Origin: a virus
Strand: one strand, 5' to 3'
IMG/VR virus record: IMGVR_UViG_3300036985_001339
Location: 1-64,000 of that record
DNA: 64,000 nucleotides
Below the pieces are notes generated by a model, which saw only the letters and a program-made list of their open reading frames with translations, searched no databases and was not told where the DNA came from. The position numbers and the translations under genes are program-made. The stretch's first letter is position 1, and each line of letters starts with the position of its first letter. Below are positions 1 to 64,000 of the stretch, in pieces.

Positions 1-241
1 TAGTATTAGGAACTACATCATATAATATGCCTTCGTTATACGCATTTGGAGTGATTACTAACGATGCATTATCTAACAACCCAATCGCATTTAATTCTTC
101 CAATGTTGCATCTAAACAAGGTCCAGCCTCAAATATACTATTTGGATATGACAGTACTCTAGCCTTAAAATTAGCAATAACATTATTTGCTACGCTATAT
201 AAAGCTTTTGCCCATCCTATACCAATACCTATATTCATCAT
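1..241 (-). CDS. Partial virion or tail protein, runs off left edge
   Basis: An uninterrupted reading frame starts at an ATG at 241 and has no stop before the edge, so 80 codons are visible. The gene starts just after the stop of the upstream gene and belongs to the leftward late operon. The stretch LVITPNAYNEGILYDVVPN resembles a segment found in fibre or lectin-like virion proteins of Bacteroidota phages, where an ITP/IPS-AY-GxLY-VxP motif precedes a carbohydrate-binding region. That match is from memory, so a structural role is an inference. The rest of the protein lies outside the window. Confidence 0.6.
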   Translation of the reverse strand, partial: MMNIGIGIGWAKALYSVANNVIANFKARVLSYPNSIFEAGPCLDATLEELNAIGLLDNASLVITPNAYNEGILYDVVPNT

Positions 242-242
242 A

Positions 243-509
243 TTAGTATACTAATAAAATATTTGATACAGAAATGTTAGTTGCTGATGTGATTGCAGAA
301 ACAATAACTGGTAAAAAAGTACCACTAGTTAACCCAGAGAATGTTACATCCGCCGAATTACCAACAGGTCTTACCGTTATTGTAGTATTAAGCAATGGAT
401 CAACTACCGCTCCAATATATATAGCCGCAGAATTAATGTTTGTTAATGGCAAAGCACTAACTGTACCTACTGTTGTAGCAAAATCTGGTTGATTACCGTA
501 TTGTCCCAT
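243..509 (-). CDS. Small hydrophobic beta-rich protein, 88 aa
   Basis: The protein is rich in Thr, Val, Ser and Ile with few charges (ALPLTNINSAAIYIGAVVDP), as expected for a compact beta-sandwich such as a capsid decoration or fibre-tip protein. It resembles the 88-residue gene at 2414-2680 in length and composition but not clearly in sequence. It lies between small late genes with 1-3 base gaps, so it is probably co-transcribed with them. No specific family was recognised. Confidence 0.6.
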   Translation of the reverse strand: MGQYGNQPDFATTVGTVSALPLTNINSAAIYIGAVVDPLLNTTITVRPVGNSADVTFSGLTSGTFLPVIVSAITSATNISVSNILLVY

Positions 510-512
510 AAT

Positions 513-773
513 TTATTTATTAAATATTCTATTGTATATTTTTGTTTTGTTTTTTATTTTTCCATTTCTCAACATTGGGAACTCTAACACAGTATCACCT
601 TCAAACGAATAGTCTTTACCAGGTTTCATTTTTTTAGAATTACCTAAGTTATCAATACCCAAAACGGGGAAATCTACATTTTTCATAGTGATGTCCCCGC
701 TAGGTATTACATTATAAGGTCTATCTTTGTCAGGACTATTTCTTTTATAACCTGTTATTGATAGATTTTTCAT
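513..773 (-). CDS. Small conserved phage protein, 86 aa
   Basis: A basic protein containing IPSGDITMKNVDFPVLGID followed by a MKPGKDYSFEGDTVLEFPM segment. Similar short proteins with SGxITMxNV and PGxxYxFxGDxVxExP motifs occur in late regions of other Bacteroidota phages (recalled, not searched). The stop abuts the start of the next gene and the start follows the 774-1346 gene directly, so it is part of the leftward operon. Its function is unknown; a minor virion protein is the simplest guess. Confidence 0.65.
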   Translation of the reverse strand: MKNLSITGYKRNSPDKDRPYNVIPSGDITMKNVDFPVLGIDNLGNSKKMKPGKDYSFEGDTVLEFPMLRNGKIKNKTKIYNRIFNK

Positions 774-1346
774 TTAGCATGATTTCATTTTAGCAACTGG
801 ACGCTTTTTCAATTGTTTTACAGGAGGAGTTTTTTTGATTTTATCGCCATAACGAGAATCATCACCACTAGTATCTCTGTAACCAATCGCTTTACCAACT
901 TTCTTTACACCTTCTTTAACTTTAGAAGCAATTTTTTTAATTGTTTCCATTTGTTTGGCAGGGGATTTCGATGGTTTAACATCTAATTCACCTGATCTTG
1001 GGTTGTAAGCCATAGGTACATCTTTTTCGACTTTTGCTTTTCTTATATACGTGTCTTTCTCCCCTGTTCTAGGTTGATAAGTGGTATATTCATGAGGATT
1101 AGAAAATCTTTCAACTGGGGCAACTCCACCTGCTTTTCTAGTTATATTAGCTGCTTTATTTCCAGCTTCACGTTTTTTAAATATATTGCCTTTATAACTA
1201 CTAGCAGCACTTGTACTGTCAGTTTTTGCTTTGCTTTCAACTTCTTTGAACTGTTTGTTTTTAGCAGTATTTTCTTCAATTTCTTTTCCAAGTTTTGCGC
1301 TATATTTCTCTTGTTTAAAAGGTGCTGATTTTTGTTTGTATGCCAT
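774..1346 (-). CDS. Lys-rich protein with SPxKQ-type peptides, 190 aa
   Basis: A strongly basic, low-complexity and probably disordered protein. It begins MAYKQKSAPFKQEKY, carries a second related peptide (KSPAKQ) near residue 130, and ends MKSC. The same short peptide and the terminal cysteine recur in other short proteins of this late block (2126, 3558, 12997, 13974). The high Lys content could suit DNA or scaffold contact inside the particle, but nothing in the sequence proves this. No enzyme motif is visible. Confidence 0.7.
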   Translation of the reverse strand: MAYKQKSAPFKQEKYSAKLGKEIEENTAKNKQFKEVESKAKTDSTSAASSYKGNIFKKREAGNKAANITRKAGGVAPVERFSNPHEYTTYQPRTGEKDTYIRKAKVEKDVPMAYNPRSGELDVKPSKSPAKQMETIKKIASKVKEGVKKVGKAIGYRDTSGDDSRYGDKIKKTPPVKQLKKRPVAKMKSC

Positions 1347-1371
1347 TTTGTTTATTTTTTAGTTGTTTTTG

Positions 1372-1746
1372 TTATTTAACCTTAGTGTATATTAATGTTG
1401 TTTTGATTTTACCATCAACAACACACTTTAACGTTATCTTGTCTACAAATGTAAAAATATTTTCAGTAATCCAATCGTTTGGTGTGAAGATTGTTTTAAT
1501 AAATATAGAATCTTCATTAATGCGTAATGTAATTAAATCAAGTGGTTCACCTGATGTTGCGCTTATTTCTTGTGTTTGTAGTATACCTAAGGAATCTTTC
1601 CAAAAAAACAACTGAGTTGATTCTTCTTCTGACTTCCAATAACCAATTAAATCATTGGTATTAATTTTTTCTTTAAGAACTAATCCTTGAGAAAATGCGT
1701 TTAAACTAAATAACGCAACTACGATAATTAAAAATACTTTTTTCAT
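1372..1746 (-). CDS. Secreted protein with signal peptide, 124 aa
   Basis: The N-terminus is a clear Sec signal peptide: MKK, a hydrophobic core (VFLIIVVALFSL), then a likely signal peptidase I site after AFSQ. The mature part of about 100 residues contains DLIGYWKSEEE and alternating hydrophobic strands, reminiscent of the small lipocalin-like proteins of Bacteroidota. That is a guess from pattern. A second-class promoter-like motif lies 17-42 bases upstream, so it may be expressed separately from the structural genes around it, in the manner of a moron. Confidence 0.75.
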   Translation of the reverse strand: MKKVFLIIVVALFSLNAFSQGLVLKEKINTNDLIGYWKSEEESTQLFFWKDSLGILQTQEISATSGEPLDLITLRINEDSIFIKTIFTPNDWITENIFTFVDKITLKCVVDGKIKTTLIYTKVK

Positions 1747-1762
1747 AATTAAATAATATTAG

Positions 1763-1788
1763 ATTTATATATCTATAATATTACATGT
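1763..1788 (-). promoter_or_regulatory. Second-class promoter motif before the secreted protein
   Basis: Read on the minus strand, ACATGTAATATTATAGATAT begins 42 bases before the ATG at 1746. It closely matches sequences before 26438 (ERF), 6480 (groEL) and 16817 (HTH gene). Its promoter function is inferred from recurrence and position only. Confidence 0.5.
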
Positions 1789-1789
1789 A

Positions 1790-2125
1790 TTATTTATTTT
1801 TAACCTTTTTACCTTGTTTTGCGTATGCTTCTTTCTCCCAAGGTAGGTTTTTTGCACCTTCTTTCATGGATGCTCTAGAGTACTTTTTACCTTTCCACAT
1901 CACGTGTGTATCGGTATAATCTAAATCACCACGTTTCATTTGGTCGATGTGAACCATTTCGTGTTCTATCGTTTTATTCTTTTTTAAATCTAACGGAGAT
2001 ACATTTTTGTTTACTAAGATAGTTCCATTTGATTGAGCCATTCCTAATATATTATCTTCCATGTCAGTACTATATACTGGCGTATTGTTTGTCCCGTAAG
2101 GAGGACCTGTCATTTTAAATGCCAT
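1790..2125 (-). CDS. Small HExxH metalloprotease-like protein, 111 aa
   Basis: Residues 55-59 are HEMVH, the zinc-binding HExxH signature of metallopeptidases, preceded by a hydrophilic Lys stretch and followed by IDQMKRGDLDY. The N-terminus MAFKMTGPPYGTNN is typical of short virion proteins in this block. At 111 residues it is close to the minimum size for a zincin core, and the third zinc ligand is not obvious. It might trim virion proteins or act on the host envelope. The motif is observed; the activity is inferred. Confidence 0.7.
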   Translation of the reverse strand: MAFKMTGPPYGTNNTPVYSTDMEDNILGMAQSNGTILVNKNVSPLDLKKNKTIEHEMVHIDQMKRGDLDYTDTHVMWKGKKYSRASMKEGAKNLPWEKEAYAKQGKKVKNK

Positions 2126-2353
2126 TTAGCATTTCTTCATTTTAGTTGGAGCAACAGACTTAGTTCTAAACTTGCTATCTATTACAGCTTTTGAAGACTG
2201 TTTTAAAGGACCTTTTGGTTTAATACCTTCTTTTTTCTCAAAAGATTTAGTTTCCTTTTTTTCGTGTTTAGCCATAGCAGATTTAGAAGCGTACTTCTCT
2301 ACCTTACCTTTTTCATAACTTCCTTTTTCTACGATTTTCTTTTTGATAGCCAT
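2126..2353 (-). CDS. Lys-rich short protein with C-terminal MKKC, 75 aa
   Basis: Almost a third of the residues are lysine. It contains GPLKQSSKAV, a variant of the SPxKQ peptide seen in neighbours, and ends PTKMKKC, very like the MKSC end of the 774-1346 product. It is probably disordered and may bind DNA or act as a virion tether. It directly precedes the HExxH gene with no gap. No known family was recognised. Confidence 0.6.
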   Translation of the reverse strand: MAIKKKIVEKGSYEKGKVEKYASKSAMAKHEKKETKSFEKKEGIKPKGPLKQSSKAVIDSKFRTKSVAPTKMKKC

Positions 2354-2371
2354 TTTTTTTAGTTTAATTAA

Positions 2372-2401
2372 ATTCCCTATAAACGTTAATCTATAGGGAA
2401 T
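2372..2401. other. Perfect 10-bp inverted repeat between small late genes
   Basis: ATTCCCTATA and TATAGGGAAT are exact reverse complements around a 10-base loop. No U-run follows on the minus strand, so it may be an attenuator, an RNA-processing site or an mRNA end stabiliser rather than a strong terminator. Confidence 0.6.
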
Positions 2402-2413
2402 ATAATATTAGTA

Positions 2414-2680
2414 TTATGCAATAACCAAAGCACTAACTGTAGCGCCGTTTAATTTAACTGGAACAGTAATAGGTCCAGCTGGATTTGTGATAGCATCGTT
2501 GATAGCATTATACACACTAGTAGTTGTAGCACCTGCTACAGTAAGTGTAAAAGTTTTTGTTCCTACGTAGATAACTAAAGAAGTTGCACTTACGTAACTA
2601 ACAAATGAAATTAATTCTGCATTAAAAACCAACGTAGGTGTTGCAGTGATTGTTGTTGCAATTGAGATAAATTTTGCCAT
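2414..2680 (-). CDS. Small beta-rich virion-type protein, 88 aa
   Basis: A hydrophobic, Thr/Val/Ala-rich sequence starting MAKFISIATTITATPTLVF, with few charged residues and repeated TxT and VxV runs that suggest beta strands. The composition fits a decoration or fibre-tip protein. Its upstream neighbour is the 204-aa basic protein and downstream there is a perfect hairpin. Function is unknown. The intact start, the size and the position in the operon support it as a real gene. Confidence 0.6.
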   Translation of the reverse strand: MAKFISIATTITATPTLVFNAELISFVSYVSATSLVIYVGTKTFTLTVAGATTTSVYNAINDAITNPAGPITVPVKLNGATVSALVIA

Positions 2681-2718
2681 TTTTTGTTTTTTTTGTTTTT
2701 ATTATTTATTATTTATTT

Positions 2719-3333
2719 TTAAAATCCAAAAGATATTGCTTTTGCAAGTTTATCTTTCTTTTCTTTATCAGCCTGTTTCTTTTCAAACTCAACCATTTTT
2801 TTTGGTTTTGGCTCTGTTGATTCGTTGTAATTCGTTTTTGTTGAACCTTTAAGATCAATAGAAGATTTTTTAGAATCATCTGTAGAAATAGACTTAGTTT
2901 TTGCACTAGGACTTGTTATATCTGATTTAACTGTAGGTTTTTCACTTTCGTTATAATCTTTAATTCTAGTATCTACTTTTTCTTTTCTAGCACCTACTCT
3001 TTCTATTCTTTTTTCAATTCTTTCTCGTTTAGCAGTATGATCGTTATCAGAATTCATTAACTTCTTATCTTTTAACTTTTCCTGTCTTTTTTCTAAACGA
3101 TCAGATTTCTTAACATCTTCTTTGTTTTTGTCTTCTGGTGTTCTAGCAGCTATAGAAGCTCCAATTGTTTTACCAAGAGATTCTACAGCAGCGTTAGCAG
3201 CATCGTTGTTATATACAGCATCTGGATTATATCCACCCGCTTCATAAGCACCACCTGCGCCACCTTGATCCACCATACTTCTTTGTAAGTGAAAAGGTGA
3301 ACTACTATTTCTTTTCATTAAGTTTATAGACAT
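2719..3333 (-). CDS. Charged, largely coiled or disordered protein, 204 aa
   Basis: The N-terminus carries SSSPFHLQRS, a relaxed version of the SPxKQ peptide, then a Gly/Ala/Asn-rich segment (VDQGGAGGAYEAGGYNPD). Two thirds of the protein consist of Lys/Glu/Arg/Asp repeats (KRQEKLKDKK, KRIERVGARKEK) typical of a long charged helix. No enzymatic motif is visible. It belongs to the short-gene run of the late arm and could be a minor virion or scaffold-like component. Confidence 0.65.
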   Translation of the reverse strand: MSINLMKRNSSSPFHLQRSMVDQGGAGGAYEAGGYNPDAVYNNDAANAAVESLGKTIGASIAARTPEDKNKEDVKKSDRLEKRQEKLKDKKLMNSDNDHTAKRERIEKRIERVGARKEKVDTRIKDYNESEKPTVKSDITSPSAKTKSISTDDSKKSSIDLKGSTKTNYNESTEPKPKKMVEFEKKQADKEKKDKLAKAISFGF

Positions 3334-3336
3334 AAC

Positions 3337-3555
3337 TTAAAATTTACCTCTTGCTTTTTGAGTAATAGGACCTGGAGAATAACTTGGCATATCAAATCTA
3401 AGTTTGATACCGTCTTTTCCAGAACTTGAACCTTTACCTTTTGGGTATGCAGTTGTGTCTAAAGGACCGTCCCATATATGGTTTGCTCCAATTCCCGATA
3501 ACTTTGCTTCTTTATCAAGAGGCGTTATCATGTGTGTTTTTGATTTTAAATCCAT
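3337..3555 (-). CDS. Short Gly/Lys-rich protein, 72 aa
   Basis: A basic sequence with SGIGANHIWDGPLDTTAYPKG (written in part: NHIWDGPLDTTAYPKG) and a Gly/Ser/Lys linker. No domain was recognised. It sits between the disordered 204-aa protein and the 225-aa Gln/Asn-rich protein with 2-3 base gaps and is likely part of the same transcript. A late small protein of unknown role. Confidence 0.55.
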   Translation of the reverse strand: MDLKSKTHMITPLDKEAKLSGIGANHIWDGPLDTTAYPKGKGSSSGKDGIKLRFDMPSYSPGPITQKARGKF

Positions 3556-3557
3556 AA

Positions 3558-4235
3558 TTAACTATTTGATAAATCGTAAGGTGGCGTAGTTGCCTGTTCA
3601 ACATTATAAGGTGGTTGTTGTGGAATTCCAGTTGCAGCCATTACATTCTCTACTCCTGCTTGCATATTTGGATCCGTTGGATCTACCATAGGTACAAGAC
3701 TTGGGTCATTGATAGGTTGCGATGGATCTACCATTTGTTTCATAGGACTTTCTACACTTCTAGTAAAAGTTCCTGGATTTGCTTTTCCGTAAAGATTTGA
3801 TACTGTTTTTATATCTGAAAAAATCTTTTGATTAATAGGTGCATGCATACGTAAGTTTTTATTTTTTTGTTTAGTCCATTGTGCTTTTGCTACTTGACCA
3901 GCTAGTCCTGTTCCAAAAGTTGGAACTCCATTATTTGTGTTATTTGAAGAAGGACGAATATTAAGAGGAAGAGAACCACTAACTCCAAGTATACCGCTAT
4001 TCATAGAACTAGTTCCTTGTTGTTGACCACCTCCCCAAGGTCTTGTTATATTATTAGTACCTCCAAACATACCGCCATTTACAGAACTTACTCCTTGTTG
4101 TTGACTACTTCCCCAAGGATTCATCGCGGCATTAGGTTGTGTTATTTGCGATTGACCAAACCCTAATGTTGCTTGATTAATTGCCTGACCAAAACCAAAT
4201 TGATTAATTGGACTATCATTTTTTTTATATGCCAT
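3558..4235 (-). CDS. Gly/Asn/Gln-rich low-complexity protein, 225 aa
   Basis: The chosen start is the ATG at 4235 (MAYKKNDSPINQFGFGQ), nine codons after a possible upstream ATG at 4262, because neighbours also begin MAYK or MAFK followed by an SP peptide. The first 120 residues are Gln/Asn/Gly-rich with an internal repeat (NPWGSSQQQGVSSVNGGMFG and RPWGGGQQQGTSSMNSG). The second half has SVESPMKQMVDPSQP and a run of short VDP/MVDP repeats. It is probably disordered. It overlaps the end of the upstream winged-helix gene by 11 bases. Confidence 0.7.
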   Translation of the reverse strand: MAYKKNDSPINQFGFGQAINQATLGFGQSQITQPNAAMNPWGSSQQQGVSSVNGGMFGGTNNITRPWGGGQQQGTSSMNSGILGVSGSLPLNIRPSSNNTNNGVPTFGTGLAGQVAKAQWTKQKNKNLRMHAPINQKIFSDIKTVSNLYGKANPGTFTRSVESPMKQMVDPSQPINDPSLVPMVDPTDPNMQAGVENVMAATGIPQQPPYNVEQATTPPYDLSNS

Positions 4236-4677
4236 GATTCCTTGTTTTGTCTTTATTAACATTCTCTATAGCTGTTATAGCTACGGTATCCATATAGGTT
4301 TTACCGTTCATAATAGTATTTCTATGACTTGTTGGTATATCTTCGATACCTAACATTATTCGATACATTTTACTTATTAGTTGTTTGCACTTAAATGAAA
4401 CTTTATATATGTTATATTTTTGGGTGGTATGATTTCTTTCTCTCCAAATCGTTATCCAACCCTGCTTCAACAAATCGTTCCAGCGTCTATTGTTCCAACT
4501 ATATGCGTATGTACCTATTTTAAAATCTTGTTTAGTAAAGAAATCCATGCAGTCAAAGTAAATAAGAAGTTCTAAATCAGCATCTGTTAGATCATTATTT
4601 CTACATGCCCATCTTCTTATTATCCTATAATGTTTTAGTAAACCTAAGTCTTTAATATCACTTGCTTCTAATCTCAT
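4225..4677 (-). CDS. Winged-helix DNA-binding-like protein, 150 aa
   Basis: Residues 15-115 read as a MarR-like winged helix: helices around HYRIIRRWACRNNDLTDADL and ELLIYFDCMDFFTKQDF, a basic recognition segment (YSWNNRRWNDLLKQGWI), then a wing with NHTTQKYNIYKVSF. Similar proteins occur in other marine and Bacteroidota phages (recalled). It is translationally coupled to groES through overlapping stop and start codons, so regulator and chaperonin would be made together. A role in late transcription is possible but not shown. Confidence 0.65.
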   Translation of the reverse strand: MRLEASDIKDLGLLKHYRIIRRWACRNNDLTDADLELLIYFDCMDFFTKQDFKIGTYAYSWNNRRWNDLLKQGWITIWRERNHTTQKYNIYKVSFKCKQLISKMYRIMLGIEDIPTSHRNTIMNGKTYMDTVAITAIENVNKDKTRNHGI

Positions 4678-4937
4678 TATAAAACAACTACTACATCCGA
4701 CAATCTTATTACATGGTGAGTATCTTTATCTATATCTATCTTATGTCCAGCGTGTCTGTCATAAAATATAACATCTTTTTCTTTTATACCTACAACTTCA
4801 TCACCAACTGATAATACCGTTGCTTTTATATATCTAATATCTTCTCTTTGATTCTCTGCTAATAAAAGTCCTCCCTTTGTTGCCGTAGTTCCTTCTTTTA
4901 CTTTATCTATGATTAAACACTTACCTATTGCCTTCAT
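4677..4937 (-). CDS. groES: GroES-like co-chaperonin
   Basis: An 86-residue protein with the GroES (Cpn10) plan: an N-terminal strand (MKAIGKCLIID), a mobile loop with the hydrophobic GGLLL segment that docks on GroEL, then TVLSVGDEV, VIFYDRHAGHKI and a C-terminal LSDVVVVL strand. It is about ten residues shorter than bacterial GroES, and the roof loop is reduced, as in some phage co-chaperonins such as T4 gp31. It overlaps the groEL stop by 17 bases. It would cap the phage GroEL ring, perhaps for a capsid protein that the host pair folds poorly. Confidence 0.9.
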   Translation of the reverse strand: MKAIGKCLIIDKVKEGTTATKGGLLLAENQREDIRYIKATVLSVGDEVVGIKEKDVIFYDRHAGHKIDIDKDTHHVIRLSDVVVVL

Positions 4938-6480
4938 TTACTCTTAAGTTATTGATTACACAATTGGTCGATAATATAGTTGTAGCAACTGATACAGCAT
5001 TCTTTAAAGCACTTTTAGTTACCAATAAAGGATCTATAATTCCTGCTTTTATCATATCAACTGTTTCACCAGTTACAACATTAAGTCCATAACCTATTTT
5101 TGATATTGCTTCTATAGGAGCATGTTCTATTCCAGCATTTTCTAATATAATATTAAATGGTGCTCTTATTGCATCTAGAAGAATTTCTCCTCCAATAGAA
5201 AAAGAATCTATATTATGCGAAGCGTTTAATAAAGCTATTCCACCGCCTGGTACAATACCTTCTTTTATTGCTGCTTTAGTTGCGCATATTGCATCTTCTA
5301 TTCTATCTGCTTTCTCTTTTAACTCTATACTAGAATTAGCACCAACTTTAACAATTGCTATCTTAGCGGATAAACGTGCTAATCTTCTTTCAAGTTTGAT
5401 AACATTGTGAGTTGTATTCTTTTCTAGTAATTTCTTTTTTATATCGTCTATAATAAGCAAAATGTCTTCAGGAGTTTCTCCTACGTGTAATATAGTTTCT
5501 TCGTGAGATGTTATACTTTTTACACATGTACCAAAATGTTCTGGTTGGAATAAATCTAAGTCATCTCCAAGATCTTCATTTATTATAGTAGCACCTGTTA
5601 ATAGTGCTAAATCATCTAGTATTTCTTTTTTACTAATTCCATAAGCAGGAGCATCTAAAACATTTACTTTTATATTTCCTTTAATCTTATTCATTGCTAA
5701 AGCAGAAACTACCGCCTGTTCTAAATCACCTATGATTAATAATGATTTATTATTCTTTATAACATACTCTAGAGCAGGTTGTATTTGTCTTATTGTTTCA
5801 ACAGGAGATTCCATTAATAGAATTAAAGGATTATCTAACTCTGCTGTTTTTTTCTGTACATTTGTAATAAAGTGAGTATTAGTTAAACCTTTACTATATT
5901 GAACACCTTCTACAACTTCTAAACTACAATCAGCATTTTCTGATGTTTCCATCATTACAATACCGGTTTCACCTACAGATCTAAATGCATCGGCAACTAA
6001 TTTACCTAATACAGGATCGTTGTTAGTGGATATAGTAGCTACGTGATCAATCATTTCACCTGTTACGGTTACTTTCATTTTTTCTAAATAATCTACAACT
6101 TTGTCACACATAGATTCAATACCTTCTTTTACTTTTCTAGTATTTGAATCAGAGTGTTTGTAAGCTTCACTTAATATAGCGTGTGCTAATACCGTTGCGG
6201 TTGTTGTACCGTCTCCAGCTTCTCTAACTGTTTTTCTTGCTGCTTCTTTTAAAAGAGTAGCACCCATATTTTCTACAGGATCTAACAATATAATAGAATC
6301 GGCAACTGTTACACCGTCTTTCGTTATAACTGGATTACCAGAACTATCTTCAAGTAGTACACATTTACCACTAGCACCCAATGTAGAACCAACTGCTTTA
6401 GTTAGTTTCTCTATACCTATAAATACTTTATCACTAGCTTCTTTTCCGAAACTAAGATTTTTGACTATACCGTCTGACAT
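4921..6480 (-). CDS. groEL: Phage GroEL-like chaperonin
   Basis: A 519-residue full-length group I chaperonin. The ATP-binding GDGTTTAT motif is at residues 89-96 with the catalytic-type Asp, and RIEDAICATKAAIKEGIVPG followed by GG is the C-terminal equatorial signature. LGASGKCVLLED near residue 33 matches the LGPKGRNV region of GroEL but lacks the usual PKG. The C-terminus ends NEGNR without the GGM tail of host GroEL. It is encoded with its own GroES and preceded by a second-class promoter motif. The expected role is folding of phage proteins during late infection. Divergence from host GroEL suggests long phage residence rather than recent capture. Confidence 0.95.
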   Translation of the reverse strand: MSDGIVKNLSFGKEASDKVFIGIEKLTKAVGSTLGASGKCVLLEDSSGNPVITKDGVTVADSIILLDPVENMGATLLKEAARKTVREAGDGTTTATVLAHAILSEAYKHSDSNTRKVKEGIESMCDKVVDYLEKMKVTVTGEMIDHVATISTNNDPVLGKLVADAFRSVGETGIVMMETSENADCSLEVVEGVQYSKGLTNTHFITNVQKKTAELDNPLILLMESPVETIRQIQPALEYVIKNNKSLLIIGDLEQAVVSALAMNKIKGNIKVNVLDAPAYGISKKEILDDLALLTGATIINEDLGDDLDLFQPEHFGTCVKSITSHEETILHVGETPEDILLIIDDIKKKLLEKNTTHNVIKLERRLARLSAKIAIVKVGANSSIELKEKADRIEDAICATKAAIKEGIVPGGGIALLNASHNIDSFSIGGEILLDAIRAPFNIILENAGIEHAPIEAISKIGYGLNVVTGETVDMIKAGIIDPLLVTKSALKNAVSVATTILSTNCVINNLRVNEGNR

Positions 6481-6497
6481 AATTTTATTTAATTAAA

Positions 6498-6522
6498 TTG
6501 ATATACTATATATATCACCTGT
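6498..6522 (-). promoter_or_regulatory. Second-class promoter motif before groEL
   Basis: On the minus strand ACAGGTGATATATATAGTAT begins 42 bases before the groEL ATG, the same distance as the copy before the secreted protein at 1746. It suggests separate transcription of groEL-groES-wHTH. Confidence 0.5.
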
Positions 6523-6538
6523 TTCTACCAGTTTTTAC

Positions 6539-6670
6539 TTAACCTTGAGCGTTATAACTTTTTTTATAAAGTTTAGATGATTTTAATTTAGATGTTTTGC
6601 TTTTAGCATGAACACCTGGTCTTGATATTTTCTTTACAACAGTTTTAGTAACGACAGTCTGTTTCGCCAT
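6539..6670 (-). CDS. Very small basic protein, 43 aa
   Basis: The frame reads MAKQTVVTKTVVKKISRPG, then a Lys/Ser-rich tail (SKTSKLKSSKLYKKSYNAQG) with 12 lysines in total. It overlaps the C-terminal end of the spanin gene by 37 bases in another frame. Near-identical short basic proteins are familiar from other Bacteroidota phages (recalled), which supports it as a real gene. It may bind nucleic acid; no function is known. Confidence 0.6.
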   Translation of the reverse strand: MAKQTVVTKTVVKKISRPGVHAKSKTSKLKSSKLYKKSYNAQG

Positions 6671-7122
6671 AATAAATATAATATTAGAATTAATATAATT
6701 AACCATAGTAACCACCAGTAATTAACTGATTTTTCTATAGTTTTGCTTTTACCTACAACTCTCTCTGTTTTCTCTGCTTTAATAACCGCAGTTGAATCCT
6801 TACGCTTATTATTAGACTCTCTTTTGTTATTTGTATATGAAGTGTTGGTTTTACTTTTTTTTATCTTTAAAACAACGTTTTTATAACTTTTACCATCAAC
6901 TATAATAGTTTTACTTGAATCGATGGGTGTTATAATAATTTCACTGCAGTCAGTAGTTGTATTTATGTTTGTAGAATCTGTGTTTATTTTGTTTTCTATA
7001 GTTGTAACTATAACTTTTGTTTCTACTACACTGTCTTTTTTTACATCTATTTTATCTACTTGTACGTGTCTACTTGCACATGATGTTAATATAATTAAAA
7101 ATAATAATATGATGTTTTTCAT
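6634..7122 (-). CDS. Unimolecular spanin-like lysis lipoprotein
   Basis: The 162-residue product has a lipoprotein signal (MKNIILLFLIILTSC, lipobox Cys15) and a second hydrophobic span at about residues 135-152 (WWLLWLIILILILYLLW) followed by a short basic tail. Between them is a hydrophilic, Thr/Lys/Ser-rich region. An outer-membrane lipid anchor at the N-terminus and an inner-membrane helix at the C-terminus is the defining layout of u-spanins such as T1 gp11, which disrupt the outer membrane at lysis. It lies in the lysis cassette. The topology is read from sequence; the function is inferred. Confidence 0.75.
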   Translation of the reverse strand: MKNIILLFLIILTSCASRHVQVDKIDVKKDSVVETKVIVTTIENKINTDSTNINTTTDCSEIIITPIDSSKTIIVDGKSYKNVVLKIKKSKTNTSYTNNKRESNNKRKDSTAVIKAEKTERVVGKSKTIEKSVNYWWLLWLIILILILYLLWRNRLSLLKLL

Positions 7123-7508
7123 TATGATAATATTGTTAGTGTTATAGTTTTTGCTTTTTGCATTTTTGCAAATAGTTTTTCAAAAGCTTTTCTAGATTGT
7201 CCTATGTAGTTTTTATTTCTAGTTTGTCCAACTAATATACAACCTTCTGTATCGTGGTTAGAATTACCACTGTGGATACGAACACCCTCGAAATTAGGTA
7301 CATCTATTAATAAAGGTAATAAACGTTTAAATCTATTAGATTCGTTTATTATTATCTTATATGTTCCTTTTGGAATTGCTGTTTCTCCTTTTATCTTTAT
7401 GTCTCTTTCTTTATCTTCTAAAGTAAAACATTCAAACACGCCATCTATTAACAGTTCTCCTATAGTTGAATTATCAGTCTTGTATAATCTCTTTATCGTT
7501 ATTAACAT
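7122..7508 (-). CDS. DUF5675-like protein, putative lysis enzyme
   Basis: The 128-residue protein contains GVRIHSGNSNHDTEGCILVG near residues 75-95, a His-Ser-Gly then Gly-Cys arrangement resembling the active site of L,D-transpeptidase-like folds, and matches my memory of the DUF5675 family. It lies between the membrane proteins and the spanin, where an endolysin is expected, and no other endolysin is visible. It may act on peptidoglycan, but this is inferred from position and motif. The start overlaps the end of the upstream membrane-protein gene by 35 bases. Confidence 0.7.
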   Translation of the reverse strand: MLITIKRLYKTDNSTIGELLIDGVFECFTLEDKERDIKIKGETAIPKGTYKIIINESNRFKRLLPLLIDVPNFEGVRIHSGNSNHDTEGCILVGQTRNKNYIGQSRKAFEKLFAKMQKAKTITLTILS

Positions 7509-7671
7509 TTCTATTTTTTAATTTAATTTGTACCCAATCGATTATTTTCATTGTTGTATATACTATAGATATGCATAGTAATAGTATTTTTAATACACTC
7601 TCTATATTTGTAAAACTTAAAAAAATAGTTAAAGCGTTTAAAGTGTACAGTCGTATAGATCCTTGGTCCAT
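7474..7671 (-). CDS. Small membrane protein of the lysis cassette, 65 aa
   Basis: MDQGSIRLYTLNALTIFLSF is followed by a hydrophobic helix (VLKILLLCISIVYTTMKII) and a charged tail. Similar short membrane proteins starting MDQGSIRLY occur beside holins in Bacteroidota phages (recalled). Its start codon overlaps the stop of the upstream holin candidate. It could be a holin, antiholin or second holin; the sequence cannot separate these. Confidence 0.65.
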   Translation of the reverse strand: MDQGSIRLYTLNALTIFLSFTNIESVLKILLLCISIVYTTMKIIDWVQIKLKNRNVNNDKEIIQD

Positions 7672-7856
7672 TATCTTTTCAGTTTATTAATAATTTCCGT
7701 AAATCCCTGAACTCCTACGTATGCTGCAGATATTATAGTAAAGTCTGAGGATGTTAAATATCCAGAGAATAATCCAACGCTTGCTGTTACAAATACCATT
7801 AGTTTTCTACTAACCCATTTGTTTAAATATAAATCTATTTTTTCTTTTGTACTCAT
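7671..7856 (-). CDS. Holin-like membrane protein, 61 aa
   Basis: A short amphipathic and charged start (MSTKEKIDLYLNKWVSRK), two hydrophobic segments (LMVFVTASVGLFSGYL and FTIISAAYVGVQGF), and a basic end (INKLKR). Size, topology and position directly upstream of another small membrane protein and a putative endolysin fit a class II-type holin. The product would form the inner-membrane lesion that starts lysis. No direct evidence beyond topology and context. Confidence 0.65.
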   Translation of the reverse strand: MSTKEKIDLYLNKWVSRKLMVFVTASVGLFSGYLTSSDFTIISAAYVGVQGFTEIINKLKR

Positions 7857-7857
7857 C

Positions 7858-8220
7858 TTAATTTGTGAAAGGCAATGGCGGTGTTATTTCTACAGGGTGT
7901 GCTTGTAAATATAAATTCTCATTAAGCCCTATTTTTATTTGTTCTAATTGTGATATTTGTGGCTCGCCATTTATTGGTTCAGGGATTACACTTAAAACCG
8001 TTTCAACCCATCCAACGACTTGCTCTTTTGTTAAATCAGCATATAAAGTAAAATCTGTTCCGCTTGGGGTTGGCATACCCGTTGCTGAGTATGTTTCAGC
8101 AGTATATTTATCATTCGAAGCGTTTAACCTCCAATGAACAACGTTGACCACATTTTCAAGACTTCCTTCTTTTACTCTGCAATCTAATGCACTGATAATC
8201 CACTCGTATTTAGTTTCCAT
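7858..8220 (-). CDS. Conserved tail-region protein, DUF7936-like, 120 aa
   Basis: The protein contains YEWIISALDCRVKEGSLENVV, written in part here (WIISALDCRVKEGSLENVV), then VVHWRLNA and a Pro-rich end. Proteins of this type (recalled as DUF7936) typically lie next to phage tail-fibre genes. It lies just downstream of the 855-residue fibre gene with a 17-base gap, so an accessory role in fibre structure or assembly is plausible. No catalytic motif is seen. Confidence 0.6.
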   Translation of the reverse strand: METKYEWIISALDCRVKEGSLENVVNVVHWRLNASNDKYTAETYSATGMPTPSGTDFTLYADLTKEQVVGWVETVLSVIPEPINGEPQISQLEQIKIGLNENLYLQAHPVEITPPLPFTN

Positions 8221-8237
8221 ATTTTTTTATTTATTTG

Positions 8238-10805
8238 TTATCCTATGTATGTCCACCCTGTGGATTTATTTATATATAATCCTTCAACTACGTCTGTGCA
8301 ATAAACACATAAACCAACTGCAGGAGTTGCTATTGCTATTCTTTGTGCATTTGTCATTCTCGGAGGTAAAAATCCTTGAGTTGTACTTTTTAACTCGAAT
8401 ATTGCGGTTGGTGCAATTGTTGTAAGAGCTCCCTGTTCAATTGAAAACCCACTTGTAAAAGTCTGAAATTTTGCATTACTAATTGAGCCTATGTAAATTC
8501 GAGCATTATCATAATAAGTTGTACCTGCATAAAAGTATGTTCCATGAAATCCTTTTCCTATTAAAGTACCTAATCCATTAACAGTAACTAAATCCAAAGT
8601 ATCGGCACTATTCCTAACCTTAAAAGCTAAGTCCGTTGACAAAGCTCCGGGAGCATTAACTTGCAATTTAGCAGCAGGAGCAGTTGTTCCGATTCCTACG
8701 TTGCCCGTTGAGGTAACGCGCATTCTTTCAGTTGAATTTGTCCAAAACGAAATAGGATTTGCTCCTTGTTGCTGTAATACTAAACCACCTGTAAATCCAC
8801 TTCCGGATTGCAACATTGAAGTATTTGGCCAAGCTCCGTGTGCAGCTGAATGTGCTTTTAAATCTAAATTACCCACCATAGAACTTGCTGTCACAATTCC
8901 AAAAGCTGAAGCTCCTGTGTTTGTATTTCTTGCATAAATACCATCCGCCCCGTTAACACTTGTTTCAACTTGAACTTTAAATGACGGAGCAGCCGTTCCA
9001 ATTCCTACATTTGTACCATTATCAAATATTAAGCTATTACCCAAAGAACTTACTCCTGTAAACTTAGGTAAATAGTTAGTCGTACCTGTTCCTGTGATTG
9101 GATTTGTTAATGTAGGTTGAATTCCAGCAGCGCTTAAACTTCTATTTTTCCATAATGAAGTTGCACTATCATATTGAATAACATCATTATTAGTTGCGCT
9201 TATTATTGAAACATCGTGTATTTCATCTAATTCATATCCGTTTTGAATTCCAACTTCTATTTGCCCTTGCGTTGGATGTGAACGTGTAACTTTACCAACG
9301 TAAACTAAATGAGTTGGTGCTAATGTTTTAACATCTGTATATGTTCCAGCAGTTATTCCACTTAAATATAATTGTGCTCCTTCTGTAAATGCAGAAGTAT
9401 CTAATCCACTTAAATCGCCAATTATAACACAATTTCCTAATCCGTTATTTAAAATATTAGATTGTAATAAACCAAATGTACGTGCACTTAACGCATCAGT
9501 TGTAGCAAGTGCTTTTGAAACTAATGCTTTATTTCCGTTTGCACCACTAATATAAACAACTGTTCCTTTAGTTAAAGTAGCTCCAGTCATATTTTTAACT
9601 TCGCGAACTAATGAACCAGCTTGTGCATTTATTGGTATATCTAATGCAGTAATAAACGGATTAACTCCATCTGCTCCATTGTTTGTTAATTCACTTGTTA
9701 ATGTTGGAATATCGTCAATAGTTGCAATTGTAAAAGTACCTGATTTGTTTGGTAATTGAAAACCAGGATTATTTCCAAGTGTTATATTATCGGCTTTTAT
9801 TCTACCAGAACTGGATGCATTAGATATTACAACACCATCGTCGGTTGATAAATATATACTTGTTCCTGTGGTTGTATTCTCTGTTCTTACATCCGCAATA
9901 CCAAGAGAACTTTTATATTGTCCTGATTCTACAATTATTTGATTTGTAGTTGTATTTCCTTCGTCAGTTACCGATTGTAAATTTTGATTTGCTGGTATGT
10001 CACTTGTTAAAGCAATTGTACCTGAAGCGTTTGGAAACTCATAAGTTCTATTAGCTGTTAACGTTGTTGGAACGTTTAAAAAACCATAATATAAACTTGC
10101 TCTAAATATTGCACCAACATTACTAATAGTACTTATTATATCTCCTGAAGTATTATAAAAGTTATACTCAGAATCAGATAATTGTATTTTACCATAATCT
10201 TGGTTAGATATATCATATAAATATAACTCTCCAATTTTGGCATCTAATAATGATGTATTTCCAACCGATAAAACTTCGTTTAAAGAAGGTATTGGAGCAG
10301 GTGGTGGTACGATAGAATCCCTAAAGAAACTTAAATCATAATATAAATCTTTATGTAAACTACCATATCCACCTATATATTCTAAACTTAAATCATAGAA
10401 GTTTGGATTACTAGTTACACTATATGTTATTATTTTATAATTACCAAATATACTTATTTGATTTTGTTCTGTTAGTAATATCTCAGATCCTATTATATAA
10501 TCAATGAAGTCTACTACATTTTGATTAGACATGTCTATTATAGAAACTATTAAATTAGTTACTAAAGAAAAGTCTGTATTATCACCACCACCATTAGGAA
10601 ACGATATAGTTCCAACGACAGGATTTACAACTACAAACTTAAAAGTAGTTTGTCCGCCGATAGAGATTTTACCTTGATTGTTTAGGTAATCTGTTACTGA
10701 CTGCGCTGTATAATTTACTGTTGCTAAACTAGAACTCTTTGTGCCTAAGAATAGATCAGCATCTACTATTTTATTATCTTGAGGATACGCTCTACCTATA
10801 GCCAT
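8238..10805 (-). CDS. Tail fibre or spike protein, 855 aa
   Basis: The N-terminus (MAIGRAYPQDNKIVDADLFL) matches the opening of the next fibre gene in style and is a likely virion-attachment region. The middle has beta-rich repeats with TLTNPITGTGTTNYLPKFTG and several VGIGT-P copies, typical of trimeric fibres. The last 50 residues contain GFLPPRMTNAQRIAIATP and GLYINKSTGWTYIG, a terminal module common in Bacteroidota phage fibres. It is probably a receptor-binding protein. It follows the collagen-like fibre gene by 18 bases, and the two may act as alternative or stacked fibres. Confidence 0.85.
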   Translation of the reverse strand: MAIGRAYPQDNKIVDADLFLGTKSSSLATVNYTAQSVTDYLNNQGKISIGGQTTFKFVVVNPVVGTISFPNGGGDNTDFSLVTNLIVSIIDMSNQNVVDFIDYIIGSEILLTEQNQISIFGNYKIITYSVTSNPNFYDLSLEYIGGYGSLHKDLYYDLSFFRDSIVPPPAPIPSLNEVLSVGNTSLLDAKIGELYLYDISNQDYGKIQLSDSEYNFYNTSGDIISTISNVGAIFRASLYYGFLNVPTTLTANRTYEFPNASGTIALTSDIPANQNLQSVTDEGNTTTNQIIVESGQYKSSLGIADVRTENTTTGTSIYLSTDDGVVISNASSSGRIKADNITLGNNPGFQLPNKSGTFTIATIDDIPTLTSELTNNGADGVNPFITALDIPINAQAGSLVREVKNMTGATLTKGTVVYISGANGNKALVSKALATTDALSARTFGLLQSNILNNGLGNCVIIGDLSGLDTSAFTEGAQLYLSGITAGTYTDVKTLAPTHLVYVGKVTRSHPTQGQIEVGIQNGYELDEIHDVSIISATNNDVIQYDSATSLWKNRSLSAAGIQPTLTNPITGTGTTNYLPKFTGVSSLGNSLIFDNGTNVGIGTAAPSFKVQVETSVNGADGIYARNTNTGASAFGIVTASSMVGNLDLKAHSAAHGAWPNTSMLQSGSGFTGGLVLQQQGANPISFWTNSTERMRVTSTGNVGIGTTAPAAKLQVNAPGALSTDLAFKVRNSADTLDLVTVNGLGTLIGKGFHGTYFYAGTTYYDNARIYIGSISNAKFQTFTSGFSIEQGALTTIAPTAIFELKSTTQGFLPPRMTNAQRIAIATPAVGLCVYCTDVVEGLYINKSTGWTYIG

Positions 10806-10823
10806 TTATGTTTTTTTTTGTAA

Positions 10824-12983
10824 TTAGAATAAGTCATTCCAAATAGTTCCATTCCAACAACAAAGTTTATTTGTATCATTGTCAAAAACTATTAAACCTT
10901 TACCGCCTGCTCCTGCTGCTGTACCTAATGCGTTTTTTTGAGTTGTTGTCATTCTTGGAGGAAGTAATCCTTGGGTTGTTGAATCTATTTGAAAAGCAGC
11001 TGTCACAATTGGAGTAGTTGTTCCGATTGCAACTTGTCCTCTTAATACTGTTTTTATTATTGATGCATTACCTAAAGTAACTGTGTTTGATCCGTTTCCG
11101 TTAGCTGTATATCCTATTGCTATTTCATTTATTGCACTATTGGATGAAGCGTTTGAACTCATGCCAATGTAAACATTGTTTGTTCCGGTTGTAAGTATTG
11201 TACCAGCAAAAGAACCAATACCAGTATTACTTCCTCCTGTTGTGCAACTAAGCAGTGCTGATTTTCCAACAGCTGCATTGTAAGTAGCTGTTGAATTAGT
11301 TTTTAATGCCTCATGTCCTATAGCAGTATTATCGCCTGCTGTATTAGCATATAAAGCAAATTGTCCTATAGCTACATTTTGACTTGCGCTTACATTGTTA
11401 AATAAACTACTTTGTCCTACTGCTGTATTACTAATTCCTGTTGTATTAAATGGCATTGAGTTATTACCAATAGCCACGTTAGATCCTCCGGTAGTATTGG
11501 CATTAAGAGCGCCAGTGCCTAATACTGTGTTAAGCACACCTGTTCCAGGGCCAACCCCTACAGTTACTCCTTTTACTAACAGATCTTTATTAAACGTTTT
11601 TACTCCTTCAAAGGTTTGCGCAACTATATCCATAACACCAGGCGTAGTGCTATTTGCTGGAGCCAATCTTAATTGACCAGCAGATATTGTTGCTCCATTA
11701 GCGGTAGCAGTTGTTAAAGCACCTACCGTTAAAATTGAATTATTCACCGCGGTTGTTACAAACTGAGTTGTGGCTAATTGCAAGTTACTAGTTCCGGGAG
11801 CAGCAGTTAGAGATTGAGGGATAGAATTAAAGTTTTTAACTCCACCTATTGTCTGTGTTGTTGCGTTTATAAATCCTCTACCACTTGCTGAAGCATCCGG
11901 TATATTGAATGTGTGTGTAGAACCAGATGATACTATATTAAAGTTAGTACCACTTGTTCCAACTGCGAAAAGTTGATTTAAAGTGCTTAATGCATTTAAT
12001 GACGTTATACCTCCATTAATACCAGCAGCACCAGTTGCTCCGGTTGCTCCGGTTGGACCTATTGGACCAGTAGGACCGGTTATTCCATTTGGACCAGTTA
12101 CTCCAGTTAAACCTTGTGGACCAGTAGCTCCGGTTGGACCTACTTGACCTTGAGCTCCTTGAGAAGCTAACAACGCCCAGTGAGTTGTATCTGTTGGTGG
12201 CGGTATTAAACCACTAGTAGCTAATATACAAAAATAAGAAGCACCAAGGTAAGCAACTGCATCATCTGCAACATAAGAATTACCTAATGTCCAAAGTCCT
12301 TGCCAGTTTAATCCTGCTGGACCGACTGGACCTAAAGCACCTTGCGAACCTGTAGCGCCATTTGGACCTGTTGCGCCTGTTGGTCCTGTTGGACCTACAC
12401 TTCCAGATGCACCCGTTGGTCCTGTTGGACCTGCTAAACCAGGAATTCCAGTATTACCTTGTGAACCTGTTAAACCTATAGGACCTTGCGAACCTGTAGC
12501 ACCAGTCAAACCTGTCGGACCTGTTGCGCCTATTGGACCTTGTGGACCAGTTGATCCTTGCGAAGCAAGTAAAGCCCAATGTGCTGAATCTCCAGGAGGA
12601 GGAGTAGTTCCGTTTGTACCTAATATACAAAACCAAGAAGCTCCACCATAACCAACAGCATCGTCTATAACGTAAGTAGTTCCACCTAACCAAGAACCTT
12701 GCCAGTTTAAACCAGCAGGACCTACAGGTCCAGGTACTCCTTGTTCTCCAGCAGGACCAGTTGCGCCACCAATACCAGTTGGTCCTATTGGACCATCAGC
12801 ACCGGTTGGGCCAGCAGGACCTTGTGGACCATCGGGTCCAGGTGGTAAAGATTCTACAGCAAGATCTATTACCTCTTGTAAAGAGAATAGTTTTGTTGGT
12901 GCATTATCTGTATTGTTCTGTGTACCTAAAACGTGATCGTTTAAAGTAGGTGTTACTATTGGGTAACTATTTATTATTGCCAT
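10824..12983 (-). CDS. Collagen-like tail fibre with two carbohydrate-binding-type repeats
   Basis: A 719-residue protein with, in order: an attachment region ([20 protein letters not shown]); collagen-like Gly-X-Y runs from about residue 47; two copies of a 60-residue module ([11 protein letters not shown] to HWALLASQG, and [11 protein letters not shown] to HWALLASQG) that resembles CBM5/12 chitin-binding modules; further Gly-X-Y runs; a region of NVAIG/NTAVG repeats like the YadA head beta-roll; and the terminal [15 protein letters not shown] module. The pattern indicates a long trimeric adhesion fibre that may bind host polysaccharide. The two modules have clearly diverged since duplication. 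Confidence 0.9.
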
Positions 12984-12996
12984 TTATTTATATATG

Positions 12997-13317
12997 TTAA
13001 CAGTTCCACTTGTCTAATGCAAGTTTTTTTCTTGTTGGTTCTCCATTTGGTTTCTTCATTGGACCTGGCATACCAGACATTCTAGCACAGAAAGATTTAC
13101 GTCTTGCTGCATCTTTACTACCAGGCTTTAATTCCGATGGTTTTTTAGTTACTGCTGTTTGCAGTTTACTACCTGGGTTTTCTTTTCTATAACTTGCAAC
13201 ACCTTTAGCGTTTAATCCACCAGTCGCAGATTTACCTTCTTTACGTGTCCAAGCAGCTGTTTTCATTAGCGGTGATTTGCAACTAGCACATCTACCGCAA
13301 GTACATTTAGCTTTCAT
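12997..13317 (-). CDS. DUF6321-like Cys/Lys-rich phage protein, 106 aa
   Basis: The protein opens with a Cys cluster (MKAKCTCGRCASCKSPLMK), which could bind a metal, and contains AAWTRKEGKSATGGLNAKG and RRKSFCARMSGM, the hallmark segments of a widespread phage family I recall as DUF6321. It ends ALDKWNC, again a C-terminal cysteine. It also carries the SPLMK version of the shared peptide. The family occurs near structural genes but its function is unknown. Confidence 0.75.
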   Translation of the reverse strand: MKAKCTCGRCASCKSPLMKTAAWTRKEGKSATGGLNAKGVASYRKENPGSKLQTAVTKKPSELKPGSKDAARRKSFCARMSGMPGPMKKPNGEPTRKKLALDKWNC

Positions 13318-13952
13318 TAGTTATAAACTCTTATTTCTATTGGTTGATGATATAAATACGAATCAACATTAGCTCCATCAACATCTCTTGCTGTAATATT
13401 TATTGCTGGCATTACTCCACCATCATCAAATTGAGCAGTAAGATATGAATAATAATTAGCATATGTAAAAGTATATGTCGTTTTAGCTGTATCAAATTGG
13501 TTTTCATTATATATATAATAACTCCCAACACCATAATAACTAAACCATATATTCCCAATAGTGTTCTCTAGTACAGTTGCTACTGGAGCTCCTGTGTTGT
13601 ATAATAACGCCGCTCCATATTCAAAACTATTAGCAATAGTTCCAGTGGCAATAAATGAAACGCCATTAGCATTATACGGAGCTCCAACATTAGTAAAATC
13701 ATCTCCATCCGCATATCCGTCTATAGTGTAGGTAGTTCCAATTACCAATGGGTTACCACTAAGGTTTGATGGATCATCTCCGCCACTCTGTGTTAATAAA
13801 GCAGTGAATACTTGATAAGGACGAACTGTATTTGTAACATCCTCCATTGTGTACCATTTAGTCATTGCCTGCATTGCAGCGCTACCACCATACACTGTGT
13901 TAGTACTATTACTAACCATAAATACTTTTTCGTTACTTGGAATTATTGCCAT
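13317..13952 (-). CDS. Probable virion protein, beta-rich, 211 aa
   Basis: The sequence is Thr/Tyr/Gly/Asn-rich with few charges. It contains GTTYTIDGYADGDDFTNVGA and VSFIATGT, a module that recurs in fibre and decoration proteins of Bacteroidota phages (recalled). It overlaps the start of the DUF6321-like gene by one base and belongs to the first late genes leftward of the control region. The likely role is a decoration or fibre-associated protein. Confidence 0.65.
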   Translation of the reverse strand: MAIIPSNEKVFMVSNSTNTVYGGSAAMQAMTKWYTMEDVTNTVRPYQVFTALLTQSGGDDPSNLSGNPLVIGTTYTIDGYADGDDFTNVGAPYNANGVSFIATGTIANSFEYGAALLYNTGAPVATVLENTIGNIWFSYYGVGSYYIYNENQFDTAKTTYTFTYANYYSYLTAQFDDGGVMPAINITARDVDGANVDSYLYHQPIEIRVYN

Positions 13953-13973
13953 GTTTTTATTTTTTTTGTTTTA

Positions 13974-14312
13974 TTATGAACTTTTATCTATCTTGTAATT
14001 TTTACCTTTCTCCCCTTTTGTACCATTCCCATCATTACCTCTGTTCTGACTAGCATCTTCCCATCTACCATCTTCATGGTCCCAATCTTTGCCTTTACCT
14101 TTAGGGTCATGACGATGTCTTCTTTGGCTATCCGCTTTTTTATTTCTCCTATCGTCAGTTTTAGCATAAGCAAGATCTCTCGCTGCTTTAGCCTTCGCTG
14201 CCTTAGGAGACAGTTTTTGCTTCATCAACGGAGATTCGTCTCTAACACCGTCTTCGTCGTATACGTATTTTATTTGCGCTATAGGTGATTGACTTTTTAA
14301 TCTAAATGCCAT
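13974..14312 (-). CDS. Basic hydrophilic protein with SPxxQ peptides, 112 aa
   Basis: The N-terminal MAFRLKSQSPIAQIKYVYD is followed by DESPLMKQKLSPKAAK, two copies of the shared SP peptide, and then a highly charged His/Asp/Lys/Gly tail that is probably disordered. It is the first gene of the leftward arm next to the divergent control region, so it should be transcribed first in that arm. No domain was recognised. Confidence 0.7.
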   Translation of the reverse strand: MAFRLKSQSPIAQIKYVYDEDGVRDESPLMKQKLSPKAAKAKAARDLAYAKTDDRRNKKADSQRRHRHDPKGKGKDWDHEDGRWEDASQNRGNDGNGTKGEKGKNYKIDKSS

Positions 14313-14372
14313 TGTAACTAGTTTATGTATACTCTTTTAATCACATAGAAATTATTAAATTTACATTTTAGT

Positions 14373-14437
14373 TAGTGTATAATATATTGTACGTTAGATG
14401 TCATTTATATGCTTAATGTATCATATATTGTACATTA
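14373..14437. repeat. Two dyad operator-like repeats, 41 bases apart
   Basis: TAGTGTATAATATATTGTAC followed by GTTA (14373-14396) and TAATGTATCATATATTGTAC followed by ATTA (14414-14437) differ at three of 24 positions. The second is a perfect dyad (TAATGTA, ten bases, TACATTA). The 41-base spacing is close to four helical turns, so a dimeric protein could bind both on one face. Confidence 0.55.
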
Positions 14438-14696
14438 TCAGTTCTTTTGTGTATTATATAACACGTTGTTGTAAAAAAAAATACTATAAAAAATTTTTTT
14501 GAGGTTGGGTGTTTATGTGAGATGTAGGGAGATTTTGTGTTACTACGCTATTTCTAACTTGAAATTTGAATTCGGAAACGCTTTTTAGTTTGGCGGGTTC
14601 CCCAACTTCTGAGGTTCCTAGGTTCTGCGATGAGTCGTATCGTGTCGATCGTATAAAGGGATTGAGCTTTTACCTTTCAGTATGTATAGCATCCAC

Positions 14697-14736
14697 CACG
14701 GAGTTACTCTATTGCTTATCAGATAATATATATGAA
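14697..14736 (+). promoter_or_regulatory. Early promoter copy A
   Basis: CACGGAGTTA at 14697 and GATAATAT at 14722, 25 bases apart start to start, followed by ATATGAA. A TGTATAGCA word lies 5 bases upstream. It drives the first copy of the triplicated protein. Confidence 0.7.
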
Positions 14737-14772
14737 AGCAATTAAGCTATCAATCTAATAAATAAATAAACT

Positions 14773-15039
14773 ATGCCAAACACAGCAGCAGTTGCAGCAG
14801 CAACACCAACAGTAGCATTGACTACAAAAAGATTCGTTATCAGAAAGAGTTTGATCGGCACTAACACAGTGATCTCATTCACCAACAACAAGCAAGTAGT
14901 GTGTACCTACAATCATGACAAGGTATACAATCAGTTGAAGACTAAGTTTGATCTTATGCCTTGCTTCGCTAAGTATGGGTCTTACACTAACACTAACAAC
15001 CTACCTGCATTCGTAAGAGCGTTAACAGAGTTAGTATAG
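14773..15039 (+). CDS. Early protein, triplicated family copy 1, 88 aa
   Basis: A variable Ala/Thr-rich start (MPNTAAVAAATPTVA) is followed by a 72-residue conserved core beginning TTKRFVIRKSLIGTNTVISF and ending NNLPAFVRAL. The core is nearly identical in the copies at 15344 and 16299. No known domain was recognised; the core is basic and could bind RNA or DNA. Of the three, copies 1 and 3 use more C- and G-ending codons than the AT-rich copy 2. It is the first rightward gene and therefore probably one of the first made in infection. Confidence 0.85.
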   Translation: MPNTAAVAAATPTVALTTKRFVIRKSLIGTNTVISFTNNKQVVCTYNHDKVYNQLKTKFDLMPCFAKYGSYTNTNNLPAFVRALTELV

Positions 15040-15098
15040 TCAATCGATCTAAGCATATCGTTAAACTGCTTACTTTATCTAATCTAATCTTATCTATC

Positions 15099-15203
15099 AT
15101 GAAATACGTATCATCATTCTTTAGTCAAGCGAAGCCACAGATATTGCTAGCTTTATACATCGGTCTTTACTTCGTAATACGATCTGTTGTATCTTACATC
15201 TAA
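15099..15203 (+). CDS. Small membrane peptide, 34 aa
   Basis: The frame encodes MKYVSSFFSQAKPQ followed by a hydrophobic helix (ILLALYIGLYFVIRSVVSYI). It lies between copy 1 and a strong terminator, in the same transcript. Its short length lowers confidence, but the ATG, spacing and complete membrane segment fit a real early peptide, possibly acting on the host membrane. Confidence 0.5.
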   Translation: MKYVSSFFSQAKPQILLALYIGLYFVIRSVVSYI

Positions 15204-15221
15204 TCTATCTATTGTTTAATC

Positions 15222-15245
15222 AAGGACCTTCGGGTCCTTTTTTTT
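15222..15245 (+). terminator. Rho-independent terminator
   Basis: AAGGACC, a TTCG tetraloop, GGTCCTT and then a run of eight T residues: a textbook intrinsic terminator closing the first early transcript. Confidence 0.9.
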
Positions 15246-15266
15246 AGCTTAAACATGTATAGCACA

Positions 15267-15306
15267 CACGGACTTACAAGTTTTTATAAAAGATAATATA
15301 TTTGAA
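15267..15306 (+). promoter_or_regulatory. Early promoter copy B
   Basis: CACGGACTTA at 15267 and GATAATATATTTGAA at 15292, again 25 bases apart. TATATTTG matches the Bacteroidota TAnnTTTG box exactly. A TGTATAGCA word is 2 bases upstream. Confidence 0.75.
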
Positions 15307-15343
15307 GATTAATAATAATCTTTATAATTTAATATTTAATACT

Positions 15344-15577
15344 ATGCAAAATTCAATCACCACAAAAAGGTTTGTTATCAGAAAAAGTCTAATTGGTACA
15401 AACACAGTAATTAGTTTTACTAACAACAAAAATGAGTTGATGACTTATGACCATGACAAAGTCTATAACCAACTAAAAACAAAGTTTGACTTAATGCCTT
15501 GTTTTGCTAAATATGGTAGTTATACTAATACTAATAATCTACCAGTATTTGTTAGAACATTGAAAGAGTTAGTTTAA
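15344..15577 (+). CDS. Early protein, triplicated family copy 2, 77 aa
   Basis: The start is the ATG at 15344 (MQNSITTKRF); an in-frame TTG at 15302 falls inside the promoter and is rejected. The conserved core differs from copy 1 at a handful of positions (NKNELMTYDHDK for NKQVVCTYNHDK, VFVRTLKELV at the end). The DNA differs at many synonymous sites: 13 of the first 21 codons of the core differ with no amino-acid change. It has the shortest N-terminus of the three. Function is unknown. Confidence 0.85.
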   Translation: MQNSITTKRFVIRKSLIGTNTVISFTNNKNELMTYDHDKVYNQLKTKFDLMPCFAKYGSYTNTNNLPVFVRTLKELV

Positions 15578-15635
15578 TCAAATGACCTAAGCAAGTCTTA
15601 AAACTGCTTATTATATTAATCTTAAATCAAATCAC

Positions 15636-15809
15636 ATGAAGTTAGTTAAAACAGTAAGTAAAGAGTCAGGGACAGTGTACACAGAATACACAGATGGTAG
15701 TAATACATTTATCTATGAAGATGATGTGTTGGTAGGAGTTGAAACACTAAGTTTCACTGCAACAATAAGTAATTCAGACAACAGTTTAGTTGAGTTTGTA
15801 GAATTATAA
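15636..15809 (+). CDS. Small acidic early protein, 57 aa
   Basis: The frame begins MKLVKTVSKESGTVYTEYTD and ends SDNSLVEFVEL, with alternating strand-like residues and a net negative charge. It follows copy 2 in the same transcription unit and is closed by a hairpin at 15827. No family was recognised; small acidic early phage proteins often inhibit host proteins, but nothing specific supports that here. Confidence 0.6.
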   Translation: MKLVKTVSKESGTVYTEYTDGSNTFIYEDDVLVGVETLSFTATISNSDNSLVEFVEL

Positions 15810-15826
15810 TAACATAGTAACTAAAT

Positions 15827-15848
15827 AACCCTCAGAAATGGGGGTTTT
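15827..15848 (+). terminator. Weak intrinsic terminator
   Basis: AACCC and GGGTT form a short stem around a loop and are followed by TTTT, between the 57-aa gene and the next promoter copy. Confidence 0.55.
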
Positions 15849-15852
15849 ACTA

Positions 15853-15892
15853 CACAGACTTATAAAGACACAAGTCAGATAATATCTTTGAA
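15853..15892 (+). promoter_or_regulatory. Early promoter copy C
   Basis: CACAGACTTA at 15853 (one mismatch to the common form) and GATAATATCTTTGAA at 15878, 25 bases apart, with an exact TAnnTTTG box (TATCTTTG). Confidence 0.7.
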
Positions 15893-15918
15893 ATTAATAA
15901 TAACTTAAATCAATCATT

Positions 15919-16095
15919 ATGAGTATTTACACAGAAGAGAACATTGTAACATTAGACAACAAACAGTATGAAAAACTATTTAATCATCCCTATGATGAGA
16001 AGTATAGAATTATCTTTAGTGATGAAGATTATGATTACATCGAAGATGAGCGTATGATCGCTATATTAGATGAAGAATATTATAAGTTAGTGTAA
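15919..16095 (+). CDS. Small acidic early protein, 58 aa
   Basis: The product begins MSIYTEENIVTLDNKQYEKL and has a strongly acidic, Asp/Glu/Tyr-rich C-terminal half (FSDEDYDYIEDERMIAILDE). Such charge patterns can mimic DNA, as in some anti-restriction proteins, but that is speculation. It is a single-gene unit with its own promoter (copy C) and its own terminator at 16111. Confidence 0.65.
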   Translation: MSIYTEENIVTLDNKQYEKLFNHPYDEKYRIIFSDEDYDYIEDERMIAILDEEYYKLV

Positions 16096-16110
16096 CATAT
16101 CTAATCTAAG

Positions 16111-16130
16111 ACCCTCGAAAGAGGGTTTTT
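16111..16130 (+). terminator. Rho-independent terminator
   Basis: ACCCTC, a GAAA tetraloop, GAGGGT and a T run: a compact intrinsic terminator after the 58-aa gene. Confidence 0.85.
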
Positions 16131-16209
16131 ACTCTACTTAATTGTGGAATTGGCAGGCAGAGGTGTGCGTAGTCGCTAATGAAGGAATATAACTGGTAAT
16201 ACCATAGTA
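16131..16209 (+). other. Gene-free segment with tRNA D-arm-like stretch
   Basis: The segment includes GTGGAATTGGCAGGCAGAGG, which resembles the 5' half of tRNA-Leu-type genes, but no T-arm or anticodon arm follows. It contains no plausible gene. It may be a degraded or untranslated structured element. Confidence 0.3.
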
Positions 16210-16221
16210 TGTATAGCACTT

Positions 16222-16261
16222 CACGGACTTACGACGTTTAATATTTGATAATATATTCGAA
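16222..16261 (+). promoter_or_regulatory. Early promoter copy D
   Basis: CACGGACTTA at 16222 and GATAATATATTCGAA at 16247, 25 bases apart. A TGTATAGCA word lies 3 bases upstream. The leader just downstream is nearly identical to that after copy B (AGATTAATAATAATCT), so promoter, leader and gene appear duplicated together. Confidence 0.75.
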
Positions 16262-16298
16262 GATTAATAATAATCTTTATAATTTTAATTAATAAACT

Positions 16299-16595
16299 AT
16301 GCCAGTAAAAACTTCAAAAGCGGTTGTAGCAGCGATAGCAGCTCCCGCAGTAGTAACAACTACAAAAAATGCTTTAACGACTAAACGCTTCGTTATTCGC
16401 AAGTCATTAATAGGCACTAACACAGTAATTAGTTTTACTAATGTTAAGCAAATACTATGTACTTACGACCACGACTTAGTTTATAACGCTTTAAAAGCTA
16501 AATTTGACCTTATGCCTTGCTTTGAAAAGTATGGTAGTTATACTAATACTAATAATTTACCCGCTTTCGTTAGAGCGTTACCAACTTTAGTATAA
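16299..16595 (+). CDS. Early protein, triplicated family copy 3, 98 aa
   Basis: The longest copy: an Ala/Thr-rich N-terminus of about 25 residues (MPVKTSKAVVAAIAAPAVV) precedes the conserved core with TTKRFVIRKSLIGTNTVISF. Changes relative to copy 1 include NVKQILCTYDHDLVYNALKA and FEKYGSY. Both long copies share the Ala-rich start, so copy 2 has probably lost it. The codon choices again differ from the other two copies. Strong terminator immediately downstream. Confidence 0.85.
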   Translation: MPVKTSKAVVAAIAAPAVVTTTKNALTTKRFVIRKSLIGTNTVISFTNVKQILCTYDHDLVYNALKAKFDLMPCFEKYGSYTNTNNLPAFVRALPTLV

Positions 16596-16605
16596 TTAAT
16601 TAAAT

Positions 16606-16632
16606 AAGTCGCCTTCGGGCGGCTTTTTTTTT
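16606..16632 (+). terminator. Rho-independent terminator
   Basis: GTCGCC, a TTCG tetraloop, GGCGGC and nine T residues after copy 3. The A-rich side also lets it partly stop the facing HTH gene at 16635. Confidence 0.9.
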
Positions 16633-16634
16633 AT

Positions 16635-16817
16635 TTATAATGAGTGCCTGTGCACTGTTCTTCTGTGTACATTTAGCAATAAAGCTATTGAAGTAACAGA
16701 ATTAAATGGAAATAACGCTCTTAATTTAGTGACTTTCTCTTTAGTAGTGATTGACTTGTCTTTACTTATTTCAGTAGCAATAATCCAATCTTCAATTGAC
16801 CATTTAGATGTTCTCAT
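16635..16817 (-). CDS. Reverse-strand HTH protein, 60 aa
   Basis: A lone minus-strand gene inside the rightward arm. The C-terminal half, VTSIALLLNVHRRTVHRHSL, looks like a helix-turn-helix with a basic recognition helix; the first half has EDWIIATEISKDKSI and a Lys-rich helix. It faces the terminator at 16606 and is preceded by a second-class promoter motif on its own strand. A small regulator of the neighbouring early promoters is a fair guess. Its short length keeps confidence moderate. Confidence 0.55.
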   Translation of the reverse strand: MRTSKWSIEDWIIATEISKDKSITTKEKVTKLRALFPFNSVTSIALLLNVHRRTVHRHSL

Positions 16818-16833
16818 TTTATAATTATTTATA

Positions 16834-16856
16834 GTTATATCTATATAATCACAGGT
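16834..16856 (-). promoter_or_regulatory. Second-class promoter motif before the HTH gene
   Basis: On the minus strand ACCTGTGATTATATAGATAT begins 39 bases before the ATG at 16817; 12 consecutive bases (ATTATATAGATA) also occur in the copy before the ERF gene. Confidence 0.5.
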
Positions 16857-16972
16857 TGTCTCACTTATTTACAAGTTAAACAGTATGACAATAGCCCCTT
16901 ACTCTTCTTACTTAATACCCTAATGTCATAGTTTACATTTTAGTTTCTTTTTAGTGTTTTTGCTATACACTT

Positions 16973-17012
16973 CACGGACTTTTTTAAATTTACTACAGAT
17001 AATATGTTTGAA
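16973..17012 (+). promoter_or_regulatory. Early promoter copy E
   Basis: CACGGACTTT at 16973 and GATAATATGTTTGAA at 16998, 25 bases apart, with an exact TAnnTTTG box (TATGTTTG). TGCTATACA lies 3 bases upstream. The long leader contains a hairpin AACAGT/ACTGTT at 17023-17040. Confidence 0.75.
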
Positions 17013-17113
17013 ATTAATAATTAACAGTGTAAAAACTGTTATAAAGAGCAGAGAGAGTCTGTAATACACCTCTCGTAGTATTTTAACTAATAAACATTTT
17101 AACACCTTAAACT

Positions 17114-17359
17114 ATGCAAGAATTAATCGAGAACATCCAATCTATTGAAGGTTTACTAGAGTTTAATATCGAGCCAGGTTACTGGCAAGATGAAGACGGT
17201 AACGAAGTTCAAGTAAACTTGATAATACTCCATCATTTATTTAGTTCCTTTGAAGATGAAACTTACTTAGAACTAATGAGTCTATTTCCTGAGAATACTG
17301 ATGAGTATGAAGATGAGGAAGGATACTATGTTTCAACCTTCATAGATTATAAGGTTTAA
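17114..17359 (+). CDS. Acidic early protein, 81 aa
   Basis: A very acidic protein (MQELIENIQSIEGLLEFNIE and later ENTDEYEDEEGYYVS) with alternating hydrophobic residues. No family was recognised. It is the only gene between promoter copies E and F and has an unusually long leader of about 100 bases, which might control translation. Charge and size are compatible with a DNA mimic or host-enzyme inhibitor, with no direct support. Confidence 0.7.
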   Translation: MQELIENIQSIEGLLEFNIEPGYWQDEDGNEVQVNLIILHHLFSSFEDETYLELMSLFPENTDEYEDEEGYYVSTFIDYKV

Positions 17360-17364
17360 AACCC

Positions 17365-17404
17365 TCCGGACTTACAAATATAATAGTCAGATAATATACG
17401 TGAA
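17365..17404 (+). promoter_or_regulatory. Early promoter copy F
   Basis: TCCGGACTTA at 17365 and GATAATATACGTGAA at 17390, 25 bases apart; the -7 box is degenerate. Confidence 0.65.
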
Positions 17405-17440
17405 ATAAATAATTAATTTAACCTTTAACACCTAATTCCT

Positions 17441-17647
17441 ATGTCAAACAAAGTATCAAGTTACAAGCGCAGAGAGTCTACAATCTGGTTAAACAAAGTA
17501 GAATACACTGGTTTTTTAATTGGTTCATTACCGTCAAGGTTTGCCTACATCTACGATGAAGACGAAGAACGAGATGGAATATCAAGTTGGTTTAACTTCA
17601 GAGGTTTAACCTACATAGCCAAAAGAGACTTACAAACTGGTTGGTAA
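17441..17647 (+). CDS. Hypothetical early protein, 68 aa
   Basis: MSNKVSSYKRRESTIWLNKV is followed by a strand-rich segment (YTGFLIGSLPSRFAYIYDED) and RGLTYIAKRDLQTGW. It is the first of five closely packed genes (17441-18686) read from promoter copy F. No family was recognised and no catalytic motif is visible. Confidence 0.65.
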   Translation: MSNKVSSYKRRESTIWLNKVEYTGFLIGSLPSRFAYIYDEDEERDGISSWFNFRGLTYIAKRDLQTGW

Positions 17648-17648
17648 T

Positions 17649-17840
17649 ATGAGTTGTGGTTTTAATAGTGATGCTATCGATGGTTTCAAAGCTTTCATCC
17701 TCTGTGGTGGAAGCAGAGACCAGGTAGTTCGCGAGATGTCTGAGTATATTTATACACAGTGTACTTGGGATTCCAATTGGGAAAGACACGAGTTATTAGA
17801 AAAATTAATCAAAATAGTATATAATGAAGAAATACAGTAA
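17649..17840 (+). CDS. Hypothetical early protein, 63 aa
   Basis: A helical, mildly acidic protein (MSCGFNSDAIDGFKAFILCG, then REMSEYIYTQCTWDSNWERH) with four cysteines not arranged as a clear metal site. It starts one base after the previous stop and overlaps the next tiny gene. Unknown function. Confidence 0.6.
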   Translation: MSCGFNSDAIDGFKAFILCGGSRDQVVREMSEYIYTQCTWDSNWERHELLEKLIKIVYNEEIQ

Positions 17841-17922
17841 GATTGCTAGTATAATATTATTAAAGTTCAAAGTTGGATTTATTAACCTTGCTATTGGCGC
17901 AGGTCAGGCATTAAGAAGCTAA
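17824..17922 (+). CDS. Very small hydrophobic peptide, 32 aa
   Basis: The frame reads MKKYSKIASIILLKFKVGF and continues INLAIGAGQALRS, an amphipathic or membrane-active peptide. It overlaps the previous gene by 17 bases and ends 3 bases before the next start, a typical coupled arrangement. Its shortness makes it tentative. Confidence 0.45.
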   Translation: MKKYSKIASIILLKFKVGFINLAIGAGQALRS

Positions 17923-17925
17923 AAT

Positions 17926-18174
17926 ATGGAAGCAGCAGCACAATTAGCTCATGACTACATGAAGCAAGTTAAACAAAATAGAGTGGATGAGCATAGGCAT
18001 CTGCACTCACACGAGAGACGCTGTGGCGGACTTACGTACTCTGAATGGAAGTTGCCCGTTAGGCAGAAGACAACGTTTAGTAAGGGTAAGAAGTTCGCTA
18101 GCACTCGACTGTGGAGTTACAAGTCTGTGCCAACAGAAGACGGGTTTAAATCATTAACTATTAAAACTATATAA
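17926..18174 (+). CDS. Basic His-rich early protein, 82 aa
   Basis: Residues 5-40 form a basic, His-rich helix (DEHRHLHSHERRCGG) and the second half is Lys/Ser/Trp-rich (RQKTTFSKGKKFASTRLWSY). It could bind nucleic acid or metal. It starts 3 bases after the preceding peptide and stops just before the 169-aa gene. G+C content is higher here than in neighbours. No family was recognised. Confidence 0.6.
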   Translation: MEAAAQLAHDYMKQVKQNRVDEHRHLHSHERRCGGLTYSEWKLPVRQKTTFSKGKKFASTRLWSYKSVPTEDGFKSLTIKTI

Positions 18175-18176
18175 TC

Positions 18177-18686
18177 ATGAGTAAATTAAGAGTGGCACAA
18201 GTGCCTAAAGAATTCAGAAATCAGATGTTCTCTAATATGGTTACCATAAGAGGTAGAGAGGGAACACTAGAAGCATGCGAGAATAACATTACATTATCTG
18301 AAGCTTTTCCGTGGCTATTAACGCCTGAAGGTCATAAATTCTGGGAAGATATAAGTAATGGTAAAACTCCTAAACCAGTTGGCGTTAGTGCGGTTGGTGA
18401 AACATTAGAACAAGTGGTACAAGAAGCAGAACGAAGAGGATTCGCTAACGGTGTACATACTAAATGGGGTCAAATCAAAGAACGATTCAATGGTAATTCT
18501 GCAATTCAAGAACATGAGTTACAAGATGATGGTACGTTCTATTACAGAAACATTAAGGTTCGTAAAGCAAATGGTAAATGGATTAAACCTTTATCCGCTG
18601 CTGAGTCTGATGGTGGGACTGAGGTCGATGTAGATGCTATACACGCTTTTCTTAAGAAATTAGTTGAGAAAATTCATTTGAATTAA
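18177..18686 (+). CDS. Hypothetical protein, 169 aa
   Basis: The sequence has an N-terminal segment with VPKEFRNQMFSNMVTIRG, a central GETLEQVVQEAERRGFANG helix and a C-terminal ADG-type region rich in Lys and Asp. There is no recognisable domain. The last gene of the promoter F unit. A TGCTATACA word lies at 18635-18643 inside its coding sequence. A structured untranslated segment follows. Confidence 0.65.
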   Translation: MSKLRVAQVPKEFRNQMFSNMVTIRGREGTLEACENNITLSEAFPWLLTPEGHKFWEDISNGKTPKPVGVSAVGETLEQVVQEAERRGFANGVHTKWGQIKERFNGNSAIQEHELQDDGTFYYRNIKVRKANGKWIKPLSAAESDGGTEVDVDAIHAFLKKLVEKIHLN

Positions 18687-18689
18687 AGA

Positions 18690-18882
18690 TAGCGGTCGCT
18701 TGACTCAGATAGTACAGCGACAATCATTGGAACCGCTGAAGTTCTCGAATGGTGGCGTAAGCTAAAGGGTAATCTTACAACGGCGGAGTGCCTATTCCTT
18801 AATCTCCGCTAAATGACCAAGTACTGGGTTTCAATGGCATGTTGCGACCGACGGGTTAAGAGGTTCGATTCCTCTTTTGGTT
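18690..18882 (+). ncRNA. Structured untranslated segment ending in a tRNA-like arm
   Basis: No gene fits between 18687 and 18903. The segment holds several stems: AGCGGT/ACCGCT near 18693-18736, GTAAG/CTTAC near 18755-18779, and GCGGAG/CTCCGC near 18783-18810. It ends with a tRNA-style T-arm (GAGGTTCGATTCCTC at about 18861) enclosed by TGACCAA and TTGGTTA, which pair like an acceptor stem. There is no anticodon arm, so it is not a functional tRNA in the usual sense. It may be an RNA processing signal or degenerate tRNA cluster. Confidence 0.4.
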
Positions 18883-18903
18883 ACTAATATTAAATATATT
18901 ACT

Positions 18904-19077
18904 ATGAAAACATTTGATGTAGAAATAAAAGAAATACTTGCTAGAACTATAACAGTTAAAGCAGAAGACGAAATAGACGCTCGATCATTAGTTGAAGAGA
19001 TGTATCGTGGCGAAGAAATAATATTAGATTACAGTGATTTTGTATTAGTAGAATTTAACTCAACAGATTATGATTGA
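18904..19077 (+). CDS. DpnD/PcfM-like small protein, 57 aa
   Basis: The start is the ATG at 18904 (MKTFDVEIKEILARTITVKA); an upstream TTG lies in the tRNA-like segment. The pattern VEIKEILARTITVKAEDE followed by VEEMYRGEEIILDYSDF closely resembles the DpnD/PcfM family of short phage and plasmid proteins (recalled), whose function is not established. It overlaps the following Cys-rich gene by 8 bases. Confidence 0.7.
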   Translation: MKTFDVEIKEILARTITVKAEDEIDARSLVEEMYRGEEIILDYSDFVLVEFNSTDYD

Positions 19078-19192
19078 TACTTGGAATAATCCTCCTGAAG
19101 AAATGGAAGACGAATGCGACTTCTGTGGTGAACCATGTGATGGTCACTTTTGTTCAACTGAATGTAGAAAAGCCCATGAGCAAGATAATTAA
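19070..19192 (+). CDS. Small zinc-ribbon-like protein, 40 aa
   Basis: The frame contains CDFCGEPCDGHFCSTECRKAH: cysteine pairs with spacing like a treble-clef or zinc-ribbon knuckle. The rest is acidic. It overlaps the DpnD-like gene and ends just upstream of promoter copy G. It is probably a real metal-binding microprotein of unknown role. Confidence 0.6.
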   Translation: MIDTWNNPPEEMEDECDFCGEPCDGHFCSTECRKAHEQDN

Positions 19193-19198
19193 TATCTA

Positions 19199-19238
19199 CA
19201 CGGACTTTATAATAATTTAGTCAGATAATATATGTGAA
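19199..19238 (+). promoter_or_regulatory. Early promoter copy G
   Basis: CACGGACTTT at 19199 and GATAATATATGTGAA at 19224, 25 bases apart. Confidence 0.7.
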
Positions 19239-19255
19239 ACAAAAAATAAACGTGT

Positions 19256-19459
19256 ATGCAAGCTAAAATCAAAGTAAAAAACGGGTACTGGACTTACAAT
19301 GGTAAATCATTAGTCAACTGTACATTTCCAGAGAGACAAATAGTATCTCAGTTCATTAAAAACTCTATATTTAGTTTCGAAATAGATCCACAAATGGATG
19401 TTAGAGAGACTAACGATCTGTTAGAGCATAATTATAATTTCGAGTTTGTTAGACCTTAA
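19256..19459 (+). CDS. Hypothetical early protein, 67 aa
   Basis: MQAKIKVKNGYWTYNGKSLV is followed by an amphipathic segment (PERQIVSQFIKNSIFSFEID) and an acidic end. First gene after promoter copy G, 18 bases downstream of the motif. No family was recognised. Confidence 0.65.
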   Translation: MQAKIKVKNGYWTYNGKSLVNCTFPERQIVSQFIKNSIFSFEIDPQMDVRETNDLLEHNYNFEFVRP

Positions 19460-19471
19460 ATAATTTAATAT

Positions 19472-19579
19472 ATGGAAAGTAATTGCTGTGGTGCTTGGAC
19501 AAATATGGAAGAGTACGGAATTTGCCCAGAATGTTTAGAACATTGTGAATTTATTGATGAAGATGAAGATGAAGCGTAA
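19472..19579 (+). CDS. Cys-rich acidic microprotein, 35 aa
   Basis: The short frame (MESNCCGAWTNMEEYGICPE, then CLEHCEFIDEDEDEA) carries CC and CPECLEHC cysteines that could bind zinc, and an acidic tail. It follows the 67-aa gene closely. It resembles the 19070 microprotein in style. Confidence 0.5.
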   Translation: MESNCCGAWTNMEEYGICPECLEHCEFIDEDEDEA

Positions 19580-19595
19580 GACGCTTGCTATACAC

Positions 19596-19695
19596 GCTTT
19601 TTAGCGTGGTCGGTTAAATCTGGCGATGGTTCAATAGCATAGGTTGAACTGAGAGTTCGATTCTCTCTTATCCACAAAGTTATCATAGTGATAAC
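19596..19695 (+). ncRNA. Second tRNA-like untranslated element plus hairpin
   Basis: Between 19580 and 19724 there is no gene. GGTTCAATAGCATAGGTTGAAC (19628-19649, written here as GTTCAA/TTGAAC stem with a 9-base loop) resembles a D-arm and is followed directly by a T-arm, GAGAG TTCGATT CTCTC (about 19651-19667), with no anticodon arm. The ends only partly pair (GTGG with CCAC). A perfect palindrome GTTATCA-TAG-TGATAAC follows at 19679-19695, 30 bases before the ATPase gene. It shares its loop and T-arm pattern with the 18690 element. Confidence 0.4.
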
Positions 19696-19724
19696 CTTTA
19701 TTAATCTCTTTAATCCCTTTAAGA

Positions 19725-20762
19725 ATGGCGACAGCTAAAAAAACAAAAGCAGTAGTTCCAGAAACAGTAGGAGTAGGTTCCGACTTTGTATTTATGGACA
19801 AATCACTCAGTATATTAGATATTGGGTTGAAGACAGGTAAAAATATTGTATTGTATGGTCCAGGTGGTCACGGTAAGTCAGAACTTACTATGGCTTATCT
19901 TGCTGAAAAAGGCATCGACCCTTACGTAATTACAATGGGTACTGGTATGACTACAGATAGACTATTTGGTGGTCTTGACATACCTACATTTGAGAAAACA
20001 GGTAAAATTGAATACCTTGTTGAGAATTCGTTTATGAATAATGAGTATGTAGTATTCGAAGAATTATTCGATGCACCTGATTTTATTCTTGAACAATTAA
20101 AAGATATTTTATCTTCTAAAGTATTTAGAAATGGTACGCAGATCTTTCCTATTAAAACTAAATTTATAATCTGTTGTACTAATAGAACTCGTGAAGAATT
20201 CTCTAAGAATGCATCGTTAAAAGCATTAATGGAACGTTTTCCACTTGAGTTAAATGTAGTATGGGATAATTATACTGAAGCTAGTTATAACAAGTTGTTA
20301 GAAGTTAAGTTCGGTCAAGGTAATGTAGATCCTATTATTCCTTATTTACTTCAAGAGTATCACCGTGGTGGTGTCACTATTTCGCCAAGGGTGGCAGTGA
20401 CAGCTTATACAGTATATGAAGAATGTGGTCCTGACTCGTTAAACTTCATTGCAGAATTTGCTAAAAAACCTGCATTAATCGCTGAAACTCTTAAAAAATA
20501 CCAAAGTACTTTAAAATTCAGAAAATTATCTGACGATCTTGGTGAAGTTGTTAATAAATTACAAGCAAATAATTTAATAACTACAGCAGAACAAGCAGAG
20601 TATACTAATGATATTAACGTGTTAGCTAATACAATTAGAGATATTAAAAAGTTAACGGTATCAGATGACCTTGCAACCAATCACGCTTCGTTAATTAAAA
20701 GTGCGACTGAGTTATATACGACCTTATCTAAAAAGCAAACTGTATCATCTATAATGGAATAA
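19725..20762 (+). CDS. MoxR/CobS-type AAA+ ATPase
   Basis: A 345-residue AAA+ protein: Walker A GPGGHGKS at residues 45-52, Walker B YVVFEE at 108-113, sensor 1 IICCTN at 148-153, and a C-terminal helical lid with SPRVAVTAYTVYEECG. The compact N-terminus and the lack of other domains match the MoxR branch, which includes the cobaltochelatase subunit CobS. It is followed by a VWA protein with a 3-base gap, the standard partner of MoxR proteins. Together they probably remodel or load cofactors or complexes; the substrate is unknown. A phage origin of such pairs is less common than the bacterial one. Confidence 0.85.
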   Translation: MATAKKTKAVVPETVGVGSDFVFMDKSLSILDIGLKTGKNIVLYGPGGHGKSELTMAYLAEKGIDPYVITMGTGMTTDRLFGGLDIPTFEKTGKIEYLVENSFMNNEYVVFEELFDAPDFILEQLKDILSSKVFRNGTQIFPIKTKFIICCTNRTREEFSKNASLKALMERFPLELNVVWDNYTEASYNKLLEVKFGQGNVDPIIPYLLQEYHRGGVTISPRVAVTAYTVYEECGPDSLNFIAEFAKKPALIAETLKKYQSTLKFRKLSDDLGEVVNKLQANNLITTAEQAEYTNDINVLANTIRDIKKLTVSDDLATNHASLIKSATELYTTLSKKQTVSSIME

Positions 20763-20765
20763 ATT

Positions 20766-22193
20766 ATGAGTAAGTATTCTAGTTACTGGGGTTCTGATGA
20801 CGATTATACTTCAGAGTATGATACGTATGGAAATTATGGTTACGGTGGTAGAAATAGTAAAAAAGAAAGTAGATACAGTTCATACTCTTGGAAACCGAGT
20901 GTATGGACTAACTACTCTTGGGGTGGACTTGAAGAAGAAGATGATAATTCTAAATTATTCGTTAAAGATCCAGTTACTTATTTAACTCCTACTAAAGCAG
21001 ATATTAAAGCAAAGTCTAATGTATGGATTGATAAGTCAATAGATACTATTAAGGAATTAGCTCGTGTCTGTTATTTTAAAATGATAGACGAGCGTGAGTA
21101 TGTTAGTGAAATGTTTGCTGATTACGACTCTCTTTCTGAAGGTCAACAGTCAGACTACGAACAAAAGAAACAGTTGTATGATGGTATCTTTGAACAATTC
21201 ATTCCTGGTAATACTCCACTTGAACAAGCAATAGCTATTTATAGACAAATTGGCGGTAAAAGCGAATATAAAAGAAGAGATCCAAGCGAACAAGATGAAG
21301 ATGAAGATATGGACTATGATTCAACTCTTAGTTTTGATAGAGCAATTTATTCTGATCCTTCTATCAATGAACAACTTGAATTTAACGAGTTAAGTAAAGA
21401 TAGAAAAATGGATATTCTTGATAAAATATCTATTGTTAGTAGACTAGGTGATCAGTTCAAAGTTGAAAAAGAAGTTGATGAAAAACTTGTATCAAACTCT
21501 GATCAGTATGTTAAAAAGATCATGCGTGACTATGCTCAGTTTAGTCAAATAGAATTATATCAGAAAATGTTTCCAAACTTTCGAACTAAGTTCTTAACTA
21601 AAGATTTAACTGTTAACGTACCTGTCGACCGAAAGGAACATAAGCAAAAAATAATTATATTATTAGATTTTTCTGGTAGTATGGACGAAGTTGAAAAGCA
21701 GATATGGGTGAATGCTATACTCATTGACCGTTTACGTTATGTCATGAAAGAAGAAGCTGAGGTATTCTTTAGTTACTTCGTACATAATCCTAAAAATCTA
21801 CAATTCCATCATCTTAAAGATAGAAAAGATGTAATGGATTTCTGGACATGGTTTTCTAACGATCCTGACGGTGGAACAACTGACATTGGCGCAATGGTTA
21901 CATCTGTAGCTAATGATGTTGCTAATCATAAGTTAGGTAATCTAACTGTAGATTTATCAGTTGAAAAACCTGAAATACTCGTTATTAACGACGGTCAAGA
22001 TAGAGTTGGTTATGATACTTTACCTTATAAAGTTAACGCCATATCTTTATTAGACTTCAGTGATGAGTTAAAAAATCTATGTGTTAAAACAGGTGGTAAA
22101 CAAGTTAGAGTTGGTTATGACCATTCTGTTACAGCGTATGCTGAAGAAGGTACAACCGTTATAGACGACGGTAAAAAAACAAAGTCAGCTTAA
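20766..22193 (+). CDS. VWA-domain partner of the MoxR-type ATPase, 475 aa
   Basis: The first 50 residues are Tyr/Ser/Gly-rich and disordered (SKYSSYWGSDDDYTSEYDTY). An alpha-helical middle follows, then a von Willebrand factor A domain with the metal-site motif IIILLDFSGSMDE, DFSGS at residues 301-305, and GGTTD later as a second metal-site segment. The order, helical region then VWA, resembles CobT and other MoxR partners. It ends before a strong terminator at 22204. It likely forms a two-part machine with the upstream ATPase. Confidence 0.85.
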   Translation: MSKYSSYWGSDDDYTSEYDTYGNYGYGGRNSKKESRYSSYSWKPSVWTNYSWGGLEEEDDNSKLFVKDPVTYLTPTKADIKAKSNVWIDKSIDTIKELARVCYFKMIDEREYVSEMFADYDSLSEGQQSDYEQKKQLYDGIFEQFIPGNTPLEQAIAIYRQIGGKSEYKRRDPSEQDEDEDMDYDSTLSFDRAIYSDPSINEQLEFNELSKDRKMDILDKISIVSRLGDQFKVEKEVDEKLVSNSDQYVKKIMRDYAQFSQIELYQKMFPNFRTKFLTKDLTVNVPVDRKEHKQKIIILLDFSGSMDEVEKQIWVNAILIDRLRYVMKEEAEVFFSYFVHNPKNLQFHHLKDRKDVMDFWTWFSNDPDGGTTDIGAMVTSVANDVANHKLGNLTVDLSVEKPEILVINDGQDRVGYDTLPYKVNAISLLDFSDELKNLCVKTGGKQVRVGYDHSVTAYAEEGTTVIDDGKKTKSA

Positions 22194-22203
22194 CAGTTTT
22201 TAA

Positions 22204-22232
22204 AGGGCCCACTGTGAAAGGTGGGTCTTTTT
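22204..22232 (+). terminator. Rho-independent terminator
   Basis: GGGCCCAC pairs with GTGGGTCT (eight pairs with two G-T) across an 8-base loop and is followed by TTTTT, closing the ATPase-VWA unit. Confidence 0.85.
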
Positions 22233-22246
22233 AATATTATAACTAT

Positions 22247-22465
22247 ATGAAAGACAGATATATAACAATGAGGAATAGTAACACTTTAGACTTACAATTC
22301 CTATATGACTTCTTTTTATCTAAAGGTGGTAAGTTAAGTCCAAACGAATTTGGTGTTGGTTTGAATTACTTAAACGCTATAGACTTATTAGAGTTTTTAG
22401 ATAAAGAATTTGAACTAACAATTATAACAGACAAGCAAGGTAATTTTATAAAAGTTATATCATGA
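22247..22465 (+). CDS. Hypothetical protein, 72 aa
   Basis: The sequence contains LDLQFLYDFFLSKGGKLSPN and ELTIITDKQGNFIKV; helical then strand. The start at 22247 lies 15 bases after the terminator; an alternative ATG is seven codons downstream. Its stop overlaps the next start (ATGA). No family recognised. Confidence 0.6.
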   Translation: MKDRYITMRNSNTLDLQFLYDFFLSKGGKLSPNEFGVGLNYLNAIDLLEFLDKEFELTIITDKQGNFIKVIS

Positions 22466-22761
22466 AAGACGAAGATATTATTGGAAAAGAATTTATTGCT
22501 GTTGAATTTGGTAAAACTGGAGTATTAACTTGTAATGAGCAATATAAACCATTTCTTGGTAAAACAGGTACTGTAACTAATGTACATCCAGATTTTACAG
22601 AATATGCTCGCGTGGAATTTAATATTCCTGGTTATATACACGCTTTACATTGGCCTGTTAAAGTTGTTAAAGAACAATTACAGGAAAACTTATTTAAAGA
22701 AACTCCTGAATATACTGAATATTTATTTAAAGAAATACTTAATTTAACTAAAACAAAATAA
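22462..22761 (+). CDS. Hypothetical protein with SH3-like barrel, 99 aa
   Basis: The segment FLGKTGTVTNVHPDFTEYAR followed by VEFNIPGYIHALHWPVKVV reads like a small SH3-type or KOW-like barrel with short strands and Gly turns. This is a structural guess only. Coupled to the genes on both sides. Function unknown. Confidence 0.6.
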   Translation: MKDEDIIGKEFIAVEFGKTGVLTCNEQYKPFLGKTGTVTNVHPDFTEYARVEFNIPGYIHALHWPVKVVKEQLQENLFKETPEYTEYLFKEILNLTKTK

Positions 22762-22763
22762 TT

Positions 22764-23117
22764 ATGGGATTAGACATGTATCTTTATAGAAATAGAGATC
22801 AAAATGAAGAAGTTGGGTATTGGCGAAAAGCGAATGCTATACACGGGTGGATAGTCGAAAACGTACAAAACGGACAAGATGACTGCGAAATATACGAATT
22901 TCCATTAGAAAAAATGCTTGAATTATATTTTTTATGTAAAAAAGTAATTAAAAATCCATTAAAATACCAAGTTAATTTAAAACCAATGAGTGGTTGTTTC
23001 TTTGGTAGTTATGACTATGACGTATATTACATAGAATATCTTAAAAATACTGTAAAAATACTTGAAAAAGCATTAAAACAACCTCAAGACACTTATCAAT
23101 ATCAATCATCATGGTAG
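22764..23117 (+). CDS. Conserved phage protein of the MGLDMYL family, 117 aa
   Basis: It begins MGLDMYLYRNRDQNEEVGYW, then has RKANAIHGWIVENVQNGQDD and GCFFGSYDYDVYYIEYLKNT. These blocks define a family widespread in phages of many hosts (recalled), sometimes mis-annotated as a kinase and still without known function. At 117 residues it is shorter than usual because the linker after the MGLDMYL block is reduced. A TGCTATACA word lies at 22835-22843. Confidence 0.75.
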   Translation: MGLDMYLYRNRDQNEEVGYWRKANAIHGWIVENVQNGQDDCEIYEFPLEKMLELYFLCKKVIKNPLKYQVNLKPMSGCFFGSYDYDVYYIEYLKNTVKILEKALKQPQDTYQYQSSW

Positions 23118-23329
23118 ATAGTTTAATAAAAGAAAGAGCATCTGATAAAGCATTTGCAAGAATTAGTGTTTTAGAATCTGAAGTGTTTGCTCTTAATAGA
23201 GATGTTAATAATGGTGGTTCTGGTGGTATTACACTGGAACAGTTGTTAGGTGTAGTAGATCACACTGAAACAGAAAGACTTATCTGGATCTACATATCTA
23301 GTTTAATAGAAAAAGATAATAGATTATGA
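23111..23329 (+). CDS. Hypothetical protein, 72 aa
   Basis: An N-terminal helical segment (SLIKERASDKAFARISVLES) is joined by a Gly-rich linker (NNGGSGGI) to a second helix (LEQLLGVVDHTETERLIWIY). It overlaps the preceding gene by 7 bases and the next by 4. No family recognised. Confidence 0.6.
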   Translation: MVDSLIKERASDKAFARISVLESEVFALNRDVNNGGSGGITLEQLLGVVDHTETERLIWIYISSLIEKDNRL

Positions 23330-23799
23330 AAGAATACATTAATAGATATAAAGACAAATTTACTTTTACAGAAAACGACGACCATGACATACTATGGGAA
23401 GGTAACTTTGAGTGGTGTAGATTTGGTATGCCAAATGACTATACAGAAGCTTATAAAGTTTACTGTGAAGACATGGGTAACTTATTGACAATGGAAGAAT
23501 TTAAAACCGCTGTTCATAAGTATGACGATATTAAAGGTAAATATATTTTAAGTGATAAATATATACGTTTAGTTGGTTCTTTAAAAAACGAAATAGATAT
23601 GGTTGATCCTTCTGGTGGACCTTATATATCTAGAGGCATGTCTCTGAGTTCATTTGGATTCAAAGATTACATTGTAAAAGATTTTGAACGTATAGACACA
23701 GGTTATAAAATAATTACAGAGAAGTGTCCTATGTGCAATCAGGCGGGAGGAATACATAAAATGAGTTGTGAAACAAGAAAAATAACTATATTATTATGA
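23326..23799 (+). CDS. Hypothetical protein with C-terminal Cys cluster, 157 aa
   Basis: The middle contains a Trp/Asp-rich region (DHDILWEGNFEWCRFGMPND). The last 30 residues hold CPMCNQAGGIHKMSC, a Cys2-type knuckle that could bind zinc. No known domain was recognised. It is coupled by ATGA overlaps to both neighbours, in the promoter-less stretch after the 22204 terminator. Confidence 0.6.
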   Translation: MKEYINRYKDKFTFTENDDHDILWEGNFEWCRFGMPNDYTEAYKVYCEDMGNLLTMEEFKTAVHKYDDIKGKYILSDKYIRLVGSLKNEIDMVDPSGGPYISRGMSLSSFGFKDYIVKDFERIDTGYKIITEKCPMCNQAGGIHKMSCETRKITILL

Positions 23800-24059
23800 C
23801 AAAAGAAGGAACAAAACAGATTTTACCCGAATGGTTTGACGGTGAAGTCTACACGGAAGGAGCAGAAGTTACCAATCCATACAGTGGATGTGGTTGTTAT
23901 TTATCTCCAAAGGAGTTAAGTATGTATGACTTTATTAAAGGTTCAGAAATGTTACTTAATCAAGGTATACAGTCAGAAAGTTTGGTAAATGCCTTTTATG
24001 AAGGTTTATGGTGGTTTAAGGATAATAATATTGAAGCTTACATGATACTATTAGATTAA
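23796..24059 (+). CDS. Hypothetical protein, 87 aa
   Basis: The sequence includes ILPEWFDGEVYTEGAEVTNP, then YSGCGCYLSPKELSMYDFIK and helical regions. The EGAEVTNPYSG style motif is common among small phage proteins without known function (recalled). Overlaps the previous gene by 4 bases. Confidence 0.65.
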   Translation: MTKEGTKQILPEWFDGEVYTEGAEVTNPYSGCGCYLSPKELSMYDFIKGSEMLLNQGIQSESLVNAFYEGLWWFKDNNIEAYMILLD

Positions 24060-24062
24060 TAT

Positions 24063-24164
24063 ATGGTAAAAGACATTTTAAACAAGTTAAAGTATATTTT
24101 ATTCTGTGTTATAGTTATAGGTTTGAGTTTAATTTTAAAAATGTGTGAAATGAAAAGATTATAA
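24063..24164 (+). CDS. Single-span membrane peptide, 33 aa
   Basis: MVKDILNKLKYILFCVIVIG continues with LSLILKM and a charged end: one membrane helix. It sits 3 bases after the previous stop and one base before the next start. Too short to classify; real by spacing and topology. Confidence 0.5.
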   Translation: MVKDILNKLKYILFCVIVIGLSLILKMCEMKRL

Positions 24165-24165
24165 C

Positions 24166-24327
24166 ATGAGTAGAACAGTTAAACAAGCATATAGAAAATC
24201 TAAAAGATTTGATAAGTCATGCAGAAACCATGGTGGTTGTTCTTACTGTCAAAGTAACAGATACCATTCACATAATAAAAGAAACGAAGAATCGTTACAC
24301 GGACTTAAAATTCTAAATGATAGATAA
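24166..24327 (+). CDS. Basic Cys/His-containing protein, 53 aa
   Basis: The product has a Lys/Arg-rich start (MSRTVKQAYRKSKRFDKSCR) followed by NHGGCSYCQSNRYHSH, a possible zinc-binding core. Its last ten codons lie inside early promoter copy H, whose stop TAA forms part of the GATAATAT box. So the C-terminal residues are constrained by the promoter. Confidence 0.6.
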   Translation: MSRTVKQAYRKSKRFDKSCRNHGGCSYCQSNRYHSHNKRNEESLHGLKILNDR

Positions 24328-24337
24328 TATTTAAAAC
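24298..24337 (+). promoter_or_regulatory. Early promoter copy H, embedded in a gene end
   Basis: CACGGACTTA at 24298 and GATAATATTTAAAAC at 24323, 25 bases apart. The -7 box is weaker than in other copies. It drives the 24353 gene and possibly the sigma factor genes downstream. Confidence 0.65.
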
Positions 24338-24352
24338 AAAAACAATAAACGT

Positions 24353-24631
24353 ATGACTAAAAAAGAAATGGAAGAGTTAGCAAATTTAATAGTTAATAAA
24401 ATTGTTGAAAAACAAAAAGAACTAGATAAAGAGTTTATCCAAGACTTAGAAGCAAGTAACGTACCGATAGAGGTTCATGAAAGAATAAGCGATAAAGATA
24501 AAATGGTAATGGAAGTTACAAGACTTATAGTTTTGTTAGATGTATTAGAAAAAGCTGAGAAATACGAACAGGCAGCTGTTTGTTCTGAAAGAATAGCTTT
24601 TTTAAAGTTGCAAATATCTAAAGCTTATTAA
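24353..24631 (+). CDS. Helical coiled-coil protein, 92 aa
   Basis: Nearly all helical with many Lys/Glu heptads (MTKKEMEELANLIVNKIVEK), and a C-terminal AEKYEQAAVCSERIAFLKLQ segment that resembles a UvrB/UvrC-type interaction helix pair. Such short coiled coils often mediate protein contacts. First gene after promoter copy H. Function unknown. Confidence 0.65.
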   Translation: MTKKEMEELANLIVNKIVEKQKELDKEFIQDLEASNVPIEVHERISDKDKMVMEVTRLIVLLDVLEKAEKYEQAAVCSERIAFLKLQISKAY

Positions 24632-24632
24632 C

Positions 24633-24749
24633 ATGGGAAAAAGTAAGGAATTATTTGAAAAAATAAGAAATGAAACAGAGAATGATGAAGATTATTTATA
24701 TAATAATTATGTAGAAACTGTGACAATAGGGTCTATATATAAAGAATAA
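24633..24749 (+). CDS. Very small acidic protein, 38 aa
   Basis: MGKSKELFEKIRNETENDED followed by YLYNNYVETVTIGSIYKE. One base after the previous stop and 7 bases before the next gene. Acidic and helical. Function unknown. Confidence 0.5.
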   Translation: MGKSKELFEKIRNETENDEDYLYNNYVETVTIGSIYKE

Positions 24750-24756
24750 CAGACTA

Positions 24757-25374
24757 ATGTCACACGATAGAAATATAAAGTATTTAACTGATAGACGTAT
24801 AATATATAGAAGGTTTCCATTAGAAGATACACCAACACAGAGATTTGAGTGGGGTGACTATTATGAAGATGGAACCTTCGAGTGTTATGAGTTGTTTAGA
24901 AGTAAGGCCAAAATTAATACTTATAGAAGTCTAAAATGGCATTTGTTAGTTATATGGTATCTTAATCCTAAACTAGGTCAAGATAAATTAGAAACTTTAT
25001 GTAAGTTTATTTGTGATAAGAAAAACAATTTTGTTACCTTTACCATATCAGATCAGTTAATGAAAACTATATTATATGAAGTAAGTATGAAAGATCTAGA
25101 ATCTCCTCCTAAGAATAAAGTTAGGAAGATAATATTTAAAGACCAATGCCAATTAACGGCTGAACAGAAACTACAAATTGTAGGTCAAATTATCGGTCGT
25201 AAGAAATTATCTGAGTCAGAGATTTACGATGCTATGCTATACACTCATGATGATGGTGAAAAAATTACTGTTGAAAAAATAGCAAGATATTTAGGTTGTT
25301 CTGCTAGAACTGTTTACAGAAATATGGGTGAAGAACTTAAAAGAGAAAAAGAATTATTAAACCAAGAATTATGA
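24757..25374 (+). CDS. HTH-containing protein, possible transcription or replication factor, 205 aa
   Basis: The C-terminal 40 residues (VEKIARYLGCSARTVYRNMG) form a clear helix-turn-helix of the resolvase/sigma-region-4 type. The N-terminal region is mixed and contains FEWGDYYEDGTFECYELFRS, without a recognised domain; residues 130-175 are helical. It lies three genes after promoter copy H and two genes before the sigma factor, in the same operon, so it may act in transcriptional control. Alternatives such as a replication initiator cannot be excluded. Confidence 0.65.
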   Translation: MSHDRNIKYLTDRRIIYRRFPLEDTPTQRFEWGDYYEDGTFECYELFRSKAKINTYRSLKWHLLVIWYLNPKLGQDKLETLCKFICDKKNNFVTFTISDQLMKTILYEVSMKDLESPPKNKVRKIIFKDQCQLTAEQKLQIVGQIIGRKKLSESEIYDAMLYTHDDGEKITVEKIARYLGCSARTVYRNMGEELKREKELLNQEL

Positions 25375-25580
25375 GTAGAAACAGAACTTTAAAAGAATCA
25401 TTCATTAGAGACGCGATTAAAGGCACTATTAGAAATGATGTTGAAATTGCTGAAAAATTTGCTATTGGATTTTTAGATTGGATATACTATGATAAAAACA
25501 ATTATGCAGAAGATTGGCATAATGGTTATTATTCAACTCCAAAACTATTAGAAATCTATAAAAAAGAAAAAGGATTATGA
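25371..25580 (+). CDS. Hypothetical protein, 69 aa
   Basis: A basic, helical protein (MSRNRTLKESFIRDAIKGTI, then FLDWIYYDKNNYAEDWHNGY). It overlaps both neighbours by 4 bases, placing it in one transcript with the HTH gene and the sigma factor. No family recognised. Confidence 0.65.
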   Translation: MSRNRTLKESFIRDAIKGTIRNDVEIAEKFAIGFLDWIYYDKNNYAEDWHNGYYSTPKLLEIYKKEKGL

Positions 25581-26368
25581 AAAAGTATAATTTACAAAAT
25601 TATTTAAGGTATAAAGACGATGTCAAAAAAACCCTTAAAAGAATAGACAAAAAGAACTATAGTGATTATACTAGAGACGAACTAATAGCCACATTTCTAC
25701 CTTTAGTAGAGAATATATCTAAAAAGTTTTCTACAGCAGATCAAGCATCAGGTATAATGGATATAACTGATATAATTCAAGAAGGTAGTATAGGTTTAAT
25801 ATTTGCTGTTGATAAAATAGAATGGGAAACTATAAACTCTTCTAACAATCAAGAACAAACTATTAAATCTTTTCTATCAAAAAGAATTAAAGGTTCTATT
25901 AGAAGAGCTATTGATATTAATAGAGGTTCTATACGTATACCAGAACATAAGTTAAATGAGATGCGTAGAAATCCAGAGGATAAACAAATGGTTGAAATGT
26001 TCTTTAATAGTATATTTCAAAGCATAGACAAAGACGATAGTTTATTTTACGAAGATAGTAACGGTGACGGCGGTGGTGGTGTAAGTTCTTATGCTGAACA
26101 GTATGAAGACAAGTCTAAAGAATATAATATAGATTTTCTTAATGCTTATCTGTTTGGTTTATTTAAAAAATATTTAACTCATAATGAGTCTGAAGTATTA
26201 AGATTAAGTTATGGTTTAGATTGTGATAAACATTCTGCCAATGCTATTGCTGATTTTTTAGGATTTAAAGGTCCTAGTGCTTACGTCAGAGTTTCTGAGT
26301 TAAAAAAACTAGCAGTAACCAAGTTAATAGATAATGTAGATTCATCGCAAGTAATTGACTATCTGTAG
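25577..26368 (+). CDS. Sigma-70 family RNA polymerase sigma factor
   Basis: A 263-residue protein with region 2-like motifs (DIIQEGSIGLIFAVDKIEWE, matching the DLIQEGNIGL core-binding and -10 recognition segment). A region 3-like piece follows (KGSIRRAIDINRGSIRIPEH), then a region 4 helix-turn-helix (NESEVLRLSYGLDCDKHSAN, then AIADFLGF). Long acidic linker between them. It should redirect host RNA polymerase to phage promoters; the second-class motif (ACATGTAAT...TATAGATATAA) is the best candidate. A copy of that motif lies 24 bases after its stop. Confidence 0.85.
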   Translation: MKKYNLQNYLRYKDDVKKTLKRIDKKNYSDYTRDELIATFLPLVENISKKFSTADQASGIMDITDIIQEGSIGLIFAVDKIEWETINSSNNQEQTIKSFLSKRIKGSIRRAIDINRGSIRIPEHKLNEMRRNPEDKQMVEMFFNSIFQSIDKDDSLFYEDSNGDGGGGVSSYAEQYEDKSKEYNIDFLNAYLFGLFKKYLTHNESEVLRLSYGLDCDKHSANAIADFLGFKGPSAYVRVSELKKLAVTKLIDNVDSSQVIDYL

Positions 26369-26391
26369 TTTAAATGTAAATTTATTAAAAA

Positions 26392-26415
26392 ACATGTAAT
26401 TATATAGATATAAAC
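26392..26415 (+). promoter_or_regulatory. Second-class promoter motif before the recombination genes
   Basis: ACATGTAATTATATAGATAT starts 46 bases before the ATG of the ERF-like gene and is shared in large part with three minus-strand copies (1763, 6498, 16834). No TAnnTTTG box is present. Confidence 0.55.
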
Positions 26416-26437
26416 ATTAAACAATTAAATCAAATAT

Positions 26438-26998
26438 ATGGCAACAAATGTAAAAACTTTATCTGAGAAATTATCTGCAATACAGGTAGAGTTTAAGTCT
26501 AATAAAAGCAGATACAATTCTTTTGGTAAATACAACTTTAGATCGGCAGAAGACATCCTAGAAGGTTTAAAACCTTTTAATGTTAAATACGGCGTGTATT
26601 TTACAATAAGTGAAGATTATATTTATTCTCACGATTTACCTGTGATAATAAGTAAAGCTGCTATACACGATAATCTTACAAACGAGGTTATTGAGGTAAA
26701 AGCAATTGTCGGTGTTGATTTAGTTCAAAAAGGTATGCAGACACCACAAGCTTTTGGTTCTGCTAGTTCTTACGGTAAAAAATATGCTCTTGGTAATTTA
26801 TTGCTGATTGATGATACCGCTGACGCAGACGCTTCAAATACACATGGTAAAACAGAAGTAGTAAAAACAAAACTAGATGTTAAAGACGCTGCTTTTTCAA
26901 AAGCTAAAACGTTTGTTGAGACAGGTGGATCTATAGATACTATAAAAGGTAAATATGAATTAACTAAAGAAGCAGAATTAATTTTATCAAAACTATAA
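26438..26998 (+). CDS. ERF-family single-strand annealing protein
   Basis: The 186-residue product has the ERF pattern: KYNFRSAEDILEGLKPFNVK near residue 30, and later QAFGSASSYGKKYALGNLLL, matching the conserved GSAxSYxxRYAL block of ERF recombinases. It would anneal complementary single strands during replication-linked recombination and pairs here with the nuclease gene directly downstream (1-base gap). Like other ERF proteins it lacks a nucleotide-binding motif. Confidence 0.85.
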   Translation: MATNVKTLSEKLSAIQVEFKSNKSRYNSFGKYNFRSAEDILEGLKPFNVKYGVYFTISEDYIYSHDLPVIISKAAIHDNLTNEVIEVKAIVGVDLVQKGMQTPQAFGSASSYGKKYALGNLLLIDDTADADASNTHGKTEVVKTKLDVKDAAFSKAKTFVETGGSIDTIKGKYELTKEAELILSKL

Positions 26999-26999
26999 T

Positions 27000-27731
27000 A
27001 TGAAAAAAGAACTTATCTTAGAGAGATTAAAGAACGATGAAGATTATTATGGTGATTTTGGTAAACAGTTTTTAAGCAATTCAAATATAATGACATTGCT
27101 TACAAATCCATCTGCCTTAAGAGAACAACAACAACCTAACATTAATTTTCTAATAGGTGGTTACTTTCATACAGCAATACTAGAACCTGACAAACTTAAA
27201 AAATATAGAGTAGTAGAAGCATCTACTAGAAATACTAATGTATATAAAGAAATGTCTGGTGGCGAAATGTGTTTATTACAACACGAAGTAGACCAATTAG
27301 AGGTTATGATAGATAAAGTTCTAGTTAATGAAGTTTGTAGAGGTTTAATAAGAGGCGATAATGTAGATTATGAAGTTCCAGGTATTGCTGAAATATCTGG
27401 AGTAATGTGGAAAGGTAAAGCTGATATATTAAATCATTCTGAAAAACTAATAGTAGATCTTAAAACAACTTCTAATATACTAGACTTTAGATATTCTGCT
27501 AAAAAATATAATTATGATAGTCAAGCTTATATATACAAACATCTATTTGGTTATGACATGGTTTTTATGGTCATAGACAAAACAACTCATCAAATAGGTA
27601 TATATGACTGTTCTGAAAAGTTTTTAGAAACAGGTAAAGAAAAAGTTGAAAAAGCAGTAGAAGCTTATAATTTATTCTACAACGATCCTGACTTTGTTCC
27701 GGAAAATTATTTTATCAATTTGACTTTATAG
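27000..27731 (+). CDS. PD-(D/E)XK exonuclease-like protein, 243 aa
   Basis: The nuclease core is visible: ADILNHSEKLIVDLKTTSNI gives the Asp and the DLKTT of a PD-(D/E)XK site, and a later QAYIYKHLFG helix carries the Gln-x-x-x-Tyr found in RecB/Cas4-like and lambda-type exonucleases. N-terminal helix with FLSNSNIMTLLTNPSALREQ. In tandem with the ERF annealing protein it makes an exonuclease plus annealase pair. Likely 5'-3' end resection for recombination. Confidence 0.8.
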   Translation: MKKELILERLKNDEDYYGDFGKQFLSNSNIMTLLTNPSALREQQQPNINFLIGGYFHTAILEPDKLKKYRVVEASTRNTNVYKEMSGGEMCLLQHEVDQLEVMIDKVLVNEVCRGLIRGDNVDYEVPGIAEISGVMWKGKADILNHSEKLIVDLKTTSNILDFRYSAKKYNYDSQAYIYKHLFGYDMVFMVIDKTTHQIGIYDCSEKFLETGKEKVEKAVEAYNLFYNDPDFVPENYFINLTL

Positions 27732-27733
27732 AT

Positions 27734-28093
27734 ATGAGTACTAAAGAATATATGAGAGAATATCTATCAGATCCTATAAATAAAGAAAAAGCAAATATTA
27801 GAAATAGAGAATATTCAAATAGACCTGATATAAAAGCTAGAGAAAAAAAACGTATACAAGATAGGCAATCTGGAGGATATTTTGTATACTATATTCCAAG
27901 TACACATTATTGTGGTATAACTAAAGACATGTATGTTAGAGAATCTTTTCATAGAACAGTAAATAAAATAGATACTACTGGAATGAATATTTTGTATCAT
28001 AGTGATAATTTATTAGATGCAGCGCATCACGAAGCAATGTTTCAATCTGTTCTTGGTATGAATGGATTAAACGTAAAAAACATTAAAAACTAA
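27734..28093 (+). CDS. GIY-YIG-like nuclease domain protein, 119 aa
   Basis: After a basic start (MSTKEYMREYLSDPINKEKA) a short GIY-YIG-like core appears: GYFVYYIPSTHYCGITKDMY with an Arg two residues on, and AAHHEAMFQSVLGMNG supplying the Glu. The first GIY is replaced by FVYY, so the domain is divergent. Such genes in phages are often homing endonucleases or their remnants; here it sits inside the recombination operon with 2-base spacing, which argues for a fixed role. Activity is not assured. Confidence 0.6.
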   Translation: MSTKEYMREYLSDPINKEKANIRNREYSNRPDIKAREKKRIQDRQSGGYFVYYIPSTHYCGITKDMYVRESFHRTVNKIDTTGMNILYHSDNLLDAAHHEAMFQSVLGMNGLNVKNIKN

Positions 28094-28110
28094 CTTAACA
28101 CTTTAATTTT

Positions 28111-28239
28111 ATGGCAAGACCAAAGAAAACAGTTACATTACCAGATTTAAGAGTTTACAAAGAAGTACAAAAAGTAAAACAACAATTAAGCGTTTACGAT
28201 AAATTAAAACAATTTTTTAACCAATTTAATATATTCTAA
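28111..28239 (+). CDS. Small basic protein, 42 aa
   Basis: MARPKKTVTLPDLRVYKEVQ followed by a Lys/Gln helix (KVKQQLSVYDKLKQFFNQFN). It ends 1 base before the SSB-like gene. Possibly a small DNA-binding helper; no family recognised. Confidence 0.55.
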   Translation: MARPKKTVTLPDLRVYKEVQKVKQQLSVYDKLKQFFNQFNIF

Positions 28240-28240
28240 T

Positions 28241-28558
28241 ATGGCATCAATTATCAATGCAAGCATTAATCTTAATGAAATTCCAAAGCACAAGATTATA
28301 GATGGTAAGAAAGGTAAATATCTACCTATTACCATAACTATAAACAACGATTTGGATAATTTTGGAAACCAAGGTCCTATAACTGTTGGACAAAGTAAAG
28401 AAGAAAGAGAATCAAAAGCACCTAAAGTTTATCTTGGTAATGTAAAAGTTTTATGGACTGATGGCGTAAACGTCGCCGTCGCACCAAGAGACGGTCAACA
28501 ACAGTCAACGCCAGTAAGACGAGCGCCGGCAGCGGTTGAAGATGATCTACCATTTTAG
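28241..28558 (+). CDS. Single-stranded DNA-binding-like protein
   Basis: A 105-residue protein with strand segments (NASINLNEIPKHKIIDGKKG, KYLPITITINND) like an OB-fold and a terminal acidic tip, EDDLPF, which matches the DDxPF end that bacterial and phage SSBs use to contact partners. Its place between recombination genes and the primase-helicase fits replication. The short length means a minimal OB fold. I call it SSB-like on the tip and context. Confidence 0.75.
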   Translation: MASIINASINLNEIPKHKIIDGKKGKYLPITITINNDLDNFGNQGPITVGQSKEERESKAPKVYLGNVKVLWTDGVNVAVAPRDGQQQSTPVRRAPAAVEDDLPF

Positions 28559-28565
28559 TTCTCAA

Positions 28566-28611
28566 TATAATAAACCTATAATTGAATAATAAACTTTATA
28601 GGTTTATTATA
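28566..28611 (+). other. Perfect 16-bp hairpin after the SSB gene
   Basis: TATAATAAACCTATAA and TTATAGGTTTATTATA are exact reverse complements separated by 14 bases, beginning 8 bases after the SSB stop. It lacks a U-run, so it may be an RNA processing or stability element rather than a plain terminator. Confidence 0.7.
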
Positions 28612-28620
28612 AAACATAAT

Positions 28621-28803
28621 TGAACCTATAGCGCTTACCGTGAGATCAGTCTATAAGTCTTTTTTGGGTATAGGCGCACTAACTTCCATTTTCAATAGAA
28701 CGCAAACTAGTGGCGGTAGGCAAGACCACTCGAGAGGTTAAGTAACATTGCCTTTTATATCACTGCAAGATAGCATCTTGCCGGATAACACACTGTAGTT
28801 AGT
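28621..28803 (+). ncRNA. Candidate structured RNA upstream of primase-helicase
   Basis: No gene fits in 28559-28860 (302 bases). CCTATAGCGC (near 28625) can pair with the GGTATAGGCGC region near 28666; AGTGG and CCACT form a stem around 28709-28730; and GCAAGAT-AGC-ATCTTGC (28765-28781) is a perfect hairpin. The segment ends at the 28804 terminator, giving the layout of a small RNA or attenuator. Base composition is less AT-rich than the flanks. Confidence 0.4.
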
Positions 28804-28828
28804 TAAACCCCATTTATTGGGGTTTTTC
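28804..28828 (+). terminator. Rho-independent terminator before primase-helicase
   Basis: AACCCCA and TGGGGTT pair around a short loop and are followed by TTTT. Being 33 bases before the primase ATG, it could attenuate rather than end transcription. Confidence 0.8.
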
Positions 28829-28860
28829 TATCTATAATTAGTAACAATTAAATTAATCAA

Positions 28861-30582
28861 ATGCAAGTAAACAATACAGAGATCAATGGATTCTTGATTG
28901 ATACATTCAATCGATATGATCTAGAAGAAGGTAAAACACAAGGCATTTGTCCACTGTGTTCTTCTGATAGAAAACCTAAAAACGAGAAAGCAAAATGTGC
29001 TTCTTATGATTGGGAACGTGGTCTTGGAACTTGTCATAATTGTAATAAGTCATTTCAGTTACATACTTATCAACGTAAAGGTTCTAGCGAAAAGGTCTAT
29101 ATTAAACCACCTGTTAAAGAACAAGTTGAAGAAATGCAAATAAGTCAACCAGTTGTTAATTGGTTTTCTGCACGTGGTATTTCTAAAGAAACTCTTTATG
29201 AATTACAAATATCCGAGGGAAAAGAATTTATGCCTCAAACAGGTAAAGAAGAAAATGCTATACACTTTAATTACTTTGTTGGCGATCAACTAGTAAATAT
29301 TAAATATCGTGATGGCAAAAAGAATTTTAAACTTTACAAAGGCGCTGAAAAAGTATTTTACAATATTAACAGTATTGTAGGTTTTGAGTATTGCGTCATA
29401 GTTGAGGGCGAAATGGACGTACTAGCATTACATGAAGCAGGTGTAACAAACGTTGTATCTGTACCTAATGGTGCTACTTTAAATACAAATAATCTAGAAT
29501 ATTTAGATAGTTGTATAGATTACTTTGAAGATAAAGAAAAGATTATATTAGCAGTAGACTCTGATGCGGCTGGTCAAGCATTACAAGCAGAGTTAATTCG
29601 TAGATTAGGATCAGAAGTTTGTTATTTAGCATCGTTTGAAGACTGTAAAGATGCCAATGAATACTTATTGAAGTATGGTAAAGAAAAACTGTCTCAGCGT
29701 ATATCGCAAGCAAGACCTGTTCCATTAGAGAATGTAAAAACTTTTAAAGACATTGAAGATGATGTTACAGATTTTGTTAGAAACGGATTTAAACCAGGTT
29801 TTCAAGTTGGATTGGATAACTTTGATAGTATATTTTCTACTTATACCGGTCAGTTTATTACTGTTACTGGAATACCTAGTTCTGGTAAATCTGACTTCGT
29901 TGACCAAATGGTTATCGGGTATAACGCAAATTATGGGTGGAAAACTGCTTTTGCTTCTCCAGAAAATCAACCGACTTATCTACATGCTCATAAGTTAATG
30001 CGTAAAACTTGGGGAGACATGCCTTCGCCTGAAGATATTAACGGAGACAAATGGAACCAAGTAGCAGGTCATGTAAACGATAGTTATTACTTTATTGACA
30101 TGGAACGTTATACTTTAGAATCTGTTCTTAGAAAAGGTGCAGAACTGGTTAAACGTAAAGGTATAAAATGTTTAGTCATAGATCCTTTCAATAAAGTTAG
30201 AGCACAAGATGCTTCTGGAGACGTTAACGTTTATACATTAGAATATCTACAACAGATAGAGATATTTGCTAAAAAGTATGACGTATTGGTTATAGTAGTA
30301 GCGCATCCAACTAAAATGTATAAAGACAAAGATGGTAAAATAGAAGAACCAACAATGTACAACATTAAAGGTGGTGGCGAATGGTACGATGCTTCTTATC
30401 ACGGTTTATTAGTACATAGAGATTATGAAGCAAAAACTGTTAAATGTAAAGTTCTTAAAGTTAAATTTCAAAACTTAGGTGAGAATGGAGCTGAAGCTCA
30501 TTTTAAATGGGAACCACGTTCAGGATGTTTTATACCTCAACAACCACCAGACTTTTCTAACAGTAAAATGCCTTGGGAATAA
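28861..30582 (+). CDS. T7 gp4-type primase-helicase
   Basis: A 573-residue bifunctional protein. Zinc-binding primase head with CPLC at 30-33 and CHNC at 58-61; TOPRIM catalytic Glu in VEGEMD (181-186) and DSD at 233-235; RecA/DnaB-like helicase with Walker A GIPSSGKSD at 337-345 and Walker B CLVIDPFNK. It resembles T7 gp4 in order and size. It would unwind the fork and prime the lagging strand. A replicative DNA polymerase is not in the window. Contains a TGCTATACA word at 29256. Confidence 0.9.
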   Translation: MQVNNTEINGFLIDTFNRYDLEEGKTQGICPLCSSDRKPKNEKAKCASYDWERGLGTCHNCNKSFQLHTYQRKGSSEKVYIKPPVKEQVEEMQISQPVVNWFSARGISKETLYELQISEGKEFMPQTGKEENAIHFNYFVGDQLVNIKYRDGKKNFKLYKGAEKVFYNINSIVGFEYCVIVEGEMDVLALHEAGVTNVVSVPNGATLNTNNLEYLDSCIDYFEDKEKIILAVDSDAAGQALQAELIRRLGSEVCYLASFEDCKDANEYLLKYGKEKLSQRISQARPVPLENVKTFKDIEDDVTDFVRNGFKPGFQVGLDNFDSIFSTYTGQFITVTGIPSSGKSDFVDQMVIGYNANYGWKTAFASPENQPTYLHAHKLMRKTWGDMPSPEDINGDKWNQVAGHVNDSYYFIDMERYTLESVLRKGAELVKRKGIKCLVIDPFNKVRAQDASGDVNVYTLEYLQQIEIFAKKYDVLVIVVAHPTKMYKDKDGKIEEPTMYNIKGGGEWYDASYHGLLVHRDYEAKTVKCKVLKVKFQNLGENGAEAHFKWEPRSGCFIPQQPPDFSNSKMPWE

Positions 30583-30827
30583 TGGCTAAAAAAAGTATAA
30601 TTGATATGGGTAACTATTTATATTCTAAAAAAGAATTTGAAGCTTATCGATGGTGTATTGAAAATGGTATATATATAACACCTAAAGCAAAATCAACTAG
30701 TCAATGGTATTTAACCATAGAGATAAATAAAAAAATAAATGTAAGTCCAGATTCTTATGGTAAAATGGATATATGGAGACAAATGTATAAATATTATATT
30801 TACTATTATGACAAATACAAAAAGTAG
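30582..30827 (+). CDS. Hypothetical protein, 81 aa
   Basis: The start is the ATG at 30582, which overlaps the primase stop (TAATG); an upstream TTG is rejected. Lys/Tyr/Trp-rich, with MAKKSIIDMGNYLYSKKEFE and WRQMYKYYIYYYDKYKK. It overlaps the next gene by 20 bases. No family recognised. Confidence 0.6.
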   Translation: MAKKSIIDMGNYLYSKKEFEAYRWCIENGIYITPKAKSTSQWYLTIEINKKINVSPDSYGKMDIWRQMYKYYIYYYDKYKK

Positions 30828-31446
30828 TTTTTTAAATGCTAATGAAGCTTACGAGTATTTTTTAGACAAAATAATACTAGAAGGTGTTGAGTTTGATAAT
30901 ACTAAAGCTTTGTTTAATGTTGGTTTTGAAATACAACATCCAATGTGGAATACTATCTACAATGAAGAACGTAAGTGGAATCCTAAATACGCGGAAAGAG
31001 AATGGGAATGGTATTTATCAGGTAATCCTAGTGCTGTAGAAATATCAAAATATGCGCCAATATGGAAAAATATGATGGACGAAGATGGTAATGTTAGATC
31101 TAATTATGGTTGGCAATGGAAAAGAAATAATCAATTATCAAAAGTTGTAGACTTATTAAGAGATAATCCTAATACTAGAAAAGCTACAATATCTATTTAT
31201 GATGGAAAAGAAATTGATACTTATTCTAATGACACTCCATGTACATACGCTGTTCAGTTTACAATATTAGAAGGTAAATTAAATATGGCTGTTCTAATGC
31301 GTTCTAATGATCTCTGGTACGGTTTCTGTAACGATCAATACTGTTTTTCAATGTTACAACAAACAGTAGCTGATTTCTTATGTATCGAAGTTGGTACTTA
31401 TTATCATTTTGCTCACAATTTACATTTATATAACGACAAATTATGA
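30808..31446 (+). CDS. Thymidylate synthase-family enzyme, possibly dCMP-specific
   Basis: The ATG at 30808 (MTNTKSSFLNANEAYEYFLD) is preferred over an upstream one inside the previous gene. The 212-residue product has the active-site Cys block SNDTPCTYAVQF, then MRSNDLWYGFCNDQYCFSML and the HLY end of the substrate site. Aligned to E. coli ThyA (RSCDVFLGLPFNIASYALL), the base-selecting Asn177 is Asp here, as in dCMP hydroxymethylases such as T4 gp42. It is shorter than the usual 264. It may therefore methylate or hydroxymethylate dCMP rather than dUMP. The family assignment is strong; the substrate is inferred. Confidence 0.8.
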   Translation: MTNTKSSFLNANEAYEYFLDKIILEGVEFDNTKALFNVGFEIQHPMWNTIYNEERKWNPKYAEREWEWYLSGNPSAVEISKYAPIWKNMMDEDGNVRSNYGWQWKRNNQLSKVVDLLRDNPNTRKATISIYDGKEIDTYSNDTPCTYAVQFTILEGKLNMAVLMRSNDLWYGFCNDQYCFSMLQQTVADFLCIEVGTYYHFAHNLHLYNDKL

Positions 31447-31616
31447 CACCAAAAGAAAAAGCAAAAGAGTTAGTAGAAAGATTTATAAATTCAGATTCTA
31501 TGATTTTTAGTCTTAAAGGAGCAAAAGAATGCGCATTAATAGCTGTTGATGAATTAATTAAACAAACAGGAAGTAAGTATTGGTATGATGTTAAACTAGA
31601 AATAGAAAATTTATAG
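31443..31616 (+). CDS. Small helical protein, 57 aa
   Basis: MTPKEKAKELVERFINSDSM followed by a second helix (GAKECALIAVDELIKQTGSK) and an acidic end. This layout of two helices is a common phage microprotein type (recalled as unnamed). It overlaps the synthase stop by 4 bases, so it is coupled to it. Confidence 0.6.
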   Translation: MTPKEKAKELVERFINSDSMIFSLKGAKECALIAVDELIKQTGSKYWYDVKLEIENL

Positions 31617-31618
31617 TT

Positions 31619-31798
31619 ATGGAAGAAAAGAAAACAATAGAATTTTGGAAAGACGGTGAATATGTCGCAAAAGGTGGATATTTTATTAGAAGCGAAATAA
31701 AGACTTTTTTAAACAAATTAATTGAAAATGGACTTGAACCTGTTGGAATAATTGTAGATTTAGAGTCTTTTAACTTAGAAGTAATTGTAAAAGAATAA
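31619..31798 (+). CDS. Hypothetical protein, 59 aa
   Basis: The sequence (MEEKKTIEFWKDGEYVAKGG and NKLIENGLEPVGIIVDLESF) suggests an alpha-beta small fold. Two-base gap to the previous gene, 3 bases to the next. No family recognised. Confidence 0.55.
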   Translation: MEEKKTIEFWKDGEYVAKGGYFIRSEIKTFLNKLIENGLEPVGIIVDLESFNLEVIVKE

Positions 31799-31801
31799 AA
31801 A

Positions 31802-32716
31802 ATGAAATATTATTTATATCATATCTTTGGTAAAAAGATAGGCGTTACGTGTGATCTTAAGGATAGGTTAACACGTCAACAAGGTTGTGCTTGTGGTGAA
31901 TATGAAGTTCTTGATTCTAGTGAAGATATAGATTATATATCAGAAAAAGAGTTAGAACTTCAACTTGTCTACGGTTATAAAGTAGATAGACAATCTTATA
32001 AAGAATTAATAACTAAACAATCAAATCTAAAATCAAATCAAATGGTACTAAACGTAACAGAACAAACAACTACATTTCCGTGTCCAGTAAACAAACTTAA
32101 AGGAAACTTAATGGACAATTTAGGAGTACAGATTAAAACTCCTTTTGGTAGTTATACACTTATTCCAAAGTTAGCAGAATGGATAATAGAAAACGCTAAT
32201 ACTTCAATGTTTAATCCAGCTAGATGTTATGTGTATAATAAAGCAATGGATGAATTCTGTAAATCTCTAGTTAAACAAAGTCCAGCAACAGAATATAAAA
32301 ACCAACCAGAAGAAGTAGTTGAAGAACAACCTAATGTTTATGACTTAATTAGAGAATGGGCTAACGAAAGAGGTATATATAAATCTGGTGATACTAAAAC
32401 TCAATTTGCTAAACTACAAGAAGAAGCAGGTGAACTAGCAAGAGCTATTCTTAAGAATGATAAACCCGAGTTTATAGATGCGATAGGAGATATGGTTGTT
32501 GTATTAACTAACCTAGCTGCTTTAGAAGGTTTAAAAATAGAAGATTGTATAAATTCTGCTTATGATGTAATTAAGTCACGTCATGGCAAAATGATTAACG
32601 GTACTTTTGTTAAAGAAAACCTTCAACCAACAAGCATTCCGCGTGATGCAAGATTTAATGTAAACAATACAAGTGGTGGTAGAACAATAAACGCACATTT
32701 AACAACAACTTTATAA
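31802..32716 (+). CDS. GIY-YIG-like plus MazG-like fusion, 304 aa
   Basis: The N-terminus (residues 3-24, YYLYHIFGKKIGVTCDLKDR) reads as the strand-turn-Arg segment of a GIY-YIG nuclease fold with a later SEKELELQL Glu. Residues 75-180 are a connecting region. The C-terminal third (KLQEEAGELARAILKNDKPE and FIDAIGDMVVVLTNLAALEG) is the MazG-type all-alpha NTP pyrophosphohydrolase with its EExxE and ExxD metal ligands, EEAGE and DAIGD. A fusion of these two is unusual. It may degrade nucleotide alarmones or modified dNTPs. The GIY-YIG part may be structural only. Confidence 0.65.
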   Translation: MKYYLYHIFGKKIGVTCDLKDRLTRQQGCACGEYEVLDSSEDIDYISEKELELQLVYGYKVDRQSYKELITKQSNLKSNQMVLNVTEQTTTFPCPVNKLKGNLMDNLGVQIKTPFGSYTLIPKLAEWIIENANTSMFNPARCYVYNKAMDEFCKSLVKQSPATEYKNQPEEVVEEQPNVYDLIREWANERGIYKSGDTKTQFAKLQEEAGELARAILKNDKPEFIDAIGDMVVVLTNLAALEGLKIEDCINSAYDVIKSRHGKMINGTFVKENLQPTSIPRDARFNVNNTSGGRTINAHLTTTL

Positions 32717-32717
32717 T

Positions 32718-33044
32718 ATGACAGAAAAGAATATTGTCTTTAGAGACCCAGTAGTTGAAAGAGTTGTAGAGAAATTTGTATCTAGATCAGATATAGGTTT
32801 TGAAAAGTATGGTAATACATTACATGATGAACGTACTAAGAAAATGAAAGGTCTTTTTAAATATTTAAACGATGTACAAGAAGAGTTAATGGATGCAGTG
32901 CTATACATACAAGCATGTAAAGAGGAAATTCAAGATTTAACTGAAGAAGCGTTGATACAAGAATTTAGAGATATTGATGTAGATTTTGAATTAGTTGATC
33001 CAGGTCATCATTACGCATTTACTATAGATGAAGAAGATAGTTAG
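32718..33044 (+). CDS. MazG-like nucleotide pyrophosphohydrolase, 108 aa
   Basis: The all-alpha core is visible: KMKGLFKYLNDVQEELMDAV with EELMDAVLYIQACKEEI provides the Glu and Asp metal ligands. The N-terminal VERVVEKFVSRSDIGFEKYG and the TLHDER segment are typical of phage dNTP-diphosphohydrolase types. It could hydrolyse unwanted dNTPs to adjust the pool, alongside the synthase and reductase nearby. It is the second MazG-type gene in a row; its end overlaps the next gene by 17 bases. Contains a TGCTATACA word at 32899. Confidence 0.75.
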   Translation: MTEKNIVFRDPVVERVVEKFVSRSDIGFEKYGNTLHDERTKKMKGLFKYLNDVQEELMDAVLYIQACKEEIQDLTEEALIQEFRDIDVDFELVDPGHHYAFTIDEEDS

Positions 33045-33474
33045 AAAGAAAGGACCAGTAGTTTCAAAAAAGGTGGTATATGACGGTATCACCTTTGCTT
33101 CTGGTTTAGAAAAGTATATGTACAAAGCTTTAAAACAAGCCGATATAGATGTTGAGTATGAAAGTCAATCGTTTGAACTATTACCTTCTTTTACTTTTAA
33201 AAATGATTGTATTGAAAGGCAATCTAACGGCAAAGGTGATTACGTAAATAAAGGTAATAAAAAAGTTTTAAATATAAAATATACTCCAGACTTTATTGGT
33301 TATGATTTTATTATAGAAACTAAAGGTAGAGCAAACGATTCTTTTCCATTACGTTGGAAAATGTTTAAATACTTAATGACTTTGATGTGTGATAAAAGAA
33401 CTTTATACAAACCTCAGTCACAACGCGAGTGCGATACAACTATTGAATTAATCTTAAAAAACAGAAAACAATGA
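33028..33474 (+). CDS. Endonuclease I/DUF1064-like nuclease, 148 aa
   Basis: FASGLEKYMYKALKQADIDV matches the Glu-containing first helix of the T7 endonuclease I/DUF1064 PD-(D/E)XK family; TPDFIGYDFIIETKGRANDS gives the Asp and ExK of the active site. Such enzymes cut branched DNA such as Holliday junctions and clear forks before packaging. The central loop with KGDYVNKGNKK is an insertion. Starts inside the end of the previous gene. Confidence 0.8.
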   Translation: MKKIVRKKGPVVSKKVVYDGITFASGLEKYMYKALKQADIDVEYESQSFELLPSFTFKNDCIERQSNGKGDYVNKGNKKVLNIKYTPDFIGYDFIIETKGRANDSFPLRWKMFKYLMTLMCDKRTLYKPQSQRECDTTIELILKNRKQ

Positions 33475-33623
33475 CATTAAACAATGATGAAAAAGGTTGG
33501 GAATTAGCCGTTGGTTTATATCCAGGAATACTATTTGGTTTTAGGACATACGAAGAACCACATTACAATACACACGTATTATATTTACCATTTATAAACG
33601 TACTTTTAACAATAGATAAATAA
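33471..33623 (+). CDS. Hypothetical protein, 50 aa
   Basis: The short frame (MTLNNDEKGWELAVGLYPGI, then LFGFRTYEEPHYNTHVLYLP) is coupled by an ATGA-type overlap to the nuclease and lies 2 bases before the reductase. The LYPGxLFGxRxY style occurs in short phage proteins beside nucleotide genes (recalled). Unknown function. Confidence 0.55.
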   Translation: MTLNNDEKGWELAVGLYPGILFGFRTYEEPHYNTHVLYLPFINVLLTIDK

Positions 33624-33625
33624 GA

Positions 33626-35494
33626 ATGAGTTTAACATTAGACAAACAGATTTTAAGCGATATAACAGTATATACTAAATACGCCAAGTATTTGCCAAGT
33701 AAAGAAAGAAGAGAAACGTGGGAAGAATTAGTAACTAGGAATATGGAGATGCATATATCAAAGTTTCCAGAAATGAAACAATCAATTGAACAAGTTTATA
33801 AAAATTTCGTATTCAATAAAAAAGTTTTACCTTCGATGCGAAGCCTCCAGTTTGGCGGTAAAGCTATTGAGCTTAATAATGCTAGGATTTATAACTGTGC
33901 TTTTCTACCTATTGATAGTATTCATAGCTTTTCTGAGACTATGTTCTTACTACTCGGAGGAACTGGTGTTGGCTATTCAGTACAAAACCATCAAATTGAA
34001 AAACTTCCGGAAATAAGAAAACCTAATTACGATAGAAAGAAAAGATACGTAGTTCAAGACAGTATTATAGGTTGGGCAGATGCTATTAAAACTTTATTTA
34101 AGTCTTATACTGGAGGATTAACTTCTCATATAGAATTTGATCTTTCTGACATTAGACAAAAAGGAGCTTTATTAGTTACTGCTGGAGGTAAAGCACCAGG
34201 TCCAGAACCATTAAGAATTGCTTTGGTTAAAATTGAAGCTATTTTAAGAACAAAAGATGACAGATCTAAACTTACTGACATTGAGTGTCATGATATTCAA
34301 TGCCATATTGCCGATGCGGTTTTAGCAGGAGGTATTAGACGTGCTGCGATGATCAGTTTGTTTGATCTAGACTCTACAGCAATGTTAAACTGTAAAGCTG
34401 GTAATTGGTGGGAAGATAATCCACAACGAGGTAGATCAAATAATTCAGTAGTACTTTTAAGACATAAAATTGACAAGAAAACATTTGACAAAGTATGGGA
34501 GCGTATCGAAGCTTCTGGTTCTGGTGAACCGGGCATATACCTCACTAATGATAAAGATTGGGGAACTAATCCTTGTTGCGAAATTGCTTTACGACCTTAT
34601 CAGTTCTGTAATTTAACAGAAATTAATATGTCTGATATTGAAGATCAAGATGATTTTAACGCTAGAGCATCCGCTGCATCATTTCTAGGTACATTACAGG
34701 CATCGTATTCTGATTTTCATTATCTACGTGATATTTGGAAAAAGAACACAGATAAGGACGCATTATTAGGAGTATCAATGACAGGCATAGCCTCTAAATC
34801 AAACTTAGAATTAAATTATGAAGAAGCAAGTAAAATCGTTAAAGAAACAAATAATGTTATTGCAACAAGTCTTAATATCAACAGAGCGGCAAGAACAACC
34901 GCGGTTAAGCCGGCCGGAACTACTAGCCTTGTTCTCGGCACTTCTAGCGGTATCCATGCTTGGCATAACGACTATTATATTCGCCGTATGCGTCTAGGAA
35001 AGAATGAAGCAATTTATTCTTATTTAGCAATTAATCACCCAGAACTACTCGAAGATGAGTATTTTAATCCAACATTGCAATCAGTTATTTCTGTTCCTCA
35101 AAAAGCTCCTAATGGCGCTATTACGAGACACGAATCTACGTTAGATCTTTTAGAAAGAGTTAAATTAATATCTAAAGACTGGGTTAAGACTGGTCATATT
35201 AAAGGTAATAATACTCATAATGTATCTTGTACGGTTTCTGTAAGAGATGATGAATGGAAAATCATTGGTGAATGGATGTGGGCAAATAAAGATTACTATA
35301 ATGGTTTATCTGTATTGCCTTATCACGGTGGAACTTACAAACAAACTCCATTTGAAGATTGTACTAAAGAAGTTTATGACGAAATGATGTCTACTTTAAA
35401 AAATGTAGATTTATCTAAAGTTATAGAAGTTCAAGACAATACTAATTTTGGTGAATCAGTTGCTTGTGGACCAGGTGGTTGCGAAATAACATAA
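33626..35494 (+). CDS. nrdJ: Class II (B12-dependent) ribonucleotide reductase
   Basis: The 622-residue protein has the class II reductase signature: NARIYNCAFLPIDSIHSFSE and LLLGGTGVGYSVQNHQ, the active-site block NPCCEIALRPYQFCNLTEIN with Cys317/Cys318 and Glu319, PAGTTSLVLGTSSGIHAW, and a C-terminal redox pair in CGPGGCEIT (614-622). No NrdB partner is nearby, so it should be adenosylcobalamin-dependent, like the monomeric Lactobacillus-type enzyme but shorter. It supplies deoxynucleotides. The host must supply or import B12. Confidence 0.85.
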   Translation: MSLTLDKQILSDITVYTKYAKYLPSKERRETWEELVTRNMEMHISKFPEMKQSIEQVYKNFVFNKKVLPSMRSLQFGGKAIELNNARIYNCAFLPIDSIHSFSETMFLLLGGTGVGYSVQNHQIEKLPEIRKPNYDRKKRYVVQDSIIGWADAIKTLFKSYTGGLTSHIEFDLSDIRQKGALLVTAGGKAPGPEPLRIALVKIEAILRTKDDRSKLTDIECHDIQCHIADAVLAGGIRRAAMISLFDLDSTAMLNCKAGNWWEDNPQRGRSNNSVVLLRHKIDKKTFDKVWERIEASGSGEPGIYLTNDKDWGTNPCCEIALRPYQFCNLTEINMSDIEDQDDFNARASAASFLGTLQASYSDFHYLRDIWKKNTDKDALLGVSMTGIASKSNLELNYEEASKIVKETNNVIATSLNINRAARTTAVKPAGTTSLVLGTSSGIHAWHNDYYIRRMRLGKNEAIYSYLAINHPELLEDEYFNPTLQSVISVPQKAPNGAITRHESTLDLLERVKLISKDWVKTGHIKGNNTHNVSCTVSVRDDEWKIIGEWMWANKDYYNGLSVLPYHGGTYKQTPFEDCTKEVYDEMMSTLKNVDLSKVIEVQDNTNFGESVACGPGGCEIT

Positions 35495-35495
35495 T

Positions 35496-36059
35496 ATGAT
35501 ATATATAGAAGATAATTTTTTACCAAGTAATTTAATAAATATACTTGACAAAGATGAGACAGAATTCCAGGAAATAAAAACTCCTGGAAAGTCTTTTTGG
35601 GTTAAATTTCCAACAGATGATTTCATAGAATTAGTTTGTGATAAGATTTCTAAAATAGAAAATGTTGTTATAGAACCAATACTAGGTTTCTTTAGAGAAG
35701 CAAAACAAGGTCAAGATACTGATTGGAGAATACATAACGACTCAATAATAGAAGGTCAACAACCAGACAGAGCTGCTGTATTGTATATCTCTGAAGAACA
35801 AGAAGAAGGTTTAAACGGCACGGCTTTTTGGGAACATTGGGTCCACGGAGAAAAGTTTGAGAATGTTTCTATTGAAGAACAAAATAGATTGTTAAAGGAG
35901 GATTCTAACGACTTAGATAAATGGATATTAAAATCCGTAGTAGGTCATAAACAAAATAGATTAATATCTTATCCATGTAACTACTTCCATAGTAAATATC
36001 CTAATGAGTTTTTAGAAAGTAGAAAAGTATTTGTAATGTTTTATAAAATAAGAAAATGA
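35496..36059 (+). CDS. 2-oxoglutarate/Fe(II) oxygenase-like protein, 187 aa
   Basis: The iron-binding facial triad can be read: HND in WRIHNDSII (His80, Asp82) and His165 in NYFHSKYPNEF, with Arg176 in SRKVFVMFYK as the co-substrate contact. The strand pattern around AAVLYISEEQEEGLNGTAFW fits the jelly-roll. Such phage proteins hydroxylate amino acids, tRNA or DNA bases; the substrate is unknown. It starts 1 base after the reductase and may work on the same nucleotide pathway. The family call is by motif. Confidence 0.65.
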   Translation: MIYIEDNFLPSNLINILDKDETEFQEIKTPGKSFWVKFPTDDFIELVCDKISKIENVVIEPILGFFREAKQGQDTDWRIHNDSIIEGQQPDRAAVLYISEEQEEGLNGTAFWEHWVHGEKFENVSIEEQNRLLKEDSNDLDKWILKSVVGHKQNRLISYPCNYFHSKYPNEFLESRKVFVMFYKIRK

Positions 36060-36262
36060 AAGAACAAAGTTTAATTGAGATGAAAAACAAAGTAGAAGCT
36101 CTAATAAGAGTTCTACAACAAGTAATGGGTGAACAACAACATCTAACGGTGTTAGCTGCTGGAACTTTAGAGACTTTAAAATTAATGCCAGGTTATGACG
36201 ACGCTATTAAAGCCATGACTGATAAAGCTAAAGAAGAAGTTGAAAAGAAATTAGAAGAATAG
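36056..36262 (+). CDS. Helical protein, 68 aa
   Basis: An amphipathic helical protein (MKEQSLIEMKNKVEALIRVL, then QQVMGEQQHLTVLAAGTLET) with a Lys/Glu-rich tail. Similar short helical proteins often end early operons. Coupled to the oxygenase gene by an ATGA-type overlap; last rightward gene before the convergent terminator. Confidence 0.6.
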   Translation: MKEQSLIEMKNKVEALIRVLQQVMGEQQHLTVLAAGTLETLKLMPGYDDAIKAMTDKAKEEVEKKLEE

Positions 36263-36285
36263 TTGTTATTATTATTAATAGAAAA

Positions 36286-36317
36286 AAGGGGATCACAATT
36301 AAGTGTATCCCCTTTCT
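36286..36317. terminator. Bidirectional terminator between converging arms
   Basis: AAAGGGGAT and ATCCCCTTT pair (nine bases) around a 13-base loop, with an A run on the left and a T run on the right. It stops transcription from both sides, between the rightward gene ending at 36262 and the leftward gene ending at 36368. Confidence 0.85.
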
Positions 36318-36323
36318 CTTTAT

Positions 36324-36361
36324 AGGAACATTGAGTATGGTGCTCATTATATATTGTTCCT
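36324..36361. terminator. Second hairpin at the convergence point
   Basis: AGGAACA and TGTTCCT pair across a 24-base interior that contains a nested TGAG/CTCA stem. It lies just after the stop of the leftward giant gene and probably reinforces termination of that arm. Confidence 0.55.
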
Positions 36362-36367
36362 GATTTA

Positions 36368-39300
36368 TTACGGAGTCTTAAACTCCGGTACTTTTAATGA
36401 TTGTGTTTTTAACTCTGGTATCTTCAAACCTCCACTTGAATTAATTTGAACTGGAGCTGATTGATTTAAACCTAAATTGTATTCATTATAACCTAACAAT
36501 GAATATATTCTTTGCCAATTACTATAATCACTATTTAATGCATTTCCAATATTTTGCATTTTCAAGTATAATCTATCTGCAGGGAAATTACTAGCAGCTG
36601 ATGTTAATGAAGTTGCTGCTTCTATTGCATATTTATTATCTAGACTAAAACCTTTCCACATTATTTCGTCTTTATTATATTCTATAGACTTATAAGCTTT
36701 TGCCGTTGCTCTTAACTTAATACCTATAGAAGGCGAAACATTAGAAAGTTCTAATAAAACATCTCCGTAACCTTTTGGATCACCACTTTTTTCATACCAT
36801 TTTATTATTGCGTTTTTAACAGTAGATAGTAATACTCCTGTTAAACCAGTACCTCTAACTAAAGTATCAAATGCCCCGTTCAGTGTACGTATCACAGCTT
36901 TATTTAATCTATTTTTCTCTTGTTCATCATCGTCGTCCCATACCATAGAAAACAAAGCATTCTGTAAAGCATTAAACATTAAGTTTTGAATTACAGCATA
37001 ATAAGTTATTTTAGCTATATTATTAGGTACACTACCTCTTCCCTTTGCAATATCTATAAAAGACTTTTTAATAATCCTAGAATATTGAAACGGCGTATTC
37101 ATAAACGATAGTAACAATCTTCCTTTTGTACTAGCTTGATTCATTGATATTTTAGAAACGTCAGCAGATTGTTGAGATATTTCTGATGTTTCATAGAAAT
37201 CACGCATCGTTGCTTTCTTAGCATCTTGTTCTGAATAACCTTGTTTTAAATAAGTCTTTAATCTATTTCTATAAAAACCAGCTCCACCAATTGCTATTGC
37301 AAAACTATCCATAAATCTAGTAGGAACAAAACCTTGTTTTAAAAACCAGTAATTTGCTGCTTTTATTTTATCTAATGGATTGTTATTTCTAGGATCATTC
37401 ATTAACTGAGCAAGTTCTGCTTCAGCAACGTCATTCATTAAACCAGATCTTCTATCTCTAAGATAATCTGAATTCCATATCGTAAAGAAATCCTCTGTAT
37501 ATTGTTTAACATTAAGCAATGCCGCTCCAGCTTTTAATACGTTGTTATCTCCAGTGTTTATATAATTGACAGCACCTAGAGTTTGCAACAAAGCAGATCT
37601 AACATTCCAGAACATCGTAACAGCGGTAGAACCATTTATCCAATTTAATAAAGCATCAGACGAACCCTCTGCTCTATTACTACCAGTCTTCATTCTATAT
37701 AACATGTTTTCTAAAGCTTTAACGTATTTTCTACCGTAAATAGCTTCAATCTTACTCATGTTATCTTTAGAGAAGATTTTGTCAACATTACCTTGCCATT
37801 CACTTAAGAATTTTGCTCTATTTGTTTTAGATATAACATTGTTAATATCACCAACAACACTACCAAATCCCCAATTGTGACCTGGTTCTGTATAACCATT
37901 AGGTTGTTTTGACAATAAAGAAACGTCTTTAGCAAAGTCTCTTAATCTAGGATTAGTTCTTACTATTTCTTTTAAATGGAATAAGTCTTTTTTATCAAGT
38001 CCAGGTATTGGGTATCCAGCTGTACTCCATAAATAAACTCTAACAGCTTGATCCACTAAGTAACCTCCGTAACCAGAATCTTGTTTAAGTTCTTTACTTA
38101 TACCTTTGTACTTCTTATTTATTAAACTATTCCAGTCTTTATACATCGTCTGTCTCTCTTTCATCAAGTTCAACATTGCATCACTGTATGGTTTTAATAG
38201 ATTGTCAGTAAGAAAATCTATTTGTTCTTTACCTTCTTGTCCTTTTCCAGAACCAAGCGTGTATAGCAAACCTAAGAAATCCTCATCTTCCGGTGGTAAG
38301 TATATATCATATTTACCAATGTTTTTACCTAAATTTTTAGCAGTTTCAGGAGAATAAGTTGCAGAAGCTTCAATACCTTTATTTTGCTCTATGATTTCGT
38401 TCATAGTTCTTTCTAGGTTTGAATTTTTTTCTACTATTTCTTGATACTTTTTAGATTTAAAATCAAGTGTTTCTAAAACCTGTTTAGTTAAAGGTCCTTC
38501 AGTATTCTTTTTAACTTTAAATTCAAAGTTATTATAACCATCTGCTACTTTTTGAATTAAGAAGTAGGCAGTTTGTTTATCTGAAAACTTAGATCTACTT
38601 GGTACTTTAAAGTCAATTTTAATACCATCTGCTACTTTAGCATTTTTTATAGCTTTGTCAATATCTCTGGCAACAGTCCATTGTTCAGTTAAAGGTAATC
38701 CTTCTAAGAAACTAGATATTTTACCATTTTCTTCTTCTGCTAAACTAAATTTAACAATACTACTTTTACCTTTAGCCATATCGTCTAAAACCTTAGCTCT
38801 AATAACCTCGTTTTTTAAATCGTTTGCTAAGTTAACGTTTCTTTCAGAGACTCTATCTAAAAATTCAGATTCTCTAATCAATCTTCTAGCTTCTTGTAAA
38901 ACTAAAACATCACCAAACAACTCCATTAAAGCTGTTCTTCTATCAAAATAAGCAGTAGGAACTAAACCCTTACCTGTTTTGTCATTGATTTCTGAATCTT
39001 CAAATTGTTTTAATTCTTCATTAGCATTATCGCCACCGTAAGTTTTTATTATACGAGTGGCTTCATCTATACCATAATAAGACTGCAAAAACTTAACTCT
39101 ATCTATATTACCTATTTTTCTTAAATTACCTTTATCATCAAACTCTTTTAATCTAGGTGGTAATTTTTTAGAAGCATAACTTGATTCTCCAGTAACAGGA
39201 TCTACAGGGTGATTAATAACATCGTAAAGTAGTTTCCATTGATTATACATTAACGATTCAATTTCTGGACCATTTTTAAATGTCATTCTTCTTGCCATTG

Positions 39301-42300
39301 TTTTAGATAATGTAGACAATTTCTCTTTGAAATTTCTATATTCTAAAGTTTCAATGTTTGGAGATCTAAGTATTTCACGTCCAACCTCATCAGAAATGAT
39401 TTTAGCCGGTGTATCTTGCATGGAAAGAGCTTTAAACGTATTTACAGTCATTCCGGTAGAAAGATCATAAGATTTAAAAGATTTTAATGCTTTTAACTCT
39501 TCTTTTTCATCGTATGTTATGTCTTTTTTGTTTTGAAGTTCTAAACCTCTATCTAAATCTTTTAACTCAGATTCTAATTCAGCAATTTTAACTGGATCAG
39601 TCTCTGTTCTAAGTTTTCTATTAGCAGCAACAGTTGGATCAGATGCTTCTGTTACAAAGAACCCACCAAAAGGTACTGTTTCAATATCTATAGGTTTTCC
39701 ATTATCGTCTACAAAGTTAAATACTGGATCACTAAGTAATACAGCAAGATTGCTTTGTTCTTGTTCAAAGTCTTGTTCTGCATCAAATACACTGTCTGAT
39801 TCATCTAAAAAATCAGACTCTTCTCCTGTTTCACCAGCAAAGTCAGACAATACTCTTGTTTCTTTAAATCCTTCACCTTGTATATCGTCGGTAAACATTT
39901 GAGAAGTAACATTTCCAGACTTAAGAGCATCTTTCATTTTGTTAGCCAACTGAGAGTTTATCCAAGCATTTAAGTCATCATTTTCTTTTACGATGCCTTT
40001 CTTACCTTGGTATCCTTTTTCGTCTTTTGCTTCTACTTTATCTTTAAACTCTTTACTGTTTGGGTCTAAACCTTTTGATTCTAATTCTTTTTTGTATTCA
40101 TCTCTCTTTTCTAAAAACTCTTTATTAAAGTTTCTAATATGAGGAATCATTGCAATTTGAGTTTCACTAACAAAATCCATTGGACTAAAGTCTGGTAAGT
40201 TTACATACCCTAAACCTTTAGCTTTTCCGTTTATAATATATTCATATTCGCTAAGAATATCATATAGTGTAGATTTTCTATCACTATTAACATCTTTAGT
40301 CCATGTATCTTTATTATATGTTTTGTTTATATCTTTTTTAATATCCTCTGAAGACTTTCTTTCACTTAGTGAAAACTTAGGTTTAGATACAACAACTAGT
40401 TCTTCAACTTTTTTAATAGGTGTTTTAGCTCCTGTTTCTGTTCTAAGAGATTCTTTATTTATTACTGCTTTACCTTTTCCAAGTTTTCGCATACCAATTC
40501 CCCAATTACCAGACTCAACACTTTTGTTGTAATCTTTTAAGAAGTTGTAAACATCTCTTCCACTTTCAAATTTAATATCTTTTATTCCTAAGTATTGAAG
40601 AACTTGTCTTATTGTATCCTTAAGACGATTCATGGTACCTTCATCATATTTTACTAATCCTTGACTTATTGCATCAGAATATAGTGTTAATGTTTCTTCC
40701 CATTTGTCTCCAATATTAGTATCTATTTCTTCTTGAAGTTCAGATTTTTTATTATCGTATTCTTCTTTTGTTATTTTACCTTCTTTATAATTGTTATAAT
40801 AGTCATCTATTTCATCTAACAACACGTCGTTGGCTTCTTCATAAAATTTACGATATGCTTTAAATTTTTTAGCAAATTCTTCAGGCACTACAGTTTCTCC
40901 TTTTCCTTCAGAATCAACGATGTTTTTCATTTTCATTAATTCATTAGAAAGAGCAGTACCTAGTAACTTTTTAGCTTCAGGATCATCTGCTACAGAATTA
41001 GAAATTAAAGCATGTAAAAATTCGTGTTGACCTACTGAAAAGTCTCCTCTTGCAACAGTTCTTTCTTCATTAACAAAAATAAATTTCTTGCCTTCTATTA
41101 TGTTATCAGGATCGGAAGAAACATCTTTTAAATATTGTGAATTAAGAAAAAGACCTTTATTAGCCGCGTTAAATTTAGCGTCGGCTGGTTTCATATTGTA
41201 TGTGTTTATTAAGTAATCTTCTAATTGCTGTGTAGTCTTAAAAGTTTTAAATTCAGTATTTTTAATAACTCCTTTCTCTAAAGCTTTTGTTAAAACTATA
41301 TTTTTTTGTTTTAACTTTTCTTCTACCTGTATTTTATTTATATTGTTTCTTATCTCATCTATTTTAATATCTATATCAGGATGAAAAACTTTATCTACTG
41401 TTTCTTTTTCATTTTGAAGTTTAGTAACTTTATCTAACTCTCTCATTACAGGCATTGCCGCATCAGGAGATATGTTTTTAGTAAGTTTATTTACATTGTT
41501 AGAATATATATCTACGTCTTTTTTTAAGTTTTCAACTTGATCAACTGTAAATACTTTTTGTCCAACTAGACCATCTACAATTTTTGTAAATTCTTTTTTA
41601 TTTTTAGCTAATGTACTGAGTGACGTTAAATCATCTATTGACTGATTTCCACCGTGAAAACTAGGTAGTTTTGCTTTAGATATTAAACCAGAAGACACAA
41701 AAGATAAAATAGAAGTATTCATAAAGTCGTCTCCAGACATAACTTCATTCATAATCTTTTTACCAGCATCTCTGTTAGTCATTTTATTAACACCAATTTC
41801 GCCGACTTGTTGTATGTTTTCCTGCACTACCTCTTTTCCACCTTCTTCGGCAAAACCAACTAAGTTTCTAGGAGTACTTTTAATCATATCATCTAAATAC
41901 GCAACAAAACCTTTCTCACCTGTTTTAGTATATTGTTCTATTGCTTTTTTGATTATATTTTTAGAACCAAAAACGTTTTCAACTAATTTTGTTTGTGGAT
42001 TTATAACACCTGTAGTACTATATAATACTGCCATTCTTTGAGCGGCATTAGCAGCTAGTTTAAAAGCGTCTTTATCATTTATACCATTATCTCTTGCTGC
42101 TTTTAATGTATCTTCATAACCTTGAGAATATCCTAAAGCACCTTGTGCAACCATAGAATAACCTGTTGCTCTATCTAAAGGTATTTTTCTAAGTAACTGA
42201 GATGAATCGTTTAATATGGAAGTAAATTTACTAGTTGGTTTTGCGGCACTTAAAGCAACTCTTGCTTCTGTACTTAATGCTCCAAGTTCACCAACACCAC

Positions 42301-43756
42301 GTGTTAAAGCAGCTTGTATAAGCATGTCTGCCATAACACCTGAAGTTTGAACAGCAGCTCCTTGAGTACTGAACACCCAATCAGATTGTCCGTATTGAGA
42401 TTCTTGTATTAATTTATCATGTGTGTTTTTATCAAATACATCTGTAACACGGATTTTAGCATCGGCATCGTATATCTCTCCTTTAGAGTCTACTAAATAT
42501 TTAGTACCATTATAGTCAACTGTTTTACCAGAAACGTATGAAATACCTCTATCGTCAGGTCTTATGAATTTGTTTTCTTCATCAAGCATTCTAACGCCTT
42601 CGGCTGTTTCGTCCATTCCAATAGCACCATATACAGTAGCACTAACTTGTTTAGTTCTATCTGCAATAGCATTCCAACCGGCTTTACCCATCTTTTCAGC
42701 GGTATCCCAACTAAAGAAGTCAGTTCCGCCTCTTTTAGATTCTTCATATATCTTAGCGTTCTGTTTATCTCTTTCTTTTAATTTTTCAGTTATTATTGGA
42801 AAGTTTTTTTCAACGTAATTTGCAATACCGTTTGGATCAAATATTTGATTTTCTTTTATTTCTTTTTTATCTCTAGCACCAACAACCATTTCCATTTCTT
42901 GGTTAAGGTCTTGTCTAGTATAATCTCTTCTCTTGATGTCTTCCATGTACATATTCAACATCTTCTTTTTAGCAAGTTCCCTAGCTAAACCAACGTTGTA
43001 TCCACCCCAAGCATCTTTACCTTCTCCTTTAAAAAGACCTTTTTCTTCTTTATCTAAATAGTCTTCTTTAAAACCTTTTTTATTTAAAAAACCTTCAAAG
43101 TCTTGTGTATTAATACCAAAACCTTCTAATTCTTTTTTATTATAGTTATTCTCAATAAAATCGTCAGGTTGTTCTTGATTTATTGAAGAATAATATTGGT
43201 AAGGATGATCAAGTTCTGAATCAGTTTGTTGTATTTTATCTTTTAACTTAGCAAGTTTAAACTCAGTATCATAACCAGGTTTACCAGTAATTGGATTATC
43301 TGCAAAGTTGTCAACAAAATCTTTCATCTCTTCCTTTGAACCAGCAAGTTTAACTTTTGCTTTTTGTTCATTTCTTTGTCCAGGAAGTTTTATTTTTTGT
43401 ATTAATTCTTGTTGTTTTTGTTCTGCTTTATTTTGTTTTAAATCGTATAGATTTTGACTTTCTTCAACAGAAACTCTAGGTTGAGAAGAAGGAGGAGGCA
43501 TTATACCTCTCTTTTGAGCAGACTGTAAATCTTCTTCTCCTGCTAATCTATATTTTGGTGAAGCCGAAGAACCATCTACCGGCATTGATTCCCCATTTTG
43601 TGCTTGAGGTTTCTTTGACGCTACAGTCGCACTCTTTGCAACGCCTTTTGACTTTTTTGCACCTGGATTTTTTACTAAAAACGTTAATCTATCTGTTTGT
43701 GAATAATCCGATAAATCTACTTGTGATCCGTCTGACAATGTATATATTTCCTCCAT
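36368..43756 (-). CDS. Giant internal virion protein with HExxH motif, 2462 aa
   Basis: The last gene of the leftward virion arm. The N-terminal 600 residues are charged and helical; a zinc-metallopeptidase signature HEFLH lies at residues 911-915 (SVGQHEFLHALI); long coiled and acidic regions follow. The C-terminal 700 residues contain RLLLSFMNTPFQYSRIIKKS and membrane-friendly helices, resembling large polyvalent or injected proteins of other phages. Such giants usually travel in the head, enter the cell with the DNA, and can include lytic or protease domains. The protease activity is inferred. Contains a TGCTATACA word at 38260. Confidence 0.8.
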   Translation of the reverse strand: MEEIYTLSDGSQVDLSDYSQTDRLTFLVKNPGAKKSKGVAKSATVASKKPQAQNGESMPVDGSSASPKYRLAGEEDLQSAQKRGIMPPPSSQPRVSVEESQNLYDLKQNKAEQKQQELIQKIKLPGQRNEQKAKVKLAGSKEEMKDFVDNFADNPITGKPGYDTEFKLAKLKDKIQQTDSELDHPYQYYSSINQEQPDDFIENNYNKKELEGFGINTQDFEGFLNKKGFKEDYLDKEEKGLFKGEGKDAWGGYNVGLARELAKKKMLNMYMEDIKRRDYTRQDLNQEMEMVVGARDKKEIKENQIFDPNGIANYVEKNFPIITEKLKERDKQNAKIYEESKRGGTDFFSWDTAEKMGKAGWNAIADRTKQVSATVYGAIGMDETAEGVRMLDEENKFIRPDDRGISYVSGKTVDYNGTKYLVDSKGEIYDADAKIRVTDVFDKNTHDKLIQESQYGQSDWVFSTQGAAVQTSGVMADMLIQAALTRGVGELGALSTEARVALSAAKPTSKFTSILNDSSQLLRKIPLDRATGYSMVAQGALGYSQGYEDTLKAARDNGINDKDAFKLAANAAQRMAVLYSTTGVINPQTKLVENVFGSKNIIKKAIEQYTKTGEKGFVAYLDDMIKSTPRNLVGFAEEGGKEVVQENIQQVGEIGVNKMTNRDAGKKIMNEVMSGDDFMNTSILSFVSSGLISKAKLPSFHGGNQSIDDLTSLSTLAKNKKEFTKIVDGLVGQKVFTVDQVENLKKDVDIYSNNVNKLTKNISPDAAMPVMRELDKVTKLQNEKETVDKVFHPDIDIKIDEIRNNINKIQVEEKLKQKNIVLTKALEKGVIKNTEFKTFKTTQQLEDYLINTYNMKPADAKFNAANKGLFLNSQYLKDVSSDPDNIIEGKKFIFVNEERTVARGDFSVGQHEFLHALISNSVADDPEAKKLLGTALSNELMKMKNIVDSEGKGETVVPEEFAKKFKAYRKFYEEANDVLLDEIDDYYNNYKEGKITKEEYDNKKSELQEEIDTNIGDKWEETLTLYSDAISQGLVKYDEGTMNRLKDTIRQVLQYLGIKDIKFESGRDVYNFLKDYNKSVESGNWGIGMRKLGKGKAVINKESLRTETGAKTPIKKVEELVVVSKPKFSLSERKSSEDIKKDINKTYNKDTWTKDVNSDRKSTLYDILSEYEYIINGKAKGLGYVNLPDFSPMDFVSETQIAMIPHIRNFNKEFLEKRDEYKKELESKGLDPNSKEFKDKVEAKDEKGYQGKKGIVKENDDLNAWINSQLANKMKDALKSGNVTSQMFTDDIQGEGFKETRVLSDFAGETGEESDFLDESDSVFDAEQDFEQEQSNLAVLLSDPVFNFVDDNGKPIDIETVPFGGFFVTEASDPTVAANRKLRTETDPVKIAELESELKDLDRGLELQNKKDITYDEKEELKALKSFKSYDLSTGMTVNTFKALSMQDTPAKIISDEVGREILRSPNIETLEYRNFKEKLSTLSKTMARRMTFKNGPEIESLMYNQWKLLYDVINHPVDPVTGESSYASKKLPPRLKEFDDKGNLRKIGNIDRVKFLQSYYGIDEATRIIKTYGGDNANEELKQFEDSEINDKTGKGLVPTAYFDRRTALMELFGDVLVLQEARRLIRESEFLDRVSERNVNLANDLKNEVIRAKVLDDMAKGKSSIVKFSLAEEENGKISSFLEGLPLTEQWTVARDIDKAIKNAKVADGIKIDFKVPSRSKFSDKQTAYFLIQKVADGYNNFEFKVKKNTEGPLTKQVLETLDFKSKKYQEIVEKNSNLERTMNEIIEQNKGIEASATYSPETAKNLGKNIGKYDIYLPPEDEDFLGLLYTLGSGKGQEGKEQIDFLTDNLLKPYSDAMLNLMKERQTMYKDWNSLINKKYKGISKELKQDSGYGGYLVDQAVRVYLWSTAGYPIPGLDKKDLFHLKEIVRTNPRLRDFAKDVSLLSKQPNGYTEPGHNWGFGSVVGDINNVISKTNRAKFLSEWQGNVDKIFSKDNMSKIEAIYGRKYVKALENMLYRMKTGSNRAEGSSDALLNWINGSTAVTMFWNVRSALLQTLGAVNYINTGDNNVLKAGAALLNVKQYTEDFFTIWNSDYLRDRRSGLMNDVAEAELAQLMNDPRNNNPLDKIKAANYWFLKQGFVPTRFMDSFAIAIGGAGFYRNRLKTYLKQGYSEQDAKKATMRDFYETSEISQQSADVSKISMNQASTKGRLLLSFMNTPFQYSRIIKKSFIDIAKGRGSVPNNIAKITYYAVIQNLMFNALQNALFSMVWDDDDEQEKNRLNKAVIRTLNGAFDTLVRGTGLTGVLLSTVKNAIIKWYEKSGDPKGYGDVLLELSNVSPSIGIKLRATAKAYKSIEYNKDEIMWKGFSLDNKYAIEAATSLTSAASNFPADRLYLKMQNIGNALNSDYSNWQRIYSLLGYNEYNLGLNQSAPVQINSSGGLKIPELKTQSLKVPEFKTP

Positions 43757-43765
43757 GTGTTATAT

Positions 43766-45541
43766 TTAATTGTTTTTTCTTGCTCTATTAATATATGCTT
43801 GTTCTGACTCTCCTGGTTTCTGTGGATTATTTGTAAGCCAATCACTTATACTAGCGTCTTTTAGTTTACTTTGTAACATCTTTTTCTCACCAGCATCGGC
43901 AGTTTGATCTAATGCTAATTTTACTCTATCTGCAGCAGAATCAACATTGTATTTAACTGCTTTGTAAGGTCCTTCTCCTTCTTTAGAGTATACATAACCT
44001 TTACCAAACGAACTAACAAAAGACTCTTCAGGTTTAACTTTTATCTTACCTTTCTCGTAAGCTTCTTGTAATGTTAAACCAGTGTCAAAGTTACCAGATT
44101 TATATGGAGAGTTTTTATACATTTTAAGTAATTCTTCTCTAGTTATAAACTTATCTTGTTTTCCTGATAATTTATTTAAGTTATCAACAAGGATAGATCT
44201 AGTTTTATAAGCTACTTTTCCATCTTTCTTTTCACCTGGTTTTGGTCTATAACCAGATATAATATCTTTATAATAATCTTCTTGATATGTTGTTGGAGGT
44301 TGTTTGTCTTCTTTGTCACCTCTTAATTCTGTAGCACTAGGTTTATCTTTTTGACCAACCTTAGAATCTGGTCCCCAGTAAACAGTCTGACCATTCTCTT
44401 GTGTTTTGTGTAAATCTGCTGTAAACTTATTAAAAGAAGAATCAGTTAATAATCTAGTTAACTCTGCTTTTTGAGTTTCTGGTCCACCTAAGTTTTTAAA
44501 AGTTTCATCATAATAACCTGGTTGCATTTCCAATGTGTAGTCTAAAAGAGTTCTTAGACTTTGTTCTTTATCAGCTTTTAAGTAAGCCGCTGCTTTAATT
44601 TCTGCAGATGATTTTATTTGTGTTCTTAACGCGTCGGTTTCAAGTCTTTGACCACCTTGTATTTGCCATGTATCTTTAACCGTTCCACCTGTGTTACCTT
44701 TACTTGGTAAGTTAACTGTTTCAAACGTACCACTTAGATAACCAGGTAATATCTTTCCTTTGTCATCTACTATTGTTTTTTTAGAAGCTTTGTAAAAATC
44801 ATCTAAACTTTCAACTTTAGATAAAAATCCACCAGTACCAGCAGCATCAGCTTTTAGATACGAGTCTGAGTTTATCGTTATAGGTTCAAAATCTGCATCT
44901 TCTCCTTTATGTCTACCTGATATTTTTATATTAAATCCAGCACCAGTTCCGTCTTCTTCAACACTCATGTTAGTGTTTTCGTATAAACCATCTAAACCTC
45001 CCATTATTTCTAATGCAGATCGTCTAGACTTTATTTGTTCTGGGTTTCCGTTTATAGCCCAACCACCAGGAACTCCAACACTTATAGCAGATGCTCCTTC
45101 TCTCCAAGTAGCAGTATCCATAGCTATTGCTTTACTTGCGTTTGCAGCATTGTTCATAAAGCCATCTGCATCTCTTATGTTTTTTAAATAAGATTGTCTT
45201 ATTTTTGGATCTGTCTCATTTAGTAATGCTATTTGAGAATCAGCAGCAAGTTGTATTTTTTGTTGTAATATAGTATTTATTTGCTCATCAACTCCACCAC
45301 CAACTTTTGTGTGTGATTTAGACCAGTCAGACATTTTGTCGTTATAAAATAAATCTGTCTTGTTTTTTTGATCTTGAAGTTTTTGAATAGTAAGTTTTCT
45401 TTCTTTTTCTTCTTCTCTTTTTCTTTCACCACGTGCTAAAATACCTTTGGCTATTGATTCTGAAGCACTTAAAATACCAGCACTAACTGAATCCCAACCT
45501 TGGTTTTTATTTATCATTGGAGGATTATCATAATATCCCAT
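43766..45541 (-). CDS. Large internal virion protein, 591 aa
   Basis: Begins MGYYDNPPMINKNQGWDSVS and continues with charged helical regions (LARGERKREEEKERKLTIQK). The C-terminal half has Lys-rich and Gly-rich stretches. It lies between the S74-domain protein and the giant protein, the usual position of podoviral internal core proteins (as T7 gp14-gp16). No enzymatic motif is evident. The role as an ejection or core protein is inferred from context. Confidence 0.7.
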   Translation of the reverse strand: MGYYDNPPMINKNQGWDSVSAGILSASESIAKGILARGERKREEEKERKLTIQKLQDQKNKTDLFYNDKMSDWSKSHTKVGGGVDEQINTILQQKIQLAADSQIALLNETDPKIRQSYLKNIRDADGFMNNAANASKAIAMDTATWREGASAISVGVPGGWAINGNPEQIKSRRSALEIMGGLDGLYENTNMSVEEDGTGAGFNIKISGRHKGEDADFEPITINSDSYLKADAAGTGGFLSKVESLDDFYKASKKTIVDDKGKILPGYLSGTFETVNLPSKGNTGGTVKDTWQIQGGQRLETDALRTQIKSSAEIKAAAYLKADKEQSLRTLLDYTLEMQPGYYDETFKNLGGPETQKAELTRLLTDSSFNKFTADLHKTQENGQTVYWGPDSKVGQKDKPSATELRGDKEDKQPPTTYQEDYYKDIISGYRPKPGEKKDGKVAYKTRSILVDNLNKLSGKQDKFITREELLKMYKNSPYKSGNFDTGLTLQEAYEKGKIKVKPEESFVSSFGKGYVYSKEGEGPYKAVKYNVDSAADRVKLALDQTADAGEKKMLQSKLKDASISDWLTNNPQKPGESEQAYINRARKNN

Positions 45542-45544
45542 AAT

Positions 45545-46468
45545 TTATATTTGTTTAAATTCTACGTCAATAAAAGAATAATCTACCATATCAAAACCGT
45601 TTTCATGTCTTGAAACAAAATTACTATTAATTTCATCTGACATTACACCTTGCCAAATTCCTTCTCCAAATTTTTTATCTTTATACTCAAAAGAATACAC
45701 GTTGATTCCACTAGGTGAAACACTTATTCTATTTATGTTTTTCTTTAATCTTCTGTCTGAAAAAGCACCAGCAATACTTCCTATTCCACTAAACATAGAA
45801 CCGTAAGCAGCGTTTTGAGATTGTTTAGCAGCTGCTTGATTTGATTGTGCTTGAGCTTCTTTACCAGCTAATCTATTTAACTTAGAAATATCTCTAGATT
45901 CTTGTTCTCCATATTGGAATTGTATTCCAGCAGATTCAGCAGCTTGCATTCTTTGACCTTCACTCATTTGAACACCCTGTATTCTCTGTTGTTCTTCCAT
46001 TTTGGCTTTCTGCATTTCTGCAGCGCCTTGAGCTTTTAACTGTTCGTTTTTAGCTTCTTGTTGTTCTATACTGGCTGATACTCCTTTTTTACTTTGTAAA
46101 GCGGCTTGAGCTAACGCGGTAGCACCACCAGCACTTGCTCCGGTAGATCTAAGTGTATCTAAAGTATTAGCTAAAGATATATCTGCTTCTTCTATTTGCA
46201 TATCTGCTGCCATTGTTGAAACACCTAAATTAGCATAAGGATTACTCAATGTACCACTAAGATCTTTAGCAAGTCCACTAAGATTAGTTACGTTTGCGTA
46301 TGGATTTGGAATTGCCTGTCTGTTTTTTTCTAGTTCAGATATTTCCCAAGCTTTACGTTCTGCTTCGTTTCTAAAACCTTTACCGGCTTGTTTGGCTTGA
46401 TTAGCGTTAACTAACCCTCCACCTATCACTGCCGCTGCACCTACTGCTATCGCTGTTATTGCTGCCAT
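45545..46468 (-). CDS. Internal virion protein with C-terminal S74 chaperone-like domain
   Basis: The N-terminus is an Ala/Gly-rich hydrophobic helix (AITAIAVGAAAVIGGGLVNA) followed by long Gln/Ala-rich helices, typical of pilot or core proteins such as T7 gp14. Near the end, SDRRLKKNINRISVSPSGIN and YSFEYKD are characteristic of the intramolecular chaperone (peptidase S74) found on tail fibres. An S74 module on an internal-type protein is unusual. It is followed by an acetyltransferase-like gene upstream in transcription order. Confidence 0.7.
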   Translation of the reverse strand: MAAITAIAVGAAAVIGGGLVNANQAKQAGKGFRNEAERKAWEISELEKNRQAIPNPYANVTNLSGLAKDLSGTLSNPYANLGVSTMAADMQIEEADISLANTLDTLRSTGASAGGATALAQAALQSKKGVSASIEQQEAKNEQLKAQGAAEMQKAKMEEQQRIQGVQMSEGQRMQAAESAGIQFQYGEQESRDISKLNRLAGKEAQAQSNQAAAKQSQNAAYGSMFSGIGSIAGAFSDRRLKKNINRISVSPSGINVYSFEYKDKKFGEGIWQGVMSDEINSNFVSRHENGFDMVDYSFIDVEFKQI

Positions 46469-46469
46469 A

Positions 46470-46877
46470 TTATTTTATTTTTTTTGAAATCTCGTATGAT
46501 GGTTTTTCATCAACCGCATACCCTAATTTTTTATGTATGTTTATTAAACTCTTATTTCTTGCAATACTAATTATTATATTATAGTCTTGTTGTTTTGCAA
46601 CCTCTTCTAAAGTAATTATAAGCATCTCTAACGCGTCCTTTCTATCTAACTCTCTATATTGTGGGTTAGAAACAATCCAATCCAACCAAGCTACCTTAGA
46701 ATTAGATAGATATAAAAATCCTGCTGCTACAGGTATTTCTCCTTTGCAAACCATAATTCCTCCACAACCATTCAATGGTAGAGTTTCCTTACTAACTTCA
46801 GGCCATCTCCACCATTTCCACCAAGAAGACATGTTCTCCCAATCTGATTCTTGTAATGCTCTTACATTTAATTCCAT
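46470..46877 (-). CDS. GNAT-family acetyltransferase-like protein, 135 aa
   Basis: The order of elements fits a GNAT fold: N-terminal RALQESDWENMSSWWKWWRW, a strand with GGIMVCKGEIPVAAGFLYLS, then LDWIVSNPQYRELDRKDALE (acetyl-CoA helix), and an end with NKSLINIHKKLGYAVDEKPS. The pyrophosphate loop Q/RxxGxA is degenerate (QYRELDRKDA), so CoA binding may be weak. In phages such genes sit among structural genes and may modify virion or host proteins. Confidence 0.7.
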   Translation of the reverse strand: MELNVRALQESDWENMSSWWKWWRWPEVSKETLPLNGCGGIMVCKGEIPVAAGFLYLSNSKVAWLDWIVSNPQYRELDRKDALEMLIITLEEVAKQQDYNIIISIARNKSLINIHKKLGYAVDEKPSYEISKKIK

Positions 46878-46897
46878 TTGATTTAATTTTATTTAAT

Positions 46898-48592
46898 TTA
46901 ACTTAATGAAGGAGCGTAGTCTGATGATACAGCAAACAATATAGCTTGTTTATCATAAGTAACTCCAAACTGTGAAGGATCTGGAAAAGTAAAAGTACCA
47001 ATCGCATAAAAACCAGCAGTACCAGACATTGATTGACCATATACTACTGTTCCGTCAGACGGTGGTGTTATATTTATTATATTTCCAAAATATTTATTTT
47101 CTTTTTGTTTAAAATTGTTAGTGAACAATTGATCTTCTAACGATGTTAAACTATATGAAACTGTAGCAGAACTAATAGGTACTCCAGCATTTGCGTCAGT
47201 ATATATACTAGTTAAAGCCCAACCAGGTGAACCTTCATAATTAACTGTTTGAAAAGTCTTAGAATAAGAAGGATCTGGATTAAATATTACAGTAACATTT
47301 GAATCGTATTGTACACCATAAAAATTACATAAAGGCACGTTTGTACTATAATGTTTCCAAAGATTTCCTTGAGCGGCAGTATAATATTCTCCTAATAAAC
47401 TAAAACCATTGTCAGGTCTAAAAGAATAAGTACTTGTCCAACCTAAAGAATCTTCATCAAAACTTAACGTTTTAAACTCTTCAACATAACCAGATTGATC
47501 AGGTCTAGAAGCACCTTTACTTAAAGCAGGTTGCATAGATAGAACATATTGCTTGTTATGCATGTCCCAAGAACCTGTTAATTTTCCTGTAGAACCAACT
47601 TCTTGCAAATTATCTCTGAAGTAATCTAACATACCAGTGTTTGATATTTCAGTAATACCGTCCTGAGATAGTCTTAAAACAGCATTTTGAGTTCTATCGG
47701 TAAAGTATTTTCTATATCCGTAAACTGCAAAACTTTCTGGATTTGTACTAATACCGTAATTACCGGCATAAGATTGTACTTGTCCAATTACCGCCGCTCC
47801 TGATGTTGTCATTGCAGAACCTTCAGCAGAATATATAGCGTCTTTATCTATTAATGCTCTACTAACTTTTAGTTCTTGAAAAACAATTAAGTTTGTATCT
47901 TCAGCGTATAATTTCTGTATTGAACCCTGAGAAGGGTCGAGTGTTTTAGTTATGTCCTCTGCTACAGAAAATTGATTGGTATTGTTAACACCTGTTCTTG
48001 AGTTAAATATTCCTGAATATATAAGAGAACTAGTTCTACTTTGTCTATTTGGAGTATCTTCTACTATATAAGCTTTAACACCTAAATCTGTTGATACGTT
48101 ATTATAACCTCCTCTAATTCTAGATTCTTCTATAAACCAATCTTCAGAACTATTAGCGTCGTATCTAGTAGTAGTACCAACTGTGTCTTTAGAACCTGGT
48201 ATATAGTTAAAATCCCATATCTCACCAAAAGTCAAAGGCACGAATGTAACAGAAGTATCAAACGATGCAGATGTTATTGGTTTGTCTAAGTATATTCTGT
48301 AAACTTGTGGAGACGCTGGAGTCTGTGCTTCTATTCCTGCTATTGTAAAAAAATAAGTAATAGATCCAGGTCCACTCAATGGATACGTATAAGAAAGTTT
48401 TTGACCAGGACCAAGCGTCGTCAACGCTGGCAATCCAGAAAAAGACAAGTAATCAAAATACATGTTACCACTTGTAAACACAAACCTATAAGCTTGAGCC
48501 ACTGTAGTTGTATATCCAGTTACTGGTTGTATTGATTTTATCTTTTTTAACCAGTATGAGTTAAAATATTTTACTTCTATTGTTGCTGCCAT
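46898..48592 (-). CDS. Large structural protein, tail or neck, 564 aa
   Basis: A beta-rich sequence with many Thr, Tyr, Gly and Ser and few Lys-rich stretches, starting MAATIEVKYFNSYWLKKIKS. The middle has SGIFNSRTGVNNTNQFSVAE and repeated DPSxxSI-type turns. It lies directly downstream of the 1414-residue protein. Its location between large tail-type genes and internal proteins points to a tail or spike component. No family recognised. Confidence 0.65.
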   Translation of the reverse strand: MAATIEVKYFNSYWLKKIKSIQPVTGYTTTVAQAYRFVFTSGNMYFDYLSFSGLPALTTLGPGQKLSYTYPLSGPGSITYFFTIAGIEAQTPASPQVYRIYLDKPITSASFDTSVTFVPLTFGEIWDFNYIPGSKDTVGTTTRYDANSSEDWFIEESRIRGGYNNVSTDLGVKAYIVEDTPNRQSRTSSLIYSGIFNSRTGVNNTNQFSVAEDITKTLDPSQGSIQKLYAEDTNLIVFQELKVSRALIDKDAIYSAEGSAMTTSGAAVIGQVQSYAGNYGISTNPESFAVYGYRKYFTDRTQNAVLRLSQDGITEISNTGMLDYFRDNLQEVGSTGKLTGSWDMHNKQYVLSMQPALSKGASRPDQSGYVEEFKTLSFDEDSLGWTSTYSFRPDNGFSLLGEYYTAAQGNLWKHYSTNVPLCNFYGVQYDSNVTVIFNPDPSYSKTFQTVNYEGSPGWALTSIYTDANAGVPISSATVSYSLTSLEDQLFTNNFKQKENKYFGNIINITPPSDGTVVYGQSMSGTAGFYAIGTFTFPDPSQFGVTYDKQAILFAVSSDYAPSLS

Positions 48593-48621
48593 AACTAATA
48601 ATTACTTGTTTTTTGTTGTTA

Positions 48622-51600
48622 TTACACTGGGCATGTTACCGCTGATCCTGTGTAAGTTATCATACCTCCAACCGTTGAAGTTCCAGCTGCTGATAAACTG
48701 TCTTTTCTAACAACTGGATATGATCCTCCATTTGCGGCACTTCCTACTTGTTCTCCTGGATTTAACACACCACCTATTTTTTGTCTTTTATCTCCACGAA
48801 GACCACTCCAAGGCACCTTAAAAGCAGAATTATTAACTATTTTCCATTCCCAACAAAATGTTGGAATATTAATTGTACTACCTCCAAATTCGCAAGATCG
48901 ACAATTCCATTCTTCATATACATCTCCTGGGTTTTGGTTTTGCGTAGCATCGGTTCTAAAAATAAAATTAAAAGCCCTACCAGTTGAAGTAGTTACGTTT
49001 ATTTGTATTTTTAAAGCCTTAGCCGCTCTAGGTACTGGTTGAGTAACGTTTGAAAATAATTCTTTACCAAAAAAAGCATTCATACTTGACGGCACGGTGC
49101 CTACTGTTGGTTGTTCAAAATTAACCTGCCAAGTATATGGTGTTACATAATGTTCTATTTCACCACCTCCTGGAACAGGTTCGTACCAATGCGATACATA
49201 AGAACTATTACTTGCTACTGTTTCGTATTTTCTAAACGCTCTCCAGATATTTACATAACCATAAGTTGTATTAGTCCAATTTACACCATTAGGATTTAGT
49301 ATTGTTCTACTATACCACTGACCACATCCAACTTTCCAGTCTGGAACATTTAATTTTACTGTTCTTACGGTTGAAAGTCCACCAGTCGTTTGTAATCCGG
49401 CAGTTGTACATGCGTCTTTAAGTCTTACTTTTACTATGTGATCACCTATAGATATTAATGGAAAAGTATTTATTGGTGTTACCAAGTCTTTTATCCAAAC
49501 GTCTCCAGTAGAACTATCTACTCTAAAATTAGTAATGTCACTTGCGCCGTCAGGAAGTATATCATAAAATAAATCTACTAACTTATTAGGTCCCCAAAAA
49601 TAACCAACAGCACCATTATAACCAACTGTATCTACTATTTGATTATTCAATAATGGATCTGATGTTAAGTTATAAACTGGAAGATTATCAACACTAGGAT
49701 TTGTTATAATAGGAACTATGTTTGTAAGTCTTAATGTTTCACTTTGTGTTGTTATTATAGATGTATATACAACAGCAGAAGGTCCAACTCCTACAGTGTG
49801 TGTTATTGCAAATGTAAATACAAAACTAGCAAAACTATCTACATTGGTTCCAAAGTAAATATCACTGTCAAGTATTTTTATTCTCCAAAAACCTTCTGTT
49901 GGACTTCCAGGAGTTGTGTCTTGAACAATTCCAAAAGAAAGACTACAATCATCTCCGTTTCTTCTTTTAGTAGAAAAAACTAGATTGTCTATACTGTAAA
50001 CAGGAACACCTGATGAGTTTTGAAAGTAAAACCAGTTAGTTACCCAAGGTGAATTTTGATCACCTGTTGGATTATTTACGTCACCATTAAATAATTGGTT
50101 TTCTCTATATAAAAATTCTAAAGGAGAATAACCAACTATAGCATCAGAACCACTTGAAATATCCGTGTTTAAGTCAGATATGTAACCAGAAGTTGATGTC
50201 TCCCAAAAAATATCTAACGCAGAAGTAACTGGTTGAGTTTCGTAAACTCCTAGAAAAGGACTCATGGAATCATAACTAGCAGGAGGAGCGGTTGTTTGAT
50301 TAGTAGCTATTACTCCAACTCTTTTTTGAGTTGATACTCTATTTATTAATGGAGAAGTTTCAAATTGATATATATTAAACGAAGCAGTTCCATCTATATT
50401 TGCTGGATTACTGTTTGGTAAAAAGTTTAACTCTGTTGTTGGTGCAATTGTATTAACAACATCAGGTTGACCTGTTGGGTAATATTGTCTATTTGTTGTA
50501 TACGTAGTTGGAGAAGGTGAAGTTCCTGGATTTATTAAAACATTTTCTACTCTAGGCCAAATTTGAGCACTACTTCTGTATTGTCTTTGATTAGGACCTA
50601 CTTCAGACAAATCTCTAGGTATTTTATTTATGTTATCATTTATAGATACAAAATGACATGTTACATCTTGTTCTCCTATAGGAAAAATAGATGGATTTAT
50701 ACCAACAGTACCGCCAGAACCTGTTGTTGCAAAAGTTTGATTCATTGGGTAACCAGCTAACATTCCAGGAATATAAATATTATAGTAATCTTGTTCTTGT
50801 TGTTTTACTACAACTTTATAAGAATACCAACCTAATTCATTTATAGAATAAGAATATTTAATGTCAGGTATATTTGTACTATCAAAGTTGTAAATTTCAC
50901 TAATATCACCATCAGTTGTTAAAGAACCTAATGACGAACCAGGTAAAACTTTTACATAGTCAACATATTTTCCTCTTAAAAAATTACCATCTGCTGGATA
51001 ATTTACTTGAGCAGGAGAACCTGCTAGAGTATAAGTATAAGTATTTGCATAAACAGTACCTGCTGTTACTTGAAAACCATCACTACTTCCAACTATTGAA
51101 CCTGAAACTGTAGCATATAAACCTGGAGTACCTAAGTTTTCATCTCTATTAGATGTTATCTGAGTATTAAACACTAAAGCAAGTTGATCTCCAACCCAGT
51201 TAATAACGTCTGTTGACCAATTTTCGTTTTTATAAGGAAAGAATACAGAAGAAGCACCAAATATTAAATCTCCAGAAGTACTATAAGGACTAGCTGAAGA
51301 TAGTATTACTGATGATTGTCTACCAAATTTATCTGCTAAAACTACGCCAACCTGGTATGTTCTGTTTTGTTTTAAAGTATGATTAGGATATTCTACCCAC
51401 GTAGTAAATGGTTCATCTTTTTCTAAAACAAGTACGTTATAATCTAAACTAGTTGGAGGTGTACTTTGATTTACAAAGTTACCATATATTATTCTATTAC
51501 CAACACTCTCTTGAGACAATGCTCTTATAGGTATTTTATCATAAACCCTAACGGTATCTGCTTCTGGAAGTGTTTTTCTTGGTTTTTGCGAATTATACAC

Positions 51601-52866
51601 GTATGTGTAGATATTTGAAGTAGGAGATTCTAACGCTATAATACTTACGTCTACAGACTGTACGACTTTTACTGCGTTTGAGTCAGATTCTTTATAAAGA
51701 ATATCTATAGATTTTACTTTATAAGAATTTACTATATTACCACCTGTGTCAGGTAATTCTATTAAAAGACTAACAGCATTTACATCATTCTGCATCCAAT
51801 CTAAAACTGTAGATCTATAAGCAGCATCTTCATTACTGTTTATAAAATAACCTTTTTGTTCTGGAATAAAAGCAGGTTGAGTAAACGGAGCCATTATAGA
51901 ATACTCATTGTCATCGTATTTAAACCTATAACTAAATCTAACAAATCTATCAGCTAAGAAATTGTCATTTCCATTTACTGTAGATTCTATAGCGTTTTTA
52001 GACATCATACATCTATAAAAAACTAAATCAGTACCACTTAGTACAGAAGCATAAGAACCAGAAACATATATTGGAACATTTCCACCACCAGTTGTTGGAC
52101 CTATGTTTGTTACTATAGCAGAATCACCAACCGTTATACCATTTATAACTAATTGATCACCTGGTTGAACTTGAACGGAATTGTAATTTGCTTCGCTTAC
52201 ATAAAATATCGTTTGACCAGCGAGTAAAACTGAATTTGCAACAAGTGATAAACCTATTATTTTTTTATATAGTTCTGGTGATGTAAATGGAGCATATTTA
52301 GCTACAGATATTTGATCTACTTTTGTATAATATACAGTTGGTGAACCAGCAGGGTTAGAAATTGCTTTGTCTATGTTTATTTTTCTAGGTTGATTTCTAT
52401 TATCAGTCCAGAATAATAAATTCTCTACTAAGTTAACACCTGTTATTAAGTTTGTTATTGAAAAATTTAAGTAAGTACCTTCTAGTAAAGTTACGTAAGG
52501 ATTTCCTGTATTTGAAGGATCATATACAGTTACTTTCATCTCTGATCCAGCAGGTGGAAGATTTATATCAGAAGGATTTGGATCTTGATAGTCTGTCAAA
52601 AACTGATATATTCTATTGTTTTCATTATCAACAAAAGATCCAATACAAACTAAATTAGTATTAGATTCAAAAACCTCACTTCCTGTTGGAGTTTGTTTTC
52701 TAAGTTGATAATTTCCTAATATATTTTGTAAAGAACCTACACTTTGACTTTCAGACTTACCTACAGATATATTTAAAGCATCTCTATATTCTCCGTTTGG
52801 CAACAATCTGTTGTCAACGTCTTTATTCATTTTGCCTTTTAAAAAACTATTTTTTGCTTCAGCCAT
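48622..52866 (-). CDS. Very large tail-type structural protein, 1414 aa
   Basis: Starts with LKGKMNKDVDNRLLPNGEYR and DALNISVGKSESQSVGSLQN, a block I recall from large stabilisation or tail proteins of many marine and Bacteroidota phages (KGKMNKDLDxRLxPNGEYRDALN). The rest is beta-rich with numerous Pro-Gly-Thr repeats. Size and position fit the tail hub or muzzle-type component that replaces T7 gp12 in podoviruses of this type. No protease or lysozyme motif stands out. Confidence 0.75.
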   Translation of the reverse strand: MAEAKNSFLKGKMNKDVDNRLLPNGEYRDALNISVGKSESQSVGSLQNILGNYQLRKQTPTGSEVFESNTNLVCIGSFVDNENNRIYQFLTDYQDPNPSDINLPPAGSEMKVTVYDPSNTGNPYVTLLEGTYLNFSITNLITGVNLVENLLFWTDNRNQPRKINIDKAISNPAGSPTVYYTKVDQISVAKYAPFTSPELYKKIIGLSLVANSVLLAGQTIFYVSEANYNSVQVQPGDQLVINGITVGDSAIVTNIGPTTGGGNVPIYVSGSYASVLSGTDLVFYRCMMSKNAIESTVNGNDNFLADRFVRFSYRFKYDDNEYSIMAPFTQPAFIPEQKGYFINSNEDAAYRSTVLDWMQNDVNAVSLLIELPDTGGNIVNSYKVKSIDILYKESDSNAVKVVQSVDVSIIALESPTSNIYTYVYNSQKPRKTLPEADTVRVYDKIPIRALSQESVGNRIIYGNFVNQSTPPTSLDYNVLVLEKDEPFTTWVEYPNHTLKQNRTYQVGVVLADKFGRQSSVILSSASPYSTSGDLIFGASSVFFPYKNENWSTDVINWVGDQLALVFNTQITSNRDENLGTPGLYATVSGSIVGSSDGFQVTAGTVYANTYTYTLAGSPAQVNYPADGNFLRGKYVDYVKVLPGSSLGSLTTDGDISEIYNFDSTNIPDIKYSYSINELGWYSYKVVVKQQEQDYYNIYIPGMLAGYPMNQTFATTGSGGTVGINPSIFPIGEQDVTCHFVSINDNINKIPRDLSEVGPNQRQYRSSAQIWPRVENVLINPGTSPSPTTYTTNRQYYPTGQPDVVNTIAPTTELNFLPNSNPANIDGTASFNIYQFETSPLINRVSTQKRVGVIATNQTTAPPASYDSMSPFLGVYETQPVTSALDIFWETSTSGYISDLNTDISSGSDAIVGYSPLEFLYRENQLFNGDVNNPTGDQNSPWVTNWFYFQNSSGVPVYSIDNLVFSTKRRNGDDCSLSFGIVQDTTPGSPTEGFWRIKILDSDIYFGTNVDSFASFVFTFAITHTVGVGPSAVVYTSIITTQSETLRLTNIVPIITNPSVDNLPVYNLTSDPLLNNQIVDTVGYNGAVGYFWGPNKLVDLFYDILPDGASDITNFRVDSSTGDVWIKDLVTPINTFPLISIGDHIVKVRLKDACTTAGLQTTGGLSTVRTVKLNVPDWKVGCGQWYSRTILNPNGVNWTNTTYGYVNIWRAFRKYETVASNSSYVSHWYEPVPGGGEIEHYVTPYTWQVNFEQPTVGTVPSSMNAFFGKELFSNVTQPVPRAAKALKIQINVTTSTGRAFNFIFRTDATQNQNPGDVYEEWNCRSCEFGGSTINIPTFCWEWKIVNNSAFKVPWSGLRGDKRQKIGGVLNPGEQVGSAANGGSYPVVRKDSLSAAGTSTVGGMITYTGSAVTCPV

Positions 52867-52871
52867 TTTTT

Positions 52872-54098
52872 TTAATGTTTAATCCATTTAGATTGACCTC
52901 TTAATACTTGAGTTATCTCTTCTAATTTTATATTTGATAATCTAATCTTCGTGTTTCTTAGTTTAGCACCTTTTTCTTGTTTAAGTCTTTGTACAAGATA
53001 TTCAGGAGAACCAATTCTTAAAGAAATAACAGCATGCAATATATAAGCATACATCGCTTCTTCTGCCATCTTAGGTACTCTAGAGTCTAAATCATAAGCA
53101 AGTCCATCAGAAACGTACTCTAATACTATTAATCTACCTACAAGATCACTACTAAAAGAAATTTTACCTTCTCTTTCATTCATTGTAAAGTAACCATTAA
53201 CATTTGCTGTCTGTGGATCTAAACCATATCTTCTACTATAAAAAGCATTTTGTAACCAAACCCCGTTATTACTCCAATCACCTATAAAGTTATTAGCATC
53301 ATAACTTATTGATAGAAAGTTATTTGTTTTCCATCGATGTTCTGTTAAAGAATCTCCTTCTATATTGGAATCAAAGTTATCTTGTATTGGTACACCTCTA
53401 GAATCCTGTACTGGATTTTCATAAGGATCAATAGTGATATTATTTGTTGGATATATAATATGTTTTATACCAGCAGCGTCTATCCAAGAAAGTCTAACAT
53501 AGTTAACATAATCTTGAGGCAATACAACACTTAAACTAGGTGGTATATTTAACTCCATTGATTTTATACTCTTCAACGTATCGTAACTAAATTCTTGCAT
53601 ACTTCTTTTAGCATGAAATATTACGTCAGTTCTTTTAACAGAACCTATTAATTTTCCATCACCTACGTAAGCAACCATAAAGTTATTTATAACATCGTTT
53701 AGTGTTATGTAAGAATATCCACCATAGTTTTCTTCAACTATATTTCCAAAAGCTTTTTCAGAAATGTTTTGACCATAGTTTCCACCATCTAATATTTTTA
53801 ACTGTACTACTATGTATTCATTACTACTAGGAGCTATTGGAAAAGTTATAGTATTACCGATTACTGAATATTGAGAAACTACTTCACCAAAACTTCCAGG
53901 AAGTCCAGTAGAACTAGCATATAATTTAAAGTTATTTAAAGCATAATCAGTGTCTGTTGGATCCCAACTTTCAAAAACTAAATCAGTATTAAACGTTGTT
54001 GTAAACGAAGTCTCCAATGAATCTCCTTGAAAACCCTGTGCTCCTTCGTAGTATTGTCTATTTGTTTCAGTAATTAAACCGTTATTTGGAATTGGCAT
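52872..54098 (-). CDS. Structural protein, head-to-tail or ring, 408 aa
   Basis: The sequence is Tyr/Asn/Ser-rich with a typical adaptor-like middle (VINNFMVAYVGDGKLIGSVK) followed by KRSMQEFSYDTLKSIKSMEL. It lies between the 248-aa protein and the giant tail protein. Short-tailed phages place ring or tail-tube adaptor proteins here. Identification is by context; no family was recognised. Confidence 0.65.
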   Translation of the reverse strand: MPIPNNGLITETNRQYYEGAQGFQGDSLETSFTTTFNTDLVFESWDPTDTDYALNNFKLYASSTGLPGSFGEVVSQYSVIGNTITFPIAPSSNEYIVVQLKILDGGNYGQNISEKAFGNIVEENYGGYSYITLNDVINNFMVAYVGDGKLIGSVKRTDVIFHAKRSMQEFSYDTLKSIKSMELNIPPSLSVVLPQDYVNYVRLSWIDAAGIKHIIYPTNNITIDPYENPVQDSRGVPIQDNFDSNIEGDSLTEHRWKTNNFLSISYDANNFIGDWSNNGVWLQNAFYSRRYGLDPQTANVNGYFTMNEREGKISFSSDLVGRLIVLEYVSDGLAYDLDSRVPKMAEEAMYAYILHAVISLRIGSPEYLVQRLKQEKGAKLRNTKIRLSNIKLEEITQVLRGQSKWIKH

Positions 54099-54104
54099 TT
54101 TTTA

Positions 54105-54851
54105 TTAGCTTTTTGAGTTAATGTTTTCTAGTTGTACTTGTTGAGCAGCTGCTTGCACTATCTGTTGATCTTTTATTATTATACCAGAATACATTAAAAT
54201 TCTAGTTATTATATTAACTTGTTCAGTTGGATGTAAATCAAAGTCTTGTGAACCATTAGGATTTGTAATAGGATCATATTGTACTGGATTATATACATAC
54301 TGATAAGAAGGTGCAGACGTAGTAAAACCCCATATTGGATTATAAGGTTTTCTTAAGTAAGTACAAGATATTACCCCAGGACCACTAATAGTAGTTGGAT
54401 ATACTTTTATATTAAAATTTTTGTATGTATATACTGGCCAATAAACTGAAGGTTTAGTAATTGGTGACAAGTTAAGTTCTAATAGTTCATTTGGTTGAAC
54501 ATACTGAACCTCTTTCTCATCTTTGTATATAACTGTACCTAACTTGTAAAGTTCAGGTTGTGGATTTGATGTAGGTATATTTAAAGTAAATACTCCACTA
54601 GAATAATCACACGGAGTATATTCTTGGAATATTGCTATTTTTTCTTCTAAGTTTTTTATACGATCGCTGTATTCACTGTCATTACCTGGAACACGTATTT
54701 GTTGATTTAGATCTTCAAAGTATTCATTGAATATTTCAAGTTGAACTTGAGCCGCCGTTCTATTGAATTCGTCCGGTGTTAAATATCCTCTTTGTTCTTT
54801 GTTTATTATTAATAAAACAGTTCTATAAACCGTATTCACATTTACCGCCAT
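54105..54851 (-). CDS. Head-tail connector or ring protein, 248 aa
   Basis: Begins MAVNVNTVYRTVLLIINKEQ and has RGYLTPDEFNRTAAQVQLEI and FNEYFEDLNQQIRVPG, a helical N-terminus resembling connector (gp11-like) proteins of podoviruses and crAss-like relatives (recalled). The rest is beta-rich. It is the first gene of a tail block and follows a 67-base spacer with a terminator-like hairpin and a weak second-class promoter motif. Confidence 0.65.
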   Translation of the reverse strand: MAVNVNTVYRTVLLIINKEQRGYLTPDEFNRTAAQVQLEIFNEYFEDLNQQIRVPGNDSEYSDRIKNLEEKIAIFQEYTPCDYSSGVFTLNIPTSNPQPELYKLGTVIYKDEKEVQYVQPNELLELNLSPITKPSVYWPVYTYKNFNIKVYPTTISGPGVISCTYLRKPYNPIWGFTTSAPSYQYVYNPVQYDPITNPNGSQDFDLHPTEQVNIITRILMYSGIIIKDQQIVQAAAQQVQLENINSKS

Positions 54852-54872
54852 CTCGTATATTTATTATAGTAT

Positions 54873-54918
54873 TAAGGCGATAACTGATAGCTACCGCCTA
54901 TATACTAGTATTACATGT
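54873..54918 (-). terminator. Spacer hairpin with overlapping weak promoter motif
   Basis: AGGCGATA and TACCGCCT pair imperfectly around 54875-54899. On the minus strand ACATGTAATACTAGTATATA starts at 54918, right after the upstream stop codon, and is a weaker match to the second-class motif, 67 bases before the ATG at 54851. Both ending and restarting transcription here would separate head from tail genes. Confidence 0.45.
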
Positions 54919-55778
54919 TATTTTAATTTTTTCTCTATAGACTTAAAGACTGCTACGCCTTCATCTGTCTTAAAAAACGCGGCCATTGCTGAGTATGGAT
55001 TTTCATCAAATGGTACCGTCATTAATTTTCTATCATTATCTGCCCACATAAATGTTCTATGGTCTTGTGATAGTTTTATGATATTTGCTTCTGTAGCTAC
55101 AATAGCCATGTTTCTAAGTTGAACATTATCGTCGTTCGCTAATTCTAAGAACAAATGAGGATTTCTTCTAGCGAATAGTATCAAATCTCTTTTTATCTCC
55201 TTAGAACTCATCTTAGTAACCCCAGAACCAATCTCTACCCTTAAAATAGCTTCAGCAACATCTACGTCCATCTCAAAAGCAGCATTTAATGCATACAATT
55301 CTAATTCTAGACTACCTAAATCATCTTCAGCTTCAACAACAGCATCAAATTCAGTATATTTTGTTCCTAAACCAGGGTGATATATTGATAATAATTTTTG
55401 TAAATTTTGTTTTTCTTTTGGAACGAATAGAGTTCCGTTCTCAAAAATGATATGACCTAGAGTTACTTGACCTTTTTGTTCGTCCACTAATGGAGAGTTC
55501 TGATTAGTCGCGTATCTTAATTCTCTTTGTTCACCTTTTTCTTTATCAAACCATAACAATGGGTATCTCAACGTATGTCTACTAGCTAGAGTAAACGTTA
55601 AAGGAGAGTGATATTCAGCTATTAAATAGGTTCTATCTTTTATTTCCCAGTTATTTTTTGGAGGTTTTACCTCAACTTGTTTTGGTTTTTCAACCACTTC
55701 AACATGATCTTGTACTTCAACATCATTTGTTTCTACGTATTCTACTTCTTTTACTTTTGTTTTTTGCGTTGTCGCCAT
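54918..55778 (-). CDS. Head-associated protein, 286 aa
   Basis: A Lys/Glu/Val-rich N-terminus (EVEYVETNDVEVQDHVEVVE) is followed by a structured part with WEIKDRTYLIAEYHSPLTFT, AIVATEANIIKLSQDHRTFM and a helical C-terminus. It lies between the capsid and tail blocks. In relatives such genes encode head-completion or decoration proteins. No domain was recognised. Confidence 0.6.
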   Translation of the reverse strand: MATTQKTKVKEVEYVETNDVEVQDHVEVVEKPKQVEVKPPKNNWEIKDRTYLIAEYHSPLTFTLASRHTLRYPLLWFDKEKGEQRELRYATNQNSPLVDEQKGQVTLGHIIFENGTLFVPKEKQNLQKLLSIYHPGLGTKYTEFDAVVEAEDDLGSLELELYALNAAFEMDVDVAEAILRVEIGSGVTKMSSKEIKRDLILFARRNPHLFLELANDDNVQLRNMAIVATEANIIKLSQDHRTFMWADNDRKLMTVPFDENPYSAMAAFFKTDEGVAVFKSIEKKLK

Positions 55779-55805
55779 AATATAATATAATTTAATAAAT
55801 TTTTA

Positions 55806-55850
55806 AAAGGTAATAATTACCCCCGTAAATTCAACGAGGGTAATATCACC
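55806..55850 (-). terminator. Terminator after the major capsid gene
   Basis: On the minus strand ATTACCC and GGGTAAT pair, extended by flanking GGT/ACC bases, followed by TTTTAAAAA. It lies just downstream of the capsid stop and is expected to raise capsid transcript abundance relative to the genes beyond. Confidence 0.7.
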
Positions 55851-55856
55851 ATATTT

Positions 55857-57326
55857 TTACACTGATGCAGTGAACAATACGAAATTGTTAGCAGCTTGTG
55901 TAACTAAACATCTTTCTGACAAGAAGTGTACCTCCATTGCATCAAGATCAGAAGTGTAAGCACCTCCAACAGATCCAGTGATCCAAGATTTCATACGTCT
56001 GTCATCAGCTTGGTTAGCTCTATAACGAACGTGTAAGAATGGACGACGAATGTTAGTACCTAATTGTTGGTCATATACTGTAGATGTTCCAGCAGGGATA
56101 AGTACACCATCGATAGATGTGTTAGCCATACCACCACGAGTAGAAGCATCGTTTAAGTATTTCCAGTCAGTTTTGTAGAAATCATAAGAACCTCTACGGA
56201 AACCTGTGAAACCTAAGTTAAGAGACATTTCAGCAGAGTTTTCAAATAAACCATAACCAACACCACCATTAGATCCTTGAGATAAACTAGCAAGCATATC
56301 ATCAAAGTCAAGTGAAGTAGCTCTGTTCAAGAAGAACATGTTTTCTTCAACTGCTCCTTGAGTATCTAAGTTTTTCAAGATTGAATCGAAATCAGACAAT
56401 CCAGATGCAGCACTAAAGTTATTAAGTACATTACCTCTTTGTTTGATAGCAGCGAAAAGACCTTGAGTTCCTTTGTAGTTAACTCCATTAGCAGCAATGA
56501 TACCAGCAACACCAGAACCTGAAGCAGCTAATTCACCTTCAATAACAGACATTTCCAAGTAATCTTCAAAACGTAATCTTGTTTCAGATTCAGCTTTTAA
56601 GTACCACAAGAATCCACCAGTACCGTCTTCAGTAGCAACTTCAACCCAACCGATTTGAGCAGTATCAGATCCATTGATAGAATATTTAGATTTGATAATG
56701 ATTGGAGAGTTAGAGAACTGTGTGAATGATGGTGTGATAGAGTTAATAGTAGCATCTGTAGTTCCTTTTTTGAATTCAGAACCATAAACGAAGATTTTAA
56801 GACCAGTAGCTCCAGAGAAAGAAACTGCACCAGAAGTTAAACTTGCTTGAGTATAAGTAGCAACAGTAATTGTAGCTAATGTAGGAGAAGTATCAACACT
56901 TCCAGTAACAAGAACTTTAAGTTCAGTTCCAGTAGCAGGATTCATAACAACTAAAGTTTGACCTACTGAGATTACGTTTTGTACGTAAGTAGAAGGAACG
57001 TTACCGTTAACTGCGTTAAGAACGAATGTTAAAGTTGTAGCAGAAGCACATATTACATCTGTGTAAGCAACGTGTAATCTGTTTTGTTCAGACCAAACGA
57101 TTTGATCAGAAGACATAGGCATTTCAGCACCTACCATACGTAAGAATCCAGAAAGAGTTCTGTTTCCGTAACGTTCTACTTCTGCTTCGTAGATTTCTGG
57201 TAAATATTGTTGAGCAAAAGTATTTGCTTCACTTCCTGGAGTAGTAAAATTTAAGTAATTTGACTCTAAAGGTTGTTGTTTCTGGCTCGGTTTAATTGAA
57301 CCGAACTGAGGAATTACGTTAGACAT
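55857..57326 (-). CDS. Major capsid protein (HK97-type)
   Basis: A 489-residue protein in the canonical place after the scaffold gene and with a terminator directly behind it. Residues 20-60 contain NYLNFTTPGSEANTFAQQYL and GNRTLSGFLRMVGAEMPMSS; the C-terminal region has RPFLHVRYRANQADDRRMKS and ends VTQAANNFVLFTASV. These are typical of crAss-like and related Bacteroidota phage capsids of similar length (recalled). It is codon-rich in C-ending and G-ending triplets relative to neighbours, as expected for the most expressed gene. Fold assignment is by context and length. Confidence 0.85.
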   Translation of the reverse strand: MSNVIPQFGSIKPSQKQQPLESNYLNFTTPGSEANTFAQQYLPEIYEAEVERYGNRTLSGFLRMVGAEMPMSSDQIVWSEQNRLHVAYTDVICASATTLTFVLNAVNGNVPSTYVQNVISVGQTLVVMNPATGTELKVLVTGSVDTSPTLATITVATYTQASLTSGAVSFSGATGLKIFVYGSEFKKGTTDATINSITPSFTQFSNSPIIIKSKYSINGSDTAQIGWVEVATEDGTGGFLWYLKAESETRLRFEDYLEMSVIEGELAASGSGVAGIIAANGVNYKGTQGLFAAIKQRGNVLNNFSAASGLSDFDSILKNLDTQGAVEENMFFLNRATSLDFDDMLASLSQGSNGGVGYGLFENSAEMSLNLGFTGFRRGSYDFYKTDWKYLNDASTRGGMANTSIDGVLIPAGTSTVYDQQLGTNIRRPFLHVRYRANQADDRRMKSWITGSVGGAYTSDLDAMEVHFLSERCLVTQAANNFVLFTASV

Positions 57327-57337
57327 AATTTTTAATT

Positions 57338-58510
57338 TTAAATGTTAATTTTCTTTGTTGTTTGTATTCTTAATTTAGAAGAATCAACACCACTTATTGC
57401 TTTAACTCTTAAACCATTAATAAATACTTCTCCAGATGTTTGTCTTGGAACATTAGTACTTGGGTTTTTAGAACTAGCAATAACTCCTTTAATAGCATCA
57501 GCTTTTCCTTGTTCGTAAAAGTGTTCTGCGATTTTATCTGAGTTCATTGCGGTATATAAAGCTTTATGATAACCTTTCGTGTCAGTAATATTTCCTTCTT
57601 TATCTAGGAACCTCCCAAGAAAATTACTAATGTCTGATTGTTTCTCTGCGACTTGACTTTGATTTTGAATTCCATACCTGAATCTTTTTTCTCCTACGTT
57701 ATATTCAAAACCTTTGAAATCGTTATTGAAAAGATTAGTGGTATCAGTTTTAAACCTATCATGTCTTGATTGAGCTTTATTTTGATCTTCCTTATATCGG
57801 TTAAAAAAGTCAGACGCTTCTTTTTGTTCTTGAGTTATACCCGGTCTCAACTTGATCTCGTCGTAATACTTACTCTTTACTGAATCCAAATGCGTTCTAG
57901 CTTTTGCAACTTCTTCTTTAAATGCGAGTTTCTTTTTGCGGATGTCTCGCTCCTCTTCTATATCCTCATCATAAGCAAAGTTGTCTTCCATTAAAAATTG
58001 GATTTCTTCTGCGTCTAAATGAGGTTTTGTTCTTGTGTAATATTCTTTTAATAATGTTTTTTCATCAATACCTGAATAATCAGCATTTAATCTAACATAA
58101 TCTTCCACAGTTCCACCAGTCTCTTCCATGAAAGTAACTAATTTTTCTATGTTTTCAGGTAAAGGTTTACCAGTATTAACATGTTGTTCTACATGTTTTT
58201 CAACTTCTAAAGCTTTTACTTCTTCGTTGGTGATTTCTTGAATAGCATTTTCAAAGGACCCTTGGTTTCCTTCGACCACTCCTTGCAATTCCATTTCGGA
58301 CTGTTCTGTGCGTAACACGCTTTCATCTGTGCTTTGTTCTTGAACGGCATTTGCTTCTACGTTTTCATTTGGTATTGTTACTTTAACAACTTCCGGTTCT
58401 ACAACTGGTGTAGTGAAATCTACTTTAGTTACCTTTGATTCAGTAACTAGTTTTTTAGGAGTTGTTTTTTTTATCTTAAACTCTCCTTCTTGTTTTGTAA
58501 TCTCTGACAT
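57338..58510 (-). CDS. Scaffold protein, 390 aa
   Basis: An acidic, Glu/Lys-rich, largely helical protein (EITKQEGEFKIKKTTPKKLV; long coiled stretches such as EIQFLMEDNFAYDEDIEEER). It lies between portal and capsid genes, which is the usual place for a head scaffold that is removed during maturation. The C-terminal Lys-rich end (DSSKLRIQTTKKINI) could bind the capsid protein. No protease motif is present. Confidence 0.75.
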   Translation of the reverse strand: MSEITKQEGEFKIKKTTPKKLVTESKVTKVDFTTPVVEPEVVKVTIPNENVEANAVQEQSTDESVLRTEQSEMELQGVVEGNQGSFENAIQEITNEEVKALEVEKHVEQHVNTGKPLPENIEKLVTFMEETGGTVEDYVRLNADYSGIDEKTLLKEYYTRTKPHLDAEEIQFLMEDNFAYDEDIEEERDIRKKKLAFKEEVAKARTHLDSVKSKYYDEIKLRPGITQEQKEASDFFNRYKEDQNKAQSRHDRFKTDTTNLFNNDFKGFEYNVGEKRFRYGIQNQSQVAEKQSDISNFLGRFLDKEGNITDTKGYHKALYTAMNSDKIAEHFYEQGKADAIKGVIASSKNPSTNVPRQTSGEVFINGLRVKAISGVDSSKLRIQTTKKINI

Positions 58511-58539
58511 AATATAATATAATTAAATAGTTATTTTTT

Positions 58540-60933
58540 TTAACCTTCAAGTCCCTCTAAACCAGTGAATTGCGCTGATTCAAAACTCTGTGGAAGTGAA
58601 CCAGTCTTTCTTTGATTAACAAGTTCTGACTGTTGAGTTGCTTGTATTTTTGTTCTTTCGTCTTTTCTATCTTCTGCAAGTTGTAGATTTTGACTATCTG
58701 TTTGAGACTTAAGTTGAGCAAGTTGCATGTCGTATTGAAACTGAATTGCCATTATCTCTTTCTTAAGTGCCATTTCTGTTTGTAATCTTTGTATATCAAA
58801 CTGTGATTTAGCTTGTTCTACGTTTACCGTTTCAGCGGTTAATGCTTGTTGTTTTTGAACTTCAAACATTGCTGCCTTTTCAGCGGTTTCTTGATTAGCT
58901 TGTGCTTGAGCTTGGATGTTTGCCATCTGAGCAGCTTGAGCAGCTTTCATCTTCTTAGTTTTTCTAAACTTAAGTAATTGATTAGCTAGTTTCAAGTTTT
59001 TAATTTGTCTGATGTCTATAACGTCATCTAGATCAACTCCTCCACTTTGAAGAGCAACTTGTAGATTTTGTTCTAACATTGCTTTCTCTTCTTCATCAGG
59101 TTCTAATTCTAAGTAAATACCAAAATCATGAAGATTTAGATTTTTAATCTCTTTTAAAGTAGATACATTATATGTAGATATACTTTCTTCTAAAACTTGA
59201 GCAAGTAAAGGGTAATCAAGGCAGTCTGCGATCCTAAGGGATATGTTTTCACATGTTCTAAGGGTCAGAAACATACTTGATTGTAATATATGCTTCGTAG
59301 CGGTATTTGATGCATTAGCGGCCATTTTTTGTAAACCAACTAAAGTATCTTGTTCTACCATACTTCCGTCTCTAGCTTCGTTCAAACCAGTGACGTCTCT
59401 TATCATTTGTAAGTAATATTGATACGTTTGAATAAGTGAAGCTATTTTTGCCTGACCAGAAGAACTGCTAAGTTCTTGTATTGGTACTTTACCAGCATTC
59501 ATTCCACCTTCTTGAGTTAGTGATCTACCAACTATACTACCTGTTTGAAAGTACATGTTTAATGCTTCTGCAGGGTTATAGTTAGTTCCGTTACCTAAAT
59601 CTATTTCAGCCAAACCATCTACGTCTAAGAAAACTCCATCAGGAACTATCTTAGCCATTACTTGTTGTAACTTTAAATGCGTCAATTGAATCATATCAGC
59701 AAATCCAGTTATTTTATTTACAGTAGAATCAATTCTACCTTTATACATTCTAGGAGCAGATATAACATAGTTCATTTCTACCTTAGTCATATTAGAAAAT
59801 GGTCTTGACATGTTCTCAGACAATTTCCACTCTAACATAGTATTAGTACCTAGTATTTTAGCACCGGTATATAATACTTCTATGGTTCTTGAAACTCTTT
59901 CAAAGTTATCGTTTTTAGGAGGATTAAAATCGTCCGTCTTTTCGATTACTTTCTCTAATCCGTTATCTCCGTATTTTATTTTATATACTTGGTTCATATA
60001 AGTTTTATATTCAAAATATAATACTTGAACCGTGTTCTCATCATAATTACCCCAACCAGTTATATATTGTCTATTACCTGGCATTTGTTGGATCTTATAT
60101 AGTTCCTCTTCAGTAAGATGAGGAAATTGCATTTTTAATTCTGGAATAGTAACCGCTTTAGCTTCTCCTACATAATATATGTCATCAAAGTTTGGGTCTT
60201 CAGTATATGAATATACTAAATAAGCTGGATCTACATATTCTGTTTTTATACCTTCACTTACATTAAAACTTGTTTTAACACAAGCAATACCAAGCACGGT
60301 TAAATCGTAATTTAATCTACGTCTAGTTAAATCCCATTTGTTTGCTGCTAAAACATTATTTATAGCTTCTTCTTCCGCTATTTCAACAGATTGTTTATAA
60401 GACAACTGCATGTGTAAGTCTAATTCTTCTTTTGTTTCAGGTAGTTCGTCTTTAGGTAGTGGTGAACCAGAAAAATCTTGACCAGTTAAACCACTTGCTT
60501 TGGCTATTAAATCCTGAGAATACATGTCTCTAAGTATTGCTTGTGCGTAATTAGTTCTAGCTTTTAAAGACTCAGAATCTTGAGCGTATGCTTTTATATC
60601 ATAAGTCTTTTGAGACATACCATTTACAACGATGTCAACAAACTTAGATATTACAGGAACTGGTTTCCAATCTAAGTTAAGATACGAAATATCTCCATTG
60701 GTTGCTAATTCATCTTTATACTTTTGTACTGATTGTTCACCTCTAGCGTATAATCTTAATTGGTGAAAGTTATTCCAATTAGATACATATCTATTTTGGG
60801 TAGTTCTACCTTGTTCAAACCATTCTTGTTCTATAGCGCGAGATACTTGTAAACCGTATTCTTCAGAAGCTTTAACCGAATCAGGTACCACCTGACTAGG
60901 AAACGCACTATTTGTATTTGTGTATATGTTCAT
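58540..60933 (-). CDS. Portal protein, 797 aa
   Basis: A long helical protein ending in a Gln/Ala-rich coiled tail (MANIQAQAQANQETAEKAAM). The core contains NRYVSNWNNFHQLRLYARGE, GQDFSGSPLPKDELPETKEE and VTGLNEARDGSMVEQDTLVG, typical of crAss-like and podoviral portals of about 800 residues (recalled). Its start overlaps the terminase stop by one base, so translation is coupled. It forms the dodecameric DNA channel at the capsid vertex. Confidence 0.85.
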   Translation of the reverse strand: MNIYTNTNSAFPSQVVPDSVKASEEYGLQVSRAIEQEWFEQGRTTQNRYVSNWNNFHQLRLYARGEQSVQKYKDELATNGDISYLNLDWKPVPVISKFVDIVVNGMSQKTYDIKAYAQDSESLKARTNYAQAILRDMYSQDLIAKASGLTGQDFSGSPLPKDELPETKEELDLHMQLSYKQSVEIAEEEAINNVLAANKWDLTRRRLNYDLTVLGIACVKTSFNVSEGIKTEYVDPAYLVYSYTEDPNFDDIYYVGEAKAVTIPELKMQFPHLTEEELYKIQQMPGNRQYITGWGNYDENTVQVLYFEYKTYMNQVYKIKYGDNGLEKVIEKTDDFNPPKNDNFERVSRTIEVLYTGAKILGTNTMLEWKLSENMSRPFSNMTKVEMNYVISAPRMYKGRIDSTVNKITGFADMIQLTHLKLQQVMAKIVPDGVFLDVDGLAEIDLGNGTNYNPAEALNMYFQTGSIVGRSLTQEGGMNAGKVPIQELSSSSGQAKIASLIQTYQYYLQMIRDVTGLNEARDGSMVEQDTLVGLQKMAANASNTATKHILQSSMFLTLRTCENISLRIADCLDYPLLAQVLEESISTYNVSTLKEIKNLNLHDFGIYLELEPDEEEKAMLEQNLQVALQSGGVDLDDVIDIRQIKNLKLANQLLKFRKTKKMKAAQAAQMANIQAQAQANQETAEKAAMFEVQKQQALTAETVNVEQAKSQFDIQRLQTEMALKKEIMAIQFQYDMQLAQLKSQTDSQNLQLAEDRKDERTKIQATQQSELVNQRKTGSLPQSFESAQFTGLEGLEG

Positions 60934-63155
60934 TAATTATATATTTTTGATGAAGAACCCGTATTATCGTATTTTCTAATTCCTAAATCATAAACTTGTC
61001 TAAAGATAACAGCAGATGGAGTATAACGATTTTTATTGCAAGCCATAATGGCTAAACCAGAACTAATAGAAGCATCATGCTTTGTTCTATCGTTTATATT
61101 AAATCTTGCCCAGTCATTCAACGTTTTGTTGAAGTACATATCTCCATACCCTTGATCTGTAATTCCTATGTATGATTCTATATAAGATTCTATTGCTGCG
61201 GCGTGTGCTTGTTTTATATCTTCACTAGAGTTTGGTATTCCACCTATTTCTTTTTCAGTTATAGACAACTTATTCCAAACCTTATCAGGTCTGTTCATAG
61301 AGTAACCTCTATAACCTCTTTTCTTAAAGTGAAACAATAACCTAGGTTTGTTATTCTCTGCTAGTATTGGCATTCCGTAAAATACACATGCCATTAGAAC
61401 TTCTTCAAAGAAAATCTCTGCAGTTTGTGGTCTTGCAATATATTCTAAAAAGAAACTATTTGGTGGTGCATCTTCCATAGAGAATTTAGTTAAACCACTT
61501 AAAGCTCCGTTAGATCCTTTGCCATCAACTGTTCCTGATATATCGTAAGGGTCACATCCAAATGCGCCAATATGTTCATTACCCGGATGCCTAACACCAT
61601 TCTTTATTAATATACTATTCTGAAGGTGTATCGGTGGAATCCATGAAATAAGGAATCTACCACTTTTATTTGGAACAAATATAACTCTAGTATCTTGAAT
61701 TCCGTTTTCCCATTGAAAACTTCCTTGTGTTAGATTACTAGTGTGTCTTAGATCTTCATTATAATCTATCTGTTCGTATATCTTAGTAAGATTAAATAAA
61801 GATTGTTTTGATTCATCTCTGAAAGCATGTTGTTCTGTTCTTGGAAATTGTCTGTAGTATTCGTTTAAACTGTCTTGATCAGACTTTAAACCATCTACTT
61901 CATTTTGCCAATGTTCTATAACACCACAATCTATTTCGTTTCCGTCGACTCCTTTAACGGGGGTTTCTGGAGTGTCGAATACAGGTATTCCATAAGTATC
62001 AATGAATCCCTCGAACGACCATTCCATAGGTATGAACAAACTATATAATCCTGAACTAGTCTGTCCGTTGCGGTTTCTTTTCGTAACATCTGAATTTTCA
62101 TAAAGTTTTTTAAAGTTTTCTCCTCCTTTGTCTAAAGCGTTAGAAGTTGAACCCATCATACACTTACCAATAACTCTACTTCCCAACCTAAGAGTAGTTT
62201 TAGTTACCCTCCAGTTGTTTAAGATATTGTCCGGTCTTTCCCATTTTCCACTTTCATCGTGTACTAATATTTTTAACTTTTCACCATCATAGGAGTTATC
62301 TCCAGTATTTTTCCAGTCGATCGTAGTATCTAAGCCTTCAAGTTCCTCTAATTTCTCATTAGAATCTAACTTTCGTCTTGTTAGTTTCGATGCTGGAATC
62401 CTATATGCTAATTCTGTTTTAGGTCTATCCATACCATCTTGGATAGGTTTGAAAAAGAAAGGATAATTTATAGATATTGGTACTACCTTGTCAGTAAACA
62501 TTTTCTTTGCATCCGCTCCAGATTTTGATAGTATACCAAATCTAGAATCACTTGACATTGTAGCAATGTTAACTATTTCAGCAGAAGACATAAAAGAAAA
62601 TCCAGAACGTCTATTTTTTAAATAACACATTCCATAACTTCTAGAATCCGCTTTACATGCTTCCCAAAATATAAAGAACAATCTATTTGATTCTCTAAAA
62701 TCAGGTGCGCCAACGTCAATCTTGCTCCACTGTAGATACATGTAATGTGTACCTGTTATATATGTAGGTTTACCATCGTTGTAAAAGAATAAACCTTCAT
62801 CTCTATATTTAAACTCGTTGTCTATGTAATCATACCATCTTTCTTTAAAAGCGTCAGGATGTTTATTCCAGTCAAACGTATTCTTTATTCTACTTATTTC
62901 TTTGGGATATTCCATTTGCTCCCAATACTGTTCTGATTTCTCTTTTGATCTTGAATAAGGATTCTCTACTAGTGGTAAAGCTATTTTTAGATTTTGGATT
63001 TCAATGATCTCGCCAATCTTTCCACTCTTACTAATAACAACCACATCATGGTCTTTATTATATCCATATTTCCATTTATTAAGACGATTGTTTTGTTTTA
63101 CAACACTAGACTTTATATAGTCAGGTAGTATCTTATATAGTGTTTGTTCGTACAT
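60933..63155 (-). CDS. Terminase large subunit
   Basis: A 740-residue packaging ATPase-nuclease. A degenerate Walker A-like loop KNRRSGFS is at 180-187; the Walker B motif KILVHDE is at 295-301; and a nuclease domain with GAFGCDPYDISGTVDG near 520 and TKHDASISSGLAIMAC near 695 provides the acidic residues. The Arg-rich P-loop departs from the standard GKT/S form but occurs in terminases. It lies first in the packaging-head order with portal directly behind. Confidence 0.9.
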   Translation of the reverse strand: MYEQTLYKILPDYIKSSVVKQNNRLNKWKYGYNKDHDVVVISKSGKIGEIIEIQNLKIALPLVENPYSRSKEKSEQYWEQMEYPKEISRIKNTFDWNKHPDAFKERWYDYIDNEFKYRDEGLFFYNDGKPTYITGTHYMYLQWSKIDVGAPDFRESNRLFFIFWEACKADSRSYGMCYLKNRRSGFSFMSSAEIVNIATMSSDSRFGILSKSGADAKKMFTDKVVPISINYPFFFKPIQDGMDRPKTELAYRIPASKLTRRKLDSNEKLEELEGLDTTIDWKNTGDNSYDGEKLKILVHDESGKWERPDNILNNWRVTKTTLRLGSRVIGKCMMGSTSNALDKGGENFKKLYENSDVTKRNRNGQTSSGLYSLFIPMEWSFEGFIDTYGIPVFDTPETPVKGVDGNEIDCGVIEHWQNEVDGLKSDQDSLNEYYRQFPRTEQHAFRDESKQSLFNLTKIYEQIDYNEDLRHTSNLTQGSFQWENGIQDTRVIFVPNKSGRFLISWIPPIHLQNSILIKNGVRHPGNEHIGAFGCDPYDISGTVDGKGSNGALSGLTKFSMEDAPPNSFFLEYIARPQTAEIFFEEVLMACVFYGMPILAENNKPRLLFHFKKRGYRGYSMNRPDKVWNKLSITEKEIGGIPNSSEDIKQAHAAAIESYIESYIGITDQGYGDMYFNKTLNDWARFNINDRTKHDASISSGLAIMACNKNRYTPSAVIFRQVYDLGIRKYDNTGSSSKIYN

Positions 63156-63427
63156 TACTTAGATCTCCCTTCTGCAAAACCCTTAAATGGTTTAACCGTC
63201 GTTTCTTTATCACCTTCTTCTAACATCTTTTCTTCTTCTTCTATTCTACTTAGAATTTCAAAAGCATCGAAGATTGCTAGTTTTTTTGTAGCAGCGGCTT
63301 GCTTAAGTTTTTCTGGTTCAGGATCTTCTAAACCTCCTGATAATATAGGTTCTGCCCCTATTTTTATTAATTCATCAATAGCTTTTTTACCAGCCTCAAT
63401 TATTCTTAACTTTGTTTCTTTATTCAT
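63155..63427 (-). CDS. Possible terminase small subunit, 90 aa
   Basis: A short, Lys/Glu-rich, helical protein (MNKETKLRIIEAGKKAIDEL, then EIGAEP-type turn and PEKLKQAAATKKLAIFDAFE) immediately upstream of terminase large subunit with coupled stop/start. Position suggests TerS, which binds packaging DNA, but no helix-turn-helix is clear and 90 residues is short. It could instead be an accessory protein. Confidence 0.5.
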   Translation of the reverse strand: MNKETKLRIIEAGKKAIDELIKIGAEPILSGGLEDPEPEKLKQAAATKKLAIFDAFEILSRIEEEEKMLEEGDKETTVKPFKGFAEGRSK

Positions 63428-63431
63428 AAGA

Positions 63432-64000
63432 TTAGATATAATAACGCTTCAATTTGTATATGGTTAGCCCAGTATCTATTGATGCTTGATTCAGTGATGG
63501 ATAACTTATACCCTCCAATGTTATAGGCGTTTGATGGGGTCTATGAGCGCTGCCTACTATATATCTACGTTTAATAGTTTTAGACGAATAGCCTAAAGCT
63601 CTCCCGGCTGCTTTTAGTGATGGGTACTGGATCCCATTAATAAATATAGGTATTCTATTTTCTTTAGACAAGCAATTAGCTAGCCGCTGTTCGGCTGTCG
63701 GCACTGTGCCAATCCCCCCTTGGCCTCCTGATGTTATATTACACAAAAACCCTCCTTTATAAGATTTTCTTCCGTACAGTTTTATAAATTCTTTTTCTTT
63801 AGCAGCCGCTTCCTCTTGTGACAATCCTTCAAACAAAATATCCGCATACCATTCTGTTTTTGCTGTTATCCTATACCATTCTTTATTTCTGCTGTGAGTT
63901 GATGTATGTCTTGTTTTACATTTTCCAATTCCAATATAAAATGGAATATCTTTATCTAATCGTATATGTCTATAAACAATCCAGTTATTTTGCCCATGCA
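63432..64000 (-). CDS. GIY-YIG homing endonuclease, truncated by right edge
   Basis: The frame is open to the edge, so the true start is outside. Visible codons give VYRHIRLDKDIPFYIGIGKC with later ILFEGLSQEEAAAKEKEF, which match the GIY-YIG nuclease core (GIY as VYR, YIG as YIG, the Arg after it, and the Glu helix). The C-terminal half has two NUMOD-like DNA-binding repeats (YPSLKAAGRALGYSSKTIKR and YPSLNQASIDTGLTIYKLKR). Homing endonucleases often lie next to packaging genes. The internal TTG at 63836 is not a start. Confidence 0.8.
   Translation of the reverse strand, partial: HGQNNWIVYRHIRLDKDIPFYIGIGKCKTRHTSTHSRNKEWYRITAKTEWYADILFEGLSQEEAAAKEKEFIKLYGRKSYKGGFLCNITSGGQGGIGTVPTAEQRLANCLSKENRIPIFINGIQYPSLKAAGRALGYSSKTIKRRYIVGSAHRPHQTPITLEGISYPSLNQASIDTGLTIYKLKRYYI

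What the first reader, a model, noticed from the sequence alone, without database searches (positions are those of the whole stretch)
14697..24337. Eight early promoters share a rigid bipartite motif with exact 25-base spacing
CACGGACTTA (or a close variant) precedes GATAATAT by exactly 25 bases (start to start) at 14697, 15267, 15853, 16222, 16973, 17365, 19199 and 24298. Three copies (15267, 15853, 16973) carry an exact TAnnTTTG -7 box of Bacteroidota, at the right distance from the upstream element to act as a -33 region. The upstream CACGGACTTA element is not part of the known host consensus and may recruit a phage protein or a specialised host sigma factor.
Basis: partly seen in the sequence, partly recalled or inferred. 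Interest (0 to 1): 0.72.

Follow-up and report, generated by a model that had tools for sequence, protein, structure and literature searches.

The report
Phage sigma-factor promoters, a large family
The eight repeated DNA signals are almost certainly start sites for transcription that an uncultured virus of Bacteroidota probably marks for its own sigma factor, and hundreds of related, uncultured viruses carry that sigma factor, with the same kind of signal found in most of the 80 examined.

Summary
In detail: eight + strand sites, spacing exactly 25, 0.08 expected by chance; a PWM finds no other site in the window. The sites are promoters (inferred from sequence), but not of the host type proposed. 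They have sigma70-type geometry: -35 box CGGACTT, 16-bp spacer, -10 box GATAAT, and purine start 37 bases after the motif start. Three independent features fix that start: a pyrimidine/purine initiator, leaderless genes whose ATG begins exactly there, and blunt 5' hairpins with compensatory changes. The host -7 box TAnnTTTG is fortuitous. The phage encodes its own sigma factor at 25577-26368. IMG/VR holds at least 382 relatives of it. In the 80 best loci GATAATATNNNNR occurs 401 times on the sigma's strand and 13 times on the other. All 11 motif-bearing contigs that reach the position have the sigma gene. Four sigma-less relatives lack the motif. Best reading: host core RNA polymerase directed by the phage sigma. 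Recognition and timing are untested. An HTH gene beside sigma may share in recognition.

The parts
14697..14734 (+). promoter 1: -35 box CACGGAGTTA 14697-14706, -10 box GATAATAT 14722-14729, predicted start G 14734; gene ATG 14773
   Evidence: the C-to-G change at position 7 recurs in the most upstream site of about ten related genomes
15267..15304 (+). promoter 2: -35 CACGGACTTA, -10 GATAATAT 15292-15299, predicted start G 15304; gene ATG 15344
15853..15890 (+). promoter 3: -35 CACAGACTTA, -10 15878-15885, predicted start G 15890; gene ATG 15919
16222..16259 (+). promoter 4: -35 CACGGACTTA, -10 16247-16254, predicted start G 16259; gene ATG 16299
16973..17010 (+). promoter 5: -35 CACGGACTTT, -10 16998-17005, predicted start G 17010; gene ATG 17114
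17365..17402 (+). promoter 6: -35 TCCGGACTTA, -10 17390-17397, predicted start G 17402; gene ATG 17441
19199..19236 (+). promoter 7: -35 CACGGACTTT, -10 19224-19231, predicted start G 19236; gene ATG 19256
24298..24335 (+). promoter 8: -35 CACGGACTTA, -10 24323-24330, predicted start A 24335; the nearest motif site upstream of the sigma gene (genes 24353, 24757, 25371, 25577)
   Evidence: site in the same position in relatives
14734..14751 (+). 5' hairpin GAAAGCAATTAAGCTATC of transcript 1
   Evidence: fold; sister leaders GTAAGC..GCTTAC
15304..15323 (+). blunt 5' hairpin GAAGATTA-ATAA-TAATCTTT beginning at the predicted start
   Evidence: fold; compensatory changes in relatives
16259..16278 (+). 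blunt 5' hairpin GAAGATTA-ATAA-TAATCTTT beginning at the predicted start
25577..26368 (+). phage sigma70-family factor, 263 aa, regions 2 and 4 (protein P0002)
   Evidence: PHROG 351 E=1.8e-14, TIGR02937 3.1e-9, PDB FliA 3.5e-6, Foldseek SigA/RpoD prob 1.00
24757..25374 (+). conserved 205-aa helix-turn-helix protein just upstream of sigma; possible co-factor
   Evidence: found in 78 of 80 sigma loci, usually starting 0.6-0.8 kb before sigma; HTH at 147-190; otherwise no known family
14773..15039 (+). small protein of unknown function, one of three paralogues (also 15344-15577, 16299-16595), each behind its own promoter
   Evidence: direct reading; homologues in 35 of 80 loci

Best explanation
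The eight sites are sigma70-type phage promoters: -35 element CGGACTT (within CACGGACTTA), 16-bp spacer, -10 element GATAAT (-12 to -7), start at the purine 37 bases after the motif start. The phage-encoded sigma factor at 25577-26368 most likely binds the host core RNA polymerase and reads both boxes, region 2 on GATAATAT and region 4 on the clade-specific -35 box. It thereby turns on the cluster of small (probably early) genes and, through promoter 8, probably its own operon (positive feedback). Several of the transcripts begin with a blunt hairpin at base +1 that probably protects the mRNA 5' end. Shown from sequence: motif, spacing, direction, position before genes, start-site signals, presence of sigma and its co-occurrence with the motif. 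Inferred: recognition by this sigma, early timing, feedback, hairpin function.
For: Eight sites against 0.08 expected. IMG/VR scan finds the same motif in clusters, one strand per genome, zero on the other strand and zero for the reversed control in 23 contigs. Site logo from 113 unique sites: pyrimidine at -1 (87%), purine at +1 (98%). ATG exactly at +1 in 5 sites and 16 sites of the wider family. 5' stems start at +1, 64% paired against 44-48% when slid, with compensatory changes. Sigma present in 11 of 11 contigs that extend far enough; the other 12 end before it. From the sigma side: GATAATATNNNNR 401 sense against 13 antisense in the 80 best loci; 19 of 20 sigma-bearing records carry 2-17 sites on one strand only; 266 of 292 sites outside long ORFs although 79% of the DNA is in such ORFs. 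Sigma-less isolates elemoA, phi18:3, phi38:1 and MW202828 have no motif. The -10 core is shared across clades while the -35 block and the base at -13 vary by genome, as expected for a co-evolving phage factor. In L129 and L141 the sigma gene itself follows a GATAATA(T/A) box by 12 bases, which puts its ATG at +1.
Against: No biochemical or transcript data. Sigma and motif are both traits of one virus group, so co-occurrence could be shared ancestry. The sigma gene lies downstream of the promoters, so some first transcript must come from host sigma-A, read-through or virion-delivered sigma, and no host-type promoter was seen in the early junction. The wider family has an extra conserved ACGA block at -25 to -22 that a sigma would not normally touch, and an HTH gene is nearly always next door. 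Differences in sigma region 4 did not map cleanly to differences in the -35 box. Some sigma loci with short flanks show few or no sites.
Confidence: 0.78

Rival explanations
1. Two-protein recognition, as in T4 middle transcription: the conserved HTH protein (24757-25374) binds the long -35/spacer block and recruits RNA polymerase carrying the phage sigma (or a modified host sigma), which reads only GATAATAT.
For: The HTH gene is in 78 of 80 sigma loci and usually adjacent. In the wider family the conserved block TACA(A/G)nnnnAA(T/C)ACGA spans 16 bases and reaches to -22, more than sigma region 4 normally reads.
Against: In the window's own clade the box is a compact CACGGACTTA at the standard -35 distance and the ACGA part is missing. 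The HTH protein has no assigned function and may serve replication; it also sits beside the recombination genes ERF and PDDEXK.
Confidence: 0.13
2. Host sigma-A promoters with a phage-specific -33 element.
For: Three sites have an exact TAnnTTTG at a plausible distance. Early phage genes often use the host holoenzyme (own knowledge).
Against: TAnnTTTG no more frequent than column frequencies predict, middle T unconserved. The wide family has TATAAATG there. With TAnnTTTG at -12 to -5 (F. psychrophilum, PMC9723704) the start would fall inside leaderless ATG-led genes and cut the 5' hairpins. No host-type promoters enriched in the window.
Confidence: 0.05
3. The phage sigma serves other (late) promoters, and the motif is read by something else: a host ECF-type sigma (the -35 GGACTT resembles ECF GGAACTT) or an undetected virion RNA polymerase.
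For: ECF -35 resemblance (own knowledge). Related Crassvirales carry virion RNA polymerases (PMC10136315), and the 2462-aa late protein has no assigned function.
Against: Promoter preferences differ between phage genomes. The F. psychrophilum ECF motif has a CGT box at -10. No polymerase similarity found in the 2462-aa protein. A shared -35/-10 pair at fixed spacing is the signature of a sigma70-family factor.
Confidence: 0.04

Closest known systems
phiEco32 and 7-11 phage-encoded sigma regulon (PMC4331800)
   Same: lytic phage encodes its own sigma70-family factor, and a motif repeated before phage genes is the predicted promoter
   Different: their motif is a 9-bp extended -10 box (tAATGTAtA) for middle and late genes with a separate anti-sigma; here a -35 plus -10 pair lies before the cluster of small early-looking genes and none was found in the late region of the window
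Bacillus phage SPO1 gp28 and gp33/34 cascade (own knowledge)
   Same: phage sigma factors that redirect host core polymerase to two-box promoters
   Different: different sequences and hosts; SPO1 uses them for middle and late genes after host-sigma early genes
Flavobacterium sigma-A promoters, TAnnTTTG (PMC9723704)
   Same: probably the same host group; AT-rich; similar short leaders
   Different: box sequence, position and start site all differ
Elemovirus, Baltivirus (Pachyviridae), Callevirus and MW202828
   Same: closest annotated relatives by terminase (36-64% identity) and portal
   Different: no sigma homologue and no motif
FliA/sigma28 family
   Same: best single PDB hit by sequence is FliA; its -10 GCCGATAA also has GATAA (own knowledge)
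   Different: family models score far below FliA cut-offs and RpoD models score better; spacing and -35 differ

Membership tests
phage-encoded sigma regulon | genome encodes a sigma70-family protein with regions 2 and 4 | tested here: met
phage-encoded sigma regulon | shared -35/-10 motif at fixed spacing before phage genes, co-directional | tested here: met
phage-encoded sigma regulon | motif present with the sigma and absent without it | tested here: met
   11 of 11 reaching contigs with sigma; four sigma-less relatives without motif; shared ancestry not separated
phage-encoded sigma regulon | sigma-dependent initiation at the motif | not testable with these tools
   needs a transcription assay
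Bacteroidota sigma-A promoter | conserved TAnnTTTG at -12 to -5 | tested here: not met
Bacteroidota sigma-A promoter | TTG-type -33 element | tested here: not met
   CACGGACTTA or TACAnnnnnAA instead
N4-type hairpin promoter of a virion RNA polymerase | hairpin upstream of the start; phage polymerase gene | tested here: not met
   hairpin begins at +1; no polymerase similarity in the 2462-aa protein, though divergence cannot be excluded
T4 MotA/AsiA middle promoter | activator box replacing -35 plus sigma appropriation | tested here: inconclusive
   an HTH partner is conserved; no binding data
sigma54 promoter | -24 GG / -12 GC | tested here: not met
   logo shows neither

The most novel reading that the evidence does not exclude
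A large uncultured lineage of Bacteroidota podoviruses runs its earliest genes with a self-contained two-gene initiation module (sigma plus HTH partner) that splits promoter recognition. The -10 core stays fixed while the upstream block and the -13 base diverge from virus to virus, making orthogonal promoters, and the module may be carried in the virion to start transcription without host sigma.
Probability: 0.15. Interest if true: 0.8.

Novelty: new variant of a known kind. Interest (0 to 1): 0.6.

Why it matters
It gives a sequence-defined sigma/promoter pair for a virus group with at least 382 sigma relatives in IMG/VR and no close sigma match among 50,697 deposited phage records. It predicts exact transcript starts, offers a ready test of how phages take over the unusual Bacteroidota polymerase, and supplies a natural series of diverging promoters against one conserved -10 box. 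Such pairs could also serve as orthogonal expression tools in Bacteroidota.

Tried and rejected
Host sigma-A reading. Motif in known relatives elemoA, phi18:3, phi38:1, MW202828: none; the GATAATAT copies in the elemoA late region lack any shared upstream box. Virion polymerase in the 2462-aa protein: no hit. Rfam: nothing in the window. Structured RNA in the divergent junction: folds no better than shuffles. Mapping sigma residues to the -35 type or -13 base: correlations seen but confounded by ancestry, not claimed. Terminase relatives as a wider co-occurrence test: nearly all are fragments, little gained. First AlphaFold job with 12 sequences had pLDDT 68.5; 59 sequences gave 77.8, domains only, full-length TM about 0.3 because the linker is loose. 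Papers on this sigma or motif: none found in the held library.
Full report
What was checked. Eight sites, all on +, exactly 25 bases start to start, against 0.08 expected in shuffles. A PWM from the eight finds nothing else in the window above 8 bits, while the eight score 38-48.

Where it lies. The window is 64 kb of a 65,180-base IMG/VR virus record. Terminase and portal place it near Elemovirus, Baltivirus (Pachyviridae) and related flavobacterial podoviruses, closest to MW202828 at 64% for terminase. Genes left of about 14.3 kb and right of 36.4 kb are mostly on the minus strand (GroEL, tail, terminase, portal, virion proteins). The rightward cluster begins at 14.7 kb with small unknown genes and goes on to recombination, primase, thymidylate synthase and ribonucleotide reductase genes. 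The eight sites head the small genes of this rightward cluster; that they are early is inferred from this layout.

Relatives. An exact scan of IMG/VR for ACGGACTT-N16-GATAATAT gave 44 stretches, many with several copies, printed and compared. In 23 contigs with up to 2 mismatches every copy lies on one strand, none on the other, none for the reversed pattern. From 113 distinct sites the consensus is C-(T/C)-N-CACGGACTTA-N14-A-GATAATAT-A-T-(T/A)-(T/C)-G-A-A.

Geometry and start site. GGACTT and GATAAT are separated by 16 bases, within the -35/-10 spacing range of sigma70-family factors. Three independent signals put +1 at the fifth base after GATAATAT. First, that base is a purine in 98% and is preceded by a pyrimidine in 87%. 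Second, several genes begin with ATG exactly there: five in the close family, sixteen in the wider one, with few at the neighbouring positions apart from position -2, where the consensus itself spells ATG. Third, many leaders fold into a blunt hairpin whose first base is that +1. Stems such as GAAGATTA/TAATCTTT, GAAGGTTA/TAACCTTT, GAAGTTTA/TAAACTTT, GGAATTTA/TGGATTCC and GTAAGC/GCTTAC keep pairing by changes on both sides. In 37 distinct leaders chosen by gene family, not by pairing, 64% of cells pair in register against 44-48% slid by 1-3.

Why the host -7 box is rejected. In Flavobacterium psychrophilum TAnnTTTG lies at -12 to -5 (PMC9723704). Applied here the start would fall 5 bases later, past the start codon of the leaderless genes and inside the hairpin arm. 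The exact box occurs in 15 of 113 sites, 15.1 expected from column frequencies. Its middle T has 0.06 bit. In the wider family the sequence there is TATAAATG. TAnnTTTG is not enriched in the window.

The phage sigma. ORF 25577-26368 matches PHROG 351 (sigma factor, 1.8e-14), Pfam Sigma70_r2 weakly, several sigma NCBIfam models and FliA/RpoD chains of the PDB. AlphaFold on 59 homologues (pLDDT 77.8) matches SigA/RpoD chains at probability 1.00 and phage sigma factors in BFVD. It has regions 2 and 4 joined by a variable linker.

Sigma and motif go together. All 11 motif-bearing contigs that extend to the position carry the sigma (58-78% identity); the 12 without a hit end before it. Starting from sigma, IMG/VR holds 382 relatives. 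In the 80 best loci GATAATATNNNNR is found 401 times sense, 13 antisense, 61 in shuffled DNA. Outside the window's clade the fixed-register upstream block is TACA(A/G)nnnnAA(T/C)ACGA. In 20 such genomes the pattern ACG-N10-GATAATAT-N4-R occurs 2-17 times in 19, always on one strand, never in the reversed control. The -10 boxes lie outside long ORFs in 266 of 292 cases although 79% of the DNA is in such ORFs. Known sigma-less relatives have no motif. GATAATAT was fixed by the search itself, but columns not selected for (upstream block, A-4, T-1, G+1) are strongly conserved.

Clade variation. The -35 block differs by clade and the base at -13 shows a clear preference in 30 of 38 genomes that differs between genomes (T, A, G or C). 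A factor that travels with the phage explains this better than a shared host factor. I do not claim residue-level matching; ancestry confounds it.

The partner gene. A 205-aa HTH protein is found in 78 of 80 sigma loci, usually just upstream of sigma. It has no recognised family beyond the HTH and no match in the phage collection. It may be an activator that reads part of the upstream block, or something unrelated.

How it most likely works. Host core polymerase plus phage sigma initiates at the eight sites. Promoter 8 is the nearest site upstream of the HTH and sigma genes, suggesting feedback; in L129 and L141 sigma itself is leaderless behind such a box. How the first sigma is made is open: a weak host promoter, read-through, or delivery with the virion. 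The 5' hairpins probably stabilise mRNA, by analogy with known 5' stem-loops (own knowledge).

Novelty. Phage sigma factors with their own promoters are known (SPO1, T4 gp55, from own knowledge; phiEco32 and 7-11, PMC4331800). I found no paper on this family or motif in the library available. It is a new variant of a known kind: a widespread family with a fixed -10 box and diverging upstream block, in presumed Bacteroidota phages without a sequenced isolate in the collection searched.

Noticed in passing
window 16961-16970, 18635-18644, 19586-19595, 22835-22844, 25235-25244, 26659-26668, 29256-29265 (+), 38259-38268 (-); L067-L146: An exact 10-mer TGCTATACAC is hugely over-represented: 253 sense and 45 antisense against 2 in one shuffled strand over 1.44 Mb. 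It has sharp edges, mostly sits in coding DNA co-directional with the gene (157 against 18) in more than one reading frame, so it is a DNA or RNA signal rather than a protein one. Function unknown; Chi-like, binding or RNA site are possibilities.
   Followed up: partly
window 14682-14691, 15255-15264, 16209-16218, 16961-16970: A copy of TGCTATACA, in either orientation, sits just upstream of four of the eight -35 boxes.
   Followed up: partly
window 14376-14393 and 14417-14434: Two tandem 18-bp near-palindromes TGTAtcATATATtgTACA in the divergent junction, upstream of the leftward operon; possible operator or late promoter.
   Followed up: no
window 14773-15039, 15344-15577, 16299-16595: Three tandem paralogues of a small protein of unknown function, each with its own promoter; homologues in 35 of 80 sigma loci.
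   Followed up: no
window 36368-43756: 2462-aa late protein with an HEFLHA metalloprotease-like motif and no family match; probable internal or ejected virion protein.
   Followed up: partly
window 46898-48592: C-terminal domain of the Crassvirus muzzle protein (PF25729, 7.7e-11) in this podovirus.
   Followed up: no
L147, L150, L151 (Aliivibrio MAG), L149 (Ilumatobacteraceae MAG), L148, L152, L153 (Bacteroidota MAGs): Sigma-family phage contigs binned into bacterial MAGs, some of unlikely taxa, probably binning errors.
   Followed up: no
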